Source: Weissella diestrammenae (GTDB taxonomy: Bacteria; Bacillota; Bacilli; Lactobacillales; Lactobacillaceae). Taken from it: a DNA stretch of 64,000 nt. The notes below the pieces were generated by a model that saw only the letters and a list, made by a program, of their open reading frames with translations, was not told where the DNA came from and did no database searches. Below are positions 1 to 64,000 of the stretch, in pieces. Made by a program: the position numbers and the translations under genes. Where the stretch lies: contig NZ_CP060724.1 in NCBI RefSeq assembly GCF_014397255.1, positions 620,001 to 684,000 of the forward strand. Direction: 5' to 3'. How positions within the stretch are numbered: the first letter of the stretch is position 1; every line of letters starts with the position of its first letter.

Positions 1-600
1 GGTTTCAACGTCAGCAAATGAGGCTTGCGTTGGTGTCTCACGTCCAAAGAAAGTAATTAAGACTGTGACTTCCGCCTTGTCATTATCAATAGCTGTAATT
101 GGTCCTTCTTGACCTGCCATTGAACCAGAAATAATCTTAACCGTATCACCAATATTCGCATCTAACTTCAAGTCAGCACGCTTAACCTCTGGTTCGTCCA
201 CGATTGGATTACCATCTTGATCATAGCGGTGTAAGAATGTATCGACCTCATCAGGTGTCAATGACACCGGCTTTGCACCACCACCACGTGAACCTAAGAA
301 CCCAGTGACGTTTGGCGTGTTACGGACAACATACCATGCTTCATCAGTCATAACCATTTTAACTAGCACATAACCGGGATATTCATTTTCCATGTGCGTC
401 TTGATTTCGCCCTCTTTATCGCGAATAGGCGCACCATCTTTATCACGGTCGATGACCTCTTGCTCAGGTACAATCACCCGATAAATAAAGTCCACCATGT
501 TCATTGTTTCAATACGTGATTCAAGACTAGTTTTAACCTTATTTTCATACCCAGAATATGTTTGTAGCACATACCATTCTGCTTCAAGTGATTCAACCAT
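1..600 (-). CDS. nusG: Transcription termination/antitermination factor NusG (3' end cut by window)
   Basis: NusG binds RNA polymerase and modulates elongation, pausing and Rho action, and couples transcription to translation. The visible 200 codons begin MVESLEAEWYVLQTYSGYEN, the typical start of the NGN domain, and continue through a KOW-type segment (NIGDTVKIISGSMAGQEG). No stop codon occurs before position 1, so the C-terminus is missing. The start at 598-600 is supported by a GGAGG four bases upstream. It lies downstream of secE, as in Firmicutes, but a terminator-like hairpin separates the two. Confidence 0.96.
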   Translation of the reverse strand, partial: MVESLEAEWYVLQTYSGYENKVKTSLESRIETMNMVDFIYRVIVPEQEVIDRDKDGAPIRDKEGEIKTHMENEYPGYVLVKMVMTDEAWYVVRNTPNVTGFLGSRGGGAKPVSLTPDEVDTFLHRYDQDGNPIVDEPEVKRADLKLDANIGDTVKIISGSMAGQEGPITAIDNDKAEVTVLITFFGRETPTQASFADVET

Positions 601-628
601 AATTGCCTCCAAATTGATTTAGTGTAAA

Positions 629-652
629 TTAAAAACCCTCTGTCGAAGAGGG
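629..652 (-). terminator. Intrinsic terminator/attenuator between secE and nusG
   Basis: Read on the minus strand, CCCTCT-TCGAC-AGAGGG is followed by TTTTT. It sits after the secE stop and about 30 bases before the nusG start, so it would attenuate transcription into nusG rather than end the operon. Confidence 0.7.
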
Positions 653-695
653 CCTTTATTAATTATTTCAATACCGTTATTATAGTACGTTTTGC

Positions 696-866
696 TTACT
701 TAGACAAGAAAGTAATTCCTTGTTCAAATAGCCAATCAGCACCACCAAAGAACAATGCGAAGAACAATGAGGTTCCCAATACAATAAGGGTATTCCGTGC
801 ATTTTCATTAAACGTTGGCCATGTTGTCTTACGCATTTCTGCAGCGACTTCTCCAAAAAACTTCAT
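696..866 (-). CDS. secE: Preprotein translocase subunit SecE
   Basis: SecE is the small essential subunit of the SecYEG channel and clamps SecY. The 56-residue protein begins MKFFGEVAAEMRKTTWPT, carrying the conserved amphipathic motif with TWP, followed by one membrane span (about residues 28-50). Length is normal for a Gram-positive single-span SecE. The start at 864-866 has a GGAG about eight bases upstream. It lies between rpmG and nusG, the standard order. Confidence 0.95.
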   Translation of the reverse strand: MKFFGEVAAEMRKTTWPTFNENARNTLIVLGTSLFFALFFGGADWLFEQGITFLSK

Positions 867-924
867 TTCAACCGATCTCCAATCCTTTTAGTTCACTTTT
901 AATTTAATTATCGTTTTCAACGTG

Positions 925-1074
925 CTACATCGTCTCGCGGTGTATCGTATGGTGACCACAAAATGGGCAGAATTTTTTGACTTCAAGTCGCGTCATTCGT
1001 TCCGGCTTTTTAGCAACCATATAATTTCTTGAGCCGCATACACTGCACGCTAACGCTACTTTTTTAACCGCCAT
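925..1074 (-). CDS. rpmG: 50S ribosomal protein L33 (zinc-binding form)
   Basis: L33 is a small protein of the large ribosomal subunit. This 49-residue copy has two CxxC knuckles (CSVCG near residue 10, CPFCG near residue 36), so it is the zinc-binding C+ form; many Firmicutes also carry a cysteine-free paralogue expressed when zinc is low. It lies between the SigH-like gene and secE, matching the Bacillus sigH-rpmG-secE-nusG order. Confidence 0.95.
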
Positions 1075-1136
1075 TTTGTGTCTCCGCTCTTTTATTGTCG
1101 TCTAATTATAGCACAAATTTATCCATATCGCCTATT

Positions 1137-1670
1137 TTACTGCAATTGTGCCCGAATTCGCATTAAACTGGTACGCACATTTGATGGCGTCATCATTAAC
1201 TGCTGGGCAATTTCTTTTCCTGAATAACCTAATAAAGCTAACCGAAAAATTTGCTTTTGTTTTGGATTTAATTGCTGACACATTGTTTGACATGCCATTA
1301 ATCGTTCAATTGTCTGACGCGATTGAATTAATTCTGGTGCCATCAAACCATCCCACGTGTCTTCTCCAAAAACGTTTAGGGAAATATCTTGCTGATACCG
1401 TCTTTGTCGTATTCGATTCATCGTTCGCCAGGCCGCCGTTTTTAGGTAATTAGTAAACGCCCCGACGTCAGCTAAAGCGACATTTTGTATGGCTTTGATA
1501 AAAACAATCCCCATTTCTTGCCGCCAATCATCAGGCGTCAAATCGCGTGGATGCCGGCGATAAGCACCCCATATCAATGGCCGATACAGTGTATATAACG
1601 CCATGAATACTGTTTCATCATTCGCTTTAGCACGTGCCAATTGTTCTGCTGTAATCCCCTTTTGTCGCAT
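1137..1670 (-). CDS. SigH/ComX-like sigma-70 family factor
   Basis: A 177-residue alternative sigma factor. Region 2 is recognisable in the first 100 residues (LYTLYRPLIWGAYRR, then the DDWRQEMGIVFIKAI stretch). A region 4 helix-turn-helix lies near the C-terminus (LNPKQKQIFRLALLGYSGKE). Position immediately before rpmG-secE-nusG is that of sigH in Bacillus. In lactic acid bacteria this locus often encodes a ComX/SigH-like competence factor, but no competence target genes are visible here, so the regulon is inference. A strong terminator isolates it from rlmB upstream. Confidence 0.8.
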   Translation of the reverse strand: MRQKGITAEQLARAKANDETVFMALYTLYRPLIWGAYRRHPRDLTPDDWRQEMGIVFIKAIQNVALADVGAFTNYLKTAAWRTMNRIRQRRYQQDISLNVFGEDTWDGLMAPELIQSRQTIERLMACQTMCQQLNPKQKQIFRLALLGYSGKEIAQQLMMTPSNVRTSLMRIRAQLQ

Positions 1671-1729
1671 ACCAATCCCTCCGTCCAGACATTATGGCAA
1701 AAAAGGCAGTACATGGGGAATCAATGCAA

Positions 1730-1765
1730 ATAAAAATGGCGCTTGCGTTGCAACGCAATGCACCA
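1730..1765 (-). terminator. Intrinsic terminator after rlmB
   Basis: On the minus strand the arms TGGTGC and GCGCCA enclose the self-complementary core TTGCGTTGCAACGCAA, followed by TTTTTATTT. It ends the mrnC-rlmB transcript before the sigma factor gene. Confidence 0.8.
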
Positions 1766-1778
1766 CTCACATATAGGT

Positions 1779-2633
1779 TTATAAAGGATGGCGCGAATTA
1801 AAGGCACTGTAAATCAATAAACTCGCTGCCACTGATGCGTTGAGTGACTGCACATGCCCAACCATTGGAATCGTCAACATCTCGTCGACCGATTTTTTTA
1901 ATAATGGCGCAATGCCCTTACCTTCATTGCCAATGATAAGTGCTGTTGGTCCTTGTGCATCCCACTGGCGATAATCTTTACCTGTCATATCAGTTCCAAA
2001 AATCCACAATCCGCGAGCCTTTAGTGTTTCCACCGTTTGAACAAGATTTGTCACACGCACAACCGGTACGTGTTCAATAGCGCCAGTTGACGTTTTAGCA
2101 ACTGTCGCTGTCAATTGGACTGCTCGGCGTTTCGGAATAATTATTCCATGTACACCCGCTGCATCAGCGGTTCGCAGAATTGAACCTAAATTATGTGGGT
2201 CCTCAATTGAATCTAAAATCAAGAAAAATGGTGCTTCATCTTGCGCAGCAGCTTTTTCAAACAAATCGTCCAAAGTCGCATAATCATAAGCTGAAATTGA
2301 CAAAACAACCCCTTGATGGTTTTGATTCGTTACTAATTCGTCTAATTTTGACTTTGGTACGTCCTGAATGACTAAGCCTCTTTTTTTTGCCAATGCGATG
2401 ATTTCTTGACGCATTTGTTCGCCCACACCGGTTTGCAACCAAACCTTATTAATTTCAGTGGTGCCCTTAAGCGCTTCAACTGACGCGTGGTGACCATAGA
2501 TAAATTCAGCTGGTGTCTGGTCCTCAGCAATTTCAACATTTGACTTAGTTTGTCGCGTCGGCTTTCGACGGCGCTCATCAGTTACCCGATTTTGTCGTGA
2601 GCCACGTTGCTTATCATTTCTTTGTTGTCCCAT
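1779..2633 (-). CDS. rlmB: 23S rRNA (guanosine(2251)-2'-O)-methyltransferase RlmB
   Basis: SpoU-type (SPOUT) methyltransferase that 2'-O-methylates a guanosine in the P-loop of 23S rRNA. After a basic, low-complexity N-terminal tail (about 35 residues) comes the substrate-binding domain ([12 protein letters not shown]). The trefoil-knot catalytic domain follows with the family motifs [22 protein letters not shown] and SLNASVAAS. The ATG at 2631-2633 is chosen because AAGGGA lies just upstream; an alternative GTG at 2651 would add six residues. The start overlaps the end of mrnC, indicating translational coupling. Confidence 0.93.
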
Positions 2634-3042
2634 TATCCCTTGTTCGCCCACTTTCTACTTGTTCAAAAACCCACTCAATCACCGTCGATAACCGATCAAA
2701 CTGACCACTCGCATGCCAATAACCCATTAAAGCTTCAAAGCCAGTCGATATACGATACGTCACCACATCAGTATGTTTGGCTTTTGTATGCGAATTAGCG
2801 TTTCGACCTCGTTTAAAATAATTAAGTTCAGTTTCATTTAAAATGTCTTCTGCAGTCATCAGTTCAAACAAAGCAGCATGTGCTTTCGCTGAAACGTAGT
2901 TCTTAGCTCGACGCTGTAATTGGCCAGGCTTAGTAATGCCTTTTGCCAATAAATGCTGCCGAACAAATGTTTCATAAACAGCATCTCCTAAATATGCTAA
3001 ATCGAGTCCATTTAATTGTTGATAATTTATTTTTTCATTCAT
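2614..3042 (-). CDS. mrnC: Mini-ribonuclease III
   Basis: MrnC is an RNase III-like catalytic domain without a dsRNA-binding domain; in Bacillus it matures 23S rRNA ends. The 142-residue protein has the active-site motif [12 protein letters not shown] near residue 14 and ends without any extra domain, as expected. It overlaps rlmB. In most Firmicutes it directly follows cysS; here about 8 kb of transporter genes lies between them. Confidence 0.92.
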
Positions 3043-3108
3043 ATCCTTATTCTAGCGTATTCCACGATGCGATGCACGATTTATCTTAGAAAAAAAGGCC
3101 TTAAACAT

Positions 3109-3141
3109 CAAAAATGAGGCGGTTCAAATGTCCCACCTCAT
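3109..3141 (-). terminator. Intrinsic terminator after the ECF transporter operon
   Basis: On the minus strand GAGGTGG and CCGCCTC pair around a short loop and are followed by TTTTTGATG. It lies about 110 bases after the last transporter gene and before mrnC. Confidence 0.75.
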
Positions 3142-3208
3142 CAATTGACACGTCAGTGATTCAATTCGGGACAAACAATGCTTAATCAACGTCAAATCTA
3201 AGAATTTT

Positions 3209-3226
3209 CATTTTTGCAATCACTAC
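3209..3226. repeat. 18-bp direct repeat, left copy
   Basis: CATTTTTGCAATCACTAC occurs here and again, identical and in the same orientation, at 11255-11272. The two copies bracket the transporter block that separates mrnC from cysS. Both are followed at some distance on the minus strand by a second shared string, AAGCATTG. Confidence 0.8.
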
Positions 3227-3249
3227 TAGACGGGACCTACGCTCATCAA

Positions 3250-4077
3250 TCATTGTAGTGGATTATAATAACGGCTACCCGTATAAATCACTAATATCAG
3301 CGCCACGCTAACTATCCCAATTATCCCAATCAGCACAGCCCAGTCCAATCGTTTAAATTGCTGATCATAGTACCATGTACGCCGCTTCTTCAAACCGAAT
3401 CGTCTTAACGCCATCGCGCGACTAATCTCATCAATTCTTGCAAATGAGCTCAACACTAATGGCATCACAACTCGAACCGCATTCGTTATGCGTTGCTTAA
3501 TTGGCGCTGATTTTCCAACATCAAATCCGCGAGCTTGCTGGGCATACGAAATCATTTGATACTCGTTTTGGACATCTGGAATATAACGTAAAGTTAAAGC
3601 AAAAGCGTAGGCCACCCGATATGAAATCCCAATTTTATTCAAACCTGCCGCAAATTCACTGGGATTGGTCGTGAGCAAGAATAATAAAGCCATCGGTAAT
3701 GACACCATATATTTTAATGCAACAATACTTTCATATAGTAGTTGTTCTTGCGTTAAAGCATAATCACCAGAACCCAATATCACGTGCTGACTTCCAAATA
3801 AACTAACCCCATACTGCGGGGCAAATACATAAATCAACAATAAATTCAAACCAGCAAAAAGGAGCACCGCATATACAAATACCGCAATTTGCTGCCATTT
3901 AACGTGGGTTGACACCAAAACGATTATTGTCAGAACTGCCAGCCCAAATAAATACCGCACATCAAAGCTTAACATCGCAGCAATCGTCAATGCCAAAAAG
4001 CCAACTAATTTCGTGCTACCAGTGAGTCGATGTACCCATGAATCACCTGCCTGATAACCTAATAACTGCGTTGTCAT
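3250..4077 (-). CDS. mtsV: ECF transporter transmembrane (T) component
   Basis: EcfT-type membrane coupling protein linking the ATPases to the substrate-capture subunit. The 275 residues contain several membrane spans and the two EcfT coupling motifs with Ala-Arg: QQARGFDVG near residue 180 and AMALRRFG near residue 220. It is last in the operon SAM hydrolase - S component - dual ATPase - T component, so it is dedicated to this S component. The symbol follows the MtsTUV scheme for methionine ECF systems; substrate assignment rests on the T-box upstream. Confidence 0.85.
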   Translation of the reverse strand: MTTQLLGYQAGDSWVHRLTGSTKLVGFLALTIAAMLSFDVRYLFGLAVLTIIVLVSTHVKWQQIAVFVYAVLLFAGLNLLLIYVFAPQYGVSLFGSQHVILGSGDYALTQEQLLYESIVALKYMVSLPMALLFLLTTNPSEFAAGLNKIGISYRVAYAFALTLRYIPDVQNEYQMISYAQQARGFDVGKSAPIKQRITNAVRVVMPLVLSSFARIDEISRAMALRRFGLKKRRTWYYDQQFKRLDWAVLIGIIGIVSVALILVIYTGSRYYNPLQ

Positions 4078-4095
4078 GATGTTACCCTCCTTTCC

Positions 4096-5793
4096 TCATT
4101 CGTTTAACATCCGTACTATTTGTGCAGTCGACCACGTGCTGTCAAACCTGTTTATCAAAGTCATCAGGCCCGTTTGTCTTAAATCAGCGACATGCAAAAT
4201 ACTTTTATTTTGTAATAATTCTGACGGTTCCATATCAGCAACGACCTGACCATCAACCATTGCGATTGTCCGTTGCGCAACAGTCTGCAATAAATTCATA
4301 TCATGCGTAATCAAAATGACCGTTAATCGCTCTTCATGATGTAATTCAGTCACTAATTGTATCAGCGACTTGGCATGTGTTGCGTCTTGTCCAGCTGTTG
4401 GCTCATCTAAAATCAATACCTTAGGTTGTAAAATTAACACTGCAATAATTGATAATCTCTTTTTCTGACCGTAAGACAAGACTGAGACTGGCCAATGACG
4501 AAACTCATATAAATCGGCAATTTTCAATAATCGATCGACTTGTGTCTTAATTTCTGATTCAGCAATACCACGTAATCGTAATCCAATCGCAACTTCGTCA
4601 AAGACATTAGCTTGCGTAAACATTTGATTTGGATTTTGTGCAACATATCCAATATATTGTGCTCTTTCTTTAATAGACAACGCCAATAAATCTGTTTGCT
4701 TAAATCGAATCTCTCCCGATAATGGGTTTAAAAAACCTGCAATTAACTGCATCAATGTTGATTTACCCGAACCATTTTTACCAACAATGGCTATCATCTC
4801 ATCAGCCTTAAAATTCAAATTAAAGTCAGTAAAAATATGTTGGCCTGTTGGATAGCCAAAATTCAGCCGTGCAATACGTAACCCAATCTCGTCATTTAGC
4901 ATACCACTCGATAATTCTGGCGTTGATTCAATTGAAGCTACAAATTGTTTCAAGCGCTGCTCTAAATCAGGTGCAGTTAACTCATCTGGTTGCTCAATAT
5001 TTTTAACCTGCTTTAAATCGAGCCCCGCAGCTTGCAATAATTGAATATATGTCGGCGTTGCCAATCCAAATCGTGCCAGTTGACCACTAGTTAATGTTTG
5101 CGGTACTGTTGCGTCACTCACCACCTGACCATCATCTAAAATGACAATTCGATCCACACCACCCGTCAATATGTCTTCAATTCGATGCTCACCAATGATA
5201 ATTGTCAAATCATCCTCAGCTTGGAGGCGCGACAATAACTTCATCATTCGCTGACCTGAAGCCGGATCTAGACTAGCCAGCGGTTCGTCCAACAATAAAA
5301 TAGGTTCATCGTCAATCAAAACACCAGCCATTGCAACACGTTGCTTTTCGCCGCCAGATAACACTTGTGGCGCCAAATCAATCAAATCAGTCACATGAAG
5401 TTCCGCGGCCCAATCGGCAACCTTAGCCATCAGTTGCGAATGAACCAATGCATCATTTTCTAGCGCAAAAGCAATATCTTCACCAGTTGTTAAGCCGACA
5501 AATTGTGCATTCGAATCTTGTAATACGGTACCAATTACTAAAGACCGTTTAAATACCGATTGTTGCGTCACATCTTGCCCTGATAAATTAATCCGTCCTG
5601 TGACAGTGCCTGCATACTCACTTGGAATTAACCCATTTAATAAACGAGCTAGTGTTGATTTACCTGATCCTGACCGACCAGTTAATAAAATTTTTTCACC
5701 TTGATGAATCGTGAGATTGATATGTTGTAACGTTGGTGTTGCTTGCGTATCATATTGAACGCTCACATCTCGTAATTCTAGCAACGGCGCCAT
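4096..5793 (-). CDS. mtsU: ECF transporter ATPase, two fused ABC domains
   Basis: A 565-residue fusion of two ABC ATPase domains (EcfA-EcfA' type, like YkoD). Domain 1 has Walker A GRSGSGKST, signature LSGGEKQRV and Walker B ILLLDEPLASLDP. Domain 2 has GKNGSGKST, a modified signature LSYGQKKRL and LILDEPTAGQD. All catalytic motifs are intact. The ATG at 5791-5793 is chosen over one seven codons upstream because GGGGG lies seven bases before it. It sits between the S and T component genes of the same operon. Confidence 0.88.
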   Translation of the reverse strand: MAPLLELRDVSVQYDTQATPTLQHINLTIHQGEKILLTGRSGSGKSTLARLLNGLIPSEYAGTVTGRINLSGQDVTQQSVFKRSLVIGTVLQDSNAQFVGLTTGEDIAFALENDALVHSQLMAKVADWAAELHVTDLIDLAPQVLSGGEKQRVAMAGVLIDDEPILLLDEPLASLDPASGQRMMKLLSRLQAEDDLTIIIGEHRIEDILTGGVDRIVILDDGQVVSDATVPQTLTSGQLARFGLATPTYIQLLQAAGLDLKQVKNIEQPDELTAPDLEQRLKQFVASIESTPELSSGMLNDEIGLRIARLNFGYPTGQHIFTDFNLNFKADEMIAIVGKNGSGKSTLMQLIAGFLNPLSGEIRFKQTDLLALSIKERAQYIGYVAQNPNQMFTQANVFDEVAIGLRLRGIAESEIKTQVDRLLKIADLYEFRHWPVSVLSYGQKKRLSIIAVLILQPKVLILDEPTAGQDATHAKSLIQLVTELHHEERLTVILITHDMNLLQTVAQRTIAMVDGQVVADMEPSELLQNKSILHVADLRQTGLMTLINRFDSTWSTAQIVRMLNE

Positions 5794-5834
5794 ACTAAGT
5801 CCCCCTTCATTCAAATTTTTGTCATCCCCTTATC

Positions 5835-6383
5835 TCATTTATCTCGTGTCAATGCACCCTGTTGGATTTTTGTCCGACTGTAACCAACTAATAACAAAGT
5901 TCCGATGATTAAAATTGAAATAAAGTTGATACCGGTTGCAACAAATCCCTGCAAGAACACTTTATTTGCTGGCTCACTGTAGATCAATATATCGCCAAGG
6001 GGGGCAATAACCGACCAGGCAAGCACATTTGCTAATAATTGCCATAAATTAAAACCAATCAGTTTCCAAGTCGTTAATTGACCAGCGCCTAACTTGAGAT
6101 ACCGTAAACCAAATCCTAAAATAAGACCAAAAGCCGTATCCGCAATCACCCATGACCACCAAATGGCACCATAAGAAACCGCATCATTTAAGCTGTGCCC
6201 AATCAACGCGACAAGACCTGCGACAATTGGACCAAAGATTGCTGCAACTAATGATAACCAAGCCTCGGCAACATTGATTTGGGTATTTGGAATACCAGTT
6301 GGAATCGCAATAAATTTAAACAAAATAAAGAATACTGCTGCACTAATACCGATTGCCACTACTGAACGTGTTGATAATTTCAT
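5835..6383 (-). CDS. mtsT: ECF transporter S component, UPF0397 family (methionine-related)
   Basis: Substrate-capture membrane subunit of an ECF importer, 182 residues with about six spans. Family signatures are IPTGIPNT near residue 28, GHSLNDAVSYGAIWWSWVIAD near residue 61 and EPANKVFLQG near residue 137, which I recognise from UPF0397/MtsT proteins. The operon is preceded by a T-box with AUG candidates in the specifier region. The gene before it encodes a SAM-hydrolysing enzyme. Together these point to methionine or a methionine-containing compound such as SAM as substrate; the exact ligand cannot be read from sequence. Confidence 0.8.
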   Translation of the reverse strand: MKLSTRSVVAIGISAAVFFILFKFIAIPTGIPNTQINVAEAWLSLVAAIFGPIVAGLVALIGHSLNDAVSYGAIWWSWVIADTAFGLILGFGLRYLKLGAGQLTTWKLIGFNLWQLLANVLAWSVIAPLGDILIYSEPANKVFLQGFVATGINFISILIIGTLLLVGYSRTKIQQGALTRDK

Positions 6384-6439
6384 TGTTATTCTCCTTTTTC
6401 ACTGCTGAAGGTTATTTTGTATCGACTCAATCCACGCAA

Positions 6440-7282
6440 TTACAAATGTTGAATTTCAACCGACCAATCAGGTCCTGCACTCACATGATTTTGCTTTGCA
6501 AAATCACCCGTGTGAATGGCAAAGCCAACTGTATAGACTGAATTGATATAAATCAATGCATCTCCTGGATTAACGTCAGCAAAAGTTTTGACATACTGCA
6601 ATTTTTCCTGCGCTTGTAACACACCCCGATGATAAATTTTGACGTTAAACCAATCACCTAACGTCGCCTTAAACTCACCTGTCCATAAGTCCTCATGAAT
6701 ATTCGTCCATAATGAACCAAAATTAACGTCAGTAATATCAATGTTTCCAGTTAATATATCATCATGATATTCCGGTAAATTAAGCGGTAAGGTCACAATT
6801 TTTTCTGTATCGTACAAAGGACCAACTTCTTCAAATGTAATGATGCCAGCCGCTAGGCGCGCCCCGGTATATGCGTAGATATCACGTCCGTGGAAAGTAG
6901 CCGATTTCTCTGAACCTGCCAACCGATTGACACTTTCATCAATTTGTCTAACAGCAACAATGCCATAGGCCTGTGCTAAATGGGTCAGCGTGCCATTATC
7001 TGGCGTTACCACATAATGACCACTAACTAATTTCACCACGATTGATAATCGATTAGATCCCACACCTGGGTCAACAACTGAGACAAATACCGTACCAGCC
7101 GCCCAGTATTTTATCGTTTGTGCTAATCGAAATGACCCTTCAAAAATATTAAATGGTGTAATACCATGCGTTAAATCAGAAACAACTAAATCGTCACTGA
7201 CCGAATAAGCGACACCATACATTGTTGATACAGCACCATCTTGTTGTCCAAAATCTGATTGTAATACTAAATGATTTGCCAT
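6440..7282 (-). CDS. SAM hydrolase / SAM hydroxide adenosyltransferase (DUF62)
   Basis: DUF62 enzymes use water to split S-adenosylmethionine into adenosine and L-methionine. The 280-residue protein shows the family pattern: LQSDFGQQDG at the N-terminus, VSDLTHGI near residue 34, VSVVDPGVGSNR near residue 67 with the conserved Asp and Arg, FVTP-like VTPDNGTL near residue 92, and the FHGRDIYAYTGARLA block near residue 129. A C-terminal beta domain follows. It is the first gene after a methionine T-box and is co-oriented with an ECF importer, suggesting it recovers methionine from imported or internal SAM (inference). Confidence 0.85.
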   Translation of the reverse strand: MANHLVLQSDFGQQDGAVSTMYGVAYSVSDDLVVSDLTHGITPFNIFEGSFRLAQTIKYWAAGTVFVSVVDPGVGSNRLSIVVKLVSGHYVVTPDNGTLTHLAQAYGIVAVRQIDESVNRLAGSEKSATFHGRDIYAYTGARLAAGIITFEEVGPLYDTEKIVTLPLNLPEYHDDILTGNIDITDVNFGSLWTNIHEDLWTGEFKATLGDWFNVKIYHRGVLQAQEKLQYVKTFADVNPGDALIYINSVYTVGFAIHTGDFAKQNHVSAGPDWSVEIQHL

Positions 7283-7289
7283 CTGTTTC

Positions 7290-7530
7290 TCCTCTAAATA
7301 AAAAGTCCTCTGTAGCTAACAATAACTACAGAGGACGTTAATAACGTGGTACCACCTCAAATTCGTGCAATCAAATACACCTTAATAGCTATAAAGCGCA
7401 ACCTTGATACTGTAACCAAATCGGCTCCAGTATCATCTGCTCCAAGACCATCTTCGAATTGTTATCATGACACATTCCCACCTAGCAGTGCTCTCTTAAC
7501 AGATAATCAATTTTACTCATCTTTTCATTG
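7290..7530 (-). promoter_or_regulatory. T-box riboswitch, probably methionine-specific
   Basis: The minus-strand leader carries the T-box core AGGTGGTACCACG. A terminator follows, with the arms GTCCTCTGTAG and CTACAGAGGAC and then TTTTTATTT. Upstream are AGAGAG and GGTG elements typical of stem I. An ATG followed by A (7466-7468) lies where the specifier codon is expected. A further hairpin pairs GATACTG with CAGTATC. Uncharged tRNA-Met should favour antitermination and switch on the SAM hydrolase/ECF operon. Confidence 0.88.
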
Positions 7531-7551
7531 CATGAATTTATTATGTGGAAA

Positions 7552-7580
7552 ATATTAGAACTTTACTCATTATTTGTCAA
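7552..7580 (-). promoter_or_regulatory. Sigma-A promoter of the T-box/SAM hydrolase operon
   Basis: Consensus TTGACA (7575-7580) and TAATAT (7552-7557) separated by exactly 17 bases, immediately upstream of the T-box leader. Confidence 0.85.
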
Positions 7581-7602
7581 CGATTTTGTTCACTTGCTTA
7601 CG

Positions 7603-8397
7603 CTAGACTAATTTGTGACGAATAAATCCTGACACAGCATCAATCACCGTCACCATGATAATCACACCTAATAAGATAATGCCTACGCGGGACCAACTCC
7701 GTGTTTGTAGCGCGAAAATTAAGGGTGCCCCAATTCCACCAGCGCCAACAATTCCCAAGATAGATGCTGAACGAACTGAAATTTCAAAACGGTATAACGT
7801 ATAATTCATGAATTCCGGCAGAACGGCTGGTAACGTTGCCAAGGTCAGTCCATCCAATCCAGTACCACCAGCCGCAACGATTGATTCATTCGGACCACGA
7901 TCAATATTCTCCACTGCTTCAGAAAATAGTTTTCCTAGCATACCAATCGAATGTATGCCCACTGCTAAAACACCCGCGTAAGCACCTGGGCCAACCGCCT
8001 TAATAAACATAATTGCTAAGACAATTTCTGGAAATACCCGAATTACCGTCAATGCCACCTTGCCACTCGTTGAACGTGGTGTGAACCATCGGTGTGATGT
8101 ACGTGCAGCCCAAAAAGCAAACGGCACCGACAAAATCGCCGAAATAAATGTGCCTAAAAAGGCAATCGCCAAAGTTTGAATTAAAGCGGAAAATAAATCC
8201 TCACCATCTCCCGTATAGACATATGCCCAATCTGGATGAAATAATCCGTTAAAAATGGCTTGCGTAATTGTCCAAGCTGTCGATTTGACTGCTGATAGCG
8301 GAATACCACTAAACGCCCAAATGAGTAACCCGATAACAATTAACCCAATACTACCTTGCCCTATCTGTCGTCTGATATTTTTTTGTTTATCCTGCAT
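7603..8397 (-). CDS. phnE: Phosphonate-type ABC transporter permease (second)
   Basis: Membrane permease of 264 residues, about five or six spans. The EAA-type coupling loop reads EAVENIDRGPNESIVAAGGTG near residue 160, typical of PhnE, where NIDRGP/EDIGP-like text precedes a conserved glycine. Its start overlaps the stop of the other phnE at 8397. The pair probably forms a heterodimeric channel for phosphonate or phosphite. No C-P lyase genes are visible, so only uptake is encoded here. No terminator is obvious before the next promoter at 7580. Confidence 0.85.
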   Translation of the reverse strand: MQDKQKNIRRQIGQGSIGLIVIGLLIWAFSGIPLSAVKSTAWTITQAIFNGLFHPDWAYVYTGDGEDLFSALIQTLAIAFLGTFISAILSVPFAFWAARTSHRWFTPRSTSGKVALTVIRVFPEIVLAIMFIKAVGPGAYAGVLAVGIHSIGMLGKLFSEAVENIDRGPNESIVAAGGTGLDGLTLATLPAVLPEFMNYTLYRFEISVRSASILGIVGAGGIGAPLIFALQTRSWSRVGIILLGVIIMVTVIDAVSGFIRHKLV

Positions 8398-9176
8398 TAT
8401 GCCAATGCCTCCCGTGCACGATTTGAAATACCGTCAACAACAATCACCACAGCTAAAATCATCAAAATGACAATGATTGTGCGATCATATCGAAACATTG
8501 ACATCGTCTGACTGAGATATAAGCCAACACCCCCTGCGCCTAAGTAGCCCAATATTGTCGATGCACGGACGTTAATTTCTAACGTGTAGAGAAAATAACT
8601 CAAGAATTGATTAAACACCTGGGGAATAACTGCGAACAAAATAATTTGTGCGCCATTAGCTCCAGCTGCTTTCAACGCATCTAGAGGCCCTTCGTCAATG
8701 GTTTCAATTGCTTCATAAAACAATTTTGAGACCATGCCAAAAGAAAAGACGGACAAAGCACCGACACCGGCCATCGGTCCAATCCCAACCACCGCCACAA
8801 AAAGCGCCCCTAATAATAAGTCTGGCAATGCACGAATTAAATTTAAAAAGAAACGGATACCACCACGAACCCAGCGTTGTTTAATTAGATTTCTGGCTGC
8901 TAGCACACTAAATGGCAAAGCCAATAGTGCACCGACAACTGTCCCAACAATGGCCATCTGTAACGTTTGTAACATCGGTTGAATGATTGTCGGAATATAT
9001 GACCAATCTGGGCGCACCATTTTTTGAATAATATTGATAAACTGATCCCATGAAAATTCTGCCGTTACCTGCGTGTTAACCGCAGAACCAATCATAATGA
9101 GCACAATTAAGACCACCAATAATAGGGGTTTTACATGCCAACGTGCGCTAAATGTACGACTTGGTAAACTTGTCAT
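8397..9176 (-). CDS. phnE: Phosphonate-type ABC transporter permease (first)
   Basis: A 259-residue permease homologous to its downstream neighbour. The coupling loop is [21 protein letters not shown] near residue 157. Four to six hydrophobic segments are visible, the first at residues 15-35. It overlaps phnC by four bases (9173-9176) and the next permease by one, so the three genes are translationally coupled. Tandem PhnE paralogues are common in Firmicute phosphonate/phosphite systems. Confidence 0.86.
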
Positions 9177-9949
9177 TTCGATGACTCCTTTGCTGATTCT
9201 TCGACATAAATCGCATCAAAATCATTTTGGTTAACCTCATCGATTGGTTTATCATAGACCAATTGACCTGCTCGCAAGCCAACAATCCGACTAGCATATT
9301 GTAGAGCCAAGGGTACCGAATGGAGATTTACAATGACCGTTAGGCCAAGTTCCTCATTCAAACGTTTCAAATCATCCATGACCATTTGGGTGTTTTTGGG
9401 GTCTAAGGCAGCGATAGGTTCATCAGCCAAGACAACGTGTGGAGATTGAACCATTGCTCGTGCAATCGCAACACGTTGCTGTTGCCCACCTGACAGTTCG
9501 TCAGCACGGATATAATATTTTTCAAGCATATTCACATGTTCCAAAGCAACGATTGCTTGTTGTTTATCAGCAGCTGAAAACAGGCCTAATATCGATTGCC
9601 ATGTCGCATAATAGCCGACCCGCCCGTTTAACACATTTCGGCCAACAGTTGCTCGCTTAACCAAATTAAAATTTTGGAAAATCATGGCAATGTTGCGTCG
9701 AATATTGCGTAATTGCCGGCCTTTAGCTTGGGTGATGTCTTGACCATCAATAACAATTGTCCCACTTGTGACATCATGCAAGCGATTAATCGCCCGCAAC
9801 AGTGTACTTTTTCCAGCGCCAGACAGCCCAACAATCACAACAAATTCGCCGGCCTTAATATCAAGATCGACCTGATTTAAGCCAATCGTACCATTGGGGT
9901 ATATTTTTGAAACATTTTTTATTGATACTGCCCCATTTTGCTCCACCAT
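9173..9949 (-). CDS. phnC: Phosphonate-type ABC transporter ATP-binding protein
   Basis: ABC ATPase of 258 residues with intact Walker A (GLSGAGKST near residue 43), Q-loop (IFQNFNL), signature ([14 protein letters not shown] near residue 152) and Walker B ([13 protein letters not shown]). The [20 protein letters not shown] segment after Walker B is characteristic of PhnC. GGAG lies upstream of the ATG. It heads the phnC-phnE-phnE unit, separated from phnD by a terminator hairpin. Confidence 0.9.
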
Positions 9950-9987
9950 ATATTTCTCCTTGAGATTACTCTATTGTCATATTAGTT

Positions 9988-10024
9988 CAAAAAGAACCAC
10001 GACCAAAAAATTTAGTCGTGGTCC
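9988..10024 (-). terminator. Intrinsic terminator between phnD and phnC
   Basis: On the minus strand GGACCACGAC and GTCGTGGTTC form a ten-base stem followed by TTTTT. It probably lets phnD be expressed more strongly than the membrane and ATPase genes. Confidence 0.8.
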
Positions 10025-10039
10025 CCAGATGCTGTTTGT

Positions 10040-10972
10040 TTACTTCATATCTTCAACAGCTTGATGGTATTGACGAACAATATCAAAATTACTATCTTTT
10101 GACTTTGTTACGCCGGCCCATGAATAAACATCATTCATTACTTGCTTACCAGTCTTACTCTTTGAAACTGAAATCATTGCATTTTGGATGGTTTTTGCAT
10201 CCTTTTTTGAAATACCTTTACGGAGTGAAATCGTATCATTTGGTATCTTTGCAGTGTACATCAATACCTTTGTTTGCTTGAAAACATCAGGATTATCTTT
10301 CTTAACGATATTACGTGCATCATCAAAAACGAATGCCGCATCAGTATCATGATTTAGCACTGACAAAACGCCCTGATCATGACCTTTCACAGTTACTAAC
10401 TGGGTATTGTTTTTCAGAATATTGACCCCTTTTTTCTTCAAATCAATCGCTGGGAACATATATCCTGCATCTGATGTGGTATCTTGAACAGCAATCTTCT
10501 TCCCCTTCAAATCTTTAATTGAATTAATCTTAGCGTCTTTACGAACCAGAACCATGGCTTTATAGTAATTAACCAGCTTATCTGTGTTAGCGCCTGTATT
10601 ATCATCTTTTAAACCAAGTCGTTGAGATTGCAAAATTACCTTCGCCCCATATTGTTCATGTGCTTGCACATAACCTGCAGGTGGCAAAAATCCCATGTCA
10701 ACTTTCTTTGAACCCATTGCCTCAACAATGGTGTTGTAATCAGTTGAAATCGTAACATGGACTGGGACACCCAATTGCTTTTTTAATAAACCTTCCAACG
10801 GCTTAACTTTTGCAGCAATTGTATCAGCTTGCGATGATGGTACAAATTGTACATTGAGTTCCTTCATCGCAATCTTTTTCTTTGCCGCATCAACTTGTGT
10901 CGTTGGTGCGATTGATAGTATTGACGCCAAACTTAAGGCAATCATTGACCCAGCAGCAATCCTTTTAAACAT
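10040..10972 (-). CDS. phnD: Phosphonate/phosphite-type solute-binding protein
   Basis: Extracellular binding protein of 310 residues (PhnD family, type II periplasmic fold). A signal peptide (residues 1-29) ends in a VDA-like type I cleavage site. Family text includes the LNVQFVPSSQADTIAAKVKP opening, VPVHVTISTDYNTIVEAMGS near residue 73 and ALRKG-like ISLRKGISKKDA near residue 250. No lipobox cysteine is present in the signal region, unusual for a Gram-positive ABC binding protein, which is normally lipid-anchored. First gene of the transporter; own promoter at 11051-11079. Confidence 0.86.
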   Translation of the reverse strand: MFKRIAAGSMIALSLASILSIAPTTQVDAAKKKIAMKELNVQFVPSSQADTIAAKVKPLEGLLKKQLGVPVHVTISTDYNTIVEAMGSKKVDMGFLPPAGYVQAHEQYGAKVILQSQRLGLKDDNTGANTDKLVNYYKAMVLVRKDAKINSIKDLKGKKIAVQDTTSDAGYMFPAIDLKKKGVNILKNNTQLVTVKGHDQGVLSVLNHDTDAAFVFDDARNIVKKDNPDVFKQTKVLMYTAKIPNDTISLRKGISKKDAKTIQNAMISVSKSKTGKQVMNDVYSWAGVTKSKDSNFDIVRQYHQAVEDMK

Positions 10973-11050
10973 CGGTGATGTCTCCTTAAAAATATTGACT
11001 ACTTATCAGAGCGGCTTAACCCATTTCAAGCATCATCAAAGCTTAAATTT

Positions 11051-11079
11051 ATAATATATCCGAACTTATTATAAGTCAA
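11051..11079 (-). promoter_or_regulatory. Promoter of phnD operon
   Basis: TTGACT (11074-11079) and TATTAT (11051-11056) with a 17-base spacer, about 80 bases before the phnD start. The palindrome CGTTTAAACG lies further upstream at 11134-11143; no regulator is assigned to it. Confidence 0.7.
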
Positions 11080-11196
11080 TAAATTAATCGTTCGCATTCT
11101 ACTTGATATTTGCGCTTATTTTTATTTATTCATCGTTTAAACGTTTCACTAAATATTTATACTTAACCCTGATTCACTTGTTTTTGACGACATAAT

Positions 11197-11239
11197 AAAA
11201 AAGCAATTGGTCAACTGATATCAGTCAATCAATGCTTTT
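11197..11239 (-). terminator. Intrinsic terminator after cysS
   Basis: On the minus strand AAGCATTGATTGACTGA pairs imperfectly with TCAGTTGACCAATTGCTT and is followed by TTTT. It ends the cysS transcript upstream of phnD. Confidence 0.8.
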
Positions 11240-11254
11240 GTTGAATTGAACATC

Positions 11255-11272
11255 CATTTTTGCAATCACTAC
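11255..11272. repeat. 18-bp direct repeat, right copy
   Basis: Identical to 3209-3226 (CATTTTTGCAATCACTAC), located just after the cysS stop codon. Confidence 0.8.
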
Positions 11273-11301
11273 ATTGACACCAGCAAAGAAATCAGTTATC
11301 C

Positions 11302-12717
11302 CTAAGCGCGATGCCAACGAATACCTTGTGGTGTGTCTTCCAAAACGATACCCTCTGCTTGCAGTTGTTCGCGAATTTTATCCGCCGTTTCAAAGTCTTT
11401 TTCAGCCCTTGCTGTTTCACGCTGCGCAATCAAGGCGTCAATTTGTGTATCTGGTTGCTCATTTTCCTCTAGCTGCTCAACACCAAATACCTGCATTAGA
11501 TTCTCAATCCCCTGTAAGATGACACTTGCGGTATCTGTTTTAACAACCTCACCCGCGCTGTAGATGTTTGCTACTTCAATGAGATTGAAAATTTCAGCAA
11601 CCCCATTTTGTGCATTAAAATCATCGTCCATGGCCACTTCAAAGGCAGAAATAATCGCTTGAACTTGTTCGTCCACCTGTTGATCATAACCAGCCACGCT
11701 ATCCGCTAAACGGAACTTCAAATTACGATAGGCCGTTCTAATACGCGCCAAATTACGGGCTGCTAAGTCTAAGTTTTTTTGTGAATATGCAATTGGTCGA
11801 CGATATTGCGTGGTCGCCATAAAGAAACGAATGATCATTGGATCAGATACTTGCGTCAATAAGTCATGGACTGTCGTGAAATTTCCAAGTGATTTAGACA
11901 TTTTTTCTTGCTCATCCCCGACCGTCACAAACCCGTTGTGTAACCATTTATTGACAAAGGTTTCACCTGTTCGTGCTTCTGATTGTGCAATCTCATTCGT
12001 ATGATGTGGAAAGGCCAAATCAATGCCACCACCATGGATATCAAAATGATTTCCCAAGTACTTAGTCGACATGACTGAACACTCAATATGCCAACCAGGT
12101 CGACCTAACCCCCAAGGTGAATTCCATGCAATCGCACCATCATTTTGTGCACCCTTCCAAACGGCAAAATCCATTGGATCTTCTTTACGCGCCATCTCAG
12201 CGTCATCCAAACGACCGGCTGCATTATGCGCCATTTCTGATAAGTCCTGGTGGGCGAGAATCCCATATCCTTTGAATTTTTTGGCTCGGAAATAAACATC
12301 CCCCTCTGCCTCATAAGCATAACCCTTTGCAATCAGGTCTTGAACAAAGGTAATAATTTCTGGAATATGTGCGGTTGCCCGTGGCTGAATCGTTGCTGGT
12401 TTGATATTCAAAGGCGCGGTGTCTTCATAGTATGCTTTGATATATTTTTCAGCTAATTCAGGTACTGAAATATGTTGTTCAGCGGCCGCTTGAATCATTT
12501 TATCATCGACATCAGTAAAATTTGAAACGTACGTTACTTCAAAGCCGCGATATTCAAAATACCGACGAATCGTATCAAAGGCAATTGCTGAACGGGCATT
12601 CCCGACATGAATATAGTTATAAACTGTTGGACCACACACATACATGCTCACTTTATTTGGTTGCATTGGTTCAAACAATTCTTTTTCAAGCGTGAGTGTA
12701 TTAAAAACTTTAATCAT
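11302..12717 (-). CDS. cysS: Cysteinyl-tRNA synthetase
   Basis: Class I synthetase charging tRNA-Cys, 471 residues, normal length. HIGH-type motif IHVGNARS near residue 36 and KMSKS near residue 270 are present, as are zinc ligands (Cys in VCGPTVYN near 28, Cys in HIECSVMS near 212, His in FPHHTNE). The C-terminal DALR-like helical region covers residues 330-465. AGGAG lies upstream of the ATG. The gene follows NAD salvage genes and a TMEM175-like gene, and no T-box is seen in the 42-base gap before it. Its usual partner mrnC lies 8 kb away. Confidence 0.95.
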
Positions 12718-12759
12718 GCCATTTCTCCTATTTACTGTTGTTGTTTAATCAATCGTTAC

Positions 12760-13329
12760 TTAGTGACTAACTTTTTGTTTTGCTAACCAAGTCCAAACAA
12801 CCCATATAATTAACACAGACCAACTCGATGCCGAAGGTACAATAAACGATGCACCAGTCCCTAAAATAGCTACTAGAATCATGTGCCAACGCGTATGATT
12901 ATACGCCCGCATTTGTGTCGCCTGTTTGCTCGTCGTTCGAGTCGCAACCGCATGTGATAATTGATAAAGACTAATCAAAGACCAAAGGTATACCAGCCCA
13001 TATACGACTCCCGCAGCCTGGGAGTGACTAAAGTCACTCCGCCACTGTGTCACAAAGGGGACAAAGGTGATTGAAAAAATGGCACGTAAGTTGTGCCACA
13101 GCAATTGTCGATCGACTTGGTTAATATTGCCCATAATTTGATGATGACTAATCCAAAAACTACCCACCAAGATAAAACTCAAACCATAGGCTAAAACGGT
13201 ATGCAATAATTCAGGTTGCAATAATGCTTGCCATGAACCAGTTTCAGGTTGTTTCAAATCCAACACCATGATTGTGATGATGATTGAAAACACACCATCA
13301 CTAAAGCCTTCTAATCGATTTTTTGTCAT
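12760..13329 (-). CDS. TMEM175-like (DUF1211) potassium channel family membrane protein
   Basis: Membrane protein of 189 residues with about six spans. The family signature is at the N-terminus: RLEGFSDGVFSIIITIMVLDL, matching the FSDG motif of TMEM175/DUF1211 proteins, which in bacteria form potassium-permeable channels. HH in WISHHQIMGNI after the third span is also typical. It lies 12 bases after nadE and 42 before cysS, so it is probably co-transcribed. The Shine-Dalgarno sequence is weak. Confidence 0.82.
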   Translation of the reverse strand: MTKNRLEGFSDGVFSIIITIMVLDLKQPETGSWQALLQPELLHTVLAYGLSFILVGSFWISHHQIMGNINQVDRQLLWHNLRAIFSITFVPFVTQWRSDFSHSQAAGVVYGLVYLWSLISLYQLSHAVATRTTSKQATQMRAYNHTRWHMILVAILGTGASFIVPSASSWSVLIIWVVWTWLAKQKVSH

Positions 13330-13341
13330 GACCTATCTCAA

Positions 13342-14169
13342 CTATTTTTGCCACCATGAATCAAAGACTGAAACTGGATTGTGCCGCTTATGGGCTGTTT
13401 TAACGTACCACTGTTCAATTTTGATGGCCGCTGGTTCATTAATAGCCTTCCCCTCTAAATAATCATCCAAATCATCATAGCTAACACCAAGGGCAATTTC
13501 ATCGGGTAATGCGGGCCGGTCTTCTTCTAAATCAGCCGTTGGTACCTTATCATACAAATGTTTTGGCGCATTTAAGAAGGCCAAAATTTGCCGTCCTTGC
13601 CGTTTATTTAGGCGATACAAAGGGGTAATATCAGCTGCACCATCGCCATATTTAGTATAAAAACCAGTAATAGCTTCAGCCGCATGATCGGTACCAATGA
13701 CAACTCCACCCAAAGCACCAGCAACACCATACTGAGCAATCATACGTTGACGTGCTTTAATATTGCCTTTGTTATAATCTGAAACATTCAAACCTGCTGC
13801 ATTCAGTTGTTTAACAATGCCTTCGGTTGCAGCTTGAATATTAACGCGGACTGTTCGATCAGCTGCTTGCCAAGCAATTGCATCCAAAGCATCTTGTTCA
13901 TCCGCTTGTTCACTAAATGGTAAACGCATTGCCACAAATTCATATGCCGCATCCCCAGTTTCTGTTCGTAATTCGTCAATCGCGGTTTGTGCCATTTTGC
14001 CGGCCAATGTCGAATCTTGTCCGCCTGAAATCCCTAAAACATATACCTTTAATCCGGTATGCAATAAATATGCCTTTAACAATTCAACTGAACGCCGAAA
14101 TTCATCAAGTGGTTCAATTGTCGGTTGAACACCTAGCGTTGCAATAATTTCTTTTTGTAATTGACGCAT
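13342..14169 (-). CDS. nadE: Ammonia-dependent NAD synthetase
   Basis: Last step of NAD synthesis: nicotinate adenine dinucleotide + ATP + NH3 to NAD. The 275-residue protein has the PP-loop [14 protein letters not shown] near residue 45, [21 protein letters not shown] near residue 160 and the PLYRLNKRQ block near residue 186. There is no N-terminal glutaminase domain, so it is the ammonia-dependent type. It lies 95 bases downstream of pncB, the gene for the preceding branch of nicotinate salvage. Confidence 0.95.
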
Positions 14170-14264
14170 AGCACATGCTCCTTTATTTGAGGAATTAAAA
14201 TTCTAATTTTTTTCAACACTTTTTTTGAGTCACCCAGTGTCCGATGTCAATGCAATACCCAATT

Positions 14265-15749
14265 TCACTGACGATTTTCAAAATCTTTTGCCACTTCATC
14301 AACATAGTGGCGAACATCTTTAATCAAATTCATTTTATGGTCCCAAGCTTTTTGCGACAGATCCACTGGATATTCTTGCGGGTTAAGTCCCCGGCGATAT
14401 TCTGACCAAAGATTATCTAATCTTTCTGCTGAATATTCCTGGATTTCTTGTACCGAAGGACTTTGATAGATGACCTGACCATCAACCACCATCTCTTCTA
14501 AAATTGGGCGTGCATTAAAATCAACAATCGTTTTATTGAGATATGGGTAAGCCGGATTAAACATGAAGAGACTATCCGCTTGATCTGGTTTTTCATCCCA
14601 TAGTGCAATGTAGTCACCTTGTGATTTACCATCAGATTGACGCGTAATACGCCAAACTTGTTTTTTACCAGGATTAGAAATTTTGGCTGCACTACCAGAA
14701 ATTTTAATGGTATCAACCATTTCACCAAATTCATTTTCAACTGAAACAACCTTATAAACGGCCCCAAGGGCTGGCTGATCAAATGCGGTAATTAATTTCG
14801 TTCCGACGCCCCAGACATCAATTTTTGCACCTTGCAATTTCAACGAAGCAATGGTTTCTTCATCCAAATCATTAGAAGCGTAAATCTTTGCATCAGGGAA
14901 ACCGGCCTCATCGAGCATTTTTCGCACACCTTTTGATAGATATGCCATATCACCAGAGTCAATTCGGACACCCAAGAAATTAATCCGATTGCCAAATTCT
15001 TTGGCCACACGAATAGCACTTGGCACCCCTGACCGTAACGTATCATACGTATCAACTAAAAAAACGGCATCACGATGAGTTTCCGCATACGCTTTAAATG
15101 CATCATAGTCATTACGATATATCTGAACTAAGGCATGTGCATGTGTCCCGCTAATCGGAATCCCAAACCGTTTACCAGCGCGAACATTTGACGTGGCGTT
15201 AAAACCGCCAATAAATGCTGCGCGTGTTCCCCAGAGTGCGGCATCCATTTCTTGTGCCCGTCGTGTACCAAATTCTAGCAATCCTTGGTTACCAACAACC
15301 GCGCGCATTCGTGATGCCTTAGTTGCAATCAAAGTTTGATAATTAATCATATTTAACAATGGGGTTTCAATTAGTTGTGCATCAAAAATTGACCCCTCAA
15401 CTTGTAAAATCGGTTCATTATTAAATACCACTTCGCCTTCTCGCGGTGCGCGAACAGTAGCTTTAAAACGCCATTGTTCAAGATAATCCACAAAATCATC
15501 ATCGAACATGGGATTCTCTCGCATATACGCAATATCACTAGCGGAAAAATGTAAGTCTTTTAGAAAATCTAAGACCCTTTCAAGCCCTGCAAAAATCGCA
15601 TACCCATTTTTAAAAGGTAACGACCGAAAATACATCTCAAAAACCGCGTGGCGATTATGGATTCCCTTTTGGAAATAGGTTTGCATCATCGTTAACTGAT
15701 ACGCATCGGTGTGCAACACAAAATTATCATCTGGAAACAGTGTTGTCAT
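14265..15749 (-). CDS. pncB: Nicotinate phosphoribosyltransferase
   Basis: Converts nicotinate and PRPP to nicotinate mononucleotide, the entry step of NAD salvage. The 494-residue protein opens with LHTDAYQLTMMQTYF and contains EFGTRRAQ near residue 160, ISGTHAHALV near residue 200 and FLGVRIDSGDMAYLS near residue 263, all family hallmarks. The ATG at 15747-15749 is chosen because GGGAG lies six bases upstream; an upstream ATG would add nine residues. With nadE it forms a compact nicotinate-to-NAD unit. Confidence 0.94.
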   Translation of the reverse strand: MTTLFPDDNFVLHTDAYQLTMMQTYFQKGIHNRHAVFEMYFRSLPFKNGYAIFAGLERVLDFLKDLHFSASDIAYMRENPMFDDDFVDYLEQWRFKATVRAPREGEVVFNNEPILQVEGSIFDAQLIETPLLNMINYQTLIATKASRMRAVVGNQGLLEFGTRRAQEMDAALWGTRAAFIGGFNATSNVRAGKRFGIPISGTHAHALVQIYRNDYDAFKAYAETHRDAVFLVDTYDTLRSGVPSAIRVAKEFGNRINFLGVRIDSGDMAYLSKGVRKMLDEAGFPDAKIYASNDLDEETIASLKLQGAKIDVWGVGTKLITAFDQPALGAVYKVVSVENEFGEMVDTIKISGSAAKISNPGKKQVWRITRQSDGKSQGDYIALWDEKPDQADSLFMFNPAYPYLNKTIVDFNARPILEEMVVDGQVIYQSPSVQEIQEYSAERLDNLWSEYRRGLNPQEYPVDLSQKAWDHKMNLIKDVRHYVDEVAKDFENRQ

Positions 15750-15914
15750 GCTCTTCTCCCAACTATCTAATTGCAATTCTGTCTATTCAAATTTTACCAT
15801 ACTCTGCAAACTTTCCCGATTCCAAACAAATTAACGCCCATTCTCCTACCACTTTGACCGGCCTTTAATGCATTTTTCATGCAGGGTCGATAGTCATCCC
15901 TACCTCAATCAAAA

Positions 15915-15938
15915 GGTAAATGTCATCTATTATTTACC
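15915..15938. promoter_or_regulatory. Inverted repeat upstream of pncB, possible operator
   Basis: GGTAAAT (15915-15921) and ATTTACC (15932-15938) face each other across ten bases, and TTATTTACC recurs at 15985-15993. They lie in the divergent intergenic region between pncB and the DUF1275 gene. The regulator is unknown; the rest of 15750-16083 holds no gene that I can see. Confidence 0.35.
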
Positions 15939-16083
15939 AATCCAACCATAACGACTACTATCTACCATTTCATTGTATGAGGCTTTATTTACCACTATAA
16001 AATCAGATTAATTGCTCAATTCTTATTCAAAAACGCATTTGGCGTATAATAATAGACATATTAAATTTTTAAAAGGAGTTATT

Positions 16084-16758
16084 ATGTCGCGTTTGAGACC
16101 CCATCTCATGAAAGAATCAATTCGAGTTGGCATGCTATTGGCACTAACCGCCGGGTTCATTGATTCATATACCTTTGCCTTTCACGACGCCCGCTTTGCT
16201 TCGTTCCAAAGCGGGAATATGTTGCAATTTGGTGTTAATTTTGCCCGTGGTGACTGGTCACATGCTTTAACCTTCTTTTGGCCAGTCCTATTTTATTTAT
16301 TTGGGTCAGCCCTCAATCAAATCATCAAGCGAGTCAGATATATTAATGATTTACAATGGGAAGAACTTTCCGTCTTGGTTGAAGCCAGTGGCATTTTCTT
16401 TGTCGCCATCTTAGAAATATTCAAAGTACCTTCAGAGTTACCGCTCTCAATTTTAGCCATTTTTATGGCCATGCAAGCTGATACATTTACCAAACTACGT
16501 GGCGCAGCTTATGTCTCGACAATGAATACTGGGAATTTAAAAACCCTGGGTGCCATGCTCACTAGTTTTGCCTTAACGAAACAACATGAAGAATTAATGC
16601 GTGCGCGCAACACAGCTGCCATCATCGCAAGCTTCATTTTTGGTGCCATTATTGCCTATTATATTGGTCATACAATTCAAGGCTGGGCGATGTTTTTCCC
16701 GGTTGGTTTTCTCATGATTATTTGGCGAACCATTGTTCGTGATCGTGAAATTGCTTAA
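16084..16758 (+). CDS. DUF1275 (YoaK-like) membrane protein
   Basis: Membrane protein of 224 residues with about six spans and no known biochemical function. Family features: LTAGFIDSYTF near residue 22, FASFQSGNMLQFG near residue 38 and YVSTMNTGNLKTLG near residue 143, the repeated S/T-GN motif of DUF1275. The ATG at 16084 is chosen over an earlier in-frame ATG because AAAAGGAG lies just upstream. A TATAAT at 16045-16050 is a likely -10 box with a weak -35. It precedes the metQ leader without an evident terminator. Confidence 0.8.
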   Translation: MSRLRPHLMKESIRVGMLLALTAGFIDSYTFAFHDARFASFQSGNMLQFGVNFARGDWSHALTFFWPVLFYLFGSALNQIIKRVRYINDLQWEELSVLVEASGIFFVAILEIFKVPSELPLSILAIFMAMQADTFTKLRGAAYVSTMNTGNLKTLGAMLTSFALTKQHEELMRARNTAAIIASFIFGAIIAYYIGHTIQGWAMFFPVGFLMIIWRTIVRDREIA

Positions 16759-16776
16759 AAAGATATTACCAATCTG

Positions 16777-16805
16777 TTGACACAAATTCTATTTGTGTTT
16801 AATAT
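16777..16805 (+). promoter_or_regulatory. Promoter of the metQ T-box leader
   Basis: TTGACA (16777-16782) and TAATAT (16800-16805) with exactly 17 bases between, 18 bases after the preceding stop codon. Confidence 0.85.
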
Positions 16806-16814
16806 AGTGGCAAG

Positions 16815-17127
16815 GATAACAAGTAAACAAGTTGAGCAGAAAAGTACATGCGTTGTAACGGCCTAGAGAGATAGCGTTTGGTGGGAGCTATTCCGTTAGC
16901 ACGTCTGGAAAATGATCTGTGATTGGTATCAGTGAGTAGCAAGTCTATCAGCTGATAACGGATTGGTCTACGTTACAAGACACACGAATCGGCAAGGCAT
17001 CATTTCGCTCTCTGCCCGCTCGTTGTCAAGGTTTTAAAAAGCAATTTTTAAAATGAAGTAGAATGGTAACACGAGAACTCGTTTCTATTTTTGGTATGTC
17101 AATATCAAAATAGGGACGAGTTTTTTC
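16815..17127 (+). promoter_or_regulatory. T-box riboswitch upstream of metQ, probably methionine-specific
   Basis: A long leader whose first domain closes by pairing TTGTAACG (near 16853) with CGTTACAA (near 16970). It contains AGAGAG, a GGTG loop between ATAGC and GCTAT arms, and AATGATC with a candidate AUG specifier at 16912-16914. The T-box core GAATGGTAACACG is at about 17062. The terminator arms AACTCGTTTCTATTTT and AAAATAGGGACGAGTT follow, then TTTTTT. It should antiterminate on uncharged tRNA-Met. Confidence 0.85.
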
Positions 17128-17184
17128 TTTTCTGCCAATAAGTTTACGGCTTATCACATCTTATATTTGAAGGAGTTTATGATT

Positions 17185-18018
17185 ATGAAGCAAACATTTA
17201 AAATTGGGGTCATTACCCTTGCCGCTGGTTTGGTTGCCAGCGTGATTGCCCCTACTATTTCACCCGCTTCAGCCGCTAGTAAGAAGACCTTAACTGTTGG
17301 TATTGTTGGTACTTCTGATGCTAAATTATGGCAAGAAGTTGCCAAAACGGCCAAGAAGAAATATGGTATCACTTTAAAGACAAAGGTCTTCACTGATTAC
17401 AATACGCCTAATAAGGCCTTAGCTGATGGTTCCCTTGATTTAAATGCTTTCCAACACTACAATTTCTTGAATAATTGGAACAAGTCAAACAAAAATGCAG
17501 TTAAAGCCATTGGTAAGACTTTCATTACACCAATCCGTTTGTATGCCACTGATGTTAAATCAGTTAAGAACATCAAGCACGGTGCAACCATTGCCGTACC
17601 AAACGATCCAACTAATGAAGGCCGCGCCTTAACTTTGTTACAATCAGCTGGATTAATCACATTGAATAAAACAGAATTACCAACGGTTAAAGACATCAAG
17701 GAAAATAAAAAAGACCTTAATATCAAAGAAGTGGCTGCTGACCAAACACCTTCAGCCTTGAAATCAGAAGGAGCAGCTGTTATTAATACTAACTATGCTC
17801 AAGATGCCAAAATCAAATTAAGCGCTGCAGTTTATGTTGAACCAGTCGATAAAGCTTCAGAACAATGGATCAATGTCATTGCGGTTGCCAAAAAGAATGC
17901 CAACAAAAAAGCATACAAAGATATTGTCAAAGCCTACCAAACTAAGGCCACTAAACAATATCTGAAAAAAACTTGGGGCGATGCTGAATTGCCTGCTTGG
18001 GACATTAAATTAAAGTAG
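17185..18018 (+). CDS. metQ: Methionine-binding protein MetQ (NlpA family)
   Basis: Extracellular binding protein for D/L-methionine uptake, 277 residues. Signal peptide residues 1-31 ends in an ASA-type type I cleavage site. NlpA-family text: LTVGIVGTSDAKLWQEVA after the signal, NAFQHYNFL near residue 95, and IAVPNDPTNEGRAL near residue 140. No lipobox cysteine is present, although most MetQ proteins are lipoproteins. The ATG at 17185 is chosen because AAGGAG lies nine bases upstream; nearer and upstream alternatives exist. First gene of metQ-metN-metI behind a T-box. Confidence 0.93.
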   Translation: MKQTFKIGVITLAAGLVASVIAPTISPASAASKKTLTVGIVGTSDAKLWQEVAKTAKKKYGITLKTKVFTDYNTPNKALADGSLDLNAFQHYNFLNNWNKSNKNAVKAIGKTFITPIRLYATDVKSVKNIKHGATIAVPNDPTNEGRALTLLQSAGLITLNKTELPTVKDIKENKKDLNIKEVAADQTPSALKSEGAAVINTNYAQDAKIKLSAAVYVEPVDKASEQWINVIAVAKKNANKKAYKDIVKAYQTKATKQYLKKTWGDAELPAWDIKLK

Positions 18019-18134
18019 TCGCTACCCATCATGGTTGGTAACAACCATTTTAAAAACGGTAAACGTTTTGGTACTAGAGTCATCGCTAGTCCCCCCTTGA
18101 TCATCTCCTGGGGGATACATATAAAACTTAATCT

Positions 18135-18168
18135 GCCCACAAACGATGACCTACGTGTGGCTTTTTTA
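18135..18168 (+). terminator. Intrinsic terminator between metQ and metN
   Basis: CCACA and TGTGG close an imperfect stem followed by CTTTTTT. A separate CCCCC/GGGGG hairpin lies just upstream at 18091-18114 without a T-run and may stabilise the 3' end of the metQ mRNA. Confidence 0.65.
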
Positions 18169-18198
18169 TATGAAGAAGAATTGAAACGGAGATGAAAC

Positions 18199-19248
18199 AT
18201 GGCAATTATTGCACTTGAAAATATCAATGTCACTTTTAAACAAAAAAAACAAACAATCGTCGCCGTCCAAGATGAAACGATTCAAATCAATCAAGGCGAT
18301 ATTTATGGCATTGTTGGCTACTCAGGCGCTGGTAAGTCGACTTTGGTTCGAACAATTAATATGTTGCAAAAACCTACCAGTGGCTCTGTTAAAGTTCAAG
18401 GCGTCGAGATGACAACGCTTGACCCTAATGCTTTACGCAACGCACGGAAAAAAATCGGTATGATTTTTCAGCACTTTAATCTTTTAGATGAAATCACCGT
18501 TTTCCAAAACGTTGCCCAGCCCCTCAAACACGCCAAACTATCTAAAAAAGCTAAGATTGAAAAGGTTAACCACCTCCTTGAGCTCGTTGGCTTATCTGAT
18601 CGTGCCAATAATTACCCCGCACAACTTTCAGGGGGTCAAAAACAACGTGTTGCGATTGCACGTGCTTTGGCAAATGATCCTGATATTTTGATTTCAGATG
18701 AAGCAACTTCCGCCTTGGATCCACGAACAACAAATCAAATTCTAGCTTTACTCAAGAAATTAAACCAGACCCTTGGTTTGACCATTGTTTTAATTACCCA
18801 TGAAATGCAAGCCATTAAAGAAATTGCCCACCACGTGGCTGTCATGGAAAATGGACATATCATCGAACGCGGTACATTGTTAGAAATATTCACTGCACCC
18901 AAAGCCCAATTAACCAAAGACTTCATTAACACCGCCACAAACCGTGAAGAAGCGTTGATTAAAGTGCAAGAATTACTGACGACACATCCATTGGCAAATG
19001 ATGAAGTGCTAGTTTCCATTGACTTTGTGGGTGAACAAACGGCACAACCACTGATTTCACGCCTCTATGCCGATTTCAATGTGTCAGCCAATATTTTGTA
19101 CTCAAATATGGAAATTTTAACCAATACGCCAGTGGGTACAGCCCTCGTCGTCTTGAAAGGAACCAACGACCAGTTAACATACGCCATTGCTGCCTTTAAA
19201 CAAAATCACGTAACAATCAATACCATTCCACAAGGGGGGAACCACTAA
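18199..19248 (+). CDS. metN: Methionine ABC transporter ATP-binding protein MetN
   Basis: ATPase of 349 residues: Walker [10 protein letters not shown] near residue 40, Q-loop IFQHFNLL, signature [14 protein letters not shown] near residue 142, Walker [14 protein letters not shown]. Beyond residue 265 lies the C-terminal NIL/C2 domain, an ACT-like methionine-sensing domain that trans-inhibits the transporter in E. coli (here [20 protein letters not shown]). GGAG precedes the ATG. It overlaps metI by one base. Confidence 0.94.
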
Positions 19249-19943
19249 TGTTTAATTGGATTAACACTTATTTCCCAAATATTTATACCCAAGGTTGGGG
19301 TGGTGACTTCGGCTGGGGTACTGCTATCTGGCAAACGCTATACATGACTTTTGGTGCAGCTATTTTCGGTGGTATCTTAGGTTTGCTCTTTGGCATTGGT
19401 TTAGTTTTAACGACTGATGATGGTTTAACACCTAATCATGCCCTTTTTCAAATTTTTGATAAGGTTGTTTCCATCGGTCGAGCCATTCCATTTATTATCA
19501 TGGTCGTAGTCATTTCGCCAATCACGCAACTAATCGTCCACACTACCATTGGGGCAACCGCTGCTCTCGTCCCACTTTCACTTGGTGTCTTTCCATTTTT
19601 TGCGCGTCAAGTTCAAGTGGCTCTACTTGGTGTCAGTGCGGGTAAAATTGAAGCTGCCCGTGCCTATGGCGCAACTAATTGGGATATTATCGTTGACGTC
19701 TATCTACGTGAAGGGCGCGCTGAATTGATCCGCGTCTCAACTGTGACCCTGATTTCCTTAGTTGGTTTAACGGCCATGGCAGGTGCCATTGGTGCTGGTG
19801 GCCTTGGAACAACCGCAATTGTCACTGGCTATCAACGCTTCCAAAATGACGTTATGTGGTTAGCAACGATTATCGTCTTGCTCCTCATCGTCATTATTCA
19901 ATTTACTGGTGACTTCTTGGCTAAACGTGCACATCATAAATAA
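19248..19943 (+). CDS. metI: Methionine ABC transporter permease MetI
   Basis: Permease of 231 residues with about five spans. The EAA loop reads KIEAARAYGATNWDII near residue 143, and ALVPLSLGVFPFFARQVQ and the GAIGAGGLG segment near residue 180 are typical of MetI. Translation is coupled to metN (stop and start overlap as TAATG). Completes the second methionine importer in the window, alongside the ECF system at 3.2-7.3 kb. Confidence 0.94.
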   Translation: MFNWINTYFPNIYTQGWGGDFGWGTAIWQTLYMTFGAAIFGGILGLLFGIGLVLTTDDGLTPNHALFQIFDKVVSIGRAIPFIIMVVVISPITQLIVHTTIGATAALVPLSLGVFPFFARQVQVALLGVSAGKIEAARAYGATNWDIIVDVYLREGRAELIRVSTVTLISLVGLTAMAGAIGAGGLGTTAIVTGYQRFQNDVMWLATIIVLLLIVIIQFTGDFLAKRAHHK

Positions 19944-19952
19944 ATCAAATTC

Positions 19953-20029
19953 AAAAAACGCGTCTCATATGACGATAACCTTGAAAGTTAAAATGACTAT
20001 CAGATTTATCTCAAATGTGATGCGTTTTT
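19953..20029 (+). terminator. Intrinsic terminator after metI
   Basis: AAAAAACGC near 19955 pairs with GCGTTTTT at 20022-20029 around an imperfect inner stem; the T-run follows directly. Confidence 0.6.
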
Positions 20030-20050
20030 CATTGCTCATTTAACCATAAG

Positions 20051-20079
20051 TTGAAAATAAAAAGCCCATCTCTTATAAT
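20051..20079 (+). promoter_or_regulatory. Promoter of a small antisense RNA (candidate antitoxin)
   Basis: TTGAAA (20051-20056), 17-base spacer, TATAAT (20074-20079), with no open reading frame of its own worth supporting downstream. Confidence 0.7.
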
Positions 20080-20085
20080 AAAGAC

Positions 20086-20173
20086 ATGAGCTACCTGACT
20101 AAACAGGCTGGCTACTCGATAAGACTAATAAAAGCCGTGATCCAGACCACCAATCTATCACACGGCTTTTTTG
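20086..20173 (+). ncRNA. Candidate type I antitoxin RNA (about 85-90 nt)
   Basis: Predicted from the strong promoter at 20051-20079 and a hairpin plus T-run ending at 20172. The RNA runs convergently against the small hydrophobic ORF on the other strand. It overlaps that transcript at the shared terminator, the geometry of par/Fst and TxpA/RatA type I systems. Its 5' end contains CCTGACTAAA and GGCTGGCT, repeated as an inverted copy in the leader of the opposing transcript. It could be only a convergent terminator region, but the paired promoters argue otherwise. Confidence 0.5.
20131..20172. terminator. Bidirectional terminator shared by the two convergent RNAs
   Basis: AAAAGCCGTG and CACGGCTTTTTT form a stem that yields a T-run on both strands. 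It stops the plus-strand small RNA and the minus-strand toxin-like mRNA. Confidence 0.8.
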
Positions 20174-20178
20174 TTTGC

Positions 20179-20265
20179 CTACTTATCGCGCCAGACGCGA
20201 ATAAGTACGACAATTGCCTTGACCAATGCAGTCAAAGCACAGAGCAACGATATCAAATCGTGCAC
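20179..20265 (-). CDS. Candidate type I toxin, 28-residue hydrophobic peptide
   Basis: From a GTG at 20263-20265 the minus strand encodes VHDLISLLCALTALVKAI, then VVLIRVWRDK, and stops at 20179. One hydrophobic helix is followed by a charged tail, the build of Fst/Hol-type membrane toxins. The reading frame is continuous with a well-initiated 12-codon ORF immediately upstream, separated only by a TAG codon. Either the peptide is made by re-initiation at the GTG, or a longer toxin of about 41 residues has acquired a nonsense codon. I do not recognise a close named relative. Confidence 0.5.
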   Translation of the reverse strand: MHDLISLLCALTALVKAIVVLIRVWRDK

Positions 20266-20268
20266 AGA

Positions 20269-20307
20269 CTACTGACCCCTCTCGTCGATTTTACCTATGT
20301 CATTCAT
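20269..20307 (-). CDS. 12-codon leader ORF in frame with the toxin-like peptide
   Basis: ATG at 20305-20307 behind an almost perfect AAGGAGGTGAT ribosome site encodes MNDIGKIDERGQ and then TAG at 20269-20271. The next codons, in the same frame, run TCT-GTG into the hydrophobic peptide. It may be a coupling leader or the severed N-terminus of the toxin. Confidence 0.45.
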   Translation of the reverse strand: MNDIGKIDERGQ

Positions 20308-20367
20308 AAGCATCACCTCCTTGACCAGTTCAGCAGCCAGCCGTGCTATTTAGTTAGGATAGTCAAT

Positions 20368-20395
20368 ATTATACTGACATATCATCTGAAAACAA
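20368..20395 (-). promoter_or_regulatory. Promoter of the toxin-like mRNA
   Basis: TTGTTT (20390-20395), 16-base spacer, TATAAT (20368-20373). The transcript would be about 230 nt and end at the shared terminator. Sequence after this -10 box (CCTAACTAAA, then GGCTGGCTGCT) mirrors the start of the opposing RNA. Confidence 0.6.
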
Positions 20396-20403
20396 GTTAT
20401 ATT

Positions 20404-21372
20404 TTAACGTGACTTTGGCCCAGGGGTTGAAACAATCAGCGTCATATCCCCAGAGAACTGCCATTCAGCAACGGTAGCTGGCATGATAAAACTGGTTGCC
20501 AAAGCTAATGGATACACCTGTTCATTGACCGTCACCGTCCCACTACCAGCAATCACGGTGTATTGCGTATATGGGGCCTGCTTAGTCATAAAGGCCTCAC
20601 CAGCAATCACATCTTGATAGACATTAAAATATGGTGCTTCGACTAACGTGGTTTTCGTGAGCGCCCCCAATTGTAAAGTTTCCGCAATTGGCTTCTCTGG
20701 TACAAATGGAACTGTCGTCACATTCTTAGCATCTGCTAAATGTAATTGTCGTAACTCACCTGTTTTCGGATCAGGTCGATCAAAATCATAGACGCGATAG
20801 GTCACATCTGAACTCTGTTGTGTTTCTAAGGCTAACACCCCCGCCCCCAAGGCATGTAGTGTTCCAGCCGGTACATAGAAAAAATCACCGGCTTTAACTG
20901 GTACCTTTTGCAAGAGTTTATCCCATGCACCCTGATCGACTAGTGTATCAAACTCGGATTTTGTTTTAGCTTGATGACCATAATAAATTTCAGCGCCTGG
21001 TTCGGCTGCCAAAATATACCACGATTCCGTCTTGCCCAATTCACTAGCATGGTGAGCAGCCGCGTAAGTATCATCTGGATGGACTTGAACTGACAAATCT
21101 CGATGGGCATCCAAAAACTTAACCAACAGCGGATAAGGTCGCGTGGCATCTTTATTTTCAAATAAATCTGGTCGGTTCTGCCAAAGTTGTGCTAAAGTCT
21201 GGCCCGCATATTTATCATTTGCTACTGGGCTCACCCCATTTGGATGACCTGAAATAATCCAAGCTTCACCGGTCGTTGCACTTGGAATCGGCATTTTAAA
21301 GACATCTTTTAAGGCTGTCCCGCCCCAAATCTTTTCATGCAAAACTGGTGTTAAAAAAATTGGCTCCGTCAT
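20404..21372 (-). CDS. manA: Mannose-6-phosphate isomerase, class I
   Basis: Interconverts mannose-6-P and fructose-6-P, feeding glycolysis or mannose-containing polymer synthesis. The 322-residue short Firmicute form has the zinc-site motifs LSVQVHPDD near residue 93, GKTESWYIL near residue 112 and AGTLHALGAGVLALE near residue 169. EIWGGTAL-type text (KIWGGTALKDVF) is at the N-terminus. It is last of three minus-strand genes beginning with the YbaK-like gene; spacing of about 20 bases suggests one operon. Confidence 0.94.
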   Translation of the reverse strand: MTEPIFLTPVLHEKIWGGTALKDVFKMPIPSATTGEAWIISGHPNGVSPVANDKYAGQTLAQLWQNRPDLFENKDATRPYPLLVKFLDAHRDLSVQVHPDDTYAAAHHASELGKTESWYILAAEPGAEIYYGHQAKTKSEFDTLVDQGAWDKLLQKVPVKAGDFFYVPAGTLHALGAGVLALETQQSSDVTYRVYDFDRPDPKTGELRQLHLADAKNVTTVPFVPEKPIAETLQLGALTKTTLVEAPYFNVYQDVIAGEAFMTKQAPYTQYTVIAGSGTVTVNEQVYPLALATSFIMPATVAEWQFSGDMTLIVSTPGPKSR

Positions 21373-21391
21373 TTACCATGCCTCATACTTT

Positions 21392-22105
21392 CTAATTGGT
21401 TAACTTCAAATTACTGCCCTCAATCCACCCTTGACCAGCAATTTCGTACCAGTCTTTACCTGATGGATCATGTAATACCTGTGTTAAGATGACCGTCAAT
21501 TCGGCTGGCAAAGTTTTAATTTCGCCTCCATACGGTTTTGAATAAACTTTAATCGGCCAATCAGGTGCTGTTGCCACAAGCTGTCCCGCACCACTAAAAG
21601 CGACTGCTTCCCAATCATAGAGCGGTGTGTTGATGCCACTTTGTCGGGCCTTTTTTTCAATGGTCATTGTTCTTCGATCGTACAATACCCAGCGTGAATC
21701 AGCAATTTGATGCCAAAAAAGGCCCTTCGTCGTAGCTAACCGCACTGATATTGGCCAATCCGTATCTGCCGTCAATGGCGTTGGCCGTGGTGCAGTCGAC
21801 AAATCAGGTTGGTCATAGGTCTGAGTTTCGGCCGTAATATGTAAAAATTGGCCCGTCATCGGTTCGATTTGTGCCACATCAGTTGGTCGGTAGTAAACCG
21901 TAATGACTTGGGTTGTATCTGAAAAATGTCCCGACAACTCACCCTCGACAGAATCCATGCTGTACCCATCAATTTTTGGCACCGTTATCTCATATGGATC
22001 GCCTTGATAGCCTTGGATAATTTTGGGCATGCCAAGGCTTTTTTTCGTTCCAATTTCTTTTTGATACACCCAAACCGGAATTCCTTGTAATTGCGTGTCA
22101 CTCAT
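21392..22105 (-). CDS. MucBP-like plus SH3-like domain protein, cytoplasmic
   Basis: Protein of 237 residues without signal peptide or membrane span. Residues 25-72 resemble a MucBP repeat (IIQGYQGDPYEITVPKIDGY ending VITVYYRP), usually found in secreted adhesins. Residues 80-235 contain two SH3/GW-like beta modules with tryptophan-rich ends (LFWHQIADSRWVLYD and WYEIAGQGWIEGSNL). The lack of an export signal on surface-type domains is odd. Function unknown; it sits between ybaK-like and manA genes. Confidence 0.6.
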   Translation of the reverse strand: MSDTQLQGIPVWVYQKEIGTKKSLGMPKIIQGYQGDPYEITVPKIDGYSMDSVEGELSGHFSDTTQVITVYYRPTDVAQIEPMTGQFLHITAETQTYDQPDLSTAPRPTPLTADTDWPISVRLATTKGLFWHQIADSRWVLYDRRTMTIEKKARQSGINTPLYDWEAVAFSGAGQLVATAPDWPIKVYSKPYGGEIKTLPAELTVILTQVLHDPSGKDWYEIAGQGWIEGSNLKLTN

Positions 22106-22126
22106 TATCTTGCTGCCTCTTTCTCA

Positions 22127-22636
22127 TCAAATTGATTTTGATGCATTCGCCATGCTAATGTCAGCAAACTGACCTTGCACAAAATCTGCCAATACGGTTG
22201 CATCAATCCGGATTGAACGCCCAATTTCACCAGCTGAAACCACGATTGATGACGCTTTTTGTGCCGTTAAATCAAAGTAAATTGGAAATTTCTTTGTTTG
22301 CCAGATACCAACTGGATTATTAGCCCCATGAATATAACCTGTCGTTTTTTGAAGATCCTTTGTTGCAATCATATCAACGCGCTTATTGCCCGACACACTT
22401 GCTAATTTTTTTTCATCCAGATGCATATCTAACGGTACAACACCAATCACTGGTCCGGTTGCATTCCCAGTTAAGGCCAAGGTCTTATAAATATCATGTT
22501 CAGTGAGATGATATTGTGCCATTTCTTCATCCGATCGATTCATACCAGCGTTAAAAACAATCGTTTCATATGGCACGCCAGCCTTATCTAAAATTTGCTC
22601 AACTAAAATTTTCTTAATGCGTGTTTTTTTAGCCAT
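22127..22636 (-). CDS. YbaK/EbsC-type aminoacyl-tRNA deacylase
   Basis: Single-domain editing protein of 169 residues; YbaK hydrolyses Cys-tRNA(Pro) mischarged by ProRS. Recognisable text: IYKTLALTGN near residue 48, the conserved lysine region LDEKKLASVSGNKRVDM near residue 73, and the YIHGANNPVGI stretch near residue 97 corresponding to the GYxxGgxsPig motif. The ATG at 22636 follows AGGGGGAA by several bases; a GTG immediately upstream is also possible. First gene of the three-gene unit with manA. Confidence 0.85.
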   Translation of the reverse strand: MAKKTRIKKILVEQILDKAGVPYETIVFNAGMNRSDEEMAQYHLTEHDIYKTLALTGNATGPVIGVVPLDMHLDEKKLASVSGNKRVDMIATKDLQKTTGYIHGANNPVGIWQTKKFPIYFDLTAQKASSIVVSAGEIGRSIRIDATVLADFVQGQFADISMANASKSI

Positions 22637-22718
22637 CACTTCCCCCTCAATTGGTCATTTTCATTATACAACATCTATCATTTGGAGAGGCATTTCCTCT
22701 GCCTCAACAAAATGCAAT

Positions 22719-22747
22719 TTGCACAATCTTAAAAAGTCGACTATACT
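22719..22747 (+). promoter_or_regulatory. Promoter of the thiamine operon
   Basis: TTGCAC (22719-22724) and TATACT (22742-22747) separated by 17 bases, immediately before the TPP riboswitch. Confidence 0.75.
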
Positions 22748-22762
22748 AATCGTAATTTCAAT

Positions 22763-22898
22763 TATCTGGGGTGCCAATTTGGCTGAGAAATACCCATTGA
22801 ACCTGATGATGGTAATGCATCCGAAGGGAGATACATCTTTTAATTGCCTTTTTTGGTCAACGACGATGTGCTCTATCATCAGTCGATGGCCATTTTTT
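22763..22898 (+). promoter_or_regulatory. TPP riboswitch (THI box) with terminator platform
   Basis: Canonical aptamer elements in order: GGGGTGCC, GGCTGAGAAATACCC, GAACCTGAT, and GGTAATGCATCCGAAGGGA. Downstream, TGGTC..CGAC pairs with GTCG..GGCCA and is followed by TTTTTT (22854-22898), giving a transcriptional off-switch when thiamine pyrophosphate is bound. Confidence 0.95.
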
Positions 22899-22935
22899 AT
22901 TTACCTCAGGCTGTGCAAAAAAAGGAGTCGGGTTC

Positions 22936-23769
22936 ATGAATACTGTCACTGAATTACAAACTAAAATGCAACAAGTCGTCAGCGTAGTTAAATCAACAAC
23001 GCCACTCGCACCGTCAATCACAAACACTGTGACGATTAATTTTGTCGCCAATACCCAACTTGCTGTTGGTGGTAGTGCGGCAATGATTTATTTACCAGAT
23101 GAGGGAATCACACTAGCCCAAATGGCTAACTCGTTTTACCTTAATTCAGGTACCTTGGAACCCTTTTATACTGAGACCTTTCCAGCGACAGCCAAGGCCA
23201 TGCACGAGCAACATAAGAATTGGGTGCTCGATCCAGTTGCACTCGGCATTGGTACCATGCGTACCAACTTGATGCACGAATTCAAAAGTTACAAGCCAAC
23301 GATTATTAAAGGTAATGCGTCAGAAATTATCGCACTGGCTTCTTTGTGGGAATTGATTCATCATCAAGATTCAACGGTTAAGGGTGTCGACACGACAGAT
23401 ACCGTGGACGCTGCACGACAGGCTGCCGTTGCATTAGCCCAATATACAAGCGGAGCGGTAGTCGTTAGCGGAACTGACGATTTGGTAACTGATGGCCAAC
23501 AGGTTATCATGTCACACGGCGGTAGTCCCATGATGGGGCTCATTACTGGTGCTGGTTGTTCACTTGGGGGCGTCATCAATGTTTATGCCACTAGTACTGA
23601 CCCATTAACAGCTGCCCTCACTGGTGTTCAGATCTACAATTTAGCTGGTCAGCGCGCTGCAGAATTGGCCAATGGTCCTGCTAGCTTCCAAACAGCTTTC
23701 ATCGATGCACTCTATCATGCCACCGCTGAAGAAATCGCCCACAATCCCTTTGATGTGGAGGCAATCTAA
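22936..23769 (+). CDS. thiM: Hydroxyethylthiazole kinase
   Basis: Phosphorylates the thiazole moiety for thiamine salvage. 277 residues. Family motifs: NFVANTQLAVGGSAAM near residue 35, the DPVALGIG loop near residue 97 and the catalytic-cysteine anion hole GAGCSLGGV near residue 206. AAAGGAG precedes the ATG. First structural gene after the TPP riboswitch; abuts the next ORF with no gap. Confidence 0.94.
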   Translation: MNTVTELQTKMQQVVSVVKSTTPLAPSITNTVTINFVANTQLAVGGSAAMIYLPDEGITLAQMANSFYLNSGTLEPFYTETFPATAKAMHEQHKNWVLDPVALGIGTMRTNLMHEFKSYKPTIIKGNASEIIALASLWELIHHQDSTVKGVDTTDTVDAARQAAVALAQYTSGAVVVSGTDDLVTDGQQVIMSHGGSPMMGLITGAGCSLGGVINVYATSTDPLTAALTGVQIYNLAGQRAAELANGPASFQTAFIDALYHATAEEIAHNPFDVEAI

Positions 23770-24075
23770 ATGAACACCTTAATTTCAGTTGCAATTGCCC
23801 CACTCGGTACCGGTGACGAATTAGCCTCGAGTGTCGCAAAAATCATTGATGTCATTGAAAAATCAGGCTTAGACTACCAGACCCATGCCATGACCACCGA
23901 AATTGAAGGTGACTGGGACGATGTTTTTGCGGTGGTTAAGACAGCCACACAGGTGTTAACTGATCAAGGCCAACGCGCCTATGTGTCACTCAATGCTGAT
24001 GTTCGCCCTGGCTATACTAAAACAATGACTGAAAAAATAAGGAGGCTCAACCATGCCCGCAACCAAATCATTTGA
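23770..24075 (+). CDS. Thiamine-binding protein, MTH1187/UPF0045 family
   Basis: Small cytoplasmic protein of 101 residues of the YqgV/MTH1187 group, a ferredoxin-like fold reported to bind thiamine or related pyrimidine compounds. Visible features: ISVAIAPLGTGDELASSVAK at the N-terminus, the YQTHAMTTEIEGDWDDVF segment near residue 38 and RAYVSLNADVRPG near residue 76. It sits between thiM and thiE under the TPP riboswitch, in the place often taken by thiD. Its 3' end overlaps the thiE start, whose ribosome site lies inside this gene. Confidence 0.82.
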   Translation: MNTLISVAIAPLGTGDELASSVAKIIDVIEKSGLDYQTHAMTTEIEGDWDDVFAVVKTATQVLTDQGQRAYVSLNADVRPGYTKTMTEKIRRLNHARNQII

Positions 24076-24748
24076 TTTAAGCGCCTATCTTATTATTGGC
24101 CCTGAAAACACGTTAAATCGACCAGTAAAGTCGGTGATTCAGGCAGCTATTAAGGGTGGGATTACTTTTATCCAAATTCGCTCAAAAGTAGCTGATGCCA
24201 AAGACCTCATCGCATACACTCGTGATGCCGCTGCGGCAATTGCTGAAGCTGGTCAACAAGATCGAATCAAGCTCGTTGTGGATGACCGCTTAGATGTCGT
24301 CCTTGCTGCCCGCGACTTAGGTATTAAAGTGGATGGTCTTCATATTGGTCAAAGCGACCTCCCCATTGACTTTTGTCGTCAATATCTTGGCCCTGATGCC
24401 ATCCTCGGCGTTTCCGCACGAAATGCCGAATTATTAGCCTATGTCAAAGAAACTGATGTGACAGATATTGACTATTTTGGTGCTGGGCCATTTCATCCAA
24501 CTCAAACCAAACCTGAAGCCGGTCGTGATGAGAAAACAGGCGAAATTCACACTCGGCAAGTAGCCGAATTAATCGAATTAGCACACCTATCACCAATTCC
24601 TGTCGTTGTCGGTGGCGGCGTGAAATTAGCCGATATGCCACAATTAAAAGCAACTGGTGTTGCTGGATTTTTCGTCATCACAGCCATCACAGAAGCTTCC
24701 GATCCAGAAAGGGCTACCCGGGCTTTAGTAACTGCTTGGCAAGCCTAA
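24053..24748 (+). CDS. thiE: Thiamine-phosphate synthase
   Basis: Joins HMP-PP and thiazole phosphate to form thiamine phosphate. TIM barrel of 231 residues with IQIRSKVADAKDLI near residue 38, VDDRLDVVLAARDLGIKVDGLHIGQ near residue 82, DYFGAGPFHPTQTKPEA near residue 142 and the phosphate-binding VVGGGVKLADMP near residue 186. AAGGAGG lies before the ATG. No thiD is present nearby, so HMP-PP must come from elsewhere. Confidence 0.93.
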   Translation: MPATKSFDLSAYLIIGPENTLNRPVKSVIQAAIKGGITFIQIRSKVADAKDLIAYTRDAAAAIAEAGQQDRIKLVVDDRLDVVLAARDLGIKVDGLHIGQSDLPIDFCRQYLGPDAILGVSARNAELLAYVKETDVTDIDYFGAGPFHPTQTKPEAGRDEKTGEIHTRQVAELIELAHLSPIPVVVGGGVKLADMPQLKATGVAGFFVITAITEASDPERATRALVTAWQA

Positions 24749-24756
24749 CCAATACA

Positions 24757-24819
24757 AAATGGCATCAATCAAATCAAGCTGAGCCGACTACTTCTCAGAT
24801 GATTTGATTGATGCCATTT
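24757..24819. terminator. Long inverted repeat after thiE, probable bidirectional terminator
   Basis: A perfect 20-base stem: AAATGGCATCAATCAAATCA (24757-24776) pairs with 24800-24819 across a 23-base loop. Weak T-rich ends flank it. It is unusually long for a terminator. Confidence 0.65.
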
Positions 24820-24963
24820 CACTAAAAAGATGTACCAAGTATTCCAATAACTGAACGGTGCTATATTCGAAGCACTTAACCCACATCATTTTATGGCTGA
24901 CAAATCAAATTGCTAAATGTCAAACGCTCTAAACTTTGTTATCTCAAATCAATTGTTTCGTTA

Positions 24964-25497
24964 TTATTCGCTATATGTATTATTTAATCGCCATGTAAGT
25001 TCTGACTCTTTGGAACCAATGGTCAGCGTCCCAGTCGTTGGCAAATGTAGTTTAAATTCATCGGCTGTGTACGAATAAGTTGTTAATCCCTTTTTGTCTT
25101 CACTATTTGACCGGAAAGTGATTTGATCACTAGCAATTGATGAATCACCAAAATAAATTGGCATGGTTTCTTTTGCAATTTCATTTGTATTCCAATTGCC
25201 ACTTTGTTCAACGGTAATACCAAAATGCCCCGCGTGACTTTCTCGACCATCGTTGACGCGAATCAAGCCTGATGCCAGATTGCCTTTTGGCTCACCCCAA
25301 CTACTTAAATTAATCGAGCCGAAGTCAACGTTACCCGCCTCACCTTGAAAAGTAAGTTCGGTATTATTATTAGTAAAGGTTACTTTTCCGTTTGACTTTA
25401 TACTTGTAATTGCTTCGCCATAAATTGTCAGGGGCGTCAGTGCAGAAACAGTCAGTAACGTGGTAAGACTAAGTGTAACGACTTTTAATTTTTTCAT
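24964..25497 (-). CDS. Short WxL-domain surface protein
   Basis: Secreted protein of 177 residues. Signal peptide about residues 1-28 (KKLKVVTLSLTTLLTVSALT). The mature part is a lone beta-rich WxL-type domain: VDFGSINL near residue 58 and, at the end, SELTWRLNNT, the distal WxL motif (W-R-L). WxL domains bind peptidoglycan non-covalently in low-GC Gram-positives. AAGGAG precedes the ATG. It is followed by no gene on its strand and preceded by 400 bases without coding sequence, so it is likely transcribed alone. Confidence 0.75.
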   Translation of the reverse strand: MKKLKVVTLSLTTLLTVSALTPLTIYGEAITSIKSNGKVTFTNNNTELTFQGEAGNVDFGSINLSSWGEPKGNLASGLIRVNDGRESHAGHFGITVEQSGNWNTNEIAKETMPIYFGDSSIASDQITFRSNSEDKKGLTTYSYTADEFKLHLPTTGTLTIGSKESELTWRLNNTYSE

Positions 25498-25904
25498 TAG
25501 TTTTCTCCTTTATTAACGTGTTGTTTGTATGCCTATCCGACATGTTTTATTATGCCTATTGAATATGATGAAAAATAAGTGTTTTTGTTTTGTTTTTGCA
25601 AAAAGATATTGAATTAAATACTAATGTTATGTTAATTCATATTTTTTGTCCTTAATTTCGGACTTTTTTACTTTATTTAAATCAGCTTTCCCAAAACCAA
25701 CCAAACTAACCCAACTTCAAAGTCTACATTAGTCATGTGATTCACATCATCATCACTTTATTCTTTGAAACAGGAATAATAGTTCTTACTCACACACATT
25801 TATGACATTTATCGACTGGTTGGTAATCGTATCCTTTAGCGTAGAAAAAATCACTTAATTAGCCTGATTAACATCAGATACCTGCGTTAAATTCATTGAT
25901 TTTT
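25498..25904. other. AT-rich intergenic stretch without a gene
   Basis: No supportable ORF, RNA gene or strong promoter. A weak CATAAT lies about 50 bases before the downstream WxL gene start on the minus strand. A GTCC/GGAC mini-hairpin near 25650 has only four stem pairs. Confidence 0.5.
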
Positions 25905-26474
25905 CTAAGTTGGGGTATCTTCAATTTGCCAAGAGAGTTGCGTTTCATACGCGACATCCGGCTGAATCGATTGATTCATGGCTAAATGGGCCTCAAACGT
26001 GTTTTCTTGAATTGGGATCGTCACTGTTCCGCGTTGCTCACTTGGGTTTGATTGCACAAATACTGCTGCTGCACTAGCCAAGGGGTAATTTTGATAATAA
26101 ATAACTAGTCCTGATTGGGGAATCGAATGCGGTCCGGTAGTAAGTGGCGACCATGTTGTCCCAGTTTGTTGAACAGAAATTTGATATTGCTGTCCATTAG
26201 GCCGTTGTACGCGTGTATCATCAAACGTCACTTCAGAATTATCTGTAGATACCACACTATTATGGAAAATATGTTTTTCTGGTGTATCTAATGCCTGACT
26301 AGTTGTCATTTGAAATCTAATACAGCCGGCACTAAAATGCTCGCCCAAGCTGCCTGCATCGCTAATCATAAATGCCGAGTCTGTTGTGGTTTGTGCCAAG
26401 GCTTGTTGCGGTAAAAAACTGAAACCTAATCCTAATGCACCCATTAACATGATGTTTATTTTTGTTAAATTCAT
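25905..26474 (-). CDS. Short WxL-like surface protein with WxI motif
   Basis: Secreted protein of 189 residues from the ATG at 26472-26474, chosen because GAGG lies eight bases upstream and a clean signal peptide follows (INIMLMGALGLGFSFLP, cleavage near ALA-QTT). The C-terminus reads YETQLSWQIEDTPT, matching the distal WxL motif with Ile replacing Leu. One cysteine (SAGCIRFQ) occurs in the mature part, unusual for an exported Gram-positive protein. The ribosome site lies inside the end of the upstream gene; the coding regions overlap or nearly so. Confidence 0.65.
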   Translation of the reverse strand: MNLTKINIMLMGALGLGFSFLPQQALAQTTTDSAFMISDAGSLGEHFSAGCIRFQMTTSQALDTPEKHIFHNSVVSTDNSEVTFDDTRVQRPNGQQYQISVQQTGTTWSPLTTGPHSIPQSGLVIYYQNYPLASAAAVFVQSNPSEQRGTVTIPIQENTFEAHLAMNQSIQPDVAYETQLSWQIEDTPT

Positions 26475-26484
26475 ACCATTCACC

Positions 26485-27432
26485 TCAACTTTCTTGGCTC
26501 GGATAGTCACCAAGGGTATACGTAAAGGTTGCCGTATAGGTCAATTGATGAAGGGATTGATTCTTTGGGATTCTTAAAAAATAACACCCTTTCACACGAT
26601 CGCCAGTATTATATTTACCCTTTCCAACCAAATTGTATTCATTCTCACCACTCGATCCGGTTTTCTCTGCCTTAAGCCCATTCACCTCACCCCCATATTC
26701 ATAAGTAAATGTGCCAAAGGTATTTGCTGCATTATCCGACATCGCATTGACAGCATTATCATCCATTACCCAATGAATCCCTTCACCCGCACGAAACGTC
26801 TTTGTGTCATTCCGATTCGCTTCGGATGAATTCGTATTTCCCGATGAGGTATAGACAAAATTATCATCCGTTTCAATCCTGACTTTCTCCGGTGATAATT
26901 CCTCACGCTCATAAGTGGTTTCATCTCCCACGCCTTGATGTGGCACAAACGTATGAAATGGCTCTGACATCTTAACCGTTGTTAACAAAGGTGTATTCAC
27001 CGCCTTATCGGAACGCAAGTCAACAATTTGACAAAACGGACGCACACCAAAGGCGGCACCATGTTCGCCAACTTGAACCCCTGTCACAATCGGATAAATG
27101 CCAACTGCATTGCCTAAGTCTTTGTAACTACCATCATTGGTCATCGTATTCGACAGCATATTACTAGATATATTTCCAAAACTCAAGCGACTAATATAAG
27201 TAAAGCCAAAGCCGTTGGCGACCACACCATTAATTTGTTGACCATTAATCATTAACGGTTCGCCTTTTGCTCCCCATTCACTGTTTGTATTCGTTGCGGT
27301 TGCCATTTGATTATTTTCAACATTAAAGTCAACACCATTTTCAATGCTATTCGCTAGTACACAGTCTGATAGCCCACAAATAACAATTTCAAGTAACGCT
27401 ATACTGATTAATAGCTTCTTAATCATTCTCAT
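26485..27432 (-). CDS. WxL-like secreted protein with tyrosine-substituted motif
   Basis: Secreted protein of 315 residues. Signal peptide about residues 1-27 (KKLLISIALLEIVICGLSD). The mature region is beta-rich; the C-terminal 40 residues read LTYTATFTYTLGDYPS, aligning with the distal WxL motif but with Tyr in place of Trp (Y-T-L). Two cysteines in the mature part (RPFCQIV near 132 and KGCYFLRI near 282) could form a disulfide. GGAGG precedes the ATG. It lies between the big adhesin and the short WxL-like gene, all co-oriented. Confidence 0.6.
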   Translation of the reverse strand: MRMIKKLLISIALLEIVICGLSDCVLANSIENGVDFNVENNQMATATNTNSEWGAKGEPLMINGQQINGVVANGFGFTYISRLSFGNISSNMLSNTMTNDGSYKDLGNAVGIYPIVTGVQVGEHGAAFGVRPFCQIVDLRSDKAVNTPLLTTVKMSEPFHTFVPHQGVGDETTYEREELSPEKVRIETDDNFVYTSSGNTNSSEANRNDTKTFRAGEGIHWVMDDNAVNAMSDNAANTFGTFTYEYGGEVNGLKAEKTGSSGENEYNLVGKGKYNTGDRVKGCYFLRIPKNQSLHQLTYTATFTYTLGDYPSQES

Positions 27433-27482
27433 CGCGACAATCCTCCAGAAAAATCCACACTCATTGTGCTATAGCATCACTA

Positions 27483-30400
27483 CTAGGAAGGCGTGCTGTT
27501 GAGCGTCAAGACAATTGTTGGTGAAGATATGCCATCATCATCATCATCATCATCATATAGATAATATCCATGTTTTATCATATGGCTACTATTTAGACTC
27601 AAGAACCAGCCTTTTTCATTTAATGCACCTGTTGGATTCCAATCTTGACTCAAATTAACCACGGGCTCACCTTGATTCCCCGTCTCTCGATTAAAGAGCA
27701 TCGAATCTTCTGTTGAAATCAGCTGTTCAGCGCCATCTTGTTGTGCGCGATAACTTAACATTAAATCATCCCCCGTTAATGAACCCAAAGACGAATAACA
27801 CGCTGTAATTTCCCAAGGTATATTGTGATTTGTTGAATCATCTCCGACTAACAACGCCCCAATATTAGTACTATAATGCGTATTCAAGGCATTTTTATTG
27901 AAATGACCATCCATCCCTCGACGGAAATTCCCAAAATTGAAATACTCCAATGAATCAATAATATATGGCAATTTTTGTTCAGGTGCAATGGTTCTATATT
28001 CAGCAGAATGCGCTTGATAGTCATGATAGCTATACGACACTGGTGCCGCTTCAATGCTTTCGTCATTCACAGTCGCTTGTGTCCAAAACTGAATTTGAAC
28101 GCCTTGTTCAATCTGTTTACTAGGATTTTCCTGATTATGGGCCAATATTTGTGCTTCCGTGACAGTCCATTCCTTACCATCATTATTGGTTGAATAAGTT
28201 GCTCTATCTAACGTCATTAAATCCACGTAAGAATCAGCACTATCTTCTCCACGTAAAATAATCCGATCCGTGTTAATCATTGTTTTGAAAGTAAACCCGC
28301 TTGACGCATAAATAATGGCTGATAGGTCATAAACCGGTGGCGCATACGTCACGGTTTTTTTAACCGTTGTTGTTTCAACTTCATCATTTGGTAACTTGAT
28401 TGAGAAGGTTTGATTGCCATTTTGATATTTTGAATGATAAAGCGATCCGTTCGACTCGTCCGCTGGTAGCGACCAATTTTGTGACTGTTGACTTTCAAAT
28501 TCAAAAACCCCATTTGCGTCCGTGGTCGTCGTATTACTAACCAGATTAAATGTTGGCGTTGCTGTGATGGTGTGTCCTGACCCACTCCCGCTCCAGGTGA
28601 CAGTCCCATTATCATAATCAATTGTCGGACGGGCAGCAACATGATAAACACCACGAATATAGCGGTCTGAATCAGATATAGCCTCAGTTTCATCACTCAC
28701 ATACGGAATACTTTGACGATTAGGGTAGATTTGTCCATCATCAGTTTGATATGTTCCATCATGTAGTTGCTTGGCCCATTTTAACCACTCAAAATTCTGG
28801 CTCTGTATTTCAAAGACCGTATATTCCTGTTGTTGAACCACACTACCAAAAGCATTATAACCTGCAGTTCCAGTGGTAGGATAACGCGTCCCATTTTTCA
28901 ACAGAAAATAATTTTCCCCTTGCGTATAGCCATGTTGCACCATTTCATTGATTGCCACATGATTCCATATCCAACTAGAATTATGATCATCTTTTGAATA
29001 ATTATTATTATTCATATCATTAAGACTGCCATAAAATGACACGTTACTATTGATAATATTCATTTCTAAAACCTTCGACCCAGTCGTATAGCCGGTCCAA
29101 TCTGTCTCACCACCATTAATCATGCAATATTTTGGTGAATCAACATGGAATTTTAATGTGACCCCGCCATCGGTCGCACTACCTGGAATCCAAATTGATT
29201 GTCCTTGAGCGCTTAATGGCGAAATCACTAACGTGCCACGACTAGCACAATTAAAATTGACATGGGCGTTTGTACTTAACGTTGCCGATGGTACGCGAAT
29301 CACACCATTGTAAGCTGTGTTCTCATTTGTAATACTCGACATGGCTAACACGCCATCCGTTTTAATATTCCAATTGGTCGTTTGCGTTACCACCTTGTTT
29401 ATATTATTCCGTGCCACGACAACGCCATCATAACTTTGAAGTAATAAAGTGCCCCCAATATTCATCTCGCCACTACCATCAATAACGCTATAGTCCTGTG
29501 AAGCAACGCCATTTCCAGCCCGGCTTTCATTTTTCCTCTGAATCAATACCTTTGCCCCTTGGTCAATATCAATCCCCTTTGCTTGGACATTAGTATATTG
29601 GTTGGTATTCGCTCGTCGATAATTGTTAAAAATCCCCCAGGTTTCAACGACATAGCCATTCGAATTGGTTGTTGCTGTCGCGGTCGTCGCTGTTTGATTA
29701 TTATGTATCCCTTGATATTGACAATCACTATAGGCATGGATTGTACCACCCATGAGTTGACTCCCTTTAGTGGTCATTTGAATTAAATGATGTAGGTTAA
29801 TGGTCATTCCTGGTAATAAAAAAGCTGAGAGATAGCCGGTACCACTTAAGTTAACACTAACCTTGTCCAGTGTTAAACTACCTACTAACGACACATTATC
29901 CGTATTGGTATTACGCCACAAAATACTATTTTTAAAATTATCAGAATTAATACTTGCATCCGTTTCACTACTTGAAAAATTAATATCCTTAATTGTTATG
30001 TTAGGTGTCGTACTAATATTACTCGAGACGCCTAAGCCACAGATTGAACTCCCTGTACCTTTAAAATTAATCGTCACTGGGGAGTTTGGATTAGCGCTTG
30101 TAATGATACAATCTGTTGTTCGTAAATTGTTACTCATCGTCGTGTAATCACTATATGTATAATCAAAATTTGAACTGACAATAATCTCGCTCACATTAGG
30201 ATTTTGCCAAGCGGCAACAAATGTCTCGGTGTCAGTGACCGTTGCTGTAGCGCCTAAAATATGTCCGGTAGATGGTGCGTTATTAATCACATGAAATGAC
30301 GCCTGCTGATCATCATGAACTTTTTGTTCCACCGGTTGTTTGGCTGACTGTTCATCGGTTTGTGACGTCTGATTTCCCTTTGGTATTTCCAATCCAGATT

Positions 30401-30569
30401 CGGAATTATCTGAAATCTGTGGTGCTTTCTGATGCTGTCGACTCATTTCGTGATTTGCTATCGAGTCGGCCATCACAATACCAGCGCTACTCAGATAGTT
30501 TAATGCGATTGTGCTGCACATCAACAAGACAATCATTCGCTTGATATGGCTATATAAGAATATTTTCAT
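27483..30569 (-). CDS. Large beta-helix (pectate lyase-like) adhesin with WxL-like C-terminus
   Basis: Secreted protein of 1028 residues. Signal peptide about residues 1-35, then a polar linker (35-90). A parallel beta-helix adhesive domain covers about 105-400: TETFVAAWQNPNVSEIIVSS, then TINFKGTGSSI and NITIKDINFS, as in pectate lyase-like adhesin domains. Ig-like beta modules lie around 640-800. The C-terminus has a run of seven Asp followed by ISSPTIVLTLNSTPS, a WxL-like end lacking Trp. No LPXTG sorting signal is present. The ATG at 30567-30569 has AAGGAG seven bases upstream. Confidence 0.7.
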   Translation of the reverse strand: MKIFLYSHIKRMIVLLMCSTIALNYLSSAGIVMADSIANHEMSRQHQKAPQISDNSESGLEIPKGNQTSQTDEQSAKQPVEQKVHDDQQASFHVINNAPSTGHILGATATVTDTETFVAAWQNPNVSEIIVSSNFDYTYSDYTTMSNNLRTTDCIITSANPNSPVTINFKGTGSSICGLGVSSNISTTPNITIKDINFSSSETDASINSDNFKNSILWRNTNTDNVSLVGSLTLDKVSVNLSGTGYLSAFLLPGMTINLHHLIQMTTKGSQLMGGTIHAYSDCQYQGIHNNQTATTATATTNSNGYVVETWGIFNNYRRANTNQYTNVQAKGIDIDQGAKVLIQRKNESRAGNGVASQDYSVIDGSGEMNIGGTLLLQSYDGVVVARNNINKVVTQTTNWNIKTDGVLAMSSITNENTAYNGVIRVPSATLSTNAHVNFNCASRGTLVISPLSAQGQSIWIPGSATDGGVTLKFHVDSPKYCMINGGETDWTGYTTGSKVLEMNIINSNVSFYGSLNDMNNNNYSKDDHNSSWIWNHVAINEMVQHGYTQGENYFLLKNGTRYPTTGTAGYNAFGSVVQQQEYTVFEIQSQNFEWLKWAKQLHDGTYQTDDGQIYPNRQSIPYVSDETEAISDSDRYIRGVYHVAARPTIDYDNGTVTWSGSGSGHTITATPTFNLVSNTTTTDANGVFEFESQQSQNWSLPADESNGSLYHSKYQNGNQTFSIKLPNDEVETTTVKKTVTYAPPVYDLSAIIYASSGFTFKTMINTDRIILRGEDSADSYVDLMTLDRATYSTNNDGKEWTVTEAQILAHNQENPSKQIEQGVQIQFWTQATVNDESIEAAPVSYSYHDYQAHSAEYRTIAPEQKLPYIIDSLEYFNFGNFRRGMDGHFNKNALNTHYSTNIGALLVGDDSTNHNIPWEITACYSSLGSLTGDDLMLSYRAQQDGAEQLISTEDSMLFNRETGNQGEPVVNLSQDWNPTGALNEKGWFLSLNSSHMIKHGYYLYDDDDDDDGISSPTIVLTLNSTPS
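27533..27556. repeat. Trinucleotide microsatellite (CAT)8 encoding poly-Asp
   Basis: Eight perfect CAT units on the plus strand, read as GAT codons in the adhesin. Length change by slippage would add or remove Asp without a frameshift. Confidence 0.95.
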
Positions 30570-30572
30570 CAA

Positions 30573-30917
30573 TTAACTCCTTATATTTATTTTTTTCAAT
30601 TTTCTCAAATAATTTTGTATTTTTTATGTTTTTATTGCGTTATATTAATCGCTATTTACCCTTACTTCGTTTATTGTCCGATCAAATCGTGATGTCTTTA
30701 TTCATTATCGCGCTACCAATTAAACAAAAATACAAACGCAATTATCATTAGCTCCAAAAACTCAATCAATCGTCATAGCTTGTCTATATTAAACCAAAAT
30801 TGGTTGACAACCTTCAGTTCAATACCGAAAGATTGACAACCAATTGATTAATTAAATGCAAAACCCATGGCATTCACCATTTTTTCAGCGCGCATTTGTT
30901 GTTTTTACCAAACACAC
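30573..30917. promoter_or_regulatory. Intergenic region upstream of the adhesin, with repeated TTGACAACC
   Basis: No gene seen. TTGACAACC occurs twice (30804-30812 and 30833-30841, 29 bases apart). The outer arms AATTGGTTG and CAACCAATT face each other, so the same segment could act as a weak terminator for the minus-strand gene ending at 30918 or as a regulator-binding site. Sequence nearer the adhesin start is very AT-rich and no convincing -35/-10 pair stands out. Confidence 0.4.
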
Positions 30918-31964
30918 CTAGTTGGTTTGGTCCTGCTTTTTGCGTTTTAAAACCACAAATACTAGTACACCACTCAAACCGGCAAGACAAACAATAATCA
31001 GCCAAATCCACCAAGGAATGCCAGTATCATGCACAATTGACACATCCTTTGCATTGAGTGTTTTTGCTTTTGCAGCCGAAATAGTGAAGTTTTTTGTAAA
31101 GTACCACGTGTTATGGGATGATTTAACCGTCATTTTCATGCGATATCTACCGGCTTTAAATGCCGTTCCTTCAATACTTAACGGATAATTAAAGACTGTA
31201 TTCGGCGCAATTTGCATATTTGAACGCTTGCTCTCATATAAAACCTTCTTGCTGTTTGCCCGATAAACTTTTGATTGAATGGCAACACGATTAATATAAT
31301 TTTCAGATTTATTGTGCAGTTCAGACATCACCGCATTACGTAATGATACTTGCCCAGCAGTGACTTTCTTCAAAGTGAGCTTTTCAGGTACTGTATGATC
31401 TGCTTGCGTTTGCATCACAATCCCGATTGCGTAAGCATAGCGATTTAAGATTGAAATCCCGGCTTTTTTCTTTGTTTGTTGATTATCATTCACTTTTGCT
31501 TGAGTAATTGAAACACCACCAGCAACAATTCCTGGCCATGTTTGATTTGGTACATGAATTGTAAATGTGAAAGGTACCGTTTGATGGGCTGGTACCGTTA
31601 TTTTCTTAGGAAAATCGGTGGCTTTTCCTAAATCAAAGGGAATTGTTTGATCTAACTTGTTTTTCGATGGTGCGTATTCAACAACCCCATTAACATTCGT
31701 CTTGGCCGTCGTGACTGCTGTAATCATCTCTTGTGCATCATCAGTTGCATTGGTTAAATTGACCGTTAATTTTTGATCCTCTCCAGGTTTAACCAATAAA
31801 TCAAAATAGGTGTGGTTTTTATTAAATTGATTACTGGGTAAAACTGCACTCACGCTAACTCCCATCGGGTTAACCGGTGTATTTTTTTGTTTGGCATTAA
31901 TGCCAGCGACACAGCCTGTCAGCCCAATGATTAAACTCATCATTCCCAATCCAATTTTTTTCAT
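30918..31964 (-). CDS. WxL-interacting protein (DUF916-DUF3324), membrane anchored
   Basis: Surface anchor partner of WxL proteins, 348 residues. The N-terminal DUF916 peptidoglycan-binding domain opens with NQFNKNHTYFDLLVKPGEDQ, and the middle DUF3324 host-binding domain follows from about residue 150. A C-terminal transmembrane helix (WWIWLIIVCLAGLSGVLVF) and basic tail end the protein. The signal segment ends LTGC, which fits a lipobox, so the N-terminus might be lipidated as well; this would be unusual with a C-terminal anchor. The ATG at 31962-31964 follows AAGGGA; an upstream in-frame ATG gives no signal peptide. Confidence 0.82.
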   Translation of the reverse strand: MKKIGLGMMSLIIGLTGCVAGINAKQKNTPVNPMGVSVSAVLPSNQFNKNHTYFDLLVKPGEDQKLTVNLTNATDDAQEMITAVTTAKTNVNGVVEYAPSKNKLDQTIPFDLGKATDFPKKITVPAHQTVPFTFTIHVPNQTWPGIVAGGVSITQAKVNDNQQTKKKAGISILNRYAYAIGIVMQTQADHTVPEKLTLKKVTAGQVSLRNAVMSELHNKSENYINRVAIQSKVYRANSKKVLYESKRSNMQIAPNTVFNYPLSIEGTAFKAGRYRMKMTVKSSHNTWYFTKNFTISAAKAKTLNAKDVSIVHDTGIPWWIWLIIVCLAGLSGVLVFVVLKRKKQDQTN

Positions 31965-32190
31965 ATGTATGTATTCCCTTCCACTGATTTCAATCACTGA
32001 CACATCTATTCTTTAAAAATAATTCAAAGAATTGATTTTTTTATGACTTTTCTTTGTTATTTCATTTTTTCATCTTAGTATTATCTTCATGCTCTCTTCA
32101 CGGTCACTCACTATACTAATAACATAAGACATATAGATTTACTGACACCACTGAAATCTCAATCAATCATACATAATCAGGTAAATACTT

Positions 32191-32838
32191 ATGAAATTCA
32201 AATTTATTTTTATTCCTAGTTTGGCTTATTCAATGTTGATTCTTATCAATTCAGTCAACCTAACATCTGTGATAGCCGCCAATACGACTAGCCCTAGTTA
32301 CTTTTCACTGAACGCACCCGAAGGTAACCTGTCAATTACTGCCGCACCAATTAATTTCGGATCAGTTGATCTGGCCAGCCTTTTATTGAAACCAGAATAT
32401 AATCAACACTTTATTATTGCTAATACCGATAGCAATCTGAAAGAAGGTATAACCATTGCTGACTCTCGATTACAGCGGCCAAGTTCGGCTGACCATATCA
32501 TAACAGTTAAACAATCGAAAGGCTGGTACTATGATGGGGATAGTCCAAGCGATTCAGCCTATTTCTCTGCCTTAGAAATGCCGATTAATATTGGACCACC
32601 TACGATAAATTTTCCAATAACCGATACATATAAGTTCAATCCAAATATTACGTCGCGTGGCATTCAAATCATTAATTATTCTTTCTCAGCTTGGGGAATT
32701 GATGCTAATGAAACGGGAATACCAGATAATCTCTGGTACTTGCACATACCAAGTCATTCACAAAAAACGATTAAACCTGGGGCATTAACATCTGAAGTGA
32801 CTTGGTCTATTTCAGATGAGCCATCCGCAGAAAGCTAA
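32191..32838 (+). CDS. Short WxL-like surface protein with WxI motif
   Basis: Secreted protein of 215 residues, divergent from the anchor protein gene. Signal peptide about residues 1-30 (ending near VIAA-NTT). Typical small WxL features: ITAAPINFGSVDL near residue 51, repeated beta strands, and the C-terminus SEVTWSISDEPSA with W-S-I as distal motif. No cysteine in the mature part. It ends just before a bidirectional terminator shared with phosphoketolase. Confidence 0.68.
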   Translation: MKFKFIFIPSLAYSMLILINSVNLTSVIAANTTSPSYFSLNAPEGNLSITAAPINFGSVDLASLLLKPEYNQHFIIANTDSNLKEGITIADSRLQRPSSADHIITVKQSKGWYYDGDSPSDSAYFSALEMPINIGPPTINFPITDTYKFNPNITSRGIQIINYSFSAWGIDANETGIPDNLWYLHIPSHSQKTIKPGALTSEVTWSISDEPSAES

Positions 32839-32846
32839 TGCAACGA

Positions 32847-32882
32847 CAAAAAAGCAAGCGGTATTAAACCACTTGCTTTTTT
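32847..32882. terminator. Bidirectional terminator between WxL-like gene and xfp
   Basis: AAAAAAGCAAGCGG and CCACTTGCTTTTTT form a stem with T-runs on both strands, serving two convergent genes. Confidence 0.88.
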
Positions 32883-32908
32883 CAATTACATTATTTAATC
32901 GTGATTGA

Positions 32909-35362
32909 TTAAACCAATGGTGACCACTTCCAGTCAGTGAATTCTTCAATATCACGTCCTTCGTTACGAGTAACGTCGAAGTGCTTTGCCAAGATGTCAT
33001 CCATCTCTTTAAAGAATCCAGCAGCCTTAGCTTCATCAACGACACCATTTGCCAACAGAGCTTCAACAGCTTCCTTAGCTTGGTGGAAACGATCCAAGTG
33101 TGAGTAAACACGCATGTCGTAAGTCGTTGTAATATCACCATCTTCACGGTATCCGTGAACGTGAAGTCCAAGATGTGCACGCTCGTAGAAGAATGATTCA
33201 ATCAAATCTTCGTAACCGTGGAATCCAAAGACAACAGGTGTTCCTGACTCACCGAAGAACTTAGTAAATTCTTCGTCAGTCAATGAACGCTCTTCGTTCA
33301 TAGGACCGTTCTTCTTTTGCAAACGCATCAATTCAACAACGTTAACATAACGCATTGCAACATCAGGGAAGGCATGGTTAACAATGTTCAAAGCTGCCAA
33401 AGTTTCGATTGTTGGCTCAACACCAGCAGATGCGAAGACGATATCAGCCTTACCTTCTGGCGCAGTAGATGCCCAGTCGATAACCTTCAATCCTTCAGTA
33501 GCCAATTCAGCTGCTTCTTCAACAGAGAACCATTGTTGACGAGGTTGCTTTGAGGCAACGATGTGGTTAACCTTGTGACGTTCAGTAAACGCACGACCAA
33601 AGACAGCCAACAATGAGTTACCATCAGCTGGCAAGTATTGGCGAATGAAGTCAGACTTCTTTTCTGCCAAGTGTGTCAACATACCAGGATCTTGGTGAGT
33701 GTAACCGTTGTGGTCTTGTTGGAATACAGTTGATGTTGAAATCAAGTTCAATGATGGGTAATCATTACGCCATGATTGTTCTGATGCATGACGCAACCAC
33801 TTGAAGTGTTGTGTAATCATTGAATCAACAACACGCAAGAATGATTCGTATGATGCAAAGACACCAACACGACCAGTCAAGGTGTAAGCTTCAAGCCAAC
33901 CTTCAGCTTGGTGCTCTGACAATTGTGAATCAAGGATACGACCTTCTGATGCTTCATATTGGTCAAATGGTTCCTTAACTTCTTCCATCCATTGACGGTT
34001 AGTGATGTTAAACATTTCCCATAGACGGTTTGACATCGTCTCGTCAGGTCCGAAGATACGGAATGACGTTGGGTTCAACTTAGAAACAGCAGCGAAGTAA
34101 CCTGACAAAACGTTCATGTCCATGTTACGGTTACCGTCAGCTAATTCAGTTCCACGGTTTTCTGCAGTAATGTCGTTAGTGAATTCTTTCCAATCTGGCA
34201 AAGTCAAATCAGTTGCTTTTTCACCACGGGCACGACCACCGTTAGCCAATGGGTTTGAAGCCATACGCTTGTCACCCTTAGGTGCCATTTCGGCAACTTC
34301 GGCCTTCAAAGTACCATCAGCATTGAACAATTCTGTTGGCTTGTATGAGTTCATCCACTCTTCAAACTTAGGCAAAGTAGCAAGCTTCTTTTGTGCAAGA
34401 GGCAATGGTACTTGGTGCGCACGGAATGAACCTTCGATAGGTGCACCTGACTCGTCATGAGTTGGTCCACCCCAGCCCTTAGGCAAACGAGCGATAATCA
34501 CTGGCCAAGCAGCGATGGTACCGTCAGCGTACTTTCCGTTTTCACGGGCATCCTTTTGAATAGCTTGGATATCTTCGATCGCTTGATCAAGAACCTTAGC
34601 AGCCAATTCGTGGTATGCAGTGTAATCATGAATATCATCGTTTTCAATGAAACGAGGTGAGTATCCAAGACCTTCGAAGAACTTAGTGATTTCTTCGTCT
34701 GACATACGTGAGAAGATAGTAGGGTTTGAAATCTTGAATCCGTTCAAATCCAAGATAGGCAAAACCGCACCGTCATTCTTTGGGTTGATAAACTTGATTG
34801 AATGCCAAGCAGTCATTGATGGCCCAGTTTCTACTTCACCATCACCGATAACTGTGAAAGCAATTTGGTCAGGATTGTCCAAGATTGCACCAGTTGCGTG
34901 TGACAATGAGTATCCAAGTTCTCCACCTTCGTGTAATGAACCTGGTGTTTGAGCTGTCATGTGTGATCCAATTCCACCAGGGAATGAGAACTTCTTGAAC
35001 AACTTTGACATACCCTCAACATCTTGTGTGATTTCAGGGTAATTTTCAGTATATGAACCGTCCAAGTATGAGTTTGTAACCATAACTTGTCCACCGTGAC
35101 CAGGGCCACCGATGTAGAACATGTTCAAACCATACTTGTTGATCAAACGGTTAGCGTGAGCGTACAAGAACGTTTGTCCTGAGATAGTTCCCCAGTGTCC
35201 GATAGGCTTAACCTTCACATCGTCAGCGACGATAGGTGTTCCAGTAACTGAGAACAATGGGTTGCTCTTCAAAAAGATCATACCTGCTGAAAGGTAGTTG
35301 GTAGCACGCCACCAAGCATCAACCTTAGCAAGGTATTCCTTTGAATCAAAATCTACTGCCAT
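32909..35362 (-). CDS. xfp: Xylulose-5-phosphate/fructose-6-phosphate phosphoketolase
   Basis: Key thiamine-diphosphate enzyme of heterolactic fermentation: cleaves xylulose-5-P (or fructose-6-P) with phosphate to acetyl-P and glyceraldehyde-3-P (or erythrose-4-P). Full length at 817 residues. Motifs: [11 protein letters not shown] near residue 81, [10 protein letters not shown] near residue 131, and the ThDP loop [13 protein letters not shown] near residue 170 continuing to [21 protein letters not shown] lies near residue 430 and [17 protein letters not shown] near residue 540. Strong AAAGGAG and codon usage typical of a highly expressed gene. It is flanked by surface-protein genes unrelated in function. 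Confidence 0.98.
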
Positions 35363-35435
35363 TTTGATTAAATCTCCTTTATAGGTGTGAGAAATATGAA
35401 TTAAAACTTAGGGACAATCCCCTAAGAACAACTCC

Positions 35436-35464
35436 ATGATAACAGAATAATGTTTAGGTTTCAA
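35436..35464 (-). promoter_or_regulatory. Promoter and 5'-UTR hairpin of xfp
   Basis: TTGAAA (35459-35464), 17-base spacer, TATCAT (35436-35441). Directly at the expected 5' end of the mRNA a perfect hairpin CTTAGGG-GATTGT-CCCTAAG (35408-35427) could protect the transcript. The remainder of 35465-35669 belongs to the upstream region of the divergent WxL-like gene, and no clear promoter for that gene was found. Confidence 0.75.
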
Positions 35465-35669
35465 TAGAAAATGTTGAATTGGACCGCACCAATTTAAATA
35501 AATTTAAGATTCTCGTTTCTAACAGTCGTATCTAACGCAATAAACACCAATTAAAATCCCTTTTTGCATATTCTGCACACTTCACCCCATGATTTTTCAT
35601 ATCCTCTTGTTACATTAATAATGGTTTTAATCTCATTTATGAATTTACGAAAATAATGGAGAATGCAGT

Positions 35670-36491
35670 ATGAAAAAATTCAAATATTTTTTCCTCATCA
35701 TTGGGATTGGCATCAGCGCTACTTATGGTTTCCTCAGCGTTCAAAAAATGCATGCCCAACATTCCAATGCGACAGTCCACTTCTATGGTAAGCAAAGTTC
35801 AGCAACTAGTAGTTCGCTCACTCACCCGAATCAATCACACGCCAGTAATGAACGGACAACAACTGAAATGCCTTTGATCCAAAATGTCCCGGCGCCATTA
35901 GGGGCAGATAACCTATACATTACATACGCATCACCAATCACATTTTCTCCGACAGCAAATGGACTAACATCTGATGCGACCTATCATGGTATTTATTTTG
36001 CCCACAAGCACATCCTACTTCCAAATCCAGATCAAGTGTCAATTGATAATGAATTGATTACTACCGCGCCATTTTTACAAATACATAGTGCAACAAGTCA
36101 ACACCATTTCTGGTGTGCCACCGTGACTCACGACGACACTTTCACTGCCAGCAATGGGGATACCTTGAAAAATGCAGCTCTCGTCATGTCAACCACTGAC
36201 CAGCAGACGGACAATCCAGATACAATTGCTTCCCCAGCCTTTACTCGCTACTACAATGAACAGACCATGCCTGTAGGCCAAGAGATGTGTGTCATGGCGG
36301 GACCTGAAGCACATACGCCTGGAAATTTCACTTATTCATTTGGAAAAACCAATACCGACAAAGACACAGTATCGGAAGGATTATCCGTTGCAATTCCAGC
36401 CGGAACGTTAATGAAAAATAAAACGTATCAAACGCATCTGACCTGGCATATTAATGATGTACCATTGGAAGCCCATCAAGGGCGTCATTAA
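35670..36491 (+). CDS. WxL-like surface protein with long N-terminal linker
   Basis: Exported protein of 273 residues. N-terminal signal or anchor (FFLIIGIGISATYGFLSVQ), then a Ser/Thr-rich linker to about residue 66, then a beta domain ending YQTHLTWHINDVPLEA, a distal WxL motif with W-H-I. Two cysteines (HHFWCATV near 148 and QEMCVMAG near 210) might pair. GGAG lies upstream of the ATG. Last gene of the surface locus; a bidirectional terminator follows. Confidence 0.62.
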   Translation: MKKFKYFFLIIGIGISATYGFLSVQKMHAQHSNATVHFYGKQSSATSSSLTHPNQSHASNERTTTEMPLIQNVPAPLGADNLYITYASPITFSPTANGLTSDATYHGIYFAHKHILLPNPDQVSIDNELITTAPFLQIHSATSQHHFWCATVTHDDTFTASNGDTLKNAALVMSTTDQQTDNPDTIASPAFTRYYNEQTMPVGQEMCVMAGPEAHTPGNFTYSFGKTNTDKDTVSEGLSVAIPAGTLMKNKTYQTHLTWHINDVPLEAHQGRH

Positions 36492-36536
36492 TCTATTAGT
36501 CCTTAATCGCCAGTTGATTCATCATCACTTCAAATT

Positions 36537-36574
36537 AAAAAGTGAGGCATCACTCAAGAAACCTCACTTTTTTA
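36537..36574. terminator. Bidirectional terminator
   Basis: AAAAAGTGAGG and CCTCACTTTTTT pair around a 14-base loop between convergent genes (WxL-like and GntR). Confidence 0.85.
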
Positions 36575-36598
36575 TTGAATCAATGCATAGTCACTAAT

Positions 36599-37333
36599 TT
36601 ATTCACCATCCATTGAAACGAATGAATTATAATGCATATACCGATAATGAACCCGCATCGTTCCGTATTCAAATGGGGTCCCATCATCTAGGAAATAGAT
36701 TCCAGACATTACACCGACTGGTTCGTTTTCATTTAAATCTAACATTTGTTGATCACGGGCATTTGAAGGTTCAACCGTCACGGTCACAAATGATTTTGTG
36801 ACCGCTTTTTTAGTTGCTGTTTCAGCATAATGAAACATCGAATACTTAAAATTTTCTTCAGTTGCCATAGGCAATAGTTTAACTGGAATTAAGGCTTTTT
36901 CCAACATGAAATACTTACTCTGTAACGTTCTTAATCGTGATACGTTCCAAACTTCTTCCCCTGGCTCTAAAAACAAGGCCAAACGGGTTTCTTCATCGGC
37001 TGGCTCTTTTTTTGCAGACAGCAAATGAATAGCTGGTGTTTCACCATTGTGTCGAAACGAATCAGAAACACCTAAATTAGCGCCCATTGAACGAAATAAT
37101 GATTTATTTTTTAAATAAAGCGGGTTAACAAATGTACCGGCCCCACGTTTTTTAAAAATAATTCCCTGACCAACTAATCCACTCACGGCACGTTTAATCG
37201 AACTCCGTGACACATTGTATTCAGCTGCTAGCGACCGTTCATCTGGTAATTTCAATGTTTCAAAGGCACCTGCATTAATTCTTTTTTGTAAATCAATCAT
37301 CACGCGCGCATAAATAGCGCCTTCTTCTGCCAC
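36599..37333 (-). CDS. GntR/HutC-family transcriptional regulator
   Basis: DNA-binding regulator of 244 residues. The winged helix lies at residues 10-75 (LPDERSLAAEYNVSRSSIKRA, then FKKRGAGTFV). A C-terminal UTRA effector domain follows from about residue 90 (VSRLRTLQSKYFMLEKALIP and GIYFLDDGTPFEYGTMRVH). Start codon GTG at 37331-37333. Effectors of HutC/UTRA regulators are often sugars or histidine metabolites; none can be named here. Two TGGTNNNACCA palindromes in its promoter region suggest autoregulation and possibly control of the neighbouring MFS gene. Confidence 0.88.
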   Translation of the reverse strand: MAEEGAIYARVMIDLQKRINAGAFETLKLPDERSLAAEYNVSRSSIKRAVSGLVGQGIIFKKRGAGTFVNPLYLKNKSLFRSMGANLGVSDSFRHNGETPAIHLLSAKKEPADEETRLALFLEPGEEVWNVSRLRTLQSKYFMLEKALIPVKLLPMATEENFKYSMFHYAETATKKAVTKSFVTVTVEPSNARDQQMLDLNENEPVGVMSGIYFLDDGTPFEYGTMRVHYRYMHYNSFVSMDGE

Positions 37334-37383
37334 AGTCTTTTTTTCCTCTCACTGTTAATCATGTTTTCTATTATACAACAAAA

Positions 37384-37416
37384 TTGGTCCAACCAAAATG
37401 AAATGGTCGGACCAAT
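37384..37416. promoter_or_regulatory. Paired GntR-type operator upstream of the regulator
   Basis: TTGGTCCAACCAA (37384-37396) and TGGTCGGACCA (37404-37414) are each TGGTNNNACCA palindromes, the HutC-type half-site geometry. Together they also form a larger imperfect inverted repeat that could terminate the MFS transcript. A TATAAT about 15 bases downstream on the minus strand is the likely -10 box of the regulator gene. Confidence 0.65.
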
Positions 37417-37439
37417 TTTTAATTTAACAATAACTGGCA

Positions 37440-38834
37440 TCACGCTGATGGTTGGCGCTTATGCAACAATAATGTGAGCAAGCCAGAAACAACAATAATC
37501 AATGATGCCATCCAAAATGCAGTATGAATACCTTGCATTTCAGCGACTTTCAAAGAATGACCGGCTTGTTTTTGTGCTAAGGTTACCAAACTATACACCG
37601 TAATTAGGGCCGCTGTCCCAAACGACGCTGCCACTTGGCGAACTGTTGTAAAGGCGGCTGATGCGTCAGGCATCAAAGCTAATGGCACTGCATTAAATGC
37701 TTCAGTTTGAATCGGCATCATGACTAAGACTAGTCCCACTTGGCGGATAAATTGCCCCACAACCGGCACCCAAAGGGGTGTATCAAGCGCTAAACTTGAA
37801 AGAATCACGGTACCAACAAAAGTAATCCCCAAGCCAATCGGTGCCAAGACGCGCGCACCATACTGGTCATAAAGTTTACCAGATGTTGGTGACAACATCG
37901 CAGTCACTAAGGCACCTGGCATAATGACCAAGCCAGAAATCAAAGCAGACGTTCCTCGTACCGTCTGCATGTAAAGTGGCAACATCAATGCTCCACCATA
38001 AAGCGCGGTCATCAAAACCACGTTAATCAATACGGCCACCCAAAAATTATGATAAGTGAAAACTTTGAAGTTTAACAAAGGCACACTCGTATGCGTCTGT
38101 TGAAACACGAAACCATAGGTCACTAATGACCCAATTAAAATAAAGGCCCAAACGTTTGGACTGGTCCAATCGCCGGTTCCCACATTTGAGAAACCATACA
38201 ATAACGTACCCAATCCAATCGATGACAAAATCACGCCAACAAAATCGAACTTCAAGAACTTTTGTTCCCCGATATTGCCTAACATCAATGCGGCGAGCAC
38301 TAAATCAATAATCATCAGTGGGGCGATGCCCAAGAATAACCAACGCCATGAGACATTTGAAACAATGAATCCTGACAAAGTAGGTCCAATTGTCGGCGCA
38401 AAATTTAATGCTAACCCAATGATTCCCATGGCGGCACCACGTTTGTCACTGGTAAATAGATTCATCACGATCACGTTCATTAATGGTCCAAAGACACCAC
38501 CGCCAATCGCTTGAATCATGCGTCCAGTGATTAAAATTGGATACGTTGGCGCGAACCCAGCAATTAACGTCCCCGTCGCAAAAATCACCATCGCTGTTAA
38601 GTATAAGTTTCTTGTTTTATACCGTTGAATTAAAAAAGCGGTTAATGGGACCATCACCCCATTCACCAACATGTAACCATTTGTCATCCATTGGCCAAGT
38701 GCCGTCGTGATGTTAAATTCTCGCATAATACTAGGTAATGCGGTATTCATTAACGTTTGATTTAGAAAACTCAAAAAGACACCGGCCATTAAAATATACA
38801 AAACGCCACGATCACGTTTTGACAGACTCTGCAT
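37440..38834 (-). CDS. DHA2-family (EmrB/QacA-like) MFS drug exporter
   Basis: Proton-driven multidrug exporter with about 14 spans, 464 residues. Motif A-like loop and motif C are visible (ITGRMIQAIGGGVFGPLMN near residue 107 and LNFAPTIGPTLSGFIV near residue 145), as is the DHA2 N-terminus LMAGVFLSFLNQTLMNTALP. The ATG at 38832-38834 is chosen because AGGAG lies five bases upstream. It is 13 bases after the M50-like gene, so probably co-transcribed with it; the downstream gene encodes a GntR regulator. Confidence 0.88.
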   Translation of the reverse strand: MQSLSKRDRGVLYILMAGVFLSFLNQTLMNTALPSIMREFNITTALGQWMTNGYMLVNGVMVPLTAFLIQRYKTRNLYLTAMVIFATGTLIAGFAPTYPILITGRMIQAIGGGVFGPLMNVIVMNLFTSDKRGAAMGIIGLALNFAPTIGPTLSGFIVSNVSWRWLFLGIAPLMIIDLVLAALMLGNIGEQKFLKFDFVGVILSSIGLGTLLYGFSNVGTGDWTSPNVWAFILIGSLVTYGFVFQQTHTSVPLLNFKVFTYHNFWVAVLINVVLMTALYGGALMLPLYMQTVRGTSALISGLVIMPGALVTAMLSPTSGKLYDQYGARVLAPIGLGITFVGTVILSSLALDTPLWVPVVGQFIRQVGLVLVMMPIQTEAFNAVPLALMPDASAAFTTVRQVAASFGTAALITVYSLVTLAQKQAGHSLKVAEMQGIHTAFWMASLIIVVSGLLTLLLHKRQPSA

Positions 38835-38853
38835 ATACACTCCTATCTACTAC

Positions 38854-39552
38854 TTACCGAATAAGCAGTCTTGCAATAAATTGAATAACAAGCCCCAGCA
38901 CAATCAATAATCCAAAGAAAATTAAAAATGGTCGTGTTAAATGTGACCAGACCATTACTGCCTGGATTTTTCCGATATATATAACTACCATACTACTAAT
39001 TGTTAGTAAGAACAAATACAGAATCATCCCCGTGCGGGCACCACGCCAATCTGACGCACTCAAATCAATTCCAAAGAACAATGTCAACATCAAATAAAGC
39101 CATAAACCGCCTTGCCACCATGTATTGGGCCAAGCAAAAGGCATTTGAACTAAACTTGGCCAAAGCCAAAGGGTCACAATATACATCACCCCACTAATGC
39201 CAAAGATGGGTGCAATCCCGATAAAAAAATTTCCAAGCATTTGATATTTATTTTTGACATCATACGCATGTTGTACATAGCCCAATGTGCCATTTTGGTC
39301 TGGTCGCTGTAAAAGCACCATTTTTTGAATACGATGTCTAAACACAATGGCTATCAACGCGTGTGATAACTCATGCACGATAATACCTAACCATGCCAAA
39401 TATACCTTTCCCCCGATAAGCCGGCTATTGCGACGCATGATCAACGACACAAGATAACTCCCAATAATTGGTATCACAAAAAAAGTTGCAATGATTATCA
39501 ACCACATTGCAACAAATGGATATTGTTCACTTAACATGTTTAAATTTTTCAT
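38854..39552 (-). CDS. M50-like membrane metalloprotease
   Basis: Membrane protein of 232 residues with about six spans. The zinc-binding HExxH motif is inside a hydrophobic segment (GIIVHELSHALIAIVF near residue 56), and a later FGIDLSASDWRGA near residue 160 may provide the third ligand (Asp) as in site-2-type proteases. No PDZ domain. AAGGA precedes the ATG. Its substrate is unknown; the upstream 47-residue membrane peptide and the downstream exporter are in the same apparent operon. Confidence 0.72.
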   Translation of the reverse strand: MKNLNMLSEQYPFVAMWLIIIATFFVIPIIGSYLVSLIMRRNSRLIGGKVYLAWLGIIVHELSHALIAIVFRHRIQKMVLLQRPDQNGTLGYVQHAYDVKNKYQMLGNFFIGIAPIFGISGVMYIVTLWLWPSLVQMPFAWPNTWWQGGLWLYLMLTLFFGIDLSASDWRGARTGMILYLFLLTISSMVVIYIGKIQAVMVWSHLTRPFLIFFGLLIVLGLVIQFIARLLIR

Positions 39553-39582
39553 CTATCAATATCCTTATTTAAAATTAAACTG

Positions 39583-39726
39583 TTATAACCACAGCCACCC
39601 AAATAAAGTGACTAATAAAATAACCCCGCCCAACATGATGAGCTGGCGACGTTTTAGATCTTTTCCAACCACCATTAATGACACACTAATAAACAATCCA
39701 ATTAACGCTAAGATATCCTTAATCAT
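39583..39726 (-). CDS. 47-residue membrane peptide
   Basis: An ORF with AAGGAG seven bases before the ATG. It encodes two hydrophobic segments (ILALIGLFISVSLMVVG and LIMLGGVILLVTLFGWLWL) joined by a basic loop (KDLKRRQ). It fits exactly between the GNAT gene and the M50-like gene with short gaps, so it is probably real and co-transcribed. No family recognised. Confidence 0.7.
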   Translation of the reverse strand: MIKDILALIGLFISVSLMVVGKDLKRRQLIMLGGVILLVTLFGWLWL

Positions 39727-39737
39727 GAGTTACTCCT

Positions 39738-40787
39738 TTAATCTGCTTCATTTGGAAAATATAATTGTCCGTCAACCGTTTCAAGTACCGTTGGGAACAA
39801 CTCTTTCAAACTTAAATCAGCCTGTCCAAAAGTAGCCGACGCTTTAACTTTTGTTTGTTCAATTGGGACATACCCAAAATTAGGCCAATACTCAGGTGCG
39901 GTCTGGGTCACCAACATGACTGCTGGCGATGACAAAACAACTGCAATTTCAACCTCAGCTTGCAACCGCCAACCAATTCCGCGACCACGGTATTGCGTGG
40001 CCACGACCAAGGGGTTAAGTAGACCAACCAACCATTCATCATCTTGGTTTTTTGCCTGAAGCAGTGTCGGTGTTACTAAGGCATACCCAACTAGCTTGCC
40101 GTCTAGTTTAGCCACAATTTCTGTTGGCGGGTACATACCATGTGCTTGACGTGCTTGTTGTATCAGTTTTTGAGACGCCTGTCGTAATTGTTGATCTGAA
40201 ATATTATCAATCATTAACTGGTCAATAGCTGCATAATCACTAGGGACTGCAAAATGAAATGCGAGCTTGGCAAGCGGATGCATATGATTCATCTGCCGTA
40301 AAGGTAAACGGTCAAATAAGTAACCCAATTCACGCAACATATCAACTTTTTGTAAATCTGATTGTCGCATTTCAGTTGGCCGCGCTGATGCTGTGGCCAA
40401 TGTATCAAAGAGACGCGTCAAATCATAGGCTGTTAATACTCGATAATCGGGTTGACGATGTTCAAAGATATAATCCATAGGAACCGCATGTCCCAACAAT
40501 TCCGTTAGTTCACCATAACTAATCAAGGCCAATGATAGATGCCCATCGAAAAACACAGGGTCGTCCACTGCCCCAATTCGATTGAAACCCATCGCTTGCA
40601 ACTGTTGATTTAACTGATCATTGTCAGCAATAACTGCATCTGGTAAAGCTATCGGCACCACCGTTGCACCAAAATCATAACCAGTAATCATTTCCATGGC
40701 TGTCGTGCCAACCACAATCGGCACGAGTTCAAGTGCGTTAAATTTGACCATCGTCATTTCAAAATACGTAAACTTTTCAACGTCCAA
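39738..40787 (-). CDS. GNAT N-acetyltransferase with long N-terminal domain
   Basis: Protein of 349 residues. The C-terminal half is a GNAT domain: KLAFHFAVPSDYAAIDQL near residue 183, then the acetyl-CoA loop NPLVVATQYRGRGIGWRLQ near residue 268 and APEYWPNFGYVPI near residue 305. The first 180 residues form a separate domain I cannot name. Start codon TTG at 40787, supported by AAGGAG six bases upstream; the next ATG is ten codons later. Heads the unit with the membrane peptide, M50-like protease and exporter. Substrate unknown. Confidence 0.72.
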   Translation of the reverse strand: MDVEKFTYFEMTMVKFNALELVPIVVGTTAMEMITGYDFGATVVPIALPDAVIADNDQLNQQLQAMGFNRIGAVDDPVFFDGHLSLALISYGELTELLGHAVPMDYIFEHRQPDYRVLTAYDLTRLFDTLATASARPTEMRQSDLQKVDMLRELGYLFDRLPLRQMNHMHPLAKLAFHFAVPSDYAAIDQLMIDNISDQQLRQASQKLIQQARQAHGMYPPTEIVAKLDGKLVGYALVTPTLLQAKNQDDEWLVGLLNPLVVATQYRGRGIGWRLQAEVEIAVVLSSPAVMLVTQTAPEYWPNFGYVPIEQTKVKASATFGQADLSLKELFPTVLETVDGQLYFPNEAD

Positions 40788-40922
40788 AACTCACTCCTTT
40801 CGCCATACAGTCCTTCAACTCTTAATTATACAGTATGACTCATTCATGTCATTGCCCACACTATCAAATGACGTTTCAAATGAATTAATTCTCTAATTCA
40901 CTCAATGATGGATTCGTTATCA

Positions 40923-42293
40923 TTATAATTTTAATTGGGACTCATCCTGATTTTGAATTTGGCGCATAATTTTTTTATGAAACTTCAACCATGCAGGTAC
41001 CAAGAATGACACTGATGCCATCCATGCCAGAGGGTTAGAGAAACTAGCGCCAAAGAAGCCAAGCCAAACCACCAATGTAAAGGCAGCTAATGACCGCATC
41101 AGCATTTCCCCAATACCAGCCATCGTGGGTGTTTTTGTGTCGCCTAATCCTTGTAACGCATATCGTAAGACAAACAAAACCGCTAGAATAGCATAAAATG
41201 GCCCATTCGCCCAAAAGAAGATTTGAGCCAGATGCTTCACTTCGCCTGCATGACCACCAGCTTCATTCAAAAATAGATTGACTAAATAATGCCCAAAGAT
41301 AATTTCAGCCACCCCTAAAACCACTGCTGAACCAATACTCATCTGCAAAACCCGCTTCATACCGTCAATAATACGTTGATATTCGCGAGCGCCATAATTC
41401 TGAGCTACATACGTTGCCATCGTCACCCCAAATGACATCAAAACCAACACTAAGATTTGGTCGACCTTCGAGGCGGCAGTATACCCTGCCACTGAGTCCG
41501 TCCCCAATGAATTAATAGCCGCTTGTAGGGTCATTGATCCAATCGCAATAATTGATTGCTGAAATCCCATTGGCAACCCTGCCGACAGATGGGTCCGAAT
41601 TTCGGCTCGATCCCATTTTAAATCAGCCCATGTAATATGCAATGCTGGAATATAACGCACGATGTGCCACCAACTCGTTAAGGTTGAAATACCATAGGCA
41701 ACAACCGTAGCGAAAGCAGCCCCAGCCGTCCCCCATTTAAAGACGAGAATAAAAATCAACTCTAATACGATATTAATTAACATCCCCAAAATCAAATGAT
41801 ACAGTGGCGCGCGCGAATTACCGACTGCCCGCATGGCATTTGCTAAAACATTATAGCCAACTTGAGTAATCACACCACCCCAAATCACCAAAATAAAGAT
41901 GTGCGCCATCTCAAAGATTGGTGTTGGCGTTTGCATAATGACTAGTAGTGGGCGTAAGCCGACCATACCAATAGCTGTTAAAAAAATGGTGACAACAAAA
42001 GCCGCCATGATACTCTGCCCAAAAGACCGTTTCACACCTTGCATATCTTTAGCCCCATAGCGCTGGGCGGTAATAATCGACATCCCGGATGTTAATCCGC
42101 CGACAAAGCCCAATGACAAAAACATAATTGCACCGGTTGATCCGACTGCGGCCAATGCTTTGACGCCTAAGGTTTGCCCGACAATTAATGTATCAATGAT
42201 ATTGTATAAATTTTGAAATAGGTAACCTACAATAATTGGTAGTGTAAATAACACAATTAATTTAGCGGGATTCCCTTTCGTTAAATCTTGCAT
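40923..42293 (-). CDS. MATE-family efflux transporter
   Basis: Cation-coupled multidrug exporter, 456 residues, about 12 spans in two homologous halves. Family text: LIVLFTLPIIVGYLFQNLYN at the N-terminus, DTLIVGQTLGVKALAAVG, and NVLANAMRAVGNSRAPL near residue 155 mirrored by RYALQGLGDTKTPT near residue 385. The ATG at 42291-42293 is preceded by GAGAGG at seven bases. A terminator separates it from the ABC-F gene upstream. Confidence 0.9.
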   Translation of the reverse strand: MQDLTKGNPAKLIVLFTLPIIVGYLFQNLYNIIDTLIVGQTLGVKALAAVGSTGAIMFLSLGFVGGLTSGMSIITAQRYGAKDMQGVKRSFGQSIMAAFVVTIFLTAIGMVGLRPLLVIMQTPTPIFEMAHIFILVIWGGVITQVGYNVLANAMRAVGNSRAPLYHLILGMLINIVLELIFILVFKWGTAGAAFATVVAYGISTLTSWWHIVRYIPALHITWADLKWDRAEIRTHLSAGLPMGFQQSIIAIGSMTLQAAINSLGTDSVAGYTAASKVDQILVLVLMSFGVTMATYVAQNYGAREYQRIIDGMKRVLQMSIGSAVVLGVAEIIFGHYLVNLFLNEAGGHAGEVKHLAQIFFWANGPFYAILAVLFVLRYALQGLGDTKTPTMAGIGEMLMRSLAAFTLVVWLGFFGASFSNPLAWMASVSFLVPAWLKFHKKIMRQIQNQDESQLKL

Positions 42294-42310
42294 AACATTG
42301 CCTCTCAATT

Positions 42311-42337
42311 CACAAAAAAGGAGCCGTTAAGCTCCCC
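42311..42337 (-). terminator. Intrinsic terminator after the ABC-F gene
   Basis: On the minus strand GGGGGAGC-TTAACG-GCTCC is followed by TTTTTTG, shortly before the MATE gene. Confidence 0.8.
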
Positions 42338-42426
42338 CTTCTTAGTCTAACTATAGTTTATTTTAATCAATTTAAGCATAAAAATAAATCGTCTGATTTT
42401 ATTTATCCCAAAATGACAAATTGTTT

Positions 42427-44058
42427 TTACAAAACAATTGATTTTTCAAGCATTTGTTTTTGTACTTCAGGATGTGCCATAAATTCATCATAAGTTGTCT
42501 CAGCACGATCAATTGATCCTTGATCTGATACGACCACGATATGGTCGGCAATAGTCTGAGCAAATGTATGGTCATGTGATGTGAAAATCAAAGCGCCTTG
42601 ATAATCAACCAAGCCATCGTTTAGTGACGTAATCGATTCCAAATCCAAATGATTCGTTGGATCATCCAAAATTAAGACATTGGCTTTGGTTAGCATCAAC
42701 TTTGAAAGCATCACGCGTACTTTTTCGCCACCAGACAAGACGTCTAACGTCTTTTCAGCATCTTCACCTCTGAATAGCATCCGGCCAAGCAAGCCACGCA
42801 AGAAAGTATTATCATTTTCTTCCTTTGAGGCATAATCACGCAAGAAGTCTAAAATTGGCATGTCAGGCTTCTCAAAATTACTTCCCATGTCTTTAGCAAG
42901 GTAGTCGCGAGTCGTTGTGACACCCCACGTCACAGTCCCACTATCTGGTTCAAGACGACCTGCCAAAATATCCAAAAGGACAGTCGCTGCTACGTCATTT
43001 TCTGCCATCACTAACGTCTTTTCATTTGGTGACAAAGTAAAGGTAATGTCATCAAGTAGCTTGACCCCATCGATCGTTTTAGACAAGTTTTCAACGCGCA
43101 CCAAGTCATTTCCAATTTCGCGATTAATATCAAAATGAATATATGGATACTTACGCGTTGACGGTTGAATATCGTCTAATGTAATTTTGTCCAATTGCTT
43201 CTTTCGTGACGTTGCTTGCTTTGATTTAGAAGCGTTAGCTGAGAAACGCGCAATAAAGTCTTGCAATTCTTTAATTTGCTCTTCCTTCTTAGCATTCGCA
43301 TTTGATTGCAAACGCGCAGCTAATTCTGAAGATTCTTTCCAGAAATCATAGTTCCCAACGAACAACTTAATTTTCCCGAAATCAACATCCAAAATCATCG
43401 TTGAAACGGCATTCAAAAAGTGTCGATCATGGGAAACAACAATCACAATATTTTGATAATCAGCTAGAAAATCTTCTAGCCAAGCAATGGTCTTAGTATC
43501 TAATCCGTTTGTTGGCTCGTCCAAAATCAAAATATCAGGGTTACCAAACAATGCTTGCGCCAACAAAACTTTCACTTTAGTCGACTCTGGCAAGTCAGCC
43601 ATCAACGTATGGTGCATCGACTCATCAATTCCGATACTTTGTAAAAGTTGAATAGCATCCGTTTCGGCGGTCCAACCATTCATTTCTTCAAAACGAGCTG
43701 ATAAATCACCGACTCTAATCCCATCTTCATCCGTAAAAGGATCGTGCAAATAAATGGCGTCCATCTCATTTTTAACATCATGCAATTCCTTGTAGCCTTG
43801 CATCACTGTATCCAAAACAGTGAATTCATCAAAAGCAAAGTGGTCTTGTACCAATGACGACATGCGTTCATTGGCTTCCATTGAAACGTTACCAGTTGTC
43901 GGTGCTAATTTACCTTCTAAGACCTTCAAGAAGGTTGACTTACCCGCACCGTTGGCGCCAATCACACCGTATGTGTTACCTGGCGTAAACTTTAGGTTAA
44001 CTTCGTCGTATAATTTTTTCCCAGAAAATGCGACCGAAACATTTGATACAGTTAACAT
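42427..44058 (-). CDS. ABC-F family ATPase (YkpA/YbiT type)
   Basis: Soluble protein of 543 residues with two ABC domains and the linker typical of ribosome-acting ABC-F factors. Domain 1: Walker A GANGAGKST, Walker B LILDEPTNGLD, but the signature reads LPESTKVKV instead of LSGGQ. Domain 2: signature LSGGEKVRV and LILDDPTNHLD are good, but its Walker A is degenerate (MAENDVAATVLLD, without GxxxxGK). Degenerate halves are known in the YkpA/YbiT branch. The role is probably translation quality control rather than transport. Confidence 0.85.
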   Translation of the reverse strand: MLTVSNVSVAFSGKKLYDEVNLKFTPGNTYGVIGANGAGKSTFLKVLEGKLAPTTGNVSMEANERMSSLVQDHFAFDEFTVLDTVMQGYKELHDVKNEMDAIYLHDPFTDEDGIRVGDLSARFEEMNGWTAETDAIQLLQSIGIDESMHHTLMADLPESTKVKVLLAQALFGNPDILILDEPTNGLDTKTIAWLEDFLADYQNIVIVVSHDRHFLNAVSTMILDVDFGKIKLFVGNYDFWKESSELAARLQSNANAKKEEQIKELQDFIARFSANASKSKQATSRKKQLDKITLDDIQPSTRKYPYIHFDINREIGNDLVRVENLSKTIDGVKLLDDITFTLSPNEKTLVMAENDVAATVLLDILAGRLEPDSGTVTWGVTTTRDYLAKDMGSNFEKPDMPILDFLRDYASKEENDNTFLRGLLGRMLFRGEDAEKTLDVLSGGEKVRVMLSKLMLTKANVLILDDPTNHLDLESITSLNDGLVDYQGALIFTSHDHTFAQTIADHIVVVSDQGSIDRAETTYDEFMAHPEVQKQMLEKSIVL

Positions 44059-44212
44059 TTGATATACCTATTCCTCGTAAATTGTCTTTCTAATCTTACC
44101 ATAGTCCCGCGCCCGTGATAAGTATCTCCCTTAATTCTGCGTACTTCTAACGTTAAAAATGTCAAATTTTCATCAATCGACATTACACATACTAGTCGCT
44201 TTACTTAATTTG

Positions 44213-44241
44213 AAAAGCCTCCAAATAATTTGAAGGCTTGG
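44213..44241 (-). terminator. Intrinsic terminator of the zinc operon
   Basis: AAGCCTTCAAAT and ATTTGGAGGCTT pair on the minus strand, followed by TTC-rich sequence just after the permease stop. Confidence 0.7.
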
Positions 44242-44242
44242 T

Positions 44243-45025
44243 TCAACGTGTTTTTAACAAACTAAAAAAATAAATACTAGCTTCTAAAAGGGCAATGAAA
44301 AAGCTCACTGGTAAGTTAGTCCAATAGGCCAAAACAAGTGCAACCCAAACACCACCAACGGCGAACAAAATCGCAAGTCCAATCATTTGCCAAACTGTAC
44401 GTCCAAAGCGCATTGCGGCTGACGCAGGTAAAATCATCAGAATGAAAATCAATAGCGAGCCAACGACTTGTGCTGATACAGCAACTGTCACTGCAATCAT
44501 CACCAAAAAAGTCACATTTAACGCAAGCTGATGCTCTAAACTGTATCGTGCTGTTGTCACATCAAAAGCAAAATGACGTAACGGTCGATATAAAAGCAAT
44601 CCGACGAATAACACCACCGATGCTAGAGCGACAACTTGCCAAACATTTTCAGCACTGATACTAAAAATTGAACCAAACAAAATGCCAGTTGCCGCGCTGG
44701 CGTTCTTTTGCGAAAGTGCTAAAAATGCGACGCCTAGCCCAATGGCGACTGCACTAACGGCTGAAATCACCGATTCTGACCGTTGCTCGCTCAAACCAAT
44801 TTGACCAATACTAACTGCGGAAACAATCGTGAATAACAACATCCCTAGTAACGGTGACCAACCCATAAAAAGACCAAAGGCAGCGCCCGCAAAGCCAATT
44901 TCACTTAGCACATGGCCAAAAAATGCCATGCGCTTTGCCACAACAAAGACCCCAATAAATGCTGAGACAACTGCAATTAAGGTGCCAACGACAAAGGCGT
45001 GCTGCATAAACTCATAATTAAACAT
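44243..45025 (-). CDS. zitP: Zinc ABC transporter permease
   Basis: Permease of 260 residues of the ZnuB/AdcB family, about eight spans. Features: VVAKRMAFFGHVLSEIGFAG near residue 28, and LLIFILMILPASAAMRFGRT near residue 192 matching the ALLVAPAATARL-like motif. It overlaps the ATPase gene by eight bases. Last gene of a regulator-binding protein-ATPase-permease operon in the same order as lactococcal zitRSQP. The binding-site palindromes upstream support zinc rather than manganese. Confidence 0.88.
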   Translation of the reverse strand: MFNYEFMQHAFVVGTLIAVVSAFIGVFVVAKRMAFFGHVLSEIGFAGAAFGLFMGWSPLLGMLLFTIVSAVSIGQIGLSEQRSESVISAVSAVAIGLGVAFLALSQKNASAATGILFGSIFSISAENVWQVVALASVVLFVGLLLYRPLRHFAFDVTTARYSLEHQLALNVTFLVMIAVTVAVSAQVVGSLLIFILMILPASAAMRFGRTVWQMIGLAILFAVGGVWVALVLAYWTNLPVSFFIALLEASIYFFSLLKTR

Positions 45026-45713
45026 GCTGTGTCGCCTCCTGACCTTGTTTCATTCGGGAAATTGCCGCGTCAGGTGATGTCCCAAATTCGCTTGTGCCTG
45101 CCGTCAAGAATAAATAGTCATCGGCATAACGTTGCACAATATCTGTGTCATGGCTCACCATAATAACACTCAATTCATGATGTTGGCGATAATGATCCAC
45201 AACATCCATCAACTCAAATTTTGCGTGTTGATCTAAATTAGCCGTTGCTTCATCTAAAATTAAAATCTGGGGGCGTCTAACCAACGCTTGTGCCAAGAAT
45301 GCCCGTTGTCGTTCACCACCGGACGCTTGGTCAATGCGACGATTAGCAATAGCCGTCAATTTGGTGTCTGCAATAATATGCGTCAGCCATTCCTTTTCAG
45401 CTGATGTGAACCAAGGGCGAATTCCATGATCCATGCTTAAACTCACATACTCTTTAATCGTTAAGGGGAACGCCTGCATATCAGCACGATATTGTGGCAC
45501 ATAGGCTACAACCGCTTGCGATGAATGCCATGTTAATTCACCAGCAGATACCGCCTGTTCTCCCAAAATTGCCCGTAACAGCGTGGTCTTACCCACCCCA
45601 TTTTCACCAATTAAAGCTAAAATATGGTGCGCGGTCAAAGTAAAATTAACATCTTGATATAACCAGCGCCCATCAAAATTAATGCCAATCTGATGGCCTT
45701 CTAACAACTTCAT
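45018..45713 (-). CDS. zitQ: Zinc ABC transporter ATP-binding protein
   Basis: ATPase of 231 residues: Walker A GENGVGKTTLLR near residue 35, Q-loop YVPQYR, signature ASGGERQRAFLAQAL near residue 130, and Walker B ILILDEATANLD. The start at 45711-45713 is chosen because the ATG overlaps the stop of the binding protein (ATGA), a sign of coupled translation; an upstream in-frame start would extend into that gene. ZnuC/AdcC family. Confidence 0.9.
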   Translation of the reverse strand: MKLLEGHQIGINFDGRWLYQDVNFTLTAHHILALIGENGVGKTTLLRAILGEQAVSAGELTWHSSQAVVAYVPQYRADMQAFPLTIKEYVSLSMDHGIRPWFTSAEKEWLTHIIADTKLTAIANRRIDQASGGERQRAFLAQALVRRPQILILDEATANLDQHAKFELMDVVDHYRQHHELSVIMVSHDTDIVQRYADDYLFLTAGTSEFGTSPDAAISRMKQGQEATQHV

Positions 45714-46615
45714 TTTTGTAACGCCTCTTCTATCGCAGTTAAAATTTGTAATTGCCATGCAACGTAGGTTAAATGATCTGGTTTAGTTTCAGTTACCTTA
45801 ACGATTGGCACTTGTTTTTCACGCGCTATCTTTAACGCATTAGCCACAACTTTCCCTGTTGTTTGCGTATTTTCAAAAACCAGTGCCACTTGACCTGATT
45901 CGATTTCACTTTGCCAGTTTCTAACCGCAGTTGGCGTTGGATCGTTTCCTTCGTCAACCGCCCGAGCGAATGCCTGATTCGCAATTTTAACATCAAATCC
46001 TGCCAGTGCATTATCATAAACCGGTTCCGTCGCCATCACCGTTTTTCCAGCTAGTAATTGTTTTACCGTCGCACGTTTAGCGTTTACCAGCGCCATTTTG
46101 GCGCGATATTTGTTTGCATTAGCCGCAAAGTATGCTGCCCGTTTTGGTTCCAACTGACTGAGCTTTTGTGTCAATTCACGCGTCAATCGGTCAACCATTT
46201 CCGCACGATACCAGAAATGTTCATTGTCCCCATCCTGATAGTTAAACAGCTGCCCAACATTAATTTGCTTGGCTTGTTTATTAGCACGTGCTAACTTAGT
46301 CGCCCAGACATCATATCCACCACCGTTAACAACCACTAGGTCTGCTTGTGCGTAAGTTTTCGCTGTTTGGGCAGTTGGTTCAAAGTCATGCGGATCAATC
46401 GTTGACTTATTCAAAATACTGGTCACTGTCCCAGCATTGCCCACAACCGCCTTTGCAATCTCACCATACATATTAAGACTGGTCACAATTGTGATGCCCT
46501 GTTGGTTAACTTTTTGGGCTTCATGATTCTGATAAGTACGATAACCAACTAGCGATAACAATAGCAACACGCCAATAATTGGTACGATAAACATGTAGTG
46601 TCTATTTTTTACCAT
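45710..46615 (-). CDS. zitS: Zinc-binding protein of ABC transporter (ZnuA/AdcA-like)
   Basis: Metal-binding surface protein of 301 residues (cluster A-I). Likely ligand regions: STIDPHDFEPTAQTAK near residue 67 with His, DNEHFWYRAEMVDRLT near residue 120 with His, and VDEGNDPTP near residue 215. A hydrophobic N-terminal segment (FIVPIIGVLLLLSLVGY) lacks a cysteine, so it probably acts as an uncleaved anchor instead of a lipoprotein signal. No His-rich loop. The ATG at 46615 is seven bases after AGGAG; an ATG two codons earlier is too close. Confidence 0.86.
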   Translation of the reverse strand: MVKNRHYMFIVPIIGVLLLLSLVGYRTYQNHEAQKVNQQGITIVTSLNMYGEIAKAVVGNAGTVTSILNKSTIDPHDFEPTAQTAKTYAQADLVVVNGGGYDVWATKLARANKQAKQINVGQLFNYQDGDNEHFWYRAEMVDRLTRELTQKLSQLEPKRAAYFAANANKYRAKMALVNAKRATVKQLLAGKTVMATEPVYDNALAGFDVKIANQAFARAVDEGNDPTPTAVRNWQSEIESGQVALVFENTQTTGKVVANALKIAREKQVPIVKVTETKPDHLTYVAWQLQILTAIEEALQK

Positions 46616-47078
46616 GTGCATTCTCCTGCCGTAATTTTGTTTCTAATTGCGTCATGAATTTTGTAATCGTTTGTTGCTCGTCAGCTGAAAAATCAGCTAA
46701 AATCTGTTGATATTCTTCAATCGTTTCTCGATGACAACGCGCATGTTCCGAAGCCAAAGTGCCACCGGACGCCGTAATTGTCCAACGAATCACTCGACCA
46801 TCCTGTTCATCTGCGACAGGTGTCACATACACATTTGGTTCAGCGTACAATCCTTTAACCGCTTTTGTCACAGCTGCTGCCGTCACTTCTAACGCACCAG
46901 CCAGTTGTGTGTTCGTCTGTGGGCCATTTTGTGCAAGAAGCATTAGAATATGTCCTTGCGTAGTCGTAATAATATCACCACTATTGCCAAATAAAATCTC
47001 ACGTTGATTTTCAGAAATCAACCGGACACAATTTAAAAAACCATCAATCTGCTCAGCCACTGCTTCAATATTTGCCAT
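46602..47078 (-). CDS. zitR: MarR-family zinc regulator (ZitR/AdcR-like)
   Basis: Winged-helix repressor of 158 residues. The helix-turn-helix is around residues 50-85 (LAGALEVTAAAVTKAVKGLY, wing DEQDGRVIRWTITASGG). C-terminal His-rich text EHARCHRETIEEYQQIL near residue 128 corresponds to the zinc-sensing HxxxH helix of AdcR/ZitR. It is first in the operon and two TTAACYRGTTAA boxes lie directly between its promoter and start, so autorepression by zinc is expected. Confidence 0.9.
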   Translation of the reverse strand: MANIEAVAEQIDGFLNCVRLISENQREILFGNSGDIITTTQGHILMLLAQNGPQTNTQLAGALEVTAAAVTKAVKGLYAEPNVYVTPVADEQDGRVIRWTITASGGTLASEHARCHRETIEEYQQILADFSADEQQTITKFMTQLETKLRQENAHGKK

Positions 47079-47092
47079 TAGTCTCTCTTTCC

Positions 47093-47116
47093 TTAACCAG
47101 TTAATTAACTGGTTAA
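47093..47116. promoter_or_regulatory. Tandem ZitR/AdcR operator
   Basis: TTAACCAGTTAA (47093-47104) abuts TTAACTGGTTAA (47105-47116). Each matches the TTAACYRGTTAA consensus and the pair forms one perfect 24-base palindrome, placed right after the -10 box. Confidence 0.93.
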
Positions 47117-47117
47117 T

Positions 47118-47146
47118 AATATAAAATAGATGCCCATTTTTGTCAA
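47118..47146 (-). promoter_or_regulatory. Promoter of the zinc operon
   Basis: TTGACA (47141-47146), 17-base spacer, TATATT (47118-47123), adjoining the operator. Confidence 0.85.
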
Positions 47147-47213
47147 ATCAAACTGTAATCATAATTATTTGACAGACCACCCGCTTTTAGTCGAGAAACT
47201 GCTTCTTTCCAAT

Positions 47214-47251
47214 GAAAAACGCATCAATCAGCTACGCTGATTCATGCGTTT
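47214..47251 (-). terminator. Intrinsic terminator after the oatA-like gene
   Basis: AAACGCATGAATCAGC and GCTGATTGATGCGTTTTT pair on the minus strand. Confidence 0.85.
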
Positions 47252-47290
47252 AACTCAATGATAAAAATATATTGAATCCCCGTTAAAAAA

Positions 47291-49131
47291 CTAGCTAGGA
47301 TGATACTTAAGAATCATTTGTAAAATTAATTTGGTATATGCAAGTGAACCATCAGGATTTGGGTGAACTGCATCTGGACCAAGCCAATCAGTATGACCAG
47401 ATACCGCTGTGTGCCAATCAATAATATGCAGATTACGATAACGCTTAGCCGCATCGGCTAAATTCGCATCATTTGTGGCAACCCATGGTCGATCGGCATA
47501 GGCATTAACCCAATAAATTTGACGGTTCGGGCCGACAGCGGTCATGACCGCGTTAATCATATCTGGTTTCACCACACCATTAGTGCCAACCGCAATTAAA
47601 ACATTGTCAGCCAATGTTTTATCATGTCCCATTCCGATTAACAAATCAATCACCGATTGCGTTTGGCGTCCCACTTCAGCGTTCACCACCATTTTAGGTA
47701 ACACTTGTTGCAAATTAGGTGCTGCATTGAGTAATAATGAATCCCCCACGGCTGTGAAATTCAAATCGTTGAGTTGCGACAACGCTTGATCAGTTATTTC
47801 AAACCGTTGTGCAATCGCATTATTTTGTGTACTCTGATGCGCACCACTGGTTTGACCATGTTTCTTTTGTGCTTGACGCGCTGCTCGGTTAGCAGCTAGC
47901 ATCTTTTGTTTATTTTGTTTTAAACGTTTTTCTAAGGCCGACATTGGCTTATCTTTCGCTGAAGCTGCTGTATGAATAGCAGTCACAGTCCCCATCATCA
48001 AGAAGAGACTCAATACGGCATAAACCCGTGATGCCCGCGTTAACATAAAATTTTGTTGTCGATAGCGGCGCAACCCTTGTTCAACAAATCGATAACTCAG
48101 CTCAGATAATAATAAAACAACAGCAATTTCAATCAAACTAACCAAACCATTTGGATGATGTTTGAACAGGCGTTCAAACGCAACAAATACTGGTAATTGA
48201 TATAGATAGATGCTATAAGACCGCGTCCCGAGATAATTCAAATAACGATTATTCAATAGCTGACTAAATTGAGATGCGGGGTGTGCTGTAATCGCAACTA
48301 ATACCCCCATTAACACTGTCACAATGTACATCCCACCGTAGTATGTAATCGACCATTGCCCATTCAGCCATACTAGCGCAATCAACAGCATACCCATCGT
48401 GCCCCAGCCAATTAAATTCATGCGTTTTTTCACTGTCTCGCGCACTTTGGGGCGCAATTGGTTAGACGGCCAAACGAAGGCCAAACTCGTCCCAATCAAA
48501 ATCGCAAACACACGTGTGTCTGATCCATAATAAGCTCGATTGATATTATCTGGTGAATAAAAGAAAGCCAATAAGCCGGCTGACACCAGAGATGCCCCAA
48601 TAATTCCCAATGAAACTCTCGTTCGACGCCAATTTGTTTTCAATAAAAACAAAACTATAAACGGCCAAATTAGATAAAATTGGCCTTCAATCGACAATGA
48701 CCACAAATGTGTGAACGGAGAAGCACCGCCCCATTGATCAAAATATGAATCACCATTGACCGTTGCCCATAAATTGTACACATAGGTAACGTTGGTCAAC
48801 AAAATTGCACGTAAATTGTACAGTAATGCCGGTAAATAGCTGATAATCATGGTTGAAGTTGCCATCAGCATCACAATTAGTGCAGGGTACAATCGCTTAA
48901 TACGCCGTTGCCAAAAAGCTAAAATACGAATCTGCTTTGTTTGATCGTATTCTTGAATCAAAATATCAGTAATCAAATAACCAGACAATACGAAAAAAAG
49001 GGGACACCCAACCAACCACCCGCAATTTTATCTGGCCACAAGTGGAAGGCCATTACACTAATTACCGCTAGCGCTCTTAACCCATCAAAACCGGTAATAT
49101 AACGTCGCTTGCCTTTCGTATTTTTTTTCAT
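47291..49131 (-). pseudogene. oatA: OatA-like peptidoglycan O-acetyltransferase, split by a frameshift
   Basis: Integral membrane acyltransferase-3 domain (about ten spans) plus a C-terminal extracytoplasmic SGNH domain (VGDSLLLNAAPN near the start, DAVHPNPDGS at the end). Such enzymes O-acetylate MurNAc and confer lysozyme resistance. From the ATG at 49131 the frame reads MKKNTKGKRRYITGFDGLRA, then VISVMAFHLWP, the canonical N-terminus, but shifts at a run of seven T (48993-48999) and hits a stop after 52 codons. The remaining 570-odd codons (from FFVLSGYLITD) are open in the +1-shifted frame. One extra T would restore the gene. The catalytic-region residues are otherwise intact, so this may be a phase-variable, recently broken or mis-sequenced gene. 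Confidence 0.85.
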
Positions 49132-49295
49132 TATTTTGACACTGCCTCATCTTTATTTGAATAAAAACATAAATTAAAATATATCATGTTTTGCTCTTTT
49201 TATACAGTTATTATTCCCATTATTTACTGCAACATATTGATATGCAAGACGTCAAAGCTTGTCATATTTTTTGATTATTACTAATGGGCATCAAA

Positions 49296-49325
49296 AAACC
49301 TGTCACAACGAGTTATGACAGGCAA
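49296..49325 (-). terminator. Intrinsic terminator after the DUF975 gene
   Basis: CCTGTCATAACTCGTTGTGACAGG then TTTTTT on the minus strand. The rest of 49132-49448 shows no gene. Confidence 0.8.
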
Positions 49326-49448
49326 TTCTTGCATTTTCTTACGCAATCAACCAACGCAAATAATTATGAGACCGGATACCGATAGTCTTTAATCGCTTAT
49401 TTGCCCATATTTGACCCATCAAAGCTCATCTGACGTTAGCAAATCACA

Positions 49449-50222
49449 TTAAATTTCATCATCCTCAGATGTCGTTGGATATGGACGCGCAGCGCGAATC
49501 TCAGCCCGACTACCGAATTCGCGTTCTCGGCGCAATTCAATATAGAACTCAGCCATTGTTGCTTGATAATATGGAATTACCCAAAAGGCAGCCAATCCTG
49601 CCGTTAATGCAACCAAGACCCACCATAAAATAAAACTGAATTGTAGCCAGAAATATTGTAATTTATGACCATCCATCATATCGCGTGAACGTGTAATATA
49701 TTCGTTCATTGACTCAATTGGTAAACCGCGTTTAACGTCTTCAGCATAGATATACTCAGCTTGTGAATAGGCAATTGATTTAATAATACCAGGTACAATC
49801 AAAAGCAAACTCCATAGAATCGTATATAGGAATCGGATGCCCATCAAAACGACTGAATCAACCACTGTTTGCCGACCAAAAAAGTAAAACGATGCGGTAA
49901 GTGGCGAACGTGGTGCTTCGTCTGACCGTTGCCAGAGAATTAATGTCCAAACGACACCAAAGCTAATCACGCCAATTAGCACCGCTTCAATCAAACTCGA
50001 CCATAATCCTTGACCAAGTGAATACAAATAAAAACTGGGCGATGTGATTGAAAGGCCTTCTGATGAGCGACCTTGCGTTGATTCAATGACCGTTTGTTGA
50101 ACTGAACGTGTTGTTAAAAATAGTTGCCAAACAATTAATGGCCACGTCAAAAAAACAACTTTAAGCCAATCAGTCTTAACCCGTTGCCAACCTCTCTGTC
50201 GTAAATTGTAATTTTCTAGCAT
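49449..50222 (-). CDS. DUF975 membrane protein
   Basis: Membrane protein of 257 residues with about five spans and no known function. The family motif is SIAYSQAEYIYAEDVKRGLP near residue 141, followed by SRDMMDGHKLQYFWLQFSFI, typical of DUF975 (the Y-x-A-F/Y-x-A-D and MxGxKxxLF blocks). An acidic tail ends TTSEDDEI. AAGGAG precedes the ATG. It stands alone between terminators. Confidence 0.82.
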   Translation of the reverse strand: MLENYNLRQRGWQRVKTDWLKVVFLTWPLIVWQLFLTTRSVQQTVIESTQGRSSEGLSITSPSFYLYSLGQGLWSSLIEAVLIGVISFGVVWTLILWQRSDEAPRSPLTASFYFFGRQTVVDSVVLMGIRFLYTILWSLLLIVPGIIKSIAYSQAEYIYAEDVKRGLPIESMNEYITRSRDMMDGHKLQYFWLQFSFILWWVLVALTAGLAAFWVIPYYQATMAEFYIELRREREFGSRAEIRAARPYPTTSEDDEI

Positions 50223-50332
50223 ATTCTAAACTCCTTAAACATAACTGATTATAGTATACTACACTTCTCTCATCGTACTGTTGTTATGCCAACAATCGCC
50301 CCTAACTACTTGTAACAATACTCCCAATAAAA

Positions 50333-50362
50333 AAATCTTGGCCTATCAGCGCCAAGATTTAA
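50333..50362 (-). terminator. Intrinsic terminator after dtpT
   Basis: AATCTTGGCGCTGATAGGCCAAGATT followed by TTTTT on the minus strand. Confidence 0.85.
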
Positions 50363-50368
50363 AATAAA

Positions 50369-51817
50369 TTATTGAATACCACCCATTAAGCGCTTAACCG
50401 TCTTAACCATAAAGAGCATCAAAATCCCCAAAACAACTGCAGCGGCACCAAATCCTAAGAAATAGTGAATTTCAGTTGATGGATTATACAAGCCAACGAA
50501 TTGTGCGTTCAATGCTGAACCAACTGCTGAAGCTAAGAACCACATTGACATCATTTGTGAAGTAAAGACCTTAGGTGCCAACTTGGTTGTAACTGACAAA
50601 CCAACTGGTGAAATCAACATTTCACCAATAATAATTAAGGCCCATGAACCAAGTAACCATAATGGTGACACACGTCCTGCTGTGCCCCAAAGTGATCCAG
50701 GAATAGCAAGCAATAAGAATGAAGCACCAGCAAACATCAACCCAATCGCAAACTTAAGTGGTGATGACGGCGCGTTCTTTGTCCATTTTGTCCACATCCA
50801 TGCAAAGAATGGTGTATATAACATAATGAAGAAAGGATTCAATGACTGGAACCAAGCCGCTGGGAACCAAGAAGTGTCGGTCCGATTAGCTGCGAACGTT
50901 GCCAATACAACTGACCCTTGTTCTTCAAGCGCCCAGAATAAAACAGCACCTAAGAACAATGGAATATATGCAAGAACCCTTGAACGCTCTTGTTTTGTAA
51001 CCTTCGATGACGTAATCATCTGAATGAAATATGCCAGCGGCACTAAGACCGCAATAACTGTCAATAGATTAATAAAGTCAGAAATTTGATTCCATCCCAT
51101 TAAGAACATTAACGAGATAACTAATCCCAAAACGACTAAAGCAATCACAGTCCGGAAAATTAATGGCTTAATTTCTTCTGGTTGAAGCGGATCAGTTGGA
51201 TAAAGCGCATCTGTTGGCAAATCCTTTTTCCCACCAATATAGTATTGAATCAAACCAAAGAACATACCAATTGCAGCTAATCCAAATGCCGCATGGAATC
51301 CCACGCTATTTTGCGTCCAACCAACTAGCAAAGGTGAAATAAATGAACCTAAATTGATTCCAAAGACGAAAATAGAGAAACCTGCGTCACGACGAGGATC
51401 ATTGACACTATATAATGATCCAACCAATGACGACACATTAGGCTTTAGCAAACCTGTTCCAATGATAATTAAAGCAATTGAGCCAAATAACGCATTTGCA
51501 CCAAATGGCAATGCTAACACAATGTGCCCCAACATGATGAAGACACCACCGATAAAGACGGCTTTACGCGAACCAATCATCCGATCGGCGATAAAACCAC
51601 CAAGCGAACCTGATAGATAAACCATCGAAGCATAAATGGCCATAATCGAAGCTGCCACTGCTTTGGTAATGTGTAAATCACCACTAGCAATCAAATCCCA
51701 CATGTAGTACAAAAGAATTGCACGCATCCCATAATATGAGAAACGTTCCCACATTTCAGTTCCAAATAGGGTCGCTAAGCCCCACGGCTGTCCTAAAAAT
51801 TTTTTATCTTCTTTCAC
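50369..51817 (-). CDS. dtpT: Di-/tripeptide POT-family transporter
   Basis: Proton-coupled peptide importer, 482 residues, about 14 spans. POT signatures: [17 protein letters not shown] near residue 19 (the ExxER-type region), [15 protein letters not shown] near residue 72 and [12 protein letters not shown] near residue 154. The start codon is GTG with AGGAG six bases upstream. The promoter at 51870-51898 is well formed. Peptide import fits the amino-acid auxotrophy usual in lactic acid bacteria. Confidence 0.93.
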
Positions 51818-52145
51818 AATGAACTCCTAAGCTTTCTACAAAATATGTACAAAATTTAATAATGTTACAATAATAGCAGGAGTTACGGCATATTACAAGT
51901 TTTCTTAAGAAAATTCATTAGTTTTTATGGCAAAAAACAGTCAAAATAAATATAAAAAGCTATGATAAACATGGCTATAGAATGAGAAAATAACCATTAT
52001 ATTCAAATTAAACTTATTGTTTAATTATTTTTAAAACATTTAATTAATTTCTTGTTTTCAACTGTTAACGTTAACATTCAAAAGATATTAATTTTTATTT
52101 TTTTCGCTAATTCTATCTGACCTTTTCAAAAAACAATCAATAACA
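51818..52145. other. AT-rich intergenic region upstream of dtpT
   Basis: No gene seen. It holds the dtpT promoter on the minus strand (TTGTAA 51893-51898, 17 bases, TATTAT 51870-51875). The 14-base palindrome TGTTAACGTTAACA lies at 52063-52076, close to the CcpA cre consensus with one mismatch. Confidence 0.6.
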
Positions 52146-52185
52146 AAAAATACCATGATAACACCGAAGCGCTATCATGGTATTT
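52146..52185 (-). terminator. Intrinsic terminator of the tRNA transcript
   Basis: AATACCATGATAGCGC and GTTATCATGGTATTTTTT pair on the minus strand just after tRNA-Gln. Confidence 0.85.
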
Positions 52186-52193
52186 AAAATTAG

Positions 52194-52265
52194 CTGGGGT
52201 AGTAGGATTCGAACCTACGCTACATGGTACCAAAAACCACTGCCTTACCACTTGGCTATACCCCA
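52194..52265 (-). tRNA. tRNA-Gln (anticodon TTG)
   Basis: 72 nt, 3' CCA not encoded. Acceptor TGGGGTA/TACCCCA, D arm GCC/GGC, anticodon stem GTGGT/ACCAT with loop TTTTGGT (anticodon TTG), T arm GTAGG-TTCGAAT-CCTAC. Confidence 0.96.
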
Positions 52266-52269
52266 TTAA

Positions 52270-52355
52270 TGGTGGGAGGTAAAGGATTCGAACCTTTGAA
52301 CCCGAAGGAATGGATTTACAGTCCACCGCGTTTGACCAGACTTCGCTAACCTCCC
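52270..52355 (-). tRNA. tRNA-Tyr (anticodon GTA)
   Basis: 86 nt including an encoded CCA. Acceptor GGGAGGT/ACCTCCC, anticodon loop CTGTAAA (GTA), a long class II variable arm, and a TTCGAAT T loop. It is transcribed ahead of tRNA-Gln. Confidence 0.96.
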
Positions 52356-52388
52356 AAGATGTTAAATGCAACACATCAACAAATAAAT

Positions 52389-52417
52389 ATAATACAGACA
52401 TTTTAATCATTTGTCAA
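52389..52417 (-). promoter_or_regulatory. Promoter of the tRNA-Tyr/tRNA-Gln unit
   Basis: TTGACA (52412-52417), 17 bases, TATTAT (52389-52394), overlapping the end of the upstream phosphoesterase gene. Confidence 0.85.
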
Positions 52418-53224
52418 CACTTTGTAGCGAATTTTGTTTTTCCAACTTTCAATGAACGTTTCTGCCGTCCATTCTGGTATTCTGGCACGTTGATATCCGA
52501 CACTCACATTATTATAAGCAATCGTTCCCAAATGTCGTGTTAGCAACGTTTGATGTGTATGTCCATAGTAAACCTGTTGCACATTAGGATACTGTGCATA
52601 TAGCTGCGCATATTGATTTGAACCCATCACACCATTAATCATCAACCAACGCGCCACATGCTGCGGATAACTTAAATCTAGCCCATGGGGTGCAAAATGT
52701 TGAATAATGATTACTTTTTTCCCTGCCGTTTGAGCCGCATCTAATTGCACCCCTAATTGCTTTAAACTCAATTGGGTACGTTCTGGGTCCGTCATCGGTT
52801 GTTCAATCACACGATCATAATACAATCCGCGTTTAAATTGCACAATTTGATCTCTATCTGGTCCACTGGCAAACGAATAATCGTACCACCCATTATTGCC
52901 AATAATTTGCCAATTACCTAAATCCAAGGTTTGATGATGAAAATAATATGGACTCAAGGCTGTCTCTAACTCATCAAAAGACACGTCGCGCCCCATATCA
53001 TGATTTCCAGCAATAAAGCGTACTAAAACCTGCGTGCCTACCGCAGTTTGTAATCGCGTGACATAATCAAGCGACTTTTCAAAACTATTGAATAAATCAC
53101 CCGCAATTAAGTAAACATCTACTCTCTGCTGCAATAGATATGCAGCTTGTGCATCAATCATTGCTGACACATCTAATCGATTCACATCGAAGTGATTATC
53201 GCTACTGACTGCAATTTTCATCAT
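52403..53224 (-). CDS. Calcineurin-like metallophosphoesterase
   Basis: Two-metal phosphoesterase of 273 residues. Motifs in order: SDNHFDVNR at the N-terminus, IAGDLFNS near residue 42, AGNHDMGRD near residue 73, QHFAP near residue 165 and YYGHTHQTLL near residue 218, the complete D-x-H, G-D, G-N-H-D, H, G-H-x-H set. The start at 53224 is chosen because AGGTG lies eight bases upstream and the preceding 36 in-frame codons do not look like protein of this family. It directly follows the MFS gene. Substrate unknown. Confidence 0.86.
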   Translation of the reverse strand: MMKIAVSSDNHFDVNRLDVSAMIDAQAAYLLQQRVDVYLIAGDLFNSFEKSLDYVTRLQTAVGTQVLVRFIAGNHDMGRDVSFDELETALSPYYFHHQTLDLGNWQIIGNNGWYDYSFASGPDRDQIVQFKRGLYYDRVIEQPMTDPERTQLSLKQLGVQLDAAQTAGKKVIIIQHFAPHGLDLSYPQHVARWLMINGVMGSNQYAQLYAQYPNVQQVYYGHTHQTLLTRHLGTIAYNNVSVGYQRARIPEWTAETFIESWKNKIRYKVLTND

Positions 53225-53235
53225 TTCTACTTCAC

Positions 53236-54468
53236 CTACTCGTCTAAGCCTACAAAATTTGCAGGCATCCGATCTGCTTTTAACACCAAATATGTTGCCA
53301 AAATCGTGATACCAATAATCAAGAGCGCGCAACCAACATTACCAATGCGCTGGGACATACTAACCATACCACTTGCCACCATCATACCAACAGGTCGTGA
53401 GGCCGAAAAAGCGCCTGAATAAGCTCCCAATTGTGTTGGATTCATCAACTTAGCCCGAATTGTTTGGCTTGGTGCGACGTTCATCATCTCACCAACCGTA
53501 AAAATAACCGTTGCTAGCAATGCTGGCCAAAATGAATTGACCAAAAAAGCAACAGCAAAACCGATGCCTTGAATCATCATGCCAAGTGCAAAAGCCATTG
53601 TCAGCGACAAACGGCTCATTAGACGCGTCACAACACCAAAAATCAAAACAATCATGGCTGTATTTAAAATCATCATCAATGACAACATTCGCTGGCCATA
53701 TATACTGACGCCATAAATCATTGTGGTTTTGAATGATTCACCCAAATGCGTTGCCAAATAATAATCCGGTTGCATCATAACCGTGATTGCTGCGACTGAC
53801 CCAATGAGAAAAAGCAAAAATCGACGGTCAGCAAGTACGCTCACATACGATTTAACACCGTCAAAAAACGTTGTCTGCTCTTGAACTGTTGGCACGTATG
53901 TTTCACTCATCAAAAATAACACAATCGCACCATTAATGAGACCAACGCCAACAAGGGCTAACATGAGTTCAAATAAATAGGCTTGAAAAAACCATCCCCC
54001 AATTGCCGCACCAATCATCACACCAATATTAATTACCCAATAAATCAATGCAAAAACAAAATTACGATTTTCGGTCGTTGATGCATCAATCATCATGGCT
54101 TGTTCAGCCGGATCAGCAAATGAAGCGCCCACAGACGCCATAAAAAAACCAATATAAGTAACATGGTGATTTGTTATCCATGGCGAATTCATTAACATTG
54201 CAATGAAATAACCACCAATCATCATTGCAGCCGCAACTAACATCACTGGTTTGCGCCCAATTTTATCGGATAAATAACCACCAACCAATCCTGCAAAGAA
54301 GCCTGACACTGCAATTAACAATAAGAGCATACCAGTAATAAAAGCACCAAAATATCGCACATAATAGATAGTCATATTTGGGCCAACGGCACTGCCTAAT
54401 AGAACCGTTAAAAAGACCGTCAATGTTCGTAGCTTTAAGTTACGGTCAAACGACATGAATTCACGCAT
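53236..54468 (-). CDS. MFS transporter (12 spans)
   Basis: Transporter of 410 residues. Motif A between spans 2 and 3 (GGYLSDKIGRKPVML near residue 62) is intact; the symmetric loop in the second half is weaker. Overall resembles DHA1/MdtG-type drug or metabolite exporters. AAGGGAG lies six bases before the ATG. It is followed closely by the phosphoesterase gene. Substrate unknown. Confidence 0.82.
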   Translation of the reverse strand: MREFMSFDRNLKLRTLTVFLTVLLGSAVGPNMTIYYVRYFGAFITGMLLLLIAVSGFFAGLVGGYLSDKIGRKPVMLVAAAMMIGGYFIAMLMNSPWITNHHVTYIGFFMASVGASFADPAEQAMMIDASTTENRNFVFALIYWVINIGVMIGAAIGGWFFQAYLFELMLALVGVGLINGAIVLFLMSETYVPTVQEQTTFFDGVKSYVSVLADRRFLLFLIGSVAAITVMMQPDYYLATHLGESFKTTMIYGVSIYGQRMLSLMMILNTAMIVLIFGVVTRLMSRLSLTMAFALGMMIQGIGFAVAFLVNSFWPALLATVIFTVGEMMNVAPSQTIRAKLMNPTQLGAYSGAFSASRPVGMMVASGMVSMSQRIGNVGCALLIIGITILATYLVLKADRMPANFVGLDE

Positions 54469-54508
54469 CGCTATCTCCCTTCAATACATAGTTATCGCTT
54501 AGTATAAC

Positions 54509-54534
54509 AAAAAAAGCATCGATGTCGATGCTTT
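54509..54534 (-). terminator. Intrinsic terminator after the histidine kinase
   Basis: AAAAGCATCGACATCGATGC then TTTTTTT on the minus strand. Confidence 0.85.
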
Positions 54535-54601
54535 TAGTCAGTCTCTTCGACACCCCTTTAATGGCGTCACATTTTTCAGGTCACTGGTCACATACCAGCA
54601 A

Positions 54602-55702
54602 TTACGCCTCAGGTTGAAGTGGCAGTTGAATGACGAAACTGGTTAAATCACTGTTTGATTCGACGCGAACATTTCCGCCATGACCTTCAATAATGCCACT
54701 CACAATTGCTAGTCCAAGACCAGAGCCACCCGTATTCAAGTTACGTGAACTCTCGACCCGATAGAAACGATCAAAAACACGATTTAGCGCCTCAGCTGGA
54801 ATGGGTTGGCCGTTATTTTCAACACGTACTTCAACCATCTCAGGTGAAATAATTTGTGCTGACAAGCGAATGAATGTCGCACCTTCGCCGTACTTAAATG
54901 CATTCGAAATTAAATTCATAAAGACGCGCGCCAGTCGGTTTTGATCCCCGACCATCTCAATCCGATCTTGACTGGTTACCGCACTGACAACAATCTGATT
55001 TTCTTTAGATTCTAATTCATAGTTAACGGCCAATTGATTCAACATGGCCGTGAGATCCAATGGGGCAAAATGCAGTTGCATTTTAAAATCGCTCCCATTA
55101 ACTTGAACATACTCATATAGGTCTTCCACCAAAGAGCGCATATGTTCTGCTTTATCAAAAGCGATACCAACATACTTTTCAACATTATCGGAACTACTGT
55201 CCATCTTGACCAACCCTAAATAACCAATTAATGCGGTTAATGGGGTTCGTAAATCATGTGAAATATTACCAATCATTTCATCTTTTGATTTCTCAATCGC
55301 TTTCCCTTGCAGTTGTGCGGTTTGCGCGGCATCAAAGACCCCATTAATACTTTTTAGGAGTGGTCGCATATGCCTTGAATGAACCCGAACCGGTAATTGC
55401 TGCGTTGCGCCATCAAAGACATGCGCACTCATGCGAACAACTTCTGCCGTAACTAAATGTAATAGCGCATGCTCATAAATGGTATACAAAGTCCATAACC
55501 AAATCATCGCACTACCTAGTGAAATAATCCCTATCGCAATTGGTCGATGCTGCCATAACCATTGGGATTCTTTTAGCCAGTTAATTGTCTGCCATTGCGG
55601 TTGAATGGCCATACATGCGCCAACAAATAGAAATAAAACCAGAATTGTTGCAATGATATCTTTAATGAGTACTAATCCCCAATCACTGGCTTTTAATTTC
55701 AT
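54602..55702 (-). CDS. Sensor histidine kinase (VanS-like)
   Basis: Membrane kinase of 366 residues. Two spans (about residues 10-33 and 52-72) enclose a short extracytoplasmic loop, so it may sense within the membrane. DHp box GNISHDLRTPLTALIGYL near residue 149 has the phospho-accepting His. In the catalytic domain, the N box is LISNAFKYGEG near residue 265, the G1 box VENNGQPIP is degenerate as in VanS-type kinases, and the G2 box GGSGLGLAIV is near residue 330. It follows the response regulator by three bases. The signal is unknown. Confidence 0.9.
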   Translation of the reverse strand: MKLKASDWGLVLIKDIIATILVLFLFVGACMAIQPQWQTINWLKESQWLWQHRPIAIGIISLGSAMIWLWTLYTIYEHALLHLVTAEVVRMSAHVFDGATQQLPVRVHSRHMRPLLKSINGVFDAAQTAQLQGKAIEKSKDEMIGNISHDLRTPLTALIGYLGLVKMDSSSDNVEKYVGIAFDKAEHMRSLVEDLYEYVQVNGSDFKMQLHFAPLDLTAMLNQLAVNYELESKENQIVVSAVTSQDRIEMVGDQNRLARVFMNLISNAFKYGEGATFIRLSAQIISPEMVEVRVENNGQPIPAEALNRVFDRFYRVESSRNLNTGGSGLGLAIVSGIIEGHGGNVRVESNSDLTSFVIQLPLQPEA

Positions 55703-55705
55703 GAT

Positions 55706-56395
55706 TTATAAAACCTCGATTTTATAGCCAACACCCCAAACGGTCTGAACCACTTGATTGCCACCAGTCGCTTCATCCAACTTATCACGCAAGTGTGATA
55801 CGTGAACCATTACAGTTTTCGCACTGACTACCGATTCTTGTTGCCAAACGCGCTCAAAAATATCATCCGCACTAAAGACACGATTTGGATGTGAAGCTAA
55901 GAGATACAAAATGCCAAATTCCAATGCCGTCAGACTGACTTCTGACCCGTCTGCCGTTTTAACCTCATGGCTATCTTTATTGATAGTGAGCGGCCCAATA
56001 TCCAAAACCTCCGGAATATTTTGTTGCACGCCGTTTTGTGACCGACGCAAAAGTGCCTTCACACGTGCCATCACTTCTAAAGGATTAAAAGGCTTAGTGA
56101 CATAATCATCCGCTCCAGTAATCAAGCCTTGAATTTTATCCATCGCACCAGATTTAGCAGATAGCATCAAAATTGGCACTGGGTTATCTTTACGAACTTC
56201 TTTGACCACCTCTGTACCATTCATTTCAGGCATCATAATATCCAAAATCACGAGCCCAATATCAGGATTGGTCCGTAATTTCATTAATGCTTCTTTGCCA
56301 TCATAGGCAATCACTGGTTCATAACCTTCGTTTTTAACGTAAATCTCTAACAATTCAGCAATTTCATGGTCATCATCAACAATTAGTATTTTCAT
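55706..56395 (-). CDS. OmpR-family response regulator
   Basis: Two-domain regulator of 229 residues. The receiver has the acidic pocket VDDDHE, the phospho-acceptor Asp in LVILDIMMPEM near residue 51 and Lys in DDYVTKPFNPLE near residue 101. The winged-helix output domain covers residues 130-229 (LTALEFGILYLLASHPNRVF and VMVHVSHLRDKLDE). It partners the adjacent kinase. Two nearby ATGs (56404 and 56395) are possible; the second matches the usual length. No target promoter is evident. Confidence 0.9.
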   Translation of the reverse strand: MKILIVDDDHEIAELLEIYVKNEGYEPVIAYDGKEALMKLRTNPDIGLVILDIMMPEMNGTEVVKEVRKDNPVPILMLSAKSGAMDKIQGLITGADDYVTKPFNPLEVMARVKALLRRSQNGVQQNIPEVLDIGPLTINKDSHEVKTADGSEVSLTALEFGILYLLASHPNRVFSADDIFERVWQQESVVSAKTVMVHVSHLRDKLDEATGGNQVVQTVWGVGYKIEVL

Positions 56396-56436
56396 AGCCT
56401 TCATTCCTCTCTTGTCATATCATGCTTTTACCGTGA

Positions 56437-57138
56437 TTATCGGTTTGGTCGTTGTGTACTACCCAAAAAGCCACCAGTAATGCCTGTGCGCTTGCGCCAT
56501 GCCCTAAAGCCAAAGAAGGTCACTACCGCAATAATGAGGTAAACATATCCTGGCAAAATTGGATTAATACCCTTGGGAATCAATGAAACCAACAGATAGA
56601 TTGCAAACCAAAGAATAAATGCCAAAATTGCCGTCACAATCCGTAGCCACCGATTAATCGTTGACGCTGTTGTTAGCTTAGTAATAAACGCAAATAAGAT
56701 GCCACCTAGTCCAGCAGTGATAATTAAAGCCGTTAACCCGGCAGCCCCAGGGTTTTGTGAAGCGGTGCCAGTTTTTTGGAACAACAATGTAATGCCAAAC
56801 ATCAAAGAGAATAACATAAGGAAAGTCAACGTATTATCAATGGCCAAATCCCCAAATTTATAATTGGCATATGCCATCCCTGTTGCTTTTGTTTTTTGTT
56901 GTGCAGAAGCCGTAATTCCCAACGCCGCCTCTGGCGTCCCGTAAATTTGACGGGCCGTTTTACCAACTTTTTGACCAGCTAATAATTCATTTTGAATATT
57001 TTGCACCAAAGGCAGTTGCTTTTCTGGTACCGACACTAAAGTGACGACCGCATATACAAACTGCTGATTCCGTTTACTTAATCCAGATGTTGCCAAATCC
57101 TGACGAGTTGGCATTTTTAATTCATTTTCTTCAGTCAT
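56437..57138 (-). CDS. DUF1129 membrane protein
   Basis: Membrane protein of 233 residues. A soluble N-terminal region (SGLSKRNQQFVYAV near residue 18 and GKTARQIYGTPEAAL near residue 77) precedes four spans from about residue 100 (TLTFLMLFSLMFGITLLF and others). This layout is DUF1129, common in lactic acid bacteria next to ychF, as here. Function unknown. Confidence 0.8.
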   Translation of the reverse strand: MTEENELKMPTRQDLATSGLSKRNQQFVYAVVTLVSVPEKQLPLVQNIQNELLAGQKVGKTARQIYGTPEAALGITASAQQKTKATGMAYANYKFGDLAIDNTLTFLMLFSLMFGITLLFQKTGTASQNPGAAGLTALIITAGLGGILFAFITKLTTASTINRWLRIVTAILAFILWFAIYLLVSLIPKGINPILPGYVYLIIAVVTFFGFRAWRKRTGITGGFLGSTQRPNR

Positions 57139-57220
57139 GATAATCTATCCTTTATGAATGCAATTGATTGTGATTTATATCTAGCATTAGACTTAATACA
57201 TTATTTACAAGTTATGCCGA

Positions 57221-58321
57221 CTATACGTTGAATAAAAACTCCATAATGTCGCCATCCTGCACAACGTATTCTTTTCCTTCTGAACGCAAACGGCCAGCTT
57301 CTTTAACTGCCTTTTCAGACCCATATTGATCGAGATCCTCAAAACTCATTGTTTCTGCTCGGATAAAGCCACGCTCAAAGTCCGAATGGATCACACCAGC
57401 TGTTTCCGGCGCTTTAGCCCCTGCTTTAAATGTCCAAGCTCGTGTTTCTTTGACCCCAGCCGTAAAGAAGGTCCGCAAATTCAACAAATGATAAGCTGCC
57501 CGGATTAATAAATTCAATCCAGGTTCAGATACACCAGCCATTTCTAAGAACTCAGCTTGATCATCCGCATCCATTTCTGCAATTTCCTCTTCAGCACGTG
57601 CAGATAAGCCAATCACGTCTGCACCCTCTGCTGCTGCATATGCTTCAATTTGCGCAAAATACTTTGAGCCCTGTGGATTAGCCATATCGTCTTCTGCAAC
57701 GTTGGCAACATATAAAATTGGCTTGGTCGTCAATAAGAATAACCCATGCACAATTTTTTCCTGTTCTGCTGTAAACTCCGCCAATCGAGCTGGCTTACCC
57801 GCGTCTAATAATGGTTTGATCTTTTCTAAAACATCAAACTCAGCCTTCGATTCTTTATCCCCACCTTTAGCTGCACGCGAGACTTTTGCATATCGTTTAT
57901 CAACCGCCTCAAGATCAGCCAAGACTAATTCCGTATTGATGGTCTCAATGTCATCAATTGGGTCAACCGTCCCATTGACGTGCACAATATTATCGTCATC
58001 AAAAGCACGTACGACATGTACAATCGCATTAACTTGACGAATATTTTCTAAAAATTTATTACCAAGCCCTTCACCTTGTGAAGCACCCTTAACAATCCCT
58101 GCGATATCTGTAAATTCAAATGTTGTGGGAATAATTTTATTTGTCCCGACAATTTCAGCAATCCGCATTAGACGCGCATCAGGCACTTCAACCATTCCGA
58201 CATTTGGTTCGATTGTCGCAAATGGGTAGTTCGCCATCTCTGCGCCTGCTTTTGTAATTGCATTAAATAATGTTGATTTTCCAACGTTTGGTAATCCAAC
58301 GATTCCTGCCGTAAGTGCCAT
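57221..58321 (-). CDS. ychF: Redox-regulated ATPase YchF (OLA1 family)
   Basis: Universally conserved Obg-like P-loop ATPase that associates with ribosomes, 366 residues. G1 GLPNVGKSTLFN near residue 8, the YchF-specific NYPFATIEPNVG near residue 31, G3 DIAGIVKGASQGEGLGN near residue 73, YVANVAEDD replacing the NKxD motif near residue 204, and a C-terminal TGS domain (AWTFKAGAKAPETAGVIHSD). AAGGA precedes the ATG. Confidence 0.96.
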   Translation of the reverse strand: MALTAGIVGLPNVGKSTLFNAITKAGAEMANYPFATIEPNVGMVEVPDARLMRIAEIVGTNKIIPTTFEFTDIAGIVKGASQGEGLGNKFLENIRQVNAIVHVVRAFDDDNIVHVNGTVDPIDDIETINTELVLADLEAVDKRYAKVSRAAKGGDKESKAEFDVLEKIKPLLDAGKPARLAEFTAEQEKIVHGLFLLTTKPILYVANVAEDDMANPQGSKYFAQIEAYAAAEGADVIGLSARAEEEIAEMDADDQAEFLEMAGVSEPGLNLLIRAAYHLLNLRTFFTAGVKETRAWTFKAGAKAPETAGVIHSDFERGFIRAETMSFEDLDQYGSEKAVKEAGRLRSEGKEYVVQDGDIMEFLFNV

Positions 58322-58369
58322 GATTATTTTCCTTCATTTCTATATTTCAATTGACGTTAACAATTATCT

Positions 58370-58555
58370 TCAATTACTATGCTTTTCTAAAATCTTTTTA
58401 AAACGTTTGTCAAACTCACGTCGTGTCAACATGACAACCCGCTCACAATTTAAACATTTAATTTTTAAGTCCGCACCAATTCTGATAATTTGCCAACGAT
58501 TCGTGCCACACGCATGCGGTTTCTTCATCTCTACGATATCGTTCAGTTCATACAT
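58370..58555 (-). CDS. DUF951 zinc-ribbon-like protein
   Basis: Small protein of 61 residues. Starts MYELNDIVEMKKPHACGTNR and has three cysteines (HACGTNRW, then CLNCERVV) in the DUF951 pattern. It is a conserved Firmicute gene found between parB and ychF, as here. Function unknown; a nucleic-acid-binding role is often assumed. Confidence 0.9.
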   Translation of the reverse strand: MYELNDIVEMKKPHACGTNRWQIIRIGADLKIKCLNCERVVMLTRREFDKRFKKILEKHSN

Positions 58556-58595
58556 TCATCATTACCTCTTTCTTGATAATGTGTCCGCTTTTAAT

Positions 58596-59495
58596 TTAAT
58601 CCAAATTGATATTTAAAACGTCAAAAATACGATTGAGATCATCATCAGACAAATAACTAATTTCAATTTTTCCCGCACCACGCTGATTACGGCTGATTTT
58701 GACTTTAGTTCCAAACTTATCTTCCAATGCATGCTGTGTTTCTCGAATAAATGGCGTTGGCTCTGCTACCATTGGTTTTTGTTCACCTGCTTCATTGAGC
58801 TGATTCACTAGCGTTTCTAGCTGACGAACCGTCATACCTTCGTTCATGACTCTTTTCGCTACCGGCACGACACGTCGTTTGTTGTGTAGACCCAATAGTG
58901 TTCGACCTTGCCCCATTGATAAGTCACCGGCTTGAATCCAGTCTTGGACTTCCTGTGGTAACGTCAAAAGGCGCAAGATATTTGCAACTGCTGAACGTGC
59001 CTTCCCTAACCGTTTGGCAACCTGTTCCTGCGTCAAACGCATTGTTTCCATCATCATCTTATATGCCGCAGCCTCTTCGATTGGTGATAAATCCTCTCGT
59101 TGCAAATTTTCAAGAATTGCTGCTTGCATCATTGTTTGGTTGTCATACGCACGCACAACGGCCGGAATTGTTTCTTTTCCAGCTAACTGTGATGCCCGAA
59201 AGCGACGCTCACCTGCCATAATTTCATAGCGTGAAGCATCTTCAGGCGCATGACGCACAATAATTGGTTGTAAAATGCCATTTTCTTTGATCGAATTGGC
59301 TAAATCACGCAGTCCTCCTTCATTGAATACGTGCCGAGGTTGATATGGATTAGCAACAATTTGCGTTAATGGTAATTCACGGACAGTATCGTTAGTTGCT
59401 GAAGTTGTCGTGACACCTTGTTGTCCAAACAAAGCGTCCAATCCGCCACCAAGTATATTGTCACCTAATGCTGATTTCTTTTTAGATGTCCCCAT
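58596..59495 (-). CDS. parB: Chromosome partitioning protein ParB (Spo0J)
   Basis: CTPase and DNA-binding protein that loads at parS and helps segregate the origin, 299 residues. The ParB/Srx domain includes IVANPYQPRHVF near residue 49 and the CTP-binding EIMAGERRFRASQLAG near residue 92. The helix-turn-helix is near residue 155 (MRLTQEQVAKRLGKARSAVA). A C-terminal dimerisation segment follows. It overlaps parA by 14 bases. A matching parS lies at 61139-61154. Confidence 0.95.
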   Translation of the reverse strand: MGTSKKKSALGDNILGGGLDALFGQQGVTTTSATNDTVRELPLTQIVANPYQPRHVFNEGGLRDLANSIKENGILQPIIVRHAPEDASRYEIMAGERRFRASQLAGKETIPAVVRAYDNQTMMQAAILENLQREDLSPIEEAAAYKMMMETMRLTQEQVAKRLGKARSAVANILRLLTLPQEVQDWIQAGDLSMGQGRTLLGLHNKRRVVPVAKRVMNEGMTVRQLETLVNQLNEAGEQKPMVAEPTPFIRETQHALEDKFGTKVKISRNQRGAGKIEISYLSDDDLNRIFDVLNINLD

Positions 59496-60261
59496 GAGCC
59501 TTTAAAACCTCCTGTGCCAATTTGTCGTATACTTCAGCGCCTTTTGACTTTGGATCATAATCGACAATCGCCAAGCCGTGACTGGGTGCTTCTGACAGGC
59601 GAACATTACGTGGAATGACCGTTTGATAAACCTGATTATCATGGAAATAATTTCTAACTGCCGTTTCCACTTCATTTGAAAGATTAGTGCGTGAATCAAC
59701 CATCGTTAACAAGACACCTTCGATTTCCAAATCAGGGTTTAACAGGCCTTTAATTTGCGTCACCGAGTTTAACAACTGACCTAGTCCTTCAAGTGCATAG
59801 TATTCCGCCTGCACCGGAATTAGAATTGAATCAGCGGCAGTAAAAGTATTAATTGTAATTAATCCTAATGATGGTGGATTATCAATTAAAATATAATCAT
59901 ATTGATCATTGATACCTTTGATAGCTTCTTTCAAACGTGTCTCTCGAGCCATAACAGGTGCTAATTCTAATTCAGCACCAGCTAACCGAATCGTAGCCGG
60001 AATAATATCCAATCCAACGTGACTTGTTGGAATAATTGTCGTTTCCGGTGCTACACCATGTACTAAAACATCATAAATTTCATGTTCAGCTGCAATTGTT
60101 GATTTCTTCACACCAGCGCCCGAAGTAGCATTTCCCTGTGGGTCCGCATCAATAATTAAAACCTTTTTGCCAGCATTCGCTAATGCTGCACCTAAATTGA
60201 CGGTTGTTGTCGTTTTACCAACGCCACCTTTTTGGTTTGCTAATGCAATAATATGTGCCAT
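59482..60261 (-). CDS. parA: Chromosome partitioning ATPase ParA (Soj)
   Basis: Deviant Walker ATPase, 259 residues. The start at 60259-60261 gives the usual N-terminus AHIIALANQKGGVGKTTTTV, with the signature Lys of the deviant Walker A; an upstream in-frame start would add 13 unrelated residues. LIIDADPQGNAT near residue 37 and ILIDNPPSLGLITINT near residue 120 complete the fold. Lies between rsmG and parB, as in Bacillus near the origin. Confidence 0.95.
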   Translation of the reverse strand: MAHIIALANQKGGVGKTTTTVNLGAALANAGKKVLIIDADPQGNATSGAGVKKSTIAAEHEIYDVLVHGVAPETTIIPTSHVGLDIIPATIRLAGAELELAPVMARETRLKEAIKGINDQYDYILIDNPPSLGLITINTFTAADSILIPVQAEYYALEGLGQLLNSVTQIKGLLNPDLEIEGVLLTMVDSRTNLSNEVETAVRNYFHDNQVYQTVIPRNVRLSEAPSHGLAIVDYDPKSKGAEVYDKLAQEVLKAHGDI

Positions 60262-60332
60262 TTCCAACCCTTTCTCTGCATACGAATCAGTTGTTTTCAA
60301 ACTGCAAACTTTTTAATCGATCACTTCAAGCC

Positions 60333-61052
60333 TTAAAGTGTCTTATTCTTAATATCACTAAATTTACGGGGATATTTTGTTGGTGTCTGTGTTATTTTTT
60401 TAATCACAACAATTTCTCTTGGGTCGCCATTAGGTAAATTAACAGCAACCTGATTCACAACTTGCCCACCCAATTGCGGAATCGCATTTTTTGCTGCAAC
60501 AAGTTCTTCATTCACCCGACTACCTTTCATTGCCAAAAGAACCCCATTCACCTTGACTAAAGGTAACGTTAACTCAGCTAACATTGGCATAGCTTTTAAT
60601 GCTCGCGCCGTAGCAACATCAAACGATTCTCTGGTATCCGCTTTGGCCTTACCGAATTCTTCTGCTCGACCATGAACTGCTGTCACCCCCGTTAGGCCCA
60701 ATTTTTCAATCAATTGATTAAGAAAGCGAATGCGTTTTTGTAACGAATCAATAATCGTGATTTCCAACTGAGGGAAAGCAATCTTCAACGGAATCGAAGG
60801 GAACCCAGCGCCGGCGCCAACGTCTACCATTTTTAGTGGTGCCGCTGTTAATTCTGGATATGCCCAAGCCAAAGTCAATGAATCAAAGAAGTGTTTTAAA
60901 TACACGTCATCTTGCGCAATAATGTTTGTTAAATCCATTACAGCATTTACCTCGACAAGGTAATCATAATAGATTTGATATTGTGTTATTTGTCGTTCAC
61001 TTAAAACAACACCTTTTTCGGCCAAAGCGGCTACAAATTCTGCGGGATTCAT
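60333..61052 (-). CDS. rsmG: 16S rRNA (guanine(527)-N7)-methyltransferase
   Basis: SAM-dependent methyltransferase (GidB) modifying G527 of 16S rRNA; loss gives low-level streptomycin resistance. The 239 residues contain the SAM site MVDVGAGAGFPSIPLKIAFP near residue 70, IIDSLQKRIRFLN near residue 99 and the VATARALKAMPML block near residue 146. The ATG at 61050-61052 is six bases after GGAGG. Promoter TTGAAT (61106-61111), 17 bases, TATTCT (61083-61088). Confidence 0.95.
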   Translation of the reverse strand: MNPAEFVAALAEKGVVLSERQITQYQIYYDYLVEVNAVMDLTNIIAQDDVYLKHFFDSLTLAWAYPELTAAPLKMVDVGAGAGFPSIPLKIAFPQLEITIIDSLQKRIRFLNQLIEKLGLTGVTAVHGRAEEFGKAKADTRESFDVATARALKAMPMLAELTLPLVKVNGVLLAMKGSRVNEELVAAKNAIPQLGGQVVNQVAVNLPNGDPREIVVIKKITQTPTKYPRKFSDIKNKTL

Positions 61053-61138
61053 CAACTTCCTCCATATTTTACAATTACTTTTAGAATAACCTAAACCCCT
61101 TGATAATTCAAGATTAATAAATTGAATAACGTTCTATT

Positions 61139-61154
61139 TGTTCCACGTGAAACA
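61139..61154. promoter_or_regulatory. parS site
   Basis: TGTTCCACGTGAAACA differs from the consensus TGTTTCACGTGAAACA at one position. It lies upstream of rsmG-parA-parB. Confidence 0.93.
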
Positions 61155-61188
61155 CAAAAAAAACACCATTTTTGGTGTTTTTTTGTGT
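61155..61188. terminator. Intrinsic terminator, probably bidirectional
   Basis: AAAAAACACC-ATTTTT-GGTGTTTTTTT, placed just after the D-2-hydroxyacid dehydrogenase stop on the minus strand. Confidence 0.85.
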
Positions 61189-61193
61189 TTTCT

Positions 61194-62186
61194 TTAAACC
61201 GTATGTTCTGACTGACCAGTTTTAATGATTTTAATTGCATCATCCAGCGCAATTTGCGTCATATTATCAATTGCCGTATCAGTAAAAAATGCGATATGCG
61301 GTGTTAATAAAATATTTGGGTGTGCTTGGGCTTTGGCAATATTGATGTCAGGAATGGCACCATTTGTAAAATCAGCATTAAAAATTGGCCCTTCATTTGG
61401 CATCGTATCAAGTGCGGCTGCAGCAACTTGTCCGTTATCTAATGCTTCAAAAAGTGCCTCTGTATTAACGACCGGTCCACGAGAAGCATTGACCAACATC
61501 ATTCCTGTTTTCATTTCAGCAAACGCATCTCGATTAATTAAATCAATCGACGTGGAATTGAGATCAACATGTATCGAAATAACATCTGACTGTTTCAGCA
61601 GTGTTTGTATATCGACATAGTCAGCCACATAACTCACTTCAACTCTTGGCCTAACATCATACACTAAAACCCGTGCACCCAAAGCATGTAATAATCCAGC
61701 GAGCGTGCCACCAATGCGCCCAGCACCAATAATCCCAACTGTCACTGAGTGAATTTCACGCGCCGCTAACCCAGCCCATAAAAAATTTTGCTTTGCAACA
61801 CGAGTGTCAAATGCTGGCGTGTGCCGTAATAGCCTGAAAATTTGCATAAGTGCAAATTCAGCAACTGAACGCGGTGAGTACGCTGGCACATTCGAGATAC
61901 TTAGGCCCGCATTTTTGGCACGATCAACTTCAATCATGTCATACCCAGCCGTTCGGGTTGTGATTTGTTTAATGCCTTGCACAGAAAGTGTATCGTAGAA
62001 TGTCTGGTCACCACCGATTGGTGTTCTTTGTTGGATTAAAATGCCGTCAACCCCGTCAAGATCAACTAAAGTATCCGGATGCAATTCAGTATCAATTCGA
62101 ACTAATTCCAATTCTGGATGTTGTGCTTGATAAGCATCAAGGGCCTTTTCTTCGTGTGCTTGAACGGAATACAAATGTAATTTCAT
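61194..62186 (-). CDS. D-2-hydroxyacid dehydrogenase (D-lactate dehydrogenase family)
   Basis: NAD-dependent reductase of 330 residues. Nucleotide-binding GIIGAGRIGGTLAG near residue 151, catalytic Arg in NASRGPVVNTEAL near residue 233, the Glu region ALDTMPNEGP near residue 260, and catalytic His in LLTPHIAFFTD near residue 297. Resembles LdhD/HicD of lactic acid bacteria, so it reduces pyruvate or a branched 2-oxoacid to the D-hydroxyacid. It overlaps the stop of the aminotransferase gene by four bases, so both act on amino-acid-derived 2-oxoacids in one operon (inference). Confidence 0.9.
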   Translation of the reverse strand: MKLHLYSVQAHEEKALDAYQAQHPELELVRIDTELHPDTLVDLDGVDGILIQQRTPIGGDQTFYDTLSVQGIKQITTRTAGYDMIEVDRAKNAGLSISNVPAYSPRSVAEFALMQIFRLLRHTPAFDTRVAKQNFLWAGLAAREIHSVTVGIIGAGRIGGTLAGLLHALGARVLVYDVRPRVEVSYVADYVDIQTLLKQSDVISIHVDLNSTSIDLINRDAFAEMKTGMMLVNASRGPVVNTEALFEALDNGQVAAAALDTMPNEGPIFNADFTNGAIPDINIAKAQAHPNILLTPHIAFFTDTAIDNMTQIALDDAIKIIKTGQSEHTV

Positions 62187-63373
62187 GCTTCACCCCTTTT
62201 ATTTCGTGTTAAATACGCGGTCAACCGATTCATTGCAAGCTTAATTTGCGGTAACGACGTGGCAAACGACGCACGTAACCAACCATTCCCAGCTGTACCA
62301 AAATATGACCCTGGAATGACCCCTACCTTTGCCTGCTCAGCAAGCATTTTTGCCGCCACATTATCATCACGCGGTAAATTAGTCGGTACTTTAAACCATA
62401 AGTAAAACGCACCATCTGGTTCCACATATTCTAATTTTAAGGCATCAAAGGTCGCTAACATTACTGATAGCCGTTCTAGATACGCTGCTCTCATTGGTAA
62501 ACTATCGTTATACCCTGCCGAACTAAAAGCTTCAGTGGCTGCTGCAACTGCGGCGTTGGTCGGTGTGGTCACTAATAACTGATGAACTTTATCAATTTCA
62601 TCAATTAAAATTTTAGGCCCAGCAATCACGCCCAAGCGATAACCGGTCATGGCGTGTGATTTGGAGACACCATTAAAGACGATTGTCTGATTTGGCAAAA
62701 CCGTCCCCATCGATGTAAATGCTGTATAGACAATTTCGGAATAAATTTCATCAGAGATAACAATCAAATCTGTTTGTTCAAGAACACTAGCCAACGCTTC
62801 CAACTCTTGCTTTTGATACACAACGCCAGTTGGATTGCCTGGCGTTGCAATAATTAACGCTTTGGCTTCTGGATGTGCTGCTAATGTTTGTTGTAATAAA
62901 GCTGGCGTCAATTTAAAATCCGTTGCCGACATATCGACCGGAATCACTTTTCCACCAATCATCTCAGTGGTCGCTGCATAAAACGGAAAAGTTGGCATCG
63001 GAATAATGACACTGTCACCAGGGTTGAGCAAGGTTTTTAGTGTCGCATAAATTGCCTCTGTGACACCCACCGTGGCCATAACATCATCTGATGTATACGC
63101 CAACTGATATTTATCACTTAAGTATCGTGCCACATTTTGTCGAAACTGGACCGATCCTCTAGGCTGACCATAATGCGAATCATCTGCTTGGATTGAATTA
63201 ATTGCAGCATTTTTAATATGTTCAGGTGTTGTAAAATCGGGTTCACCGACAGTTAAACGCACTAAACCCTCAATACCACTAATTTCACGTGAAAACCGTA
63301 AAATTTGATTGTCATTCGCATGCCGTACCGCTTGATTTAAACGAGTCAACAAACCTGATTTCAGCTCAATCAT
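62183..63373 (-). CDS. Class I/II PLP-dependent aminotransferase (PatA/AspC-like)
   Basis: Aminotransferase of 396 residues, subgroup I-gamma. Motifs: RLTVGEPDFTTPEHIKNA near residue 36, the GVTEAIYATLK loop near residue 103, ATPGNPTGVVY near residue 176, and the PLP lysine in FNGVSKSHAMTGYRLG near residue 236. SFATSL-type C-terminal Arg (NGWLRASFATSL) is present. Probably aromatic or broad-specificity. A degenerate parS-like core lies inside the coding region. Confidence 0.9.
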   Translation of the reverse strand: MIELKSGLLTRLNQAVRHANDNQILRFSREISGIEGLVRLTVGEPDFTTPEHIKNAAINSIQADDSHYGQPRGSVQFRQNVARYLSDKYQLAYTSDDVMATVGVTEAIYATLKTLLNPGDSVIIPMPTFPFYAATTEMIGGKVIPVDMSATDFKLTPALLQQTLAAHPEAKALIIATPGNPTGVVYQKQELEALASVLEQTDLIVISDEIYSEIVYTAFTSMGTVLPNQTIVFNGVSKSHAMTGYRLGVIAGPKILIDEIDKVHQLLVTTPTNAAVAAATEAFSSAGYNDSLPMRAAYLERLSVMLATFDALKLEYVEPDGAFYLWFKVPTNLPRDDNVAAKMLAEQAKVGVIPGSYFGTAGNGWLRASFATSLPQIKLAMNRLTAYLTRNKRGEA

Positions 63374-63457
63374 TCACATTTACCCCTCATTTTTTCATTT
63401 AATTTTAATTAACATACGCTCTTCAAAGCCAAAATACCAATAATAAGTTCTCCCTAC

Positions 63458-63488
63458 ACAAAAAAAGCACCTTCAAACGAAGGTGCGC
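63458..63488 (-). terminator. Intrinsic terminator after the permease
   Basis: GCACCTTCGTTTGAAGGTGC then TTTTTTT on the minus strand. Confidence 0.88.
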
Positions 63489-63498
63489 TTATCACTTA

Positions 63499-64000
63499 CT
63501 ATTTTGACGCCCATTTATCGAGCAAATAGATTATGCTGCCTAATATAAACATTCCCAGTCCCCAGATAATAATAGTCGGCGTAAAACTTAACATCAGATA
63601 CATCGTGGCAATGAACGCTAAAGTTGGTAACAAGTACCCACCGGGCAATTCGAAATCGTGCGACAAATCTGGTGCACGCCTAAGTTTAATGACTGCTAGA
63701 ATCGTTGGTACATATTGAACGAACGAAGCGAGGACAATCAATTTTACTAAGAAAAGATACCCACCGCTTAATACCATTACAATCGCAATCCCAATTGACA
63801 TCATATTAGCAACCCACGGTGCACCAAAACGATTATGTTTACCAAAAACAGCCGGTAGAAGGTGTTTCTCATTTGATAATGATGCCATCTCAATCGGCGT
63901 ATTAAACGATCCCGCAACAGCCACGCCTAAAATTGAACATACCATGCCAATCAAGATAACAAGTTGCCCAACTGGGCCAAAAATCATTGCGAAAGCTTGA
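63499..64000 (-). CDS. APC-family amino acid permease, 3' part (5' end outside window)
   Basis: C-terminal part of an amino acid/polyamine/organocation transporter; about 167 residues are visible and the frame stays open to the window edge. At least four spans, with GVAVAGSFNTPIEMASLSNEK at the start of the visible part and the loop NRFGAPWVANMM typical of APC proteins. The C-terminal half of the usual 12-span fold is present. Substrate cannot be assigned. Confidence 0.85.
   Translation of the reverse strand, partial: QAFAMIFGPVGQLVILIGMVCSILGVAVAGSFNTPIEMASLSNEKHLLPAVFGKHNRFGAPWVANMMSIGIAIVMVLSGGYLFLVKLIVLASFVQYVPTILAVIKLRRAPDLSHDFELPGGYLLPTLAFIATMYLMLSFTPTIIIWGLGMFILGSIIYLLDKWASK

Follow-up and report, generated by a model that had tools for sequence, protein, structure and literature searches.

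A methionine T-box operon of Weissella diestrammenae that joins a DUF62 gene to an ECF transporter, and its possible role in methionine salvage

Operons in which a DUF62 gene is followed by the genes of an ECF transporter are of an already known and annotated type. The S component of such a system in Streptococcus suis is annotated as 'MtsA of methionine-regulated ECF transporter' (PMC9423846), and the wording 'methionine-regulated ECF' recurs in two further papers. The operon described here shares with these MtsA-type systems (SSU0361-0363 of S. suis, and spd-0431 onward in Streptococcus pneumoniae) the order of DUF62 followed by the S component and probably also methionine control (PMC9423846, PMC5359408). 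In S. pneumoniae, spd-0431, spd-0432 and spd-0434 are 1.6-1.8-fold up in the absence of methionine; the spd-0431 promoter is also up under this condition, and CmhR is an activator of spd-0431 (PMC5359408). We take spd-0431 to be a DUF62 gene because the published spd-0431 primers (PMC5131005) correspond to the DUF62 gene in a genome that is taken to be a Streptococcus, the reverse primer exactly and the forward primer with three mismatches. In S. suis, the gene at the place of DUF62 is probably also DUF62, judging by this position and by a label that it shares with the DUF62-family PDB chain 7ccg. Both SSU0361 and 7ccg are mislabelled as 'DNA-directed RNA polymerase subunit delta', and 7ccg aligns as a chlorinase-type protein. 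In Listeria, lmo2587 is listed as a Met T-box gene (PMC2494555) and, from its genome position, is likely to be DUF62. The Listeria-type lone DUF62 shares the Met T-box before DUF62 with our operon, but has no ECF genes after it.

The window analysed here is a stretch of 64,000 nucleotides of the W. diestrammenae contig NZ_CP060724.1, which belongs to a 1.66 Mb genome in a single contig; among named genomes, Weissella and other Lactobacillaceae come closest to it. The layout of the minus strand from 7580 to 3250 is that of a single transcription unit (Table 1), in which the DUF62, S component, ATPase and T component genes are separated by gaps of 56, 20 and 18 nt. The preliminary description had read this unit as a SAM hydrolase gene with a full ECF set (UPF0397 S component, fused ATPases and T component) under a T-box, and profile matches confirm all of these parts at the coordinates and on the strand given in Table 1. 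With an S-component fold, two ATPase domains and a T component encoded in one operon, the transporter belongs to group I of the ECF importers, and the NF010182 match of its UPF0397 S component, together with the predicted methionine control, places it in the methionine-regulated ECF (MtsA) family. The fused ATPase starts at a TTG at 5814, with an ATG at 5793 as the alternative candidate. Directly upstream of the T-box operon, a phosphonate/phosphite-type ABC operon (phnC, a phnD-like gene and two phnE; 7603-10972, minus strand) carries no T-box of its own.

Table 1. Features of the DUF62-ECF operon, with positions numbered in the window
Feature	Position	Strand	Evidence
Candidate sigma-70-like promoter TTGACA-17-TAATAT ahead of the T-box	7552..7580	-	Promoter scan, 10/12 matches; overall promoter counts across the region are at chance level
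T-box leader RNA	7328..7537	-	RF00230, 99.1 bits against a gathering score of 93
Specifier codon AUG (Met), in the context GAA-G-AUG-G (7448-7455)	7449..7451	-	Sequence reading and Rfam alignment
Intrinsic terminator, competing with the antiterminator	7305..7336	-	Hairpin of 14 pairs with T-tail; folding energy -23.6 kcal/mol, z = -8.4
DUF62 / SAM hydroxide adenosyltransferase, triad D71, R78, H131	6440..7282	-	PF01887 5e-48, PF20257 6e-16
UPF0397-type ECF S component	5835..6383	-	PF07155 1.2e-43; NF010182 217 bits (cut-off 99)
Fused double ECF ATPase with DUF3744 linker	4096..5814	-	Two ABC_tran domains and DUF3744
ECF T component, CbiQ family	3250..4077	-	PF02361 5.9e-30

The leader has the features of a methionine T-box, namely an Rfam score above gathering, an AUG following GAA in the specifier loop, and a terminator. 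An AUG specifier was present in 28 of the 28 T-boxes found, of which 23 precede DUF62 and five precede DUF62-free ECF operons. By our own estimate, GAA-N-AUG-R or GAA-NN-AUG-R would occur by chance within the searched 280 nt in about 7% of leaders, and its presence in all 28 is therefore not due to chance. The specifier, the terminator and the related leaders support the earlier proposal that methionine starvation probably controls this operon through a Met T-box. Since the pneumococcal system employs the LysR-type CmhR in place of a T-box, the same operon is probably under methionine control by different regulators. No CmhR site, as published for S. pneumoniae, was found at up to three mismatches before the streptococcal DUF62 genes examined, and a loose search returned nothing convincing. 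Control by a SAM riboswitch was also considered and rejected: the loci scanned gave no match at gathering score, and a simple S-box pattern returned one unconvincing motif only.

The DUF62 protein combines the SAM_HAT_N and SAM_HAT_C domains with the His-Arg-Asp triad, which marks the SAM-hydrolysing members of the family, the halogenases being without it (PMC10491745). D71, R78 and H131 are each conserved in 110-111 of 111 relatives, and in PDB alignments the wild-type hydrolase chains share these residues, whereas all three are absent from the chlorinase-type chains 2q6o and 7ccg. Family and triad make SAM-hydrolase chemistry, as claimed in the preliminary description, probable. The (R)-SAM hydrolases StDUF62 (Salinispora), MJ1651 and PH0463 likewise possess both Pfam domains and the triad; our protein, however, falls far under the cut-offs of the corresponding NCBIfam equivalogs (115.4 against 350 for NF058624, 105.5 against 470 for NF053629), and hence an epimer preference is not transferable to it. 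StDUF62 prefers the non-biological (R,S)-SAM epimer, a point absent from the earlier reading. DUF62 enzymes are widespread, and what they are for is disputed: a recent study doubts that hydrolysis of (R,S)-SAM is what StDUF62 does physiologically, or that every DUF62 enzyme has this role (PMC12120602).

The AlphaFold model of the S component (pLDDT 92.9) adopts the ECF S-component fold and is about equally near to ThiT, RibU and FolT (Z 15-18), which belong to dedicated group I vitamin importers whose ATPases and T component are encoded next to them. Sequence identity with S components of known structure is, in contrast, only about 12-20%, and the sequence carries no specific ligand signature. 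Residues H63, D67, W75, W78, W123, P128, D131, Q145 and G146 are identical in DUF62-linked and lone UPF0397 rows, one truncated row apart; at most, they hint at a cationic, aromatic compound as a possible ligand. Another S type, diverged from this one and also encoded beside DUF62, keeps T34, D67, W75, W78, P128 and Q145 and changes H63, W123, D131 and E137. As to naming, the statement that the S component is annotated as methionine-type agrees with the published S. suis name (PMC9423846) but not with the current Pfam and NCBIfam names, which give riboflavin.

A neighbourhood survey of UPF0397 and DUF62, a check that the preliminary description had itself suggested, revealed that the pairing is widespread. 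DUF62 is present in 140 of 395 Lactobacillales genomes, and at least 112 of the 143 DUF62 matches in these genomes have a strong UPF0397 match on the same strand, at most 4 kb away, a lower bound in that some of the remaining loci do carry an S gene. Most of the best 80 DUF62 loci from species genomes, including those of Clostridia and Actinobacteria, adjoin S, ATPase and T genes, and the order DUF62-S-ATPase-T recurs among them in Enterococcus, Bacillus pumilus (Bacillaceae), Clostridium, Brachybacterium and Actinomycetaceae. The pairing far exceeds chance, although the genomes counted, being related, are not independent, and its conservation across phyla bears out the view that the importer in this transcription unit is a dedicated one. 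Within the genus of the window genome, a close DUF62 occurs in 7 of 28 genomes; four others possess a close S component without DUF62, its gene lying beside ATPase and T genes with no T-box found directly before it. An orphan UPF0397 paralogue is also present in the W. diestrammenae genome at 1169.9 kb (L139:5892-6446), beside mutL and without an ECF module. It keeps residues of the H63, D67, W75, W78 and W123 type, and in the genus most genomes have second copies like it. Operons with two DUF62 genes were seen at L042, L043, L045, L057, L063, L066 and L070, and also at L024, L033, L041 and L049, some of them in Clostridia; the usual S type goes with one group and the diverged type with the other, which suggests two related substrates.

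The reading that we favour, with a confidence just short of even, is that this is a methionine-starvation salvage operon whose importer most likely carries an external methionine compound, SAM or a close adenosyl-sulfur relative being the leading candidate. Uncharged tRNA-Met would cause the T-box to let transcription through the terminator, and the dedicated ECF importer and the DUF62 SAM hydrolase would then be made. The importer would take up the external compound; if this were SAM, the imported (S,S) epimer would spare methionine directly, while the spontaneously formed (R,S) epimer would be hydrolysed by DUF62 to methionine and adenosine. The enzyme would recover methionine from intracellular (R,S)-SAM too, and for this reason each part may be useful without the other. 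What the importer carries, which epimer this enzyme acts on and in which direction the flux runs are the elements of this scheme that we infer. A more specific version, possible but doubtful, holds that UPF0397 ECF transporters are importers of SAM, including its (R,S) epimer, and that DUF62 turns the unusable epimer into methionine during starvation. Such transporters would, to our knowledge, be the first of the ECF class to import SAM. The conserved pairing of DUF62 with an importer of its own, controlled by methionine, suggests methionine recovery as the purpose and allows the ligand to be tested directly. Were SAM the cargo, external SAM would be a resource for many lactic acid bacteria, enterococci and streptococci, and this S-component family should no longer be labelled as riboflavin-type.

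The metabolic setting was examined in the window genome, which has metK and one nucleosidase, Pfs-like by sequence; a search of this genome found no LuxS, no MetE/PF01717 and no PF02574 (homocysteine methyltransferases). It apparently cannot regenerate methionine from SAH, and a direct SAM-to-methionine step would therefore be valuable; DUF62 is the only such return route found in this genome. SAM auxotrophy was considered as proof of SAM import and rejected. metK was seemingly missing in two complete operon-bearing genomes, where the C-terminal domain is present and the upstream part apparently masked; since metK is found in all well-assembled genomes checked, no SAM auxotroph backs SAM import.

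A credible alternative, quite possible though we lean against it, is that the ECF transporter imports L-methionine or a simple source of it (methionine sulfoxide, S-methylmethionine), and that DUF62 is co-regulated only, recycling or detoxifying internal (R,S)-SAM and returning methionine, such that the two share a regulon and not a substrate. The name 'methionine-regulated ECF transporter' is in keeping with this (PMC9423846), as is the repeated separation of the two parts. On the S tree, DUF62 linkage undergoes 13 changes, at least 10 of which (gains or losses) are forced by supported branches, with the invariant residues unchanged, and most of the DUF62-unlinked S genomes on the tree have no DUF62 anywhere. 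Lone ECF operons with a Met T-box occur at five Lactobacillaceae loci (in Leuconostoc-type genomes and another Lactobacillaceae genus), and lone DUF62 genes with a Met T-box occur in Listeria-type genomes (L102, L103 and L107), which have no strong UPF0397 in the genome among the matches listed. Each part can therefore serve methionine supply alone and, as the lone ECF transporters have the same invariant S residues, use of the cargo does not need DUF62.

Weighing against plain methionine import is the near universality of MetQNI, which makes it less needed: MetQ-type lipoproteins are present in 392 of 395 Lactobacillales genomes, and in the window a second T-box with an AUG specifier (16823-17089, plus strand) precedes metQ, metN and metI (whole stretch 16823-19943). 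For the same reasons the ECF transporter is not a substitute for the methionine ABC importer, and no pattern of mutual exclusion was found. Furthermore, the very strong linkage to DUF62 exceeds what shared regulation needs, and two diverged S types both adjoin DUF62. The facts fit both an ECF transporter that brings in SAM (both epimers), with DUF62 rescuing the useless epimer, imported or internal, and one that imports methionine itself. The preliminary description had supposed that starvation leads to import of SAM or another methionine compound and to its hydrolysis. Methionine control, the hydrolase family and the linked ECF transporter speak for this; import followed by hydrolysis is, however, not obligatory, because DUF62 and ECF separate repeatedly while the invariant S residues stay unchanged.

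The neighbours of the lone ECF operons are mixed and mostly unrelated, and the idea of a substitute enzyme beside them was discarded. The only one to come directly after the T gene is a PepV-type dipeptidase gene, in two Leuconostoc-type Met T-box ECF operons without DUF62 (L098:1816-3276 and L100:9146-10606). Two lone streptococcal UPF0397 S genes (L083 and L085) adjoin lipoate protein ligase genes.

It is unlikely, in our estimation, that the transporter imports some other adenosyl or sulfur compound (MTA, SAH or an adenosine-like molecule, for example) and that the substrate of DUF62 is a related compound other than SAM. The doubts about (R,S)-SAM hydrolysis as a role common to all DUF62 enzymes (PMC12120602) would accommodate this, and the tandem DUF62 paralogues and second S type of Clostridia suggest more than one substrate. 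The methionine-specific T-box in all 28 leaders points instead to a product that yields methionine.

Finally, that the system is a riboflavin importer, as the Pfam and NCBIfam names and the NF010182 score would have it, together with a remote profile match to RibU (E 5e-4), is very improbable in view of the methionine T-box, the DUF62 partner and a fold no nearer to RibU than to ThiT or FolT, and the lack of any FMN riboswitch in the whole window at Rfam gathering scores also counts against it, with the proviso that not every RibU gene has one.

Elsewhere in the window, a TPP riboswitch is followed by thiM- and thiE-like thiamine salvage genes (22757-24748, plus strand), and a cluster of genes for secreted proteins with WxL-like ends occupies 24964-30572 on the minus strand.

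What the first reader, a model, noticed from the sequence alone, without database searches (positions are those of the whole stretch)
20051..20395. Candidate type I toxin-antitoxin locus with an in-frame stop and mirrored promoters
Two good promoters face each other across 300 bases and share a bidirectional terminator. The minus transcript has an almost perfect ribosome site, a 12-codon ORF ending in TAG, and in the same frame a 28-residue peptide with a hydrophobic helix and WRDK tail. The plus transcript is a short RNA without a convincing ORF. Both RNAs begin with matching text (CCTRACTAAA, then GGCTGGCT) arranged as an inverted repeat, unlike the direct repeats of the Fst family. The TAG could mean nonsense inactivation or a leader that couples translation to the GTG.
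Basis: partly seen in the sequence, partly recalled or inferred. Interest (0 to 1): 0.7.

Follow-up and report, generated by a model that had tools for sequence, protein, structure and literature searches.

The report
RatA-type toxin-antitoxin with leader ORF
This short stretch between two ordinary Weissella genes is a small "toxin peptide plus antisense RNA" module; the apparent stop codon in the toxin is really the end of a short leader reading frame found in related modules across lactic acid bacteria, and the mirrored sequences let the two ends of the toxin message pair in what looks like an RNA switch.

Summary
Between metI and manA of a Weissella chromosome lie two convergent promoters, a minus-strand mRNA with a near-perfect ribosome site, a 12-codon ORF ending in TAG, an in-frame GTG start for a 28-residue hydrophobic peptide, and a short plus-strand antisense RNA. 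[quoted passage not shown] Profiles built without it recognise the peptide: E=8e-7 (18 relatives) and E=2.3e-6 (three toxins whose antitoxins are RatA), top of 1789 window ORFs. The TAG is not a nonsense mutation: all 33 related loci tabulated carry a strong ribosome site plus ATG upstream of the toxin (fused in frame in one), opening leader ORFs of variable sequence, length and frame. The matching text in both RNAs is also a family hallmark; it makes the toxin mRNA's two ends complementary if, as a second terminator suggests, the mRNA runs through the antitoxin gene. Folding predicts a switch: the 5' element pairs with the 3' end or, when that is removed (mimicking antitoxin capture), closes over the toxin start. 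The family (RatA/rli28) is known; I found no description of the leader ORF or switch. The own locus is too divergent for Rfam and Pfam models. No expression or toxicity data.

The parts
20368..20395 (-). Toxin promoter: -10 TATAAT (20373-20368), weak -35 TTGTTT (20395-20390), spacer 16; start of transcription inferred near 20361
   Evidence: sequence; relatives have TATAAT, TATACT or TACACT at the same place
20328..20358 (-). 5' UTR switch element CCTAACTAAATAGCACGGCTGGCTGCTGAAC: same text as in the antitoxin; complementary both to the toxin mRNA 3' end and to the region just before the toxin start
20312..20322 (-). SD1 AAGGAGGTGAT, near-perfect ribosome site of the leader ORF
   Evidence: -18.6 kcal/mol; 2 of 2671 ATGs as strong or stronger; sequence profile of relatives' 5' modules hits exactly here
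20269..20307 (-). Leader ORF MNDIGKIDERGQ-TAG (12 codons)
   Evidence: sequence; strong SD plus ATG upstream of the toxin in all 33 relatives tabulated, one of them (L208) with the leader start fused in frame to the toxin, and in loci of other families of the order
20276..20283 (-). SD2 GAGAGGGG, ribosome site of the toxin
   Evidence: -12.1 kcal/mol, within the range of SD2 of relatives
20179..20265 (-). Toxin ORF, GTG start, 28 codons: VHDLISLLCALTALVKAIVVLIRVWRDK
   Evidence: profile of 18 relatives (own excluded) E 8e-7, profile of 3 RatA-linked toxins E 2.3e-6, best of 1789 ORFs
20130..20172 (.). Hairpin 1: terminator of the antitoxin on the plus strand (T6); weaker terminator-like stem on the minus strand
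   Evidence: fold -13.8 (+) and -19.1 (-) kcal/mol
20052..20092 (-). Hairpin 2: likely true terminator of the toxin mRNA (stem AGCTCATGTCTT/AAGAGATGGGCT, one mismatch, loop TATTAT, then TTTTTATTTT)
   Evidence: fold -13.9 kcal/mol; equivalent hairpin plus T-run at the antitoxin's 5' end in relatives (alignment A2)
20051..20079 (+). Antitoxin promoter TTGAAA-17-TATAAT; its -10 box overlaps the loop of hairpin 2
20086..20172 (+). [quoted passage not shown] RatA-like hairpin CCTGACTAAACAGG followed by CTGGC (20094-20112)
   Evidence: sequence; compare RatA CCGTTTAAGACGGTGGC; no match to the Rfam RatA model nor to my own model R2

Best explanation
A divergent type I toxin-antitoxin locus of the RatA-linked group of Lactobacillales. 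A minus-strand mRNA encodes a 28-residue membrane-type toxin starting at GTG 20265, preceded by a short leader ORF with a near-perfect ribosome site whose stop lies 3 nt before the toxin start, so ribosomes finishing the leader can restart on the toxin (coupling inferred). A plus-strand RNA of about 87 nt, antisense to the mRNA's 3' end, is the antitoxin. The toxin mRNA most likely extends through the antitoxin gene to hairpin 2. Its 5' element (GGCUGGCUGCUGA) then has two possible partners: the mRNA's own 3' end, or the segment UCAGUAGUC just before the toxin start. Antitoxin binding would capture the 3' end, release the 5' element onto the toxin start and shut translation, besides making a duplex for RNase III. 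Shown here by computation: anatomy, homology, the conserved leader start, the shared text and its covariation in relatives. Inferred: transcription, toxicity, coupling and the switch.
For: Toxin homology: profile without own, E 8e-7, 25.8 bits against at most 13.6 for 2000 shuffles of the same peptide; profile of three RatA-linked toxins, E 2.3e-6, next ORF 0.34. RatA link: relative L018 lies opposite Rfam RatA at 59.4 bits; in G107 the toxin-profile match (E 1.6e-5) lies beside a RatA hit of 62.3 bits. Leader: all 33 relatives have a strong SD + ATG upstream of the toxin (L208: fused in frame), with leaders MV, MVLNL, MT, MGI or long overlapping frames, in frame 0, 1 or 2; also in loci of the same order outside the family. 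A profile of relatives' 5' modules gives one hit in the 64-kb window, at this leader (E 0.0034). Shared text: own p 0.01, most relatives p 0.003. 5'-3' helix in relatives: 91% of cells paired against 34-71% when slid; 8 cells with two-sided changes against 2.0 in shuffles. Folding: full-length own mRNA, 5' element with 3' end P about 0.9; truncated mRNA, 5' element with toxin-start region P 0.97; same two-state pattern in most relatives.
Against: Own locus misses the curated models RatA and rli28, Fst_toxin and Hol_Tox, and my antitoxin model R2. No relative of the whole locus in 27 congeners, so no codon-level conservation test was possible. For the own mRNA alone the 5'-3' pairing is only marginal against shuffled 5' UTRs (4 of 60) and the pairing over the toxin start is not significant (17 of 60). 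In the genome-wide search the 5'-module profile ranks this locus second (E 0.086) behind a match in what reads as coding sequence. Several family members were found with the own peptide as seed. Toxin promoter -35 is weak. No expression or toxicity data.
Confidence: 0.72

Rival explanations
1. The locus is a decayed toxin-antitoxin module: an in-frame nonsense mutation split a roughly 41-residue toxin, leaving it silent.
For: The 12-codon ORF and the peptide are in one frame with only TAG TCT between them.
Against: Relatives' toxins start with GTG/TTG/ATG at this position behind their own SD, and their leader ORFs are separate, of unrelated sequence and in any frame. The leader residues (NDIGKIDERGQ) are hydrophilic and have no counterpart in relatives' toxins. 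SD1, SD2, both promoters and both hairpins are intact.
Confidence: 0.07
2. RatA/TxpA-type regulation without a switch: the antitoxin only forms a 3' duplex with the toxin mRNA for RNase III, and the 5'-3' pairing merely protects the mRNA or is a by-product.
For: This is the published mechanism for B. subtilis txpA/RatA (PMC6562991, PMC3531473). The pairing over the toxin start is not significant for the own mRNA alone.
Against: The 5' element and the antitoxin keep matching text across divergent loci, with two-sided changes; removing the 3' end moves the 5' element onto SD2 in most loci.
Confidence: 0.35
3. The leader is a decoy or ribosome-holding site: ribosomes held on a super-strong SD with a very short ORF keep the toxin start closed or occupied, so the leader represses rather than couples.
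For: Leaders of 2 codons with SD mostly of -14 to -19 kcal/mol about 40 nt before the toxin; very strong SDs were suggested to slow ribosome release in txpA and yonT (PMC6562991).
Against: In the own locus the leader stop is 3 nt from the toxin start, a typical arrangement for restarting; in several relatives the leader runs across the toxin start.
Confidence: 0.25
4. Chance arrangement of promoters and a hydrophobic ORF in an intergenic region.
For: Short elements; no relatives of the whole locus in the genus.
Against: Toxin profile E 8e-7 and 2.3e-6, 5'-module profile hit, SD1 rank and mirrored text p about 0.004 all fall on the same 345 bases.
Confidence: 0.02

Closest known systems
RatA-linked toxin loci of Lactobacillales and Listeria (Rfam RatA RF01776 with Rfam rli28 RF01492 / BsrH-like toxin; e.g. 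Listeria plasmid loci, PMC9484302)
   Same: Convergent toxin mRNA and antisense RNA overlapping at the 3' ends; in the Lactobacillales loci read here also strong SD plus short leader ORF, toxin start GTG or TTG, matching text in 5' UTR and antitoxin, and a terminator-like hairpin of the mRNA at the antitoxin's 5' end
   Different: Sequence too divergent for both Rfam models; antitoxin lacks the typical RatA 5' hairpin; leader is 12 codons and ends 3 nt before the toxin start
txpA/RatA of Bacillus subtilis
   Same: Type I, 3'-end antisense overlap, very strong SD, hydrophobic peptide
   Different: In txpA the strong SD belongs to the toxin itself (PMC3531473); no leader ORF described there; the toxin here is not Hol_Tox/TxpA by Pfam
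bsrG/SR4 of Bacillus subtilis
   Same: Antitoxin binding at the 3' end changes folding at the toxin SD (PMC6562991): the closest published precedent for the proposed switch
   Different: No leader ORF and no 5'-3' helix mirrored in the antitoxin that I know of
hok/mok/Sok of plasmid R1
   Same: Leader ORF (mok) coupled to the toxin (PMC4147584); 5'-3' long-range pairing of the mRNA (own knowledge)
   Different: Antitoxin is antisense to the leader region, not to the 3' end; unrelated sequences
par of pAD1 (Fst, RNA I/RNA II) and Lpt of Lactobacillus rhamnosus
   Same: Convergent RNAs, small hydrophobic toxin
   Different: par uses direct repeats shared by both RNAs (PMC4147584); here the repeat is inverted; no Fst_toxin match

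Membership tests
Type I toxin-antitoxin | Small hydrophobic peptide encoded opposite or beside an antisense RNA | tested here: met
   28-aa peptide, predicted antisense RNA overlapping the mRNA 3' end
Type I toxin-antitoxin | Peptide toxic, RNA neutralises it | not testable with these tools
   needs expression
RatA (Rfam RF01776) | Antitoxin reaches the Rfam gathering score | tested here: not met
   no match up to E 10; own model R2 also silent
rli28 (Rfam RF01492) | mRNA 5' half reaches the Rfam gathering score | tested here: not met
   relatives match (L240 90 bits, L112 68, L220 45.1), own does not
TxpA/Hol_Tox (Pfam PF16935) | Toxin over the Pfam cut-off | tested here: not met
   locus not among matches in own genome; Hol_Tox-type profile gives 6 bits, not above background
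RatA-linked LTALVKAI-type toxins of Lactobacillaceae (group defined here) | Toxin homologous to toxins whose antitoxin is RatA | tested here: met
   E 2.3e-6 with profile of L018, L192, L200; E 8e-7 with 18 relatives; some circularity because L018 was found with the own peptide
RatA-linked LTALVKAI-type toxins of Lactobacillaceae (group defined here) | SD1 + leader ORF before the toxin start; matching text in 5' UTR and antitoxin | tested here: met
Fst/par (Pfam PF13955) | Fst_toxin match; direct repeats in both RNAs | tested here: not met
   the repeat is inverted

The most novel reading that the evidence does not exclude
Across RatA/rli28-type loci of Lactobacillales the toxin mRNA is a two-partner RNA switch: a 5' element matching part of the antitoxin pairs with the mRNA's own 3' end, and when antitoxin takes that 3' end the element folds onto the toxin start, while a conserved leader start with a near-perfect ribosome site couples (or gates) toxin translation. 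The Weissella locus keeps the layout with almost entirely changed sequence.
Probability: 0.4. Interest if true: 0.72.

Novelty: new variant of a known kind. Interest (0 to 1): 0.58.

Why it matters
RatA loci are common in lactic acid bacteria (140 of 397 family genomes at E <= 1e-5), and their partner mRNA is catalogued in Rfam as a Listeria sRNA, rli28. The leader start and the 5'-3' mirrored text suggest that these mRNAs are controlled at translation, whereas the published view of txpA/RatA is control by mRNA decay alone. Point mutations in the leader start/stop and in the 5' element would test this directly, and the anatomy lets annotators recognise sequence-diverged members that the current models miss.

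Tried and rejected
Protein searches of the 28-aa peptide in plasmids and phages: nothing. Pfam and NCBIfam on the peptide: only sub-threshold unrelated DUFs. DNA search in the genus: only own locus. Hol_Tox and Fst_toxin in the own genome: no match at this locus. Many weak tblastn hits were coding-sequence noise; only L010, L014, L015, L017, L018 and L022-L025 show the locus anatomy. My first idea that the 5' UTR pairs mainly with hairpin 1 gave -22.9 kcal/mol but p 0.07 for own; pairing past hairpin 1 explains the mirrored text better. Antitoxin model R2 did not find the own antitoxin. The two other genome hits of the 5'-module profile lie in what reads as coding sequence (alaS-like and hflX-like by eye). 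Neighbourhood check: metI is not next to manA in 13 other Weissella loci, and no related 5' module lies there, so there is no orthologous site to compare.

Full report
Setting. The window is part of a 1.66-Mb single-contig genome; its manA is closest to Weissella manA genes. The locus lies in the 460 bases between metI (ends 19943, plus) and manA (ends 20404, minus). It is single-copy, and no DNA relative exists in 27 congeners. The metI-manA junction was not found beside manA in 13 other Weissella loci.

Observation. Promoters, ribosome site, the 12-codon ORF ending TAG, the in-frame GTG ORF of 28 residues, the hairpin and the matching text are all present. SD1 is exceptional: only 2 of 2671 ATGs of the window, itself included, are as strong or stronger. 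The matching text has a chance of about 0.004 among random window pairs. The minus promoter has a perfect -10 but a poor -35.

Relatives. The peptide alone finds weak hits, but several of them sit in the same anatomy: strong SD, small hydrophobic peptide with a basic tail, terminator-like hairpin, convergent short RNA. In one (L018) the convergent RNA is Rfam RatA at 59.4 bits. A profile search adds more, among them G107, where the toxin match adjoins a RatA hit of 62.3 bits found independently. Profiles built without the own sequence recognise the own peptide with E 8e-7 (18 relatives; 2000 shuffles reach at most 13.6 bits against 25.8) and E 2.3e-6 (three toxins linked to RatA); it is the best of 1789 window ORFs in both. 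It is not Hol_Tox and not Fst.

The TAG. RatA loci of Lactobacillaceae and of other families of the order have a strong SD and ATG before the toxin's own SD and start. All 33 relatives tabulated have it (in L208 the leader start is fused in frame to the toxin). Leaders differ in length (2 to more than 50 codons), sequence and frame. The conserved thing is therefore the start site, not a joined peptide. In the own locus the leader stop lies 3 nt before GTG, and leader start to toxin start is 42 nt. This argues for a leader and against nonsense inactivation. A sequence profile of relatives' 5' modules, own excluded, gives one hit in the window, exactly at this SD and ATG (E 0.0034), although in the whole genome it ranks second with E 0.086; the other two genome hits read as coding sequence.

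The mirrored text. In relatives the 5' UTR (GTTAAGGCGGTGGCTA) and the antitoxin hairpin region (TTTAAGACGGTGGCA) also match, with shuffle p 0.003 in most loci. If the toxin mRNA ran through the antitoxin gene, this would be a helix between its two ends. A second hairpin followed by a T-run at the antitoxin's 5' end, on the toxin strand, makes that likely (own 20092-20052). Counted on 29 mRNAs, the 11-pair helix is 91% paired, against 34-71% when slid by 1-3 columns, and has 8 cells changed on both sides against a shuffled mean of 2.0; the number of pairs with two-sided changes (4) was reached by 29 of 500 shuffles. The own row is misaligned in those columns, so own does not contribute; its own helix has GGCUGGCUGCU/AGUAGCCAGCC plus CCUAACUAAA/UUUAGUCAGG.

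Switch. In the own full-length mRNA the 5' element pairs with the 3' end (P about 0.9). With the 3' end removed it pairs with UCAGUAGUC, which spans the leader stop and ends just before GUG (P 0.97), and the start codon is closed. Most relatives show the same two states. Shuffling the 5' UTR lowers the mean 5'-3' pairing in all 16 loci finished, and the pairing over SD2 in 14 of 16; for own alone 4 of 60 and 17 of 60 shuffles reach the observed value, so the second is not significant by itself. Truncation stands in for antitoxin binding and is not the same thing.

Known work. B. subtilis txpA/RatA is described as control by RNase III decay, and bsrG/SR4 as decay plus a fold change at the SD (PMC6562991; PMC3531473; PMC4147584). 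PMC9484302 noted that rli28 overlaps a BsrH-like toxin gene beside RatA in Listeria plasmids and speculated that rli28 is a cis regulator and RatA the antitoxin; PMC6064168 reports rli28 and RatA 60 bp apart in Streptococcus agalactiae prophages. Here, rli28 matches fall on the promoter, 5' UTR, leader and toxin start of Lactobacillales loci. In the searched library I found no account of the leader ORF or of the 5'-3' switch; most subscription papers are not in that library.

Limits. No expression, toxicity or structure data. Starts and ends of transcripts are inferred. Some relatives were found with the own peptide as seed. The own antitoxin is not recognised by Rfam or by my model.

Noticed in passing
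window 20059-20092: The antitoxin's -10 box TATAAT overlaps the loop of the toxin strand's terminator-like hairpin 2, so the two signals share the same bases.
   Followed up: partly
L240:1253-1433, L236:1257-1438, L112:1651-1838: Rfam rli28 (a Listeria sRNA) matches the promoter, 5' UTR, leader and toxin start of RatA-linked toxin mRNAs in Lactobacillales; the family is probably an mRNA, not a non-coding RNA.
   Followed up: partly
L114, L172, L175, L178, L179, L209, L229: In these loci the leader ORF runs in another frame across the toxin start and through most or all of the toxin gene, resembling mok over hok.
   Followed up: partly
L010, L014, L025: Relatives carry partial copies of the toxin-antitoxin unit downstream of the intact one.
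   Followed up: no
window 16823-17089 (+), 7328-7537 (-), 22757-22846 (+): Two T-box leaders (the first before a methionine-uptake-type ABC operon) and a TPP riboswitch.
   Followed up: no
window 24964-32003 (-): Cluster of secreted proteins that looks like a WxL surface-protein cluster, judged from ORF translations only.
   Followed up: no
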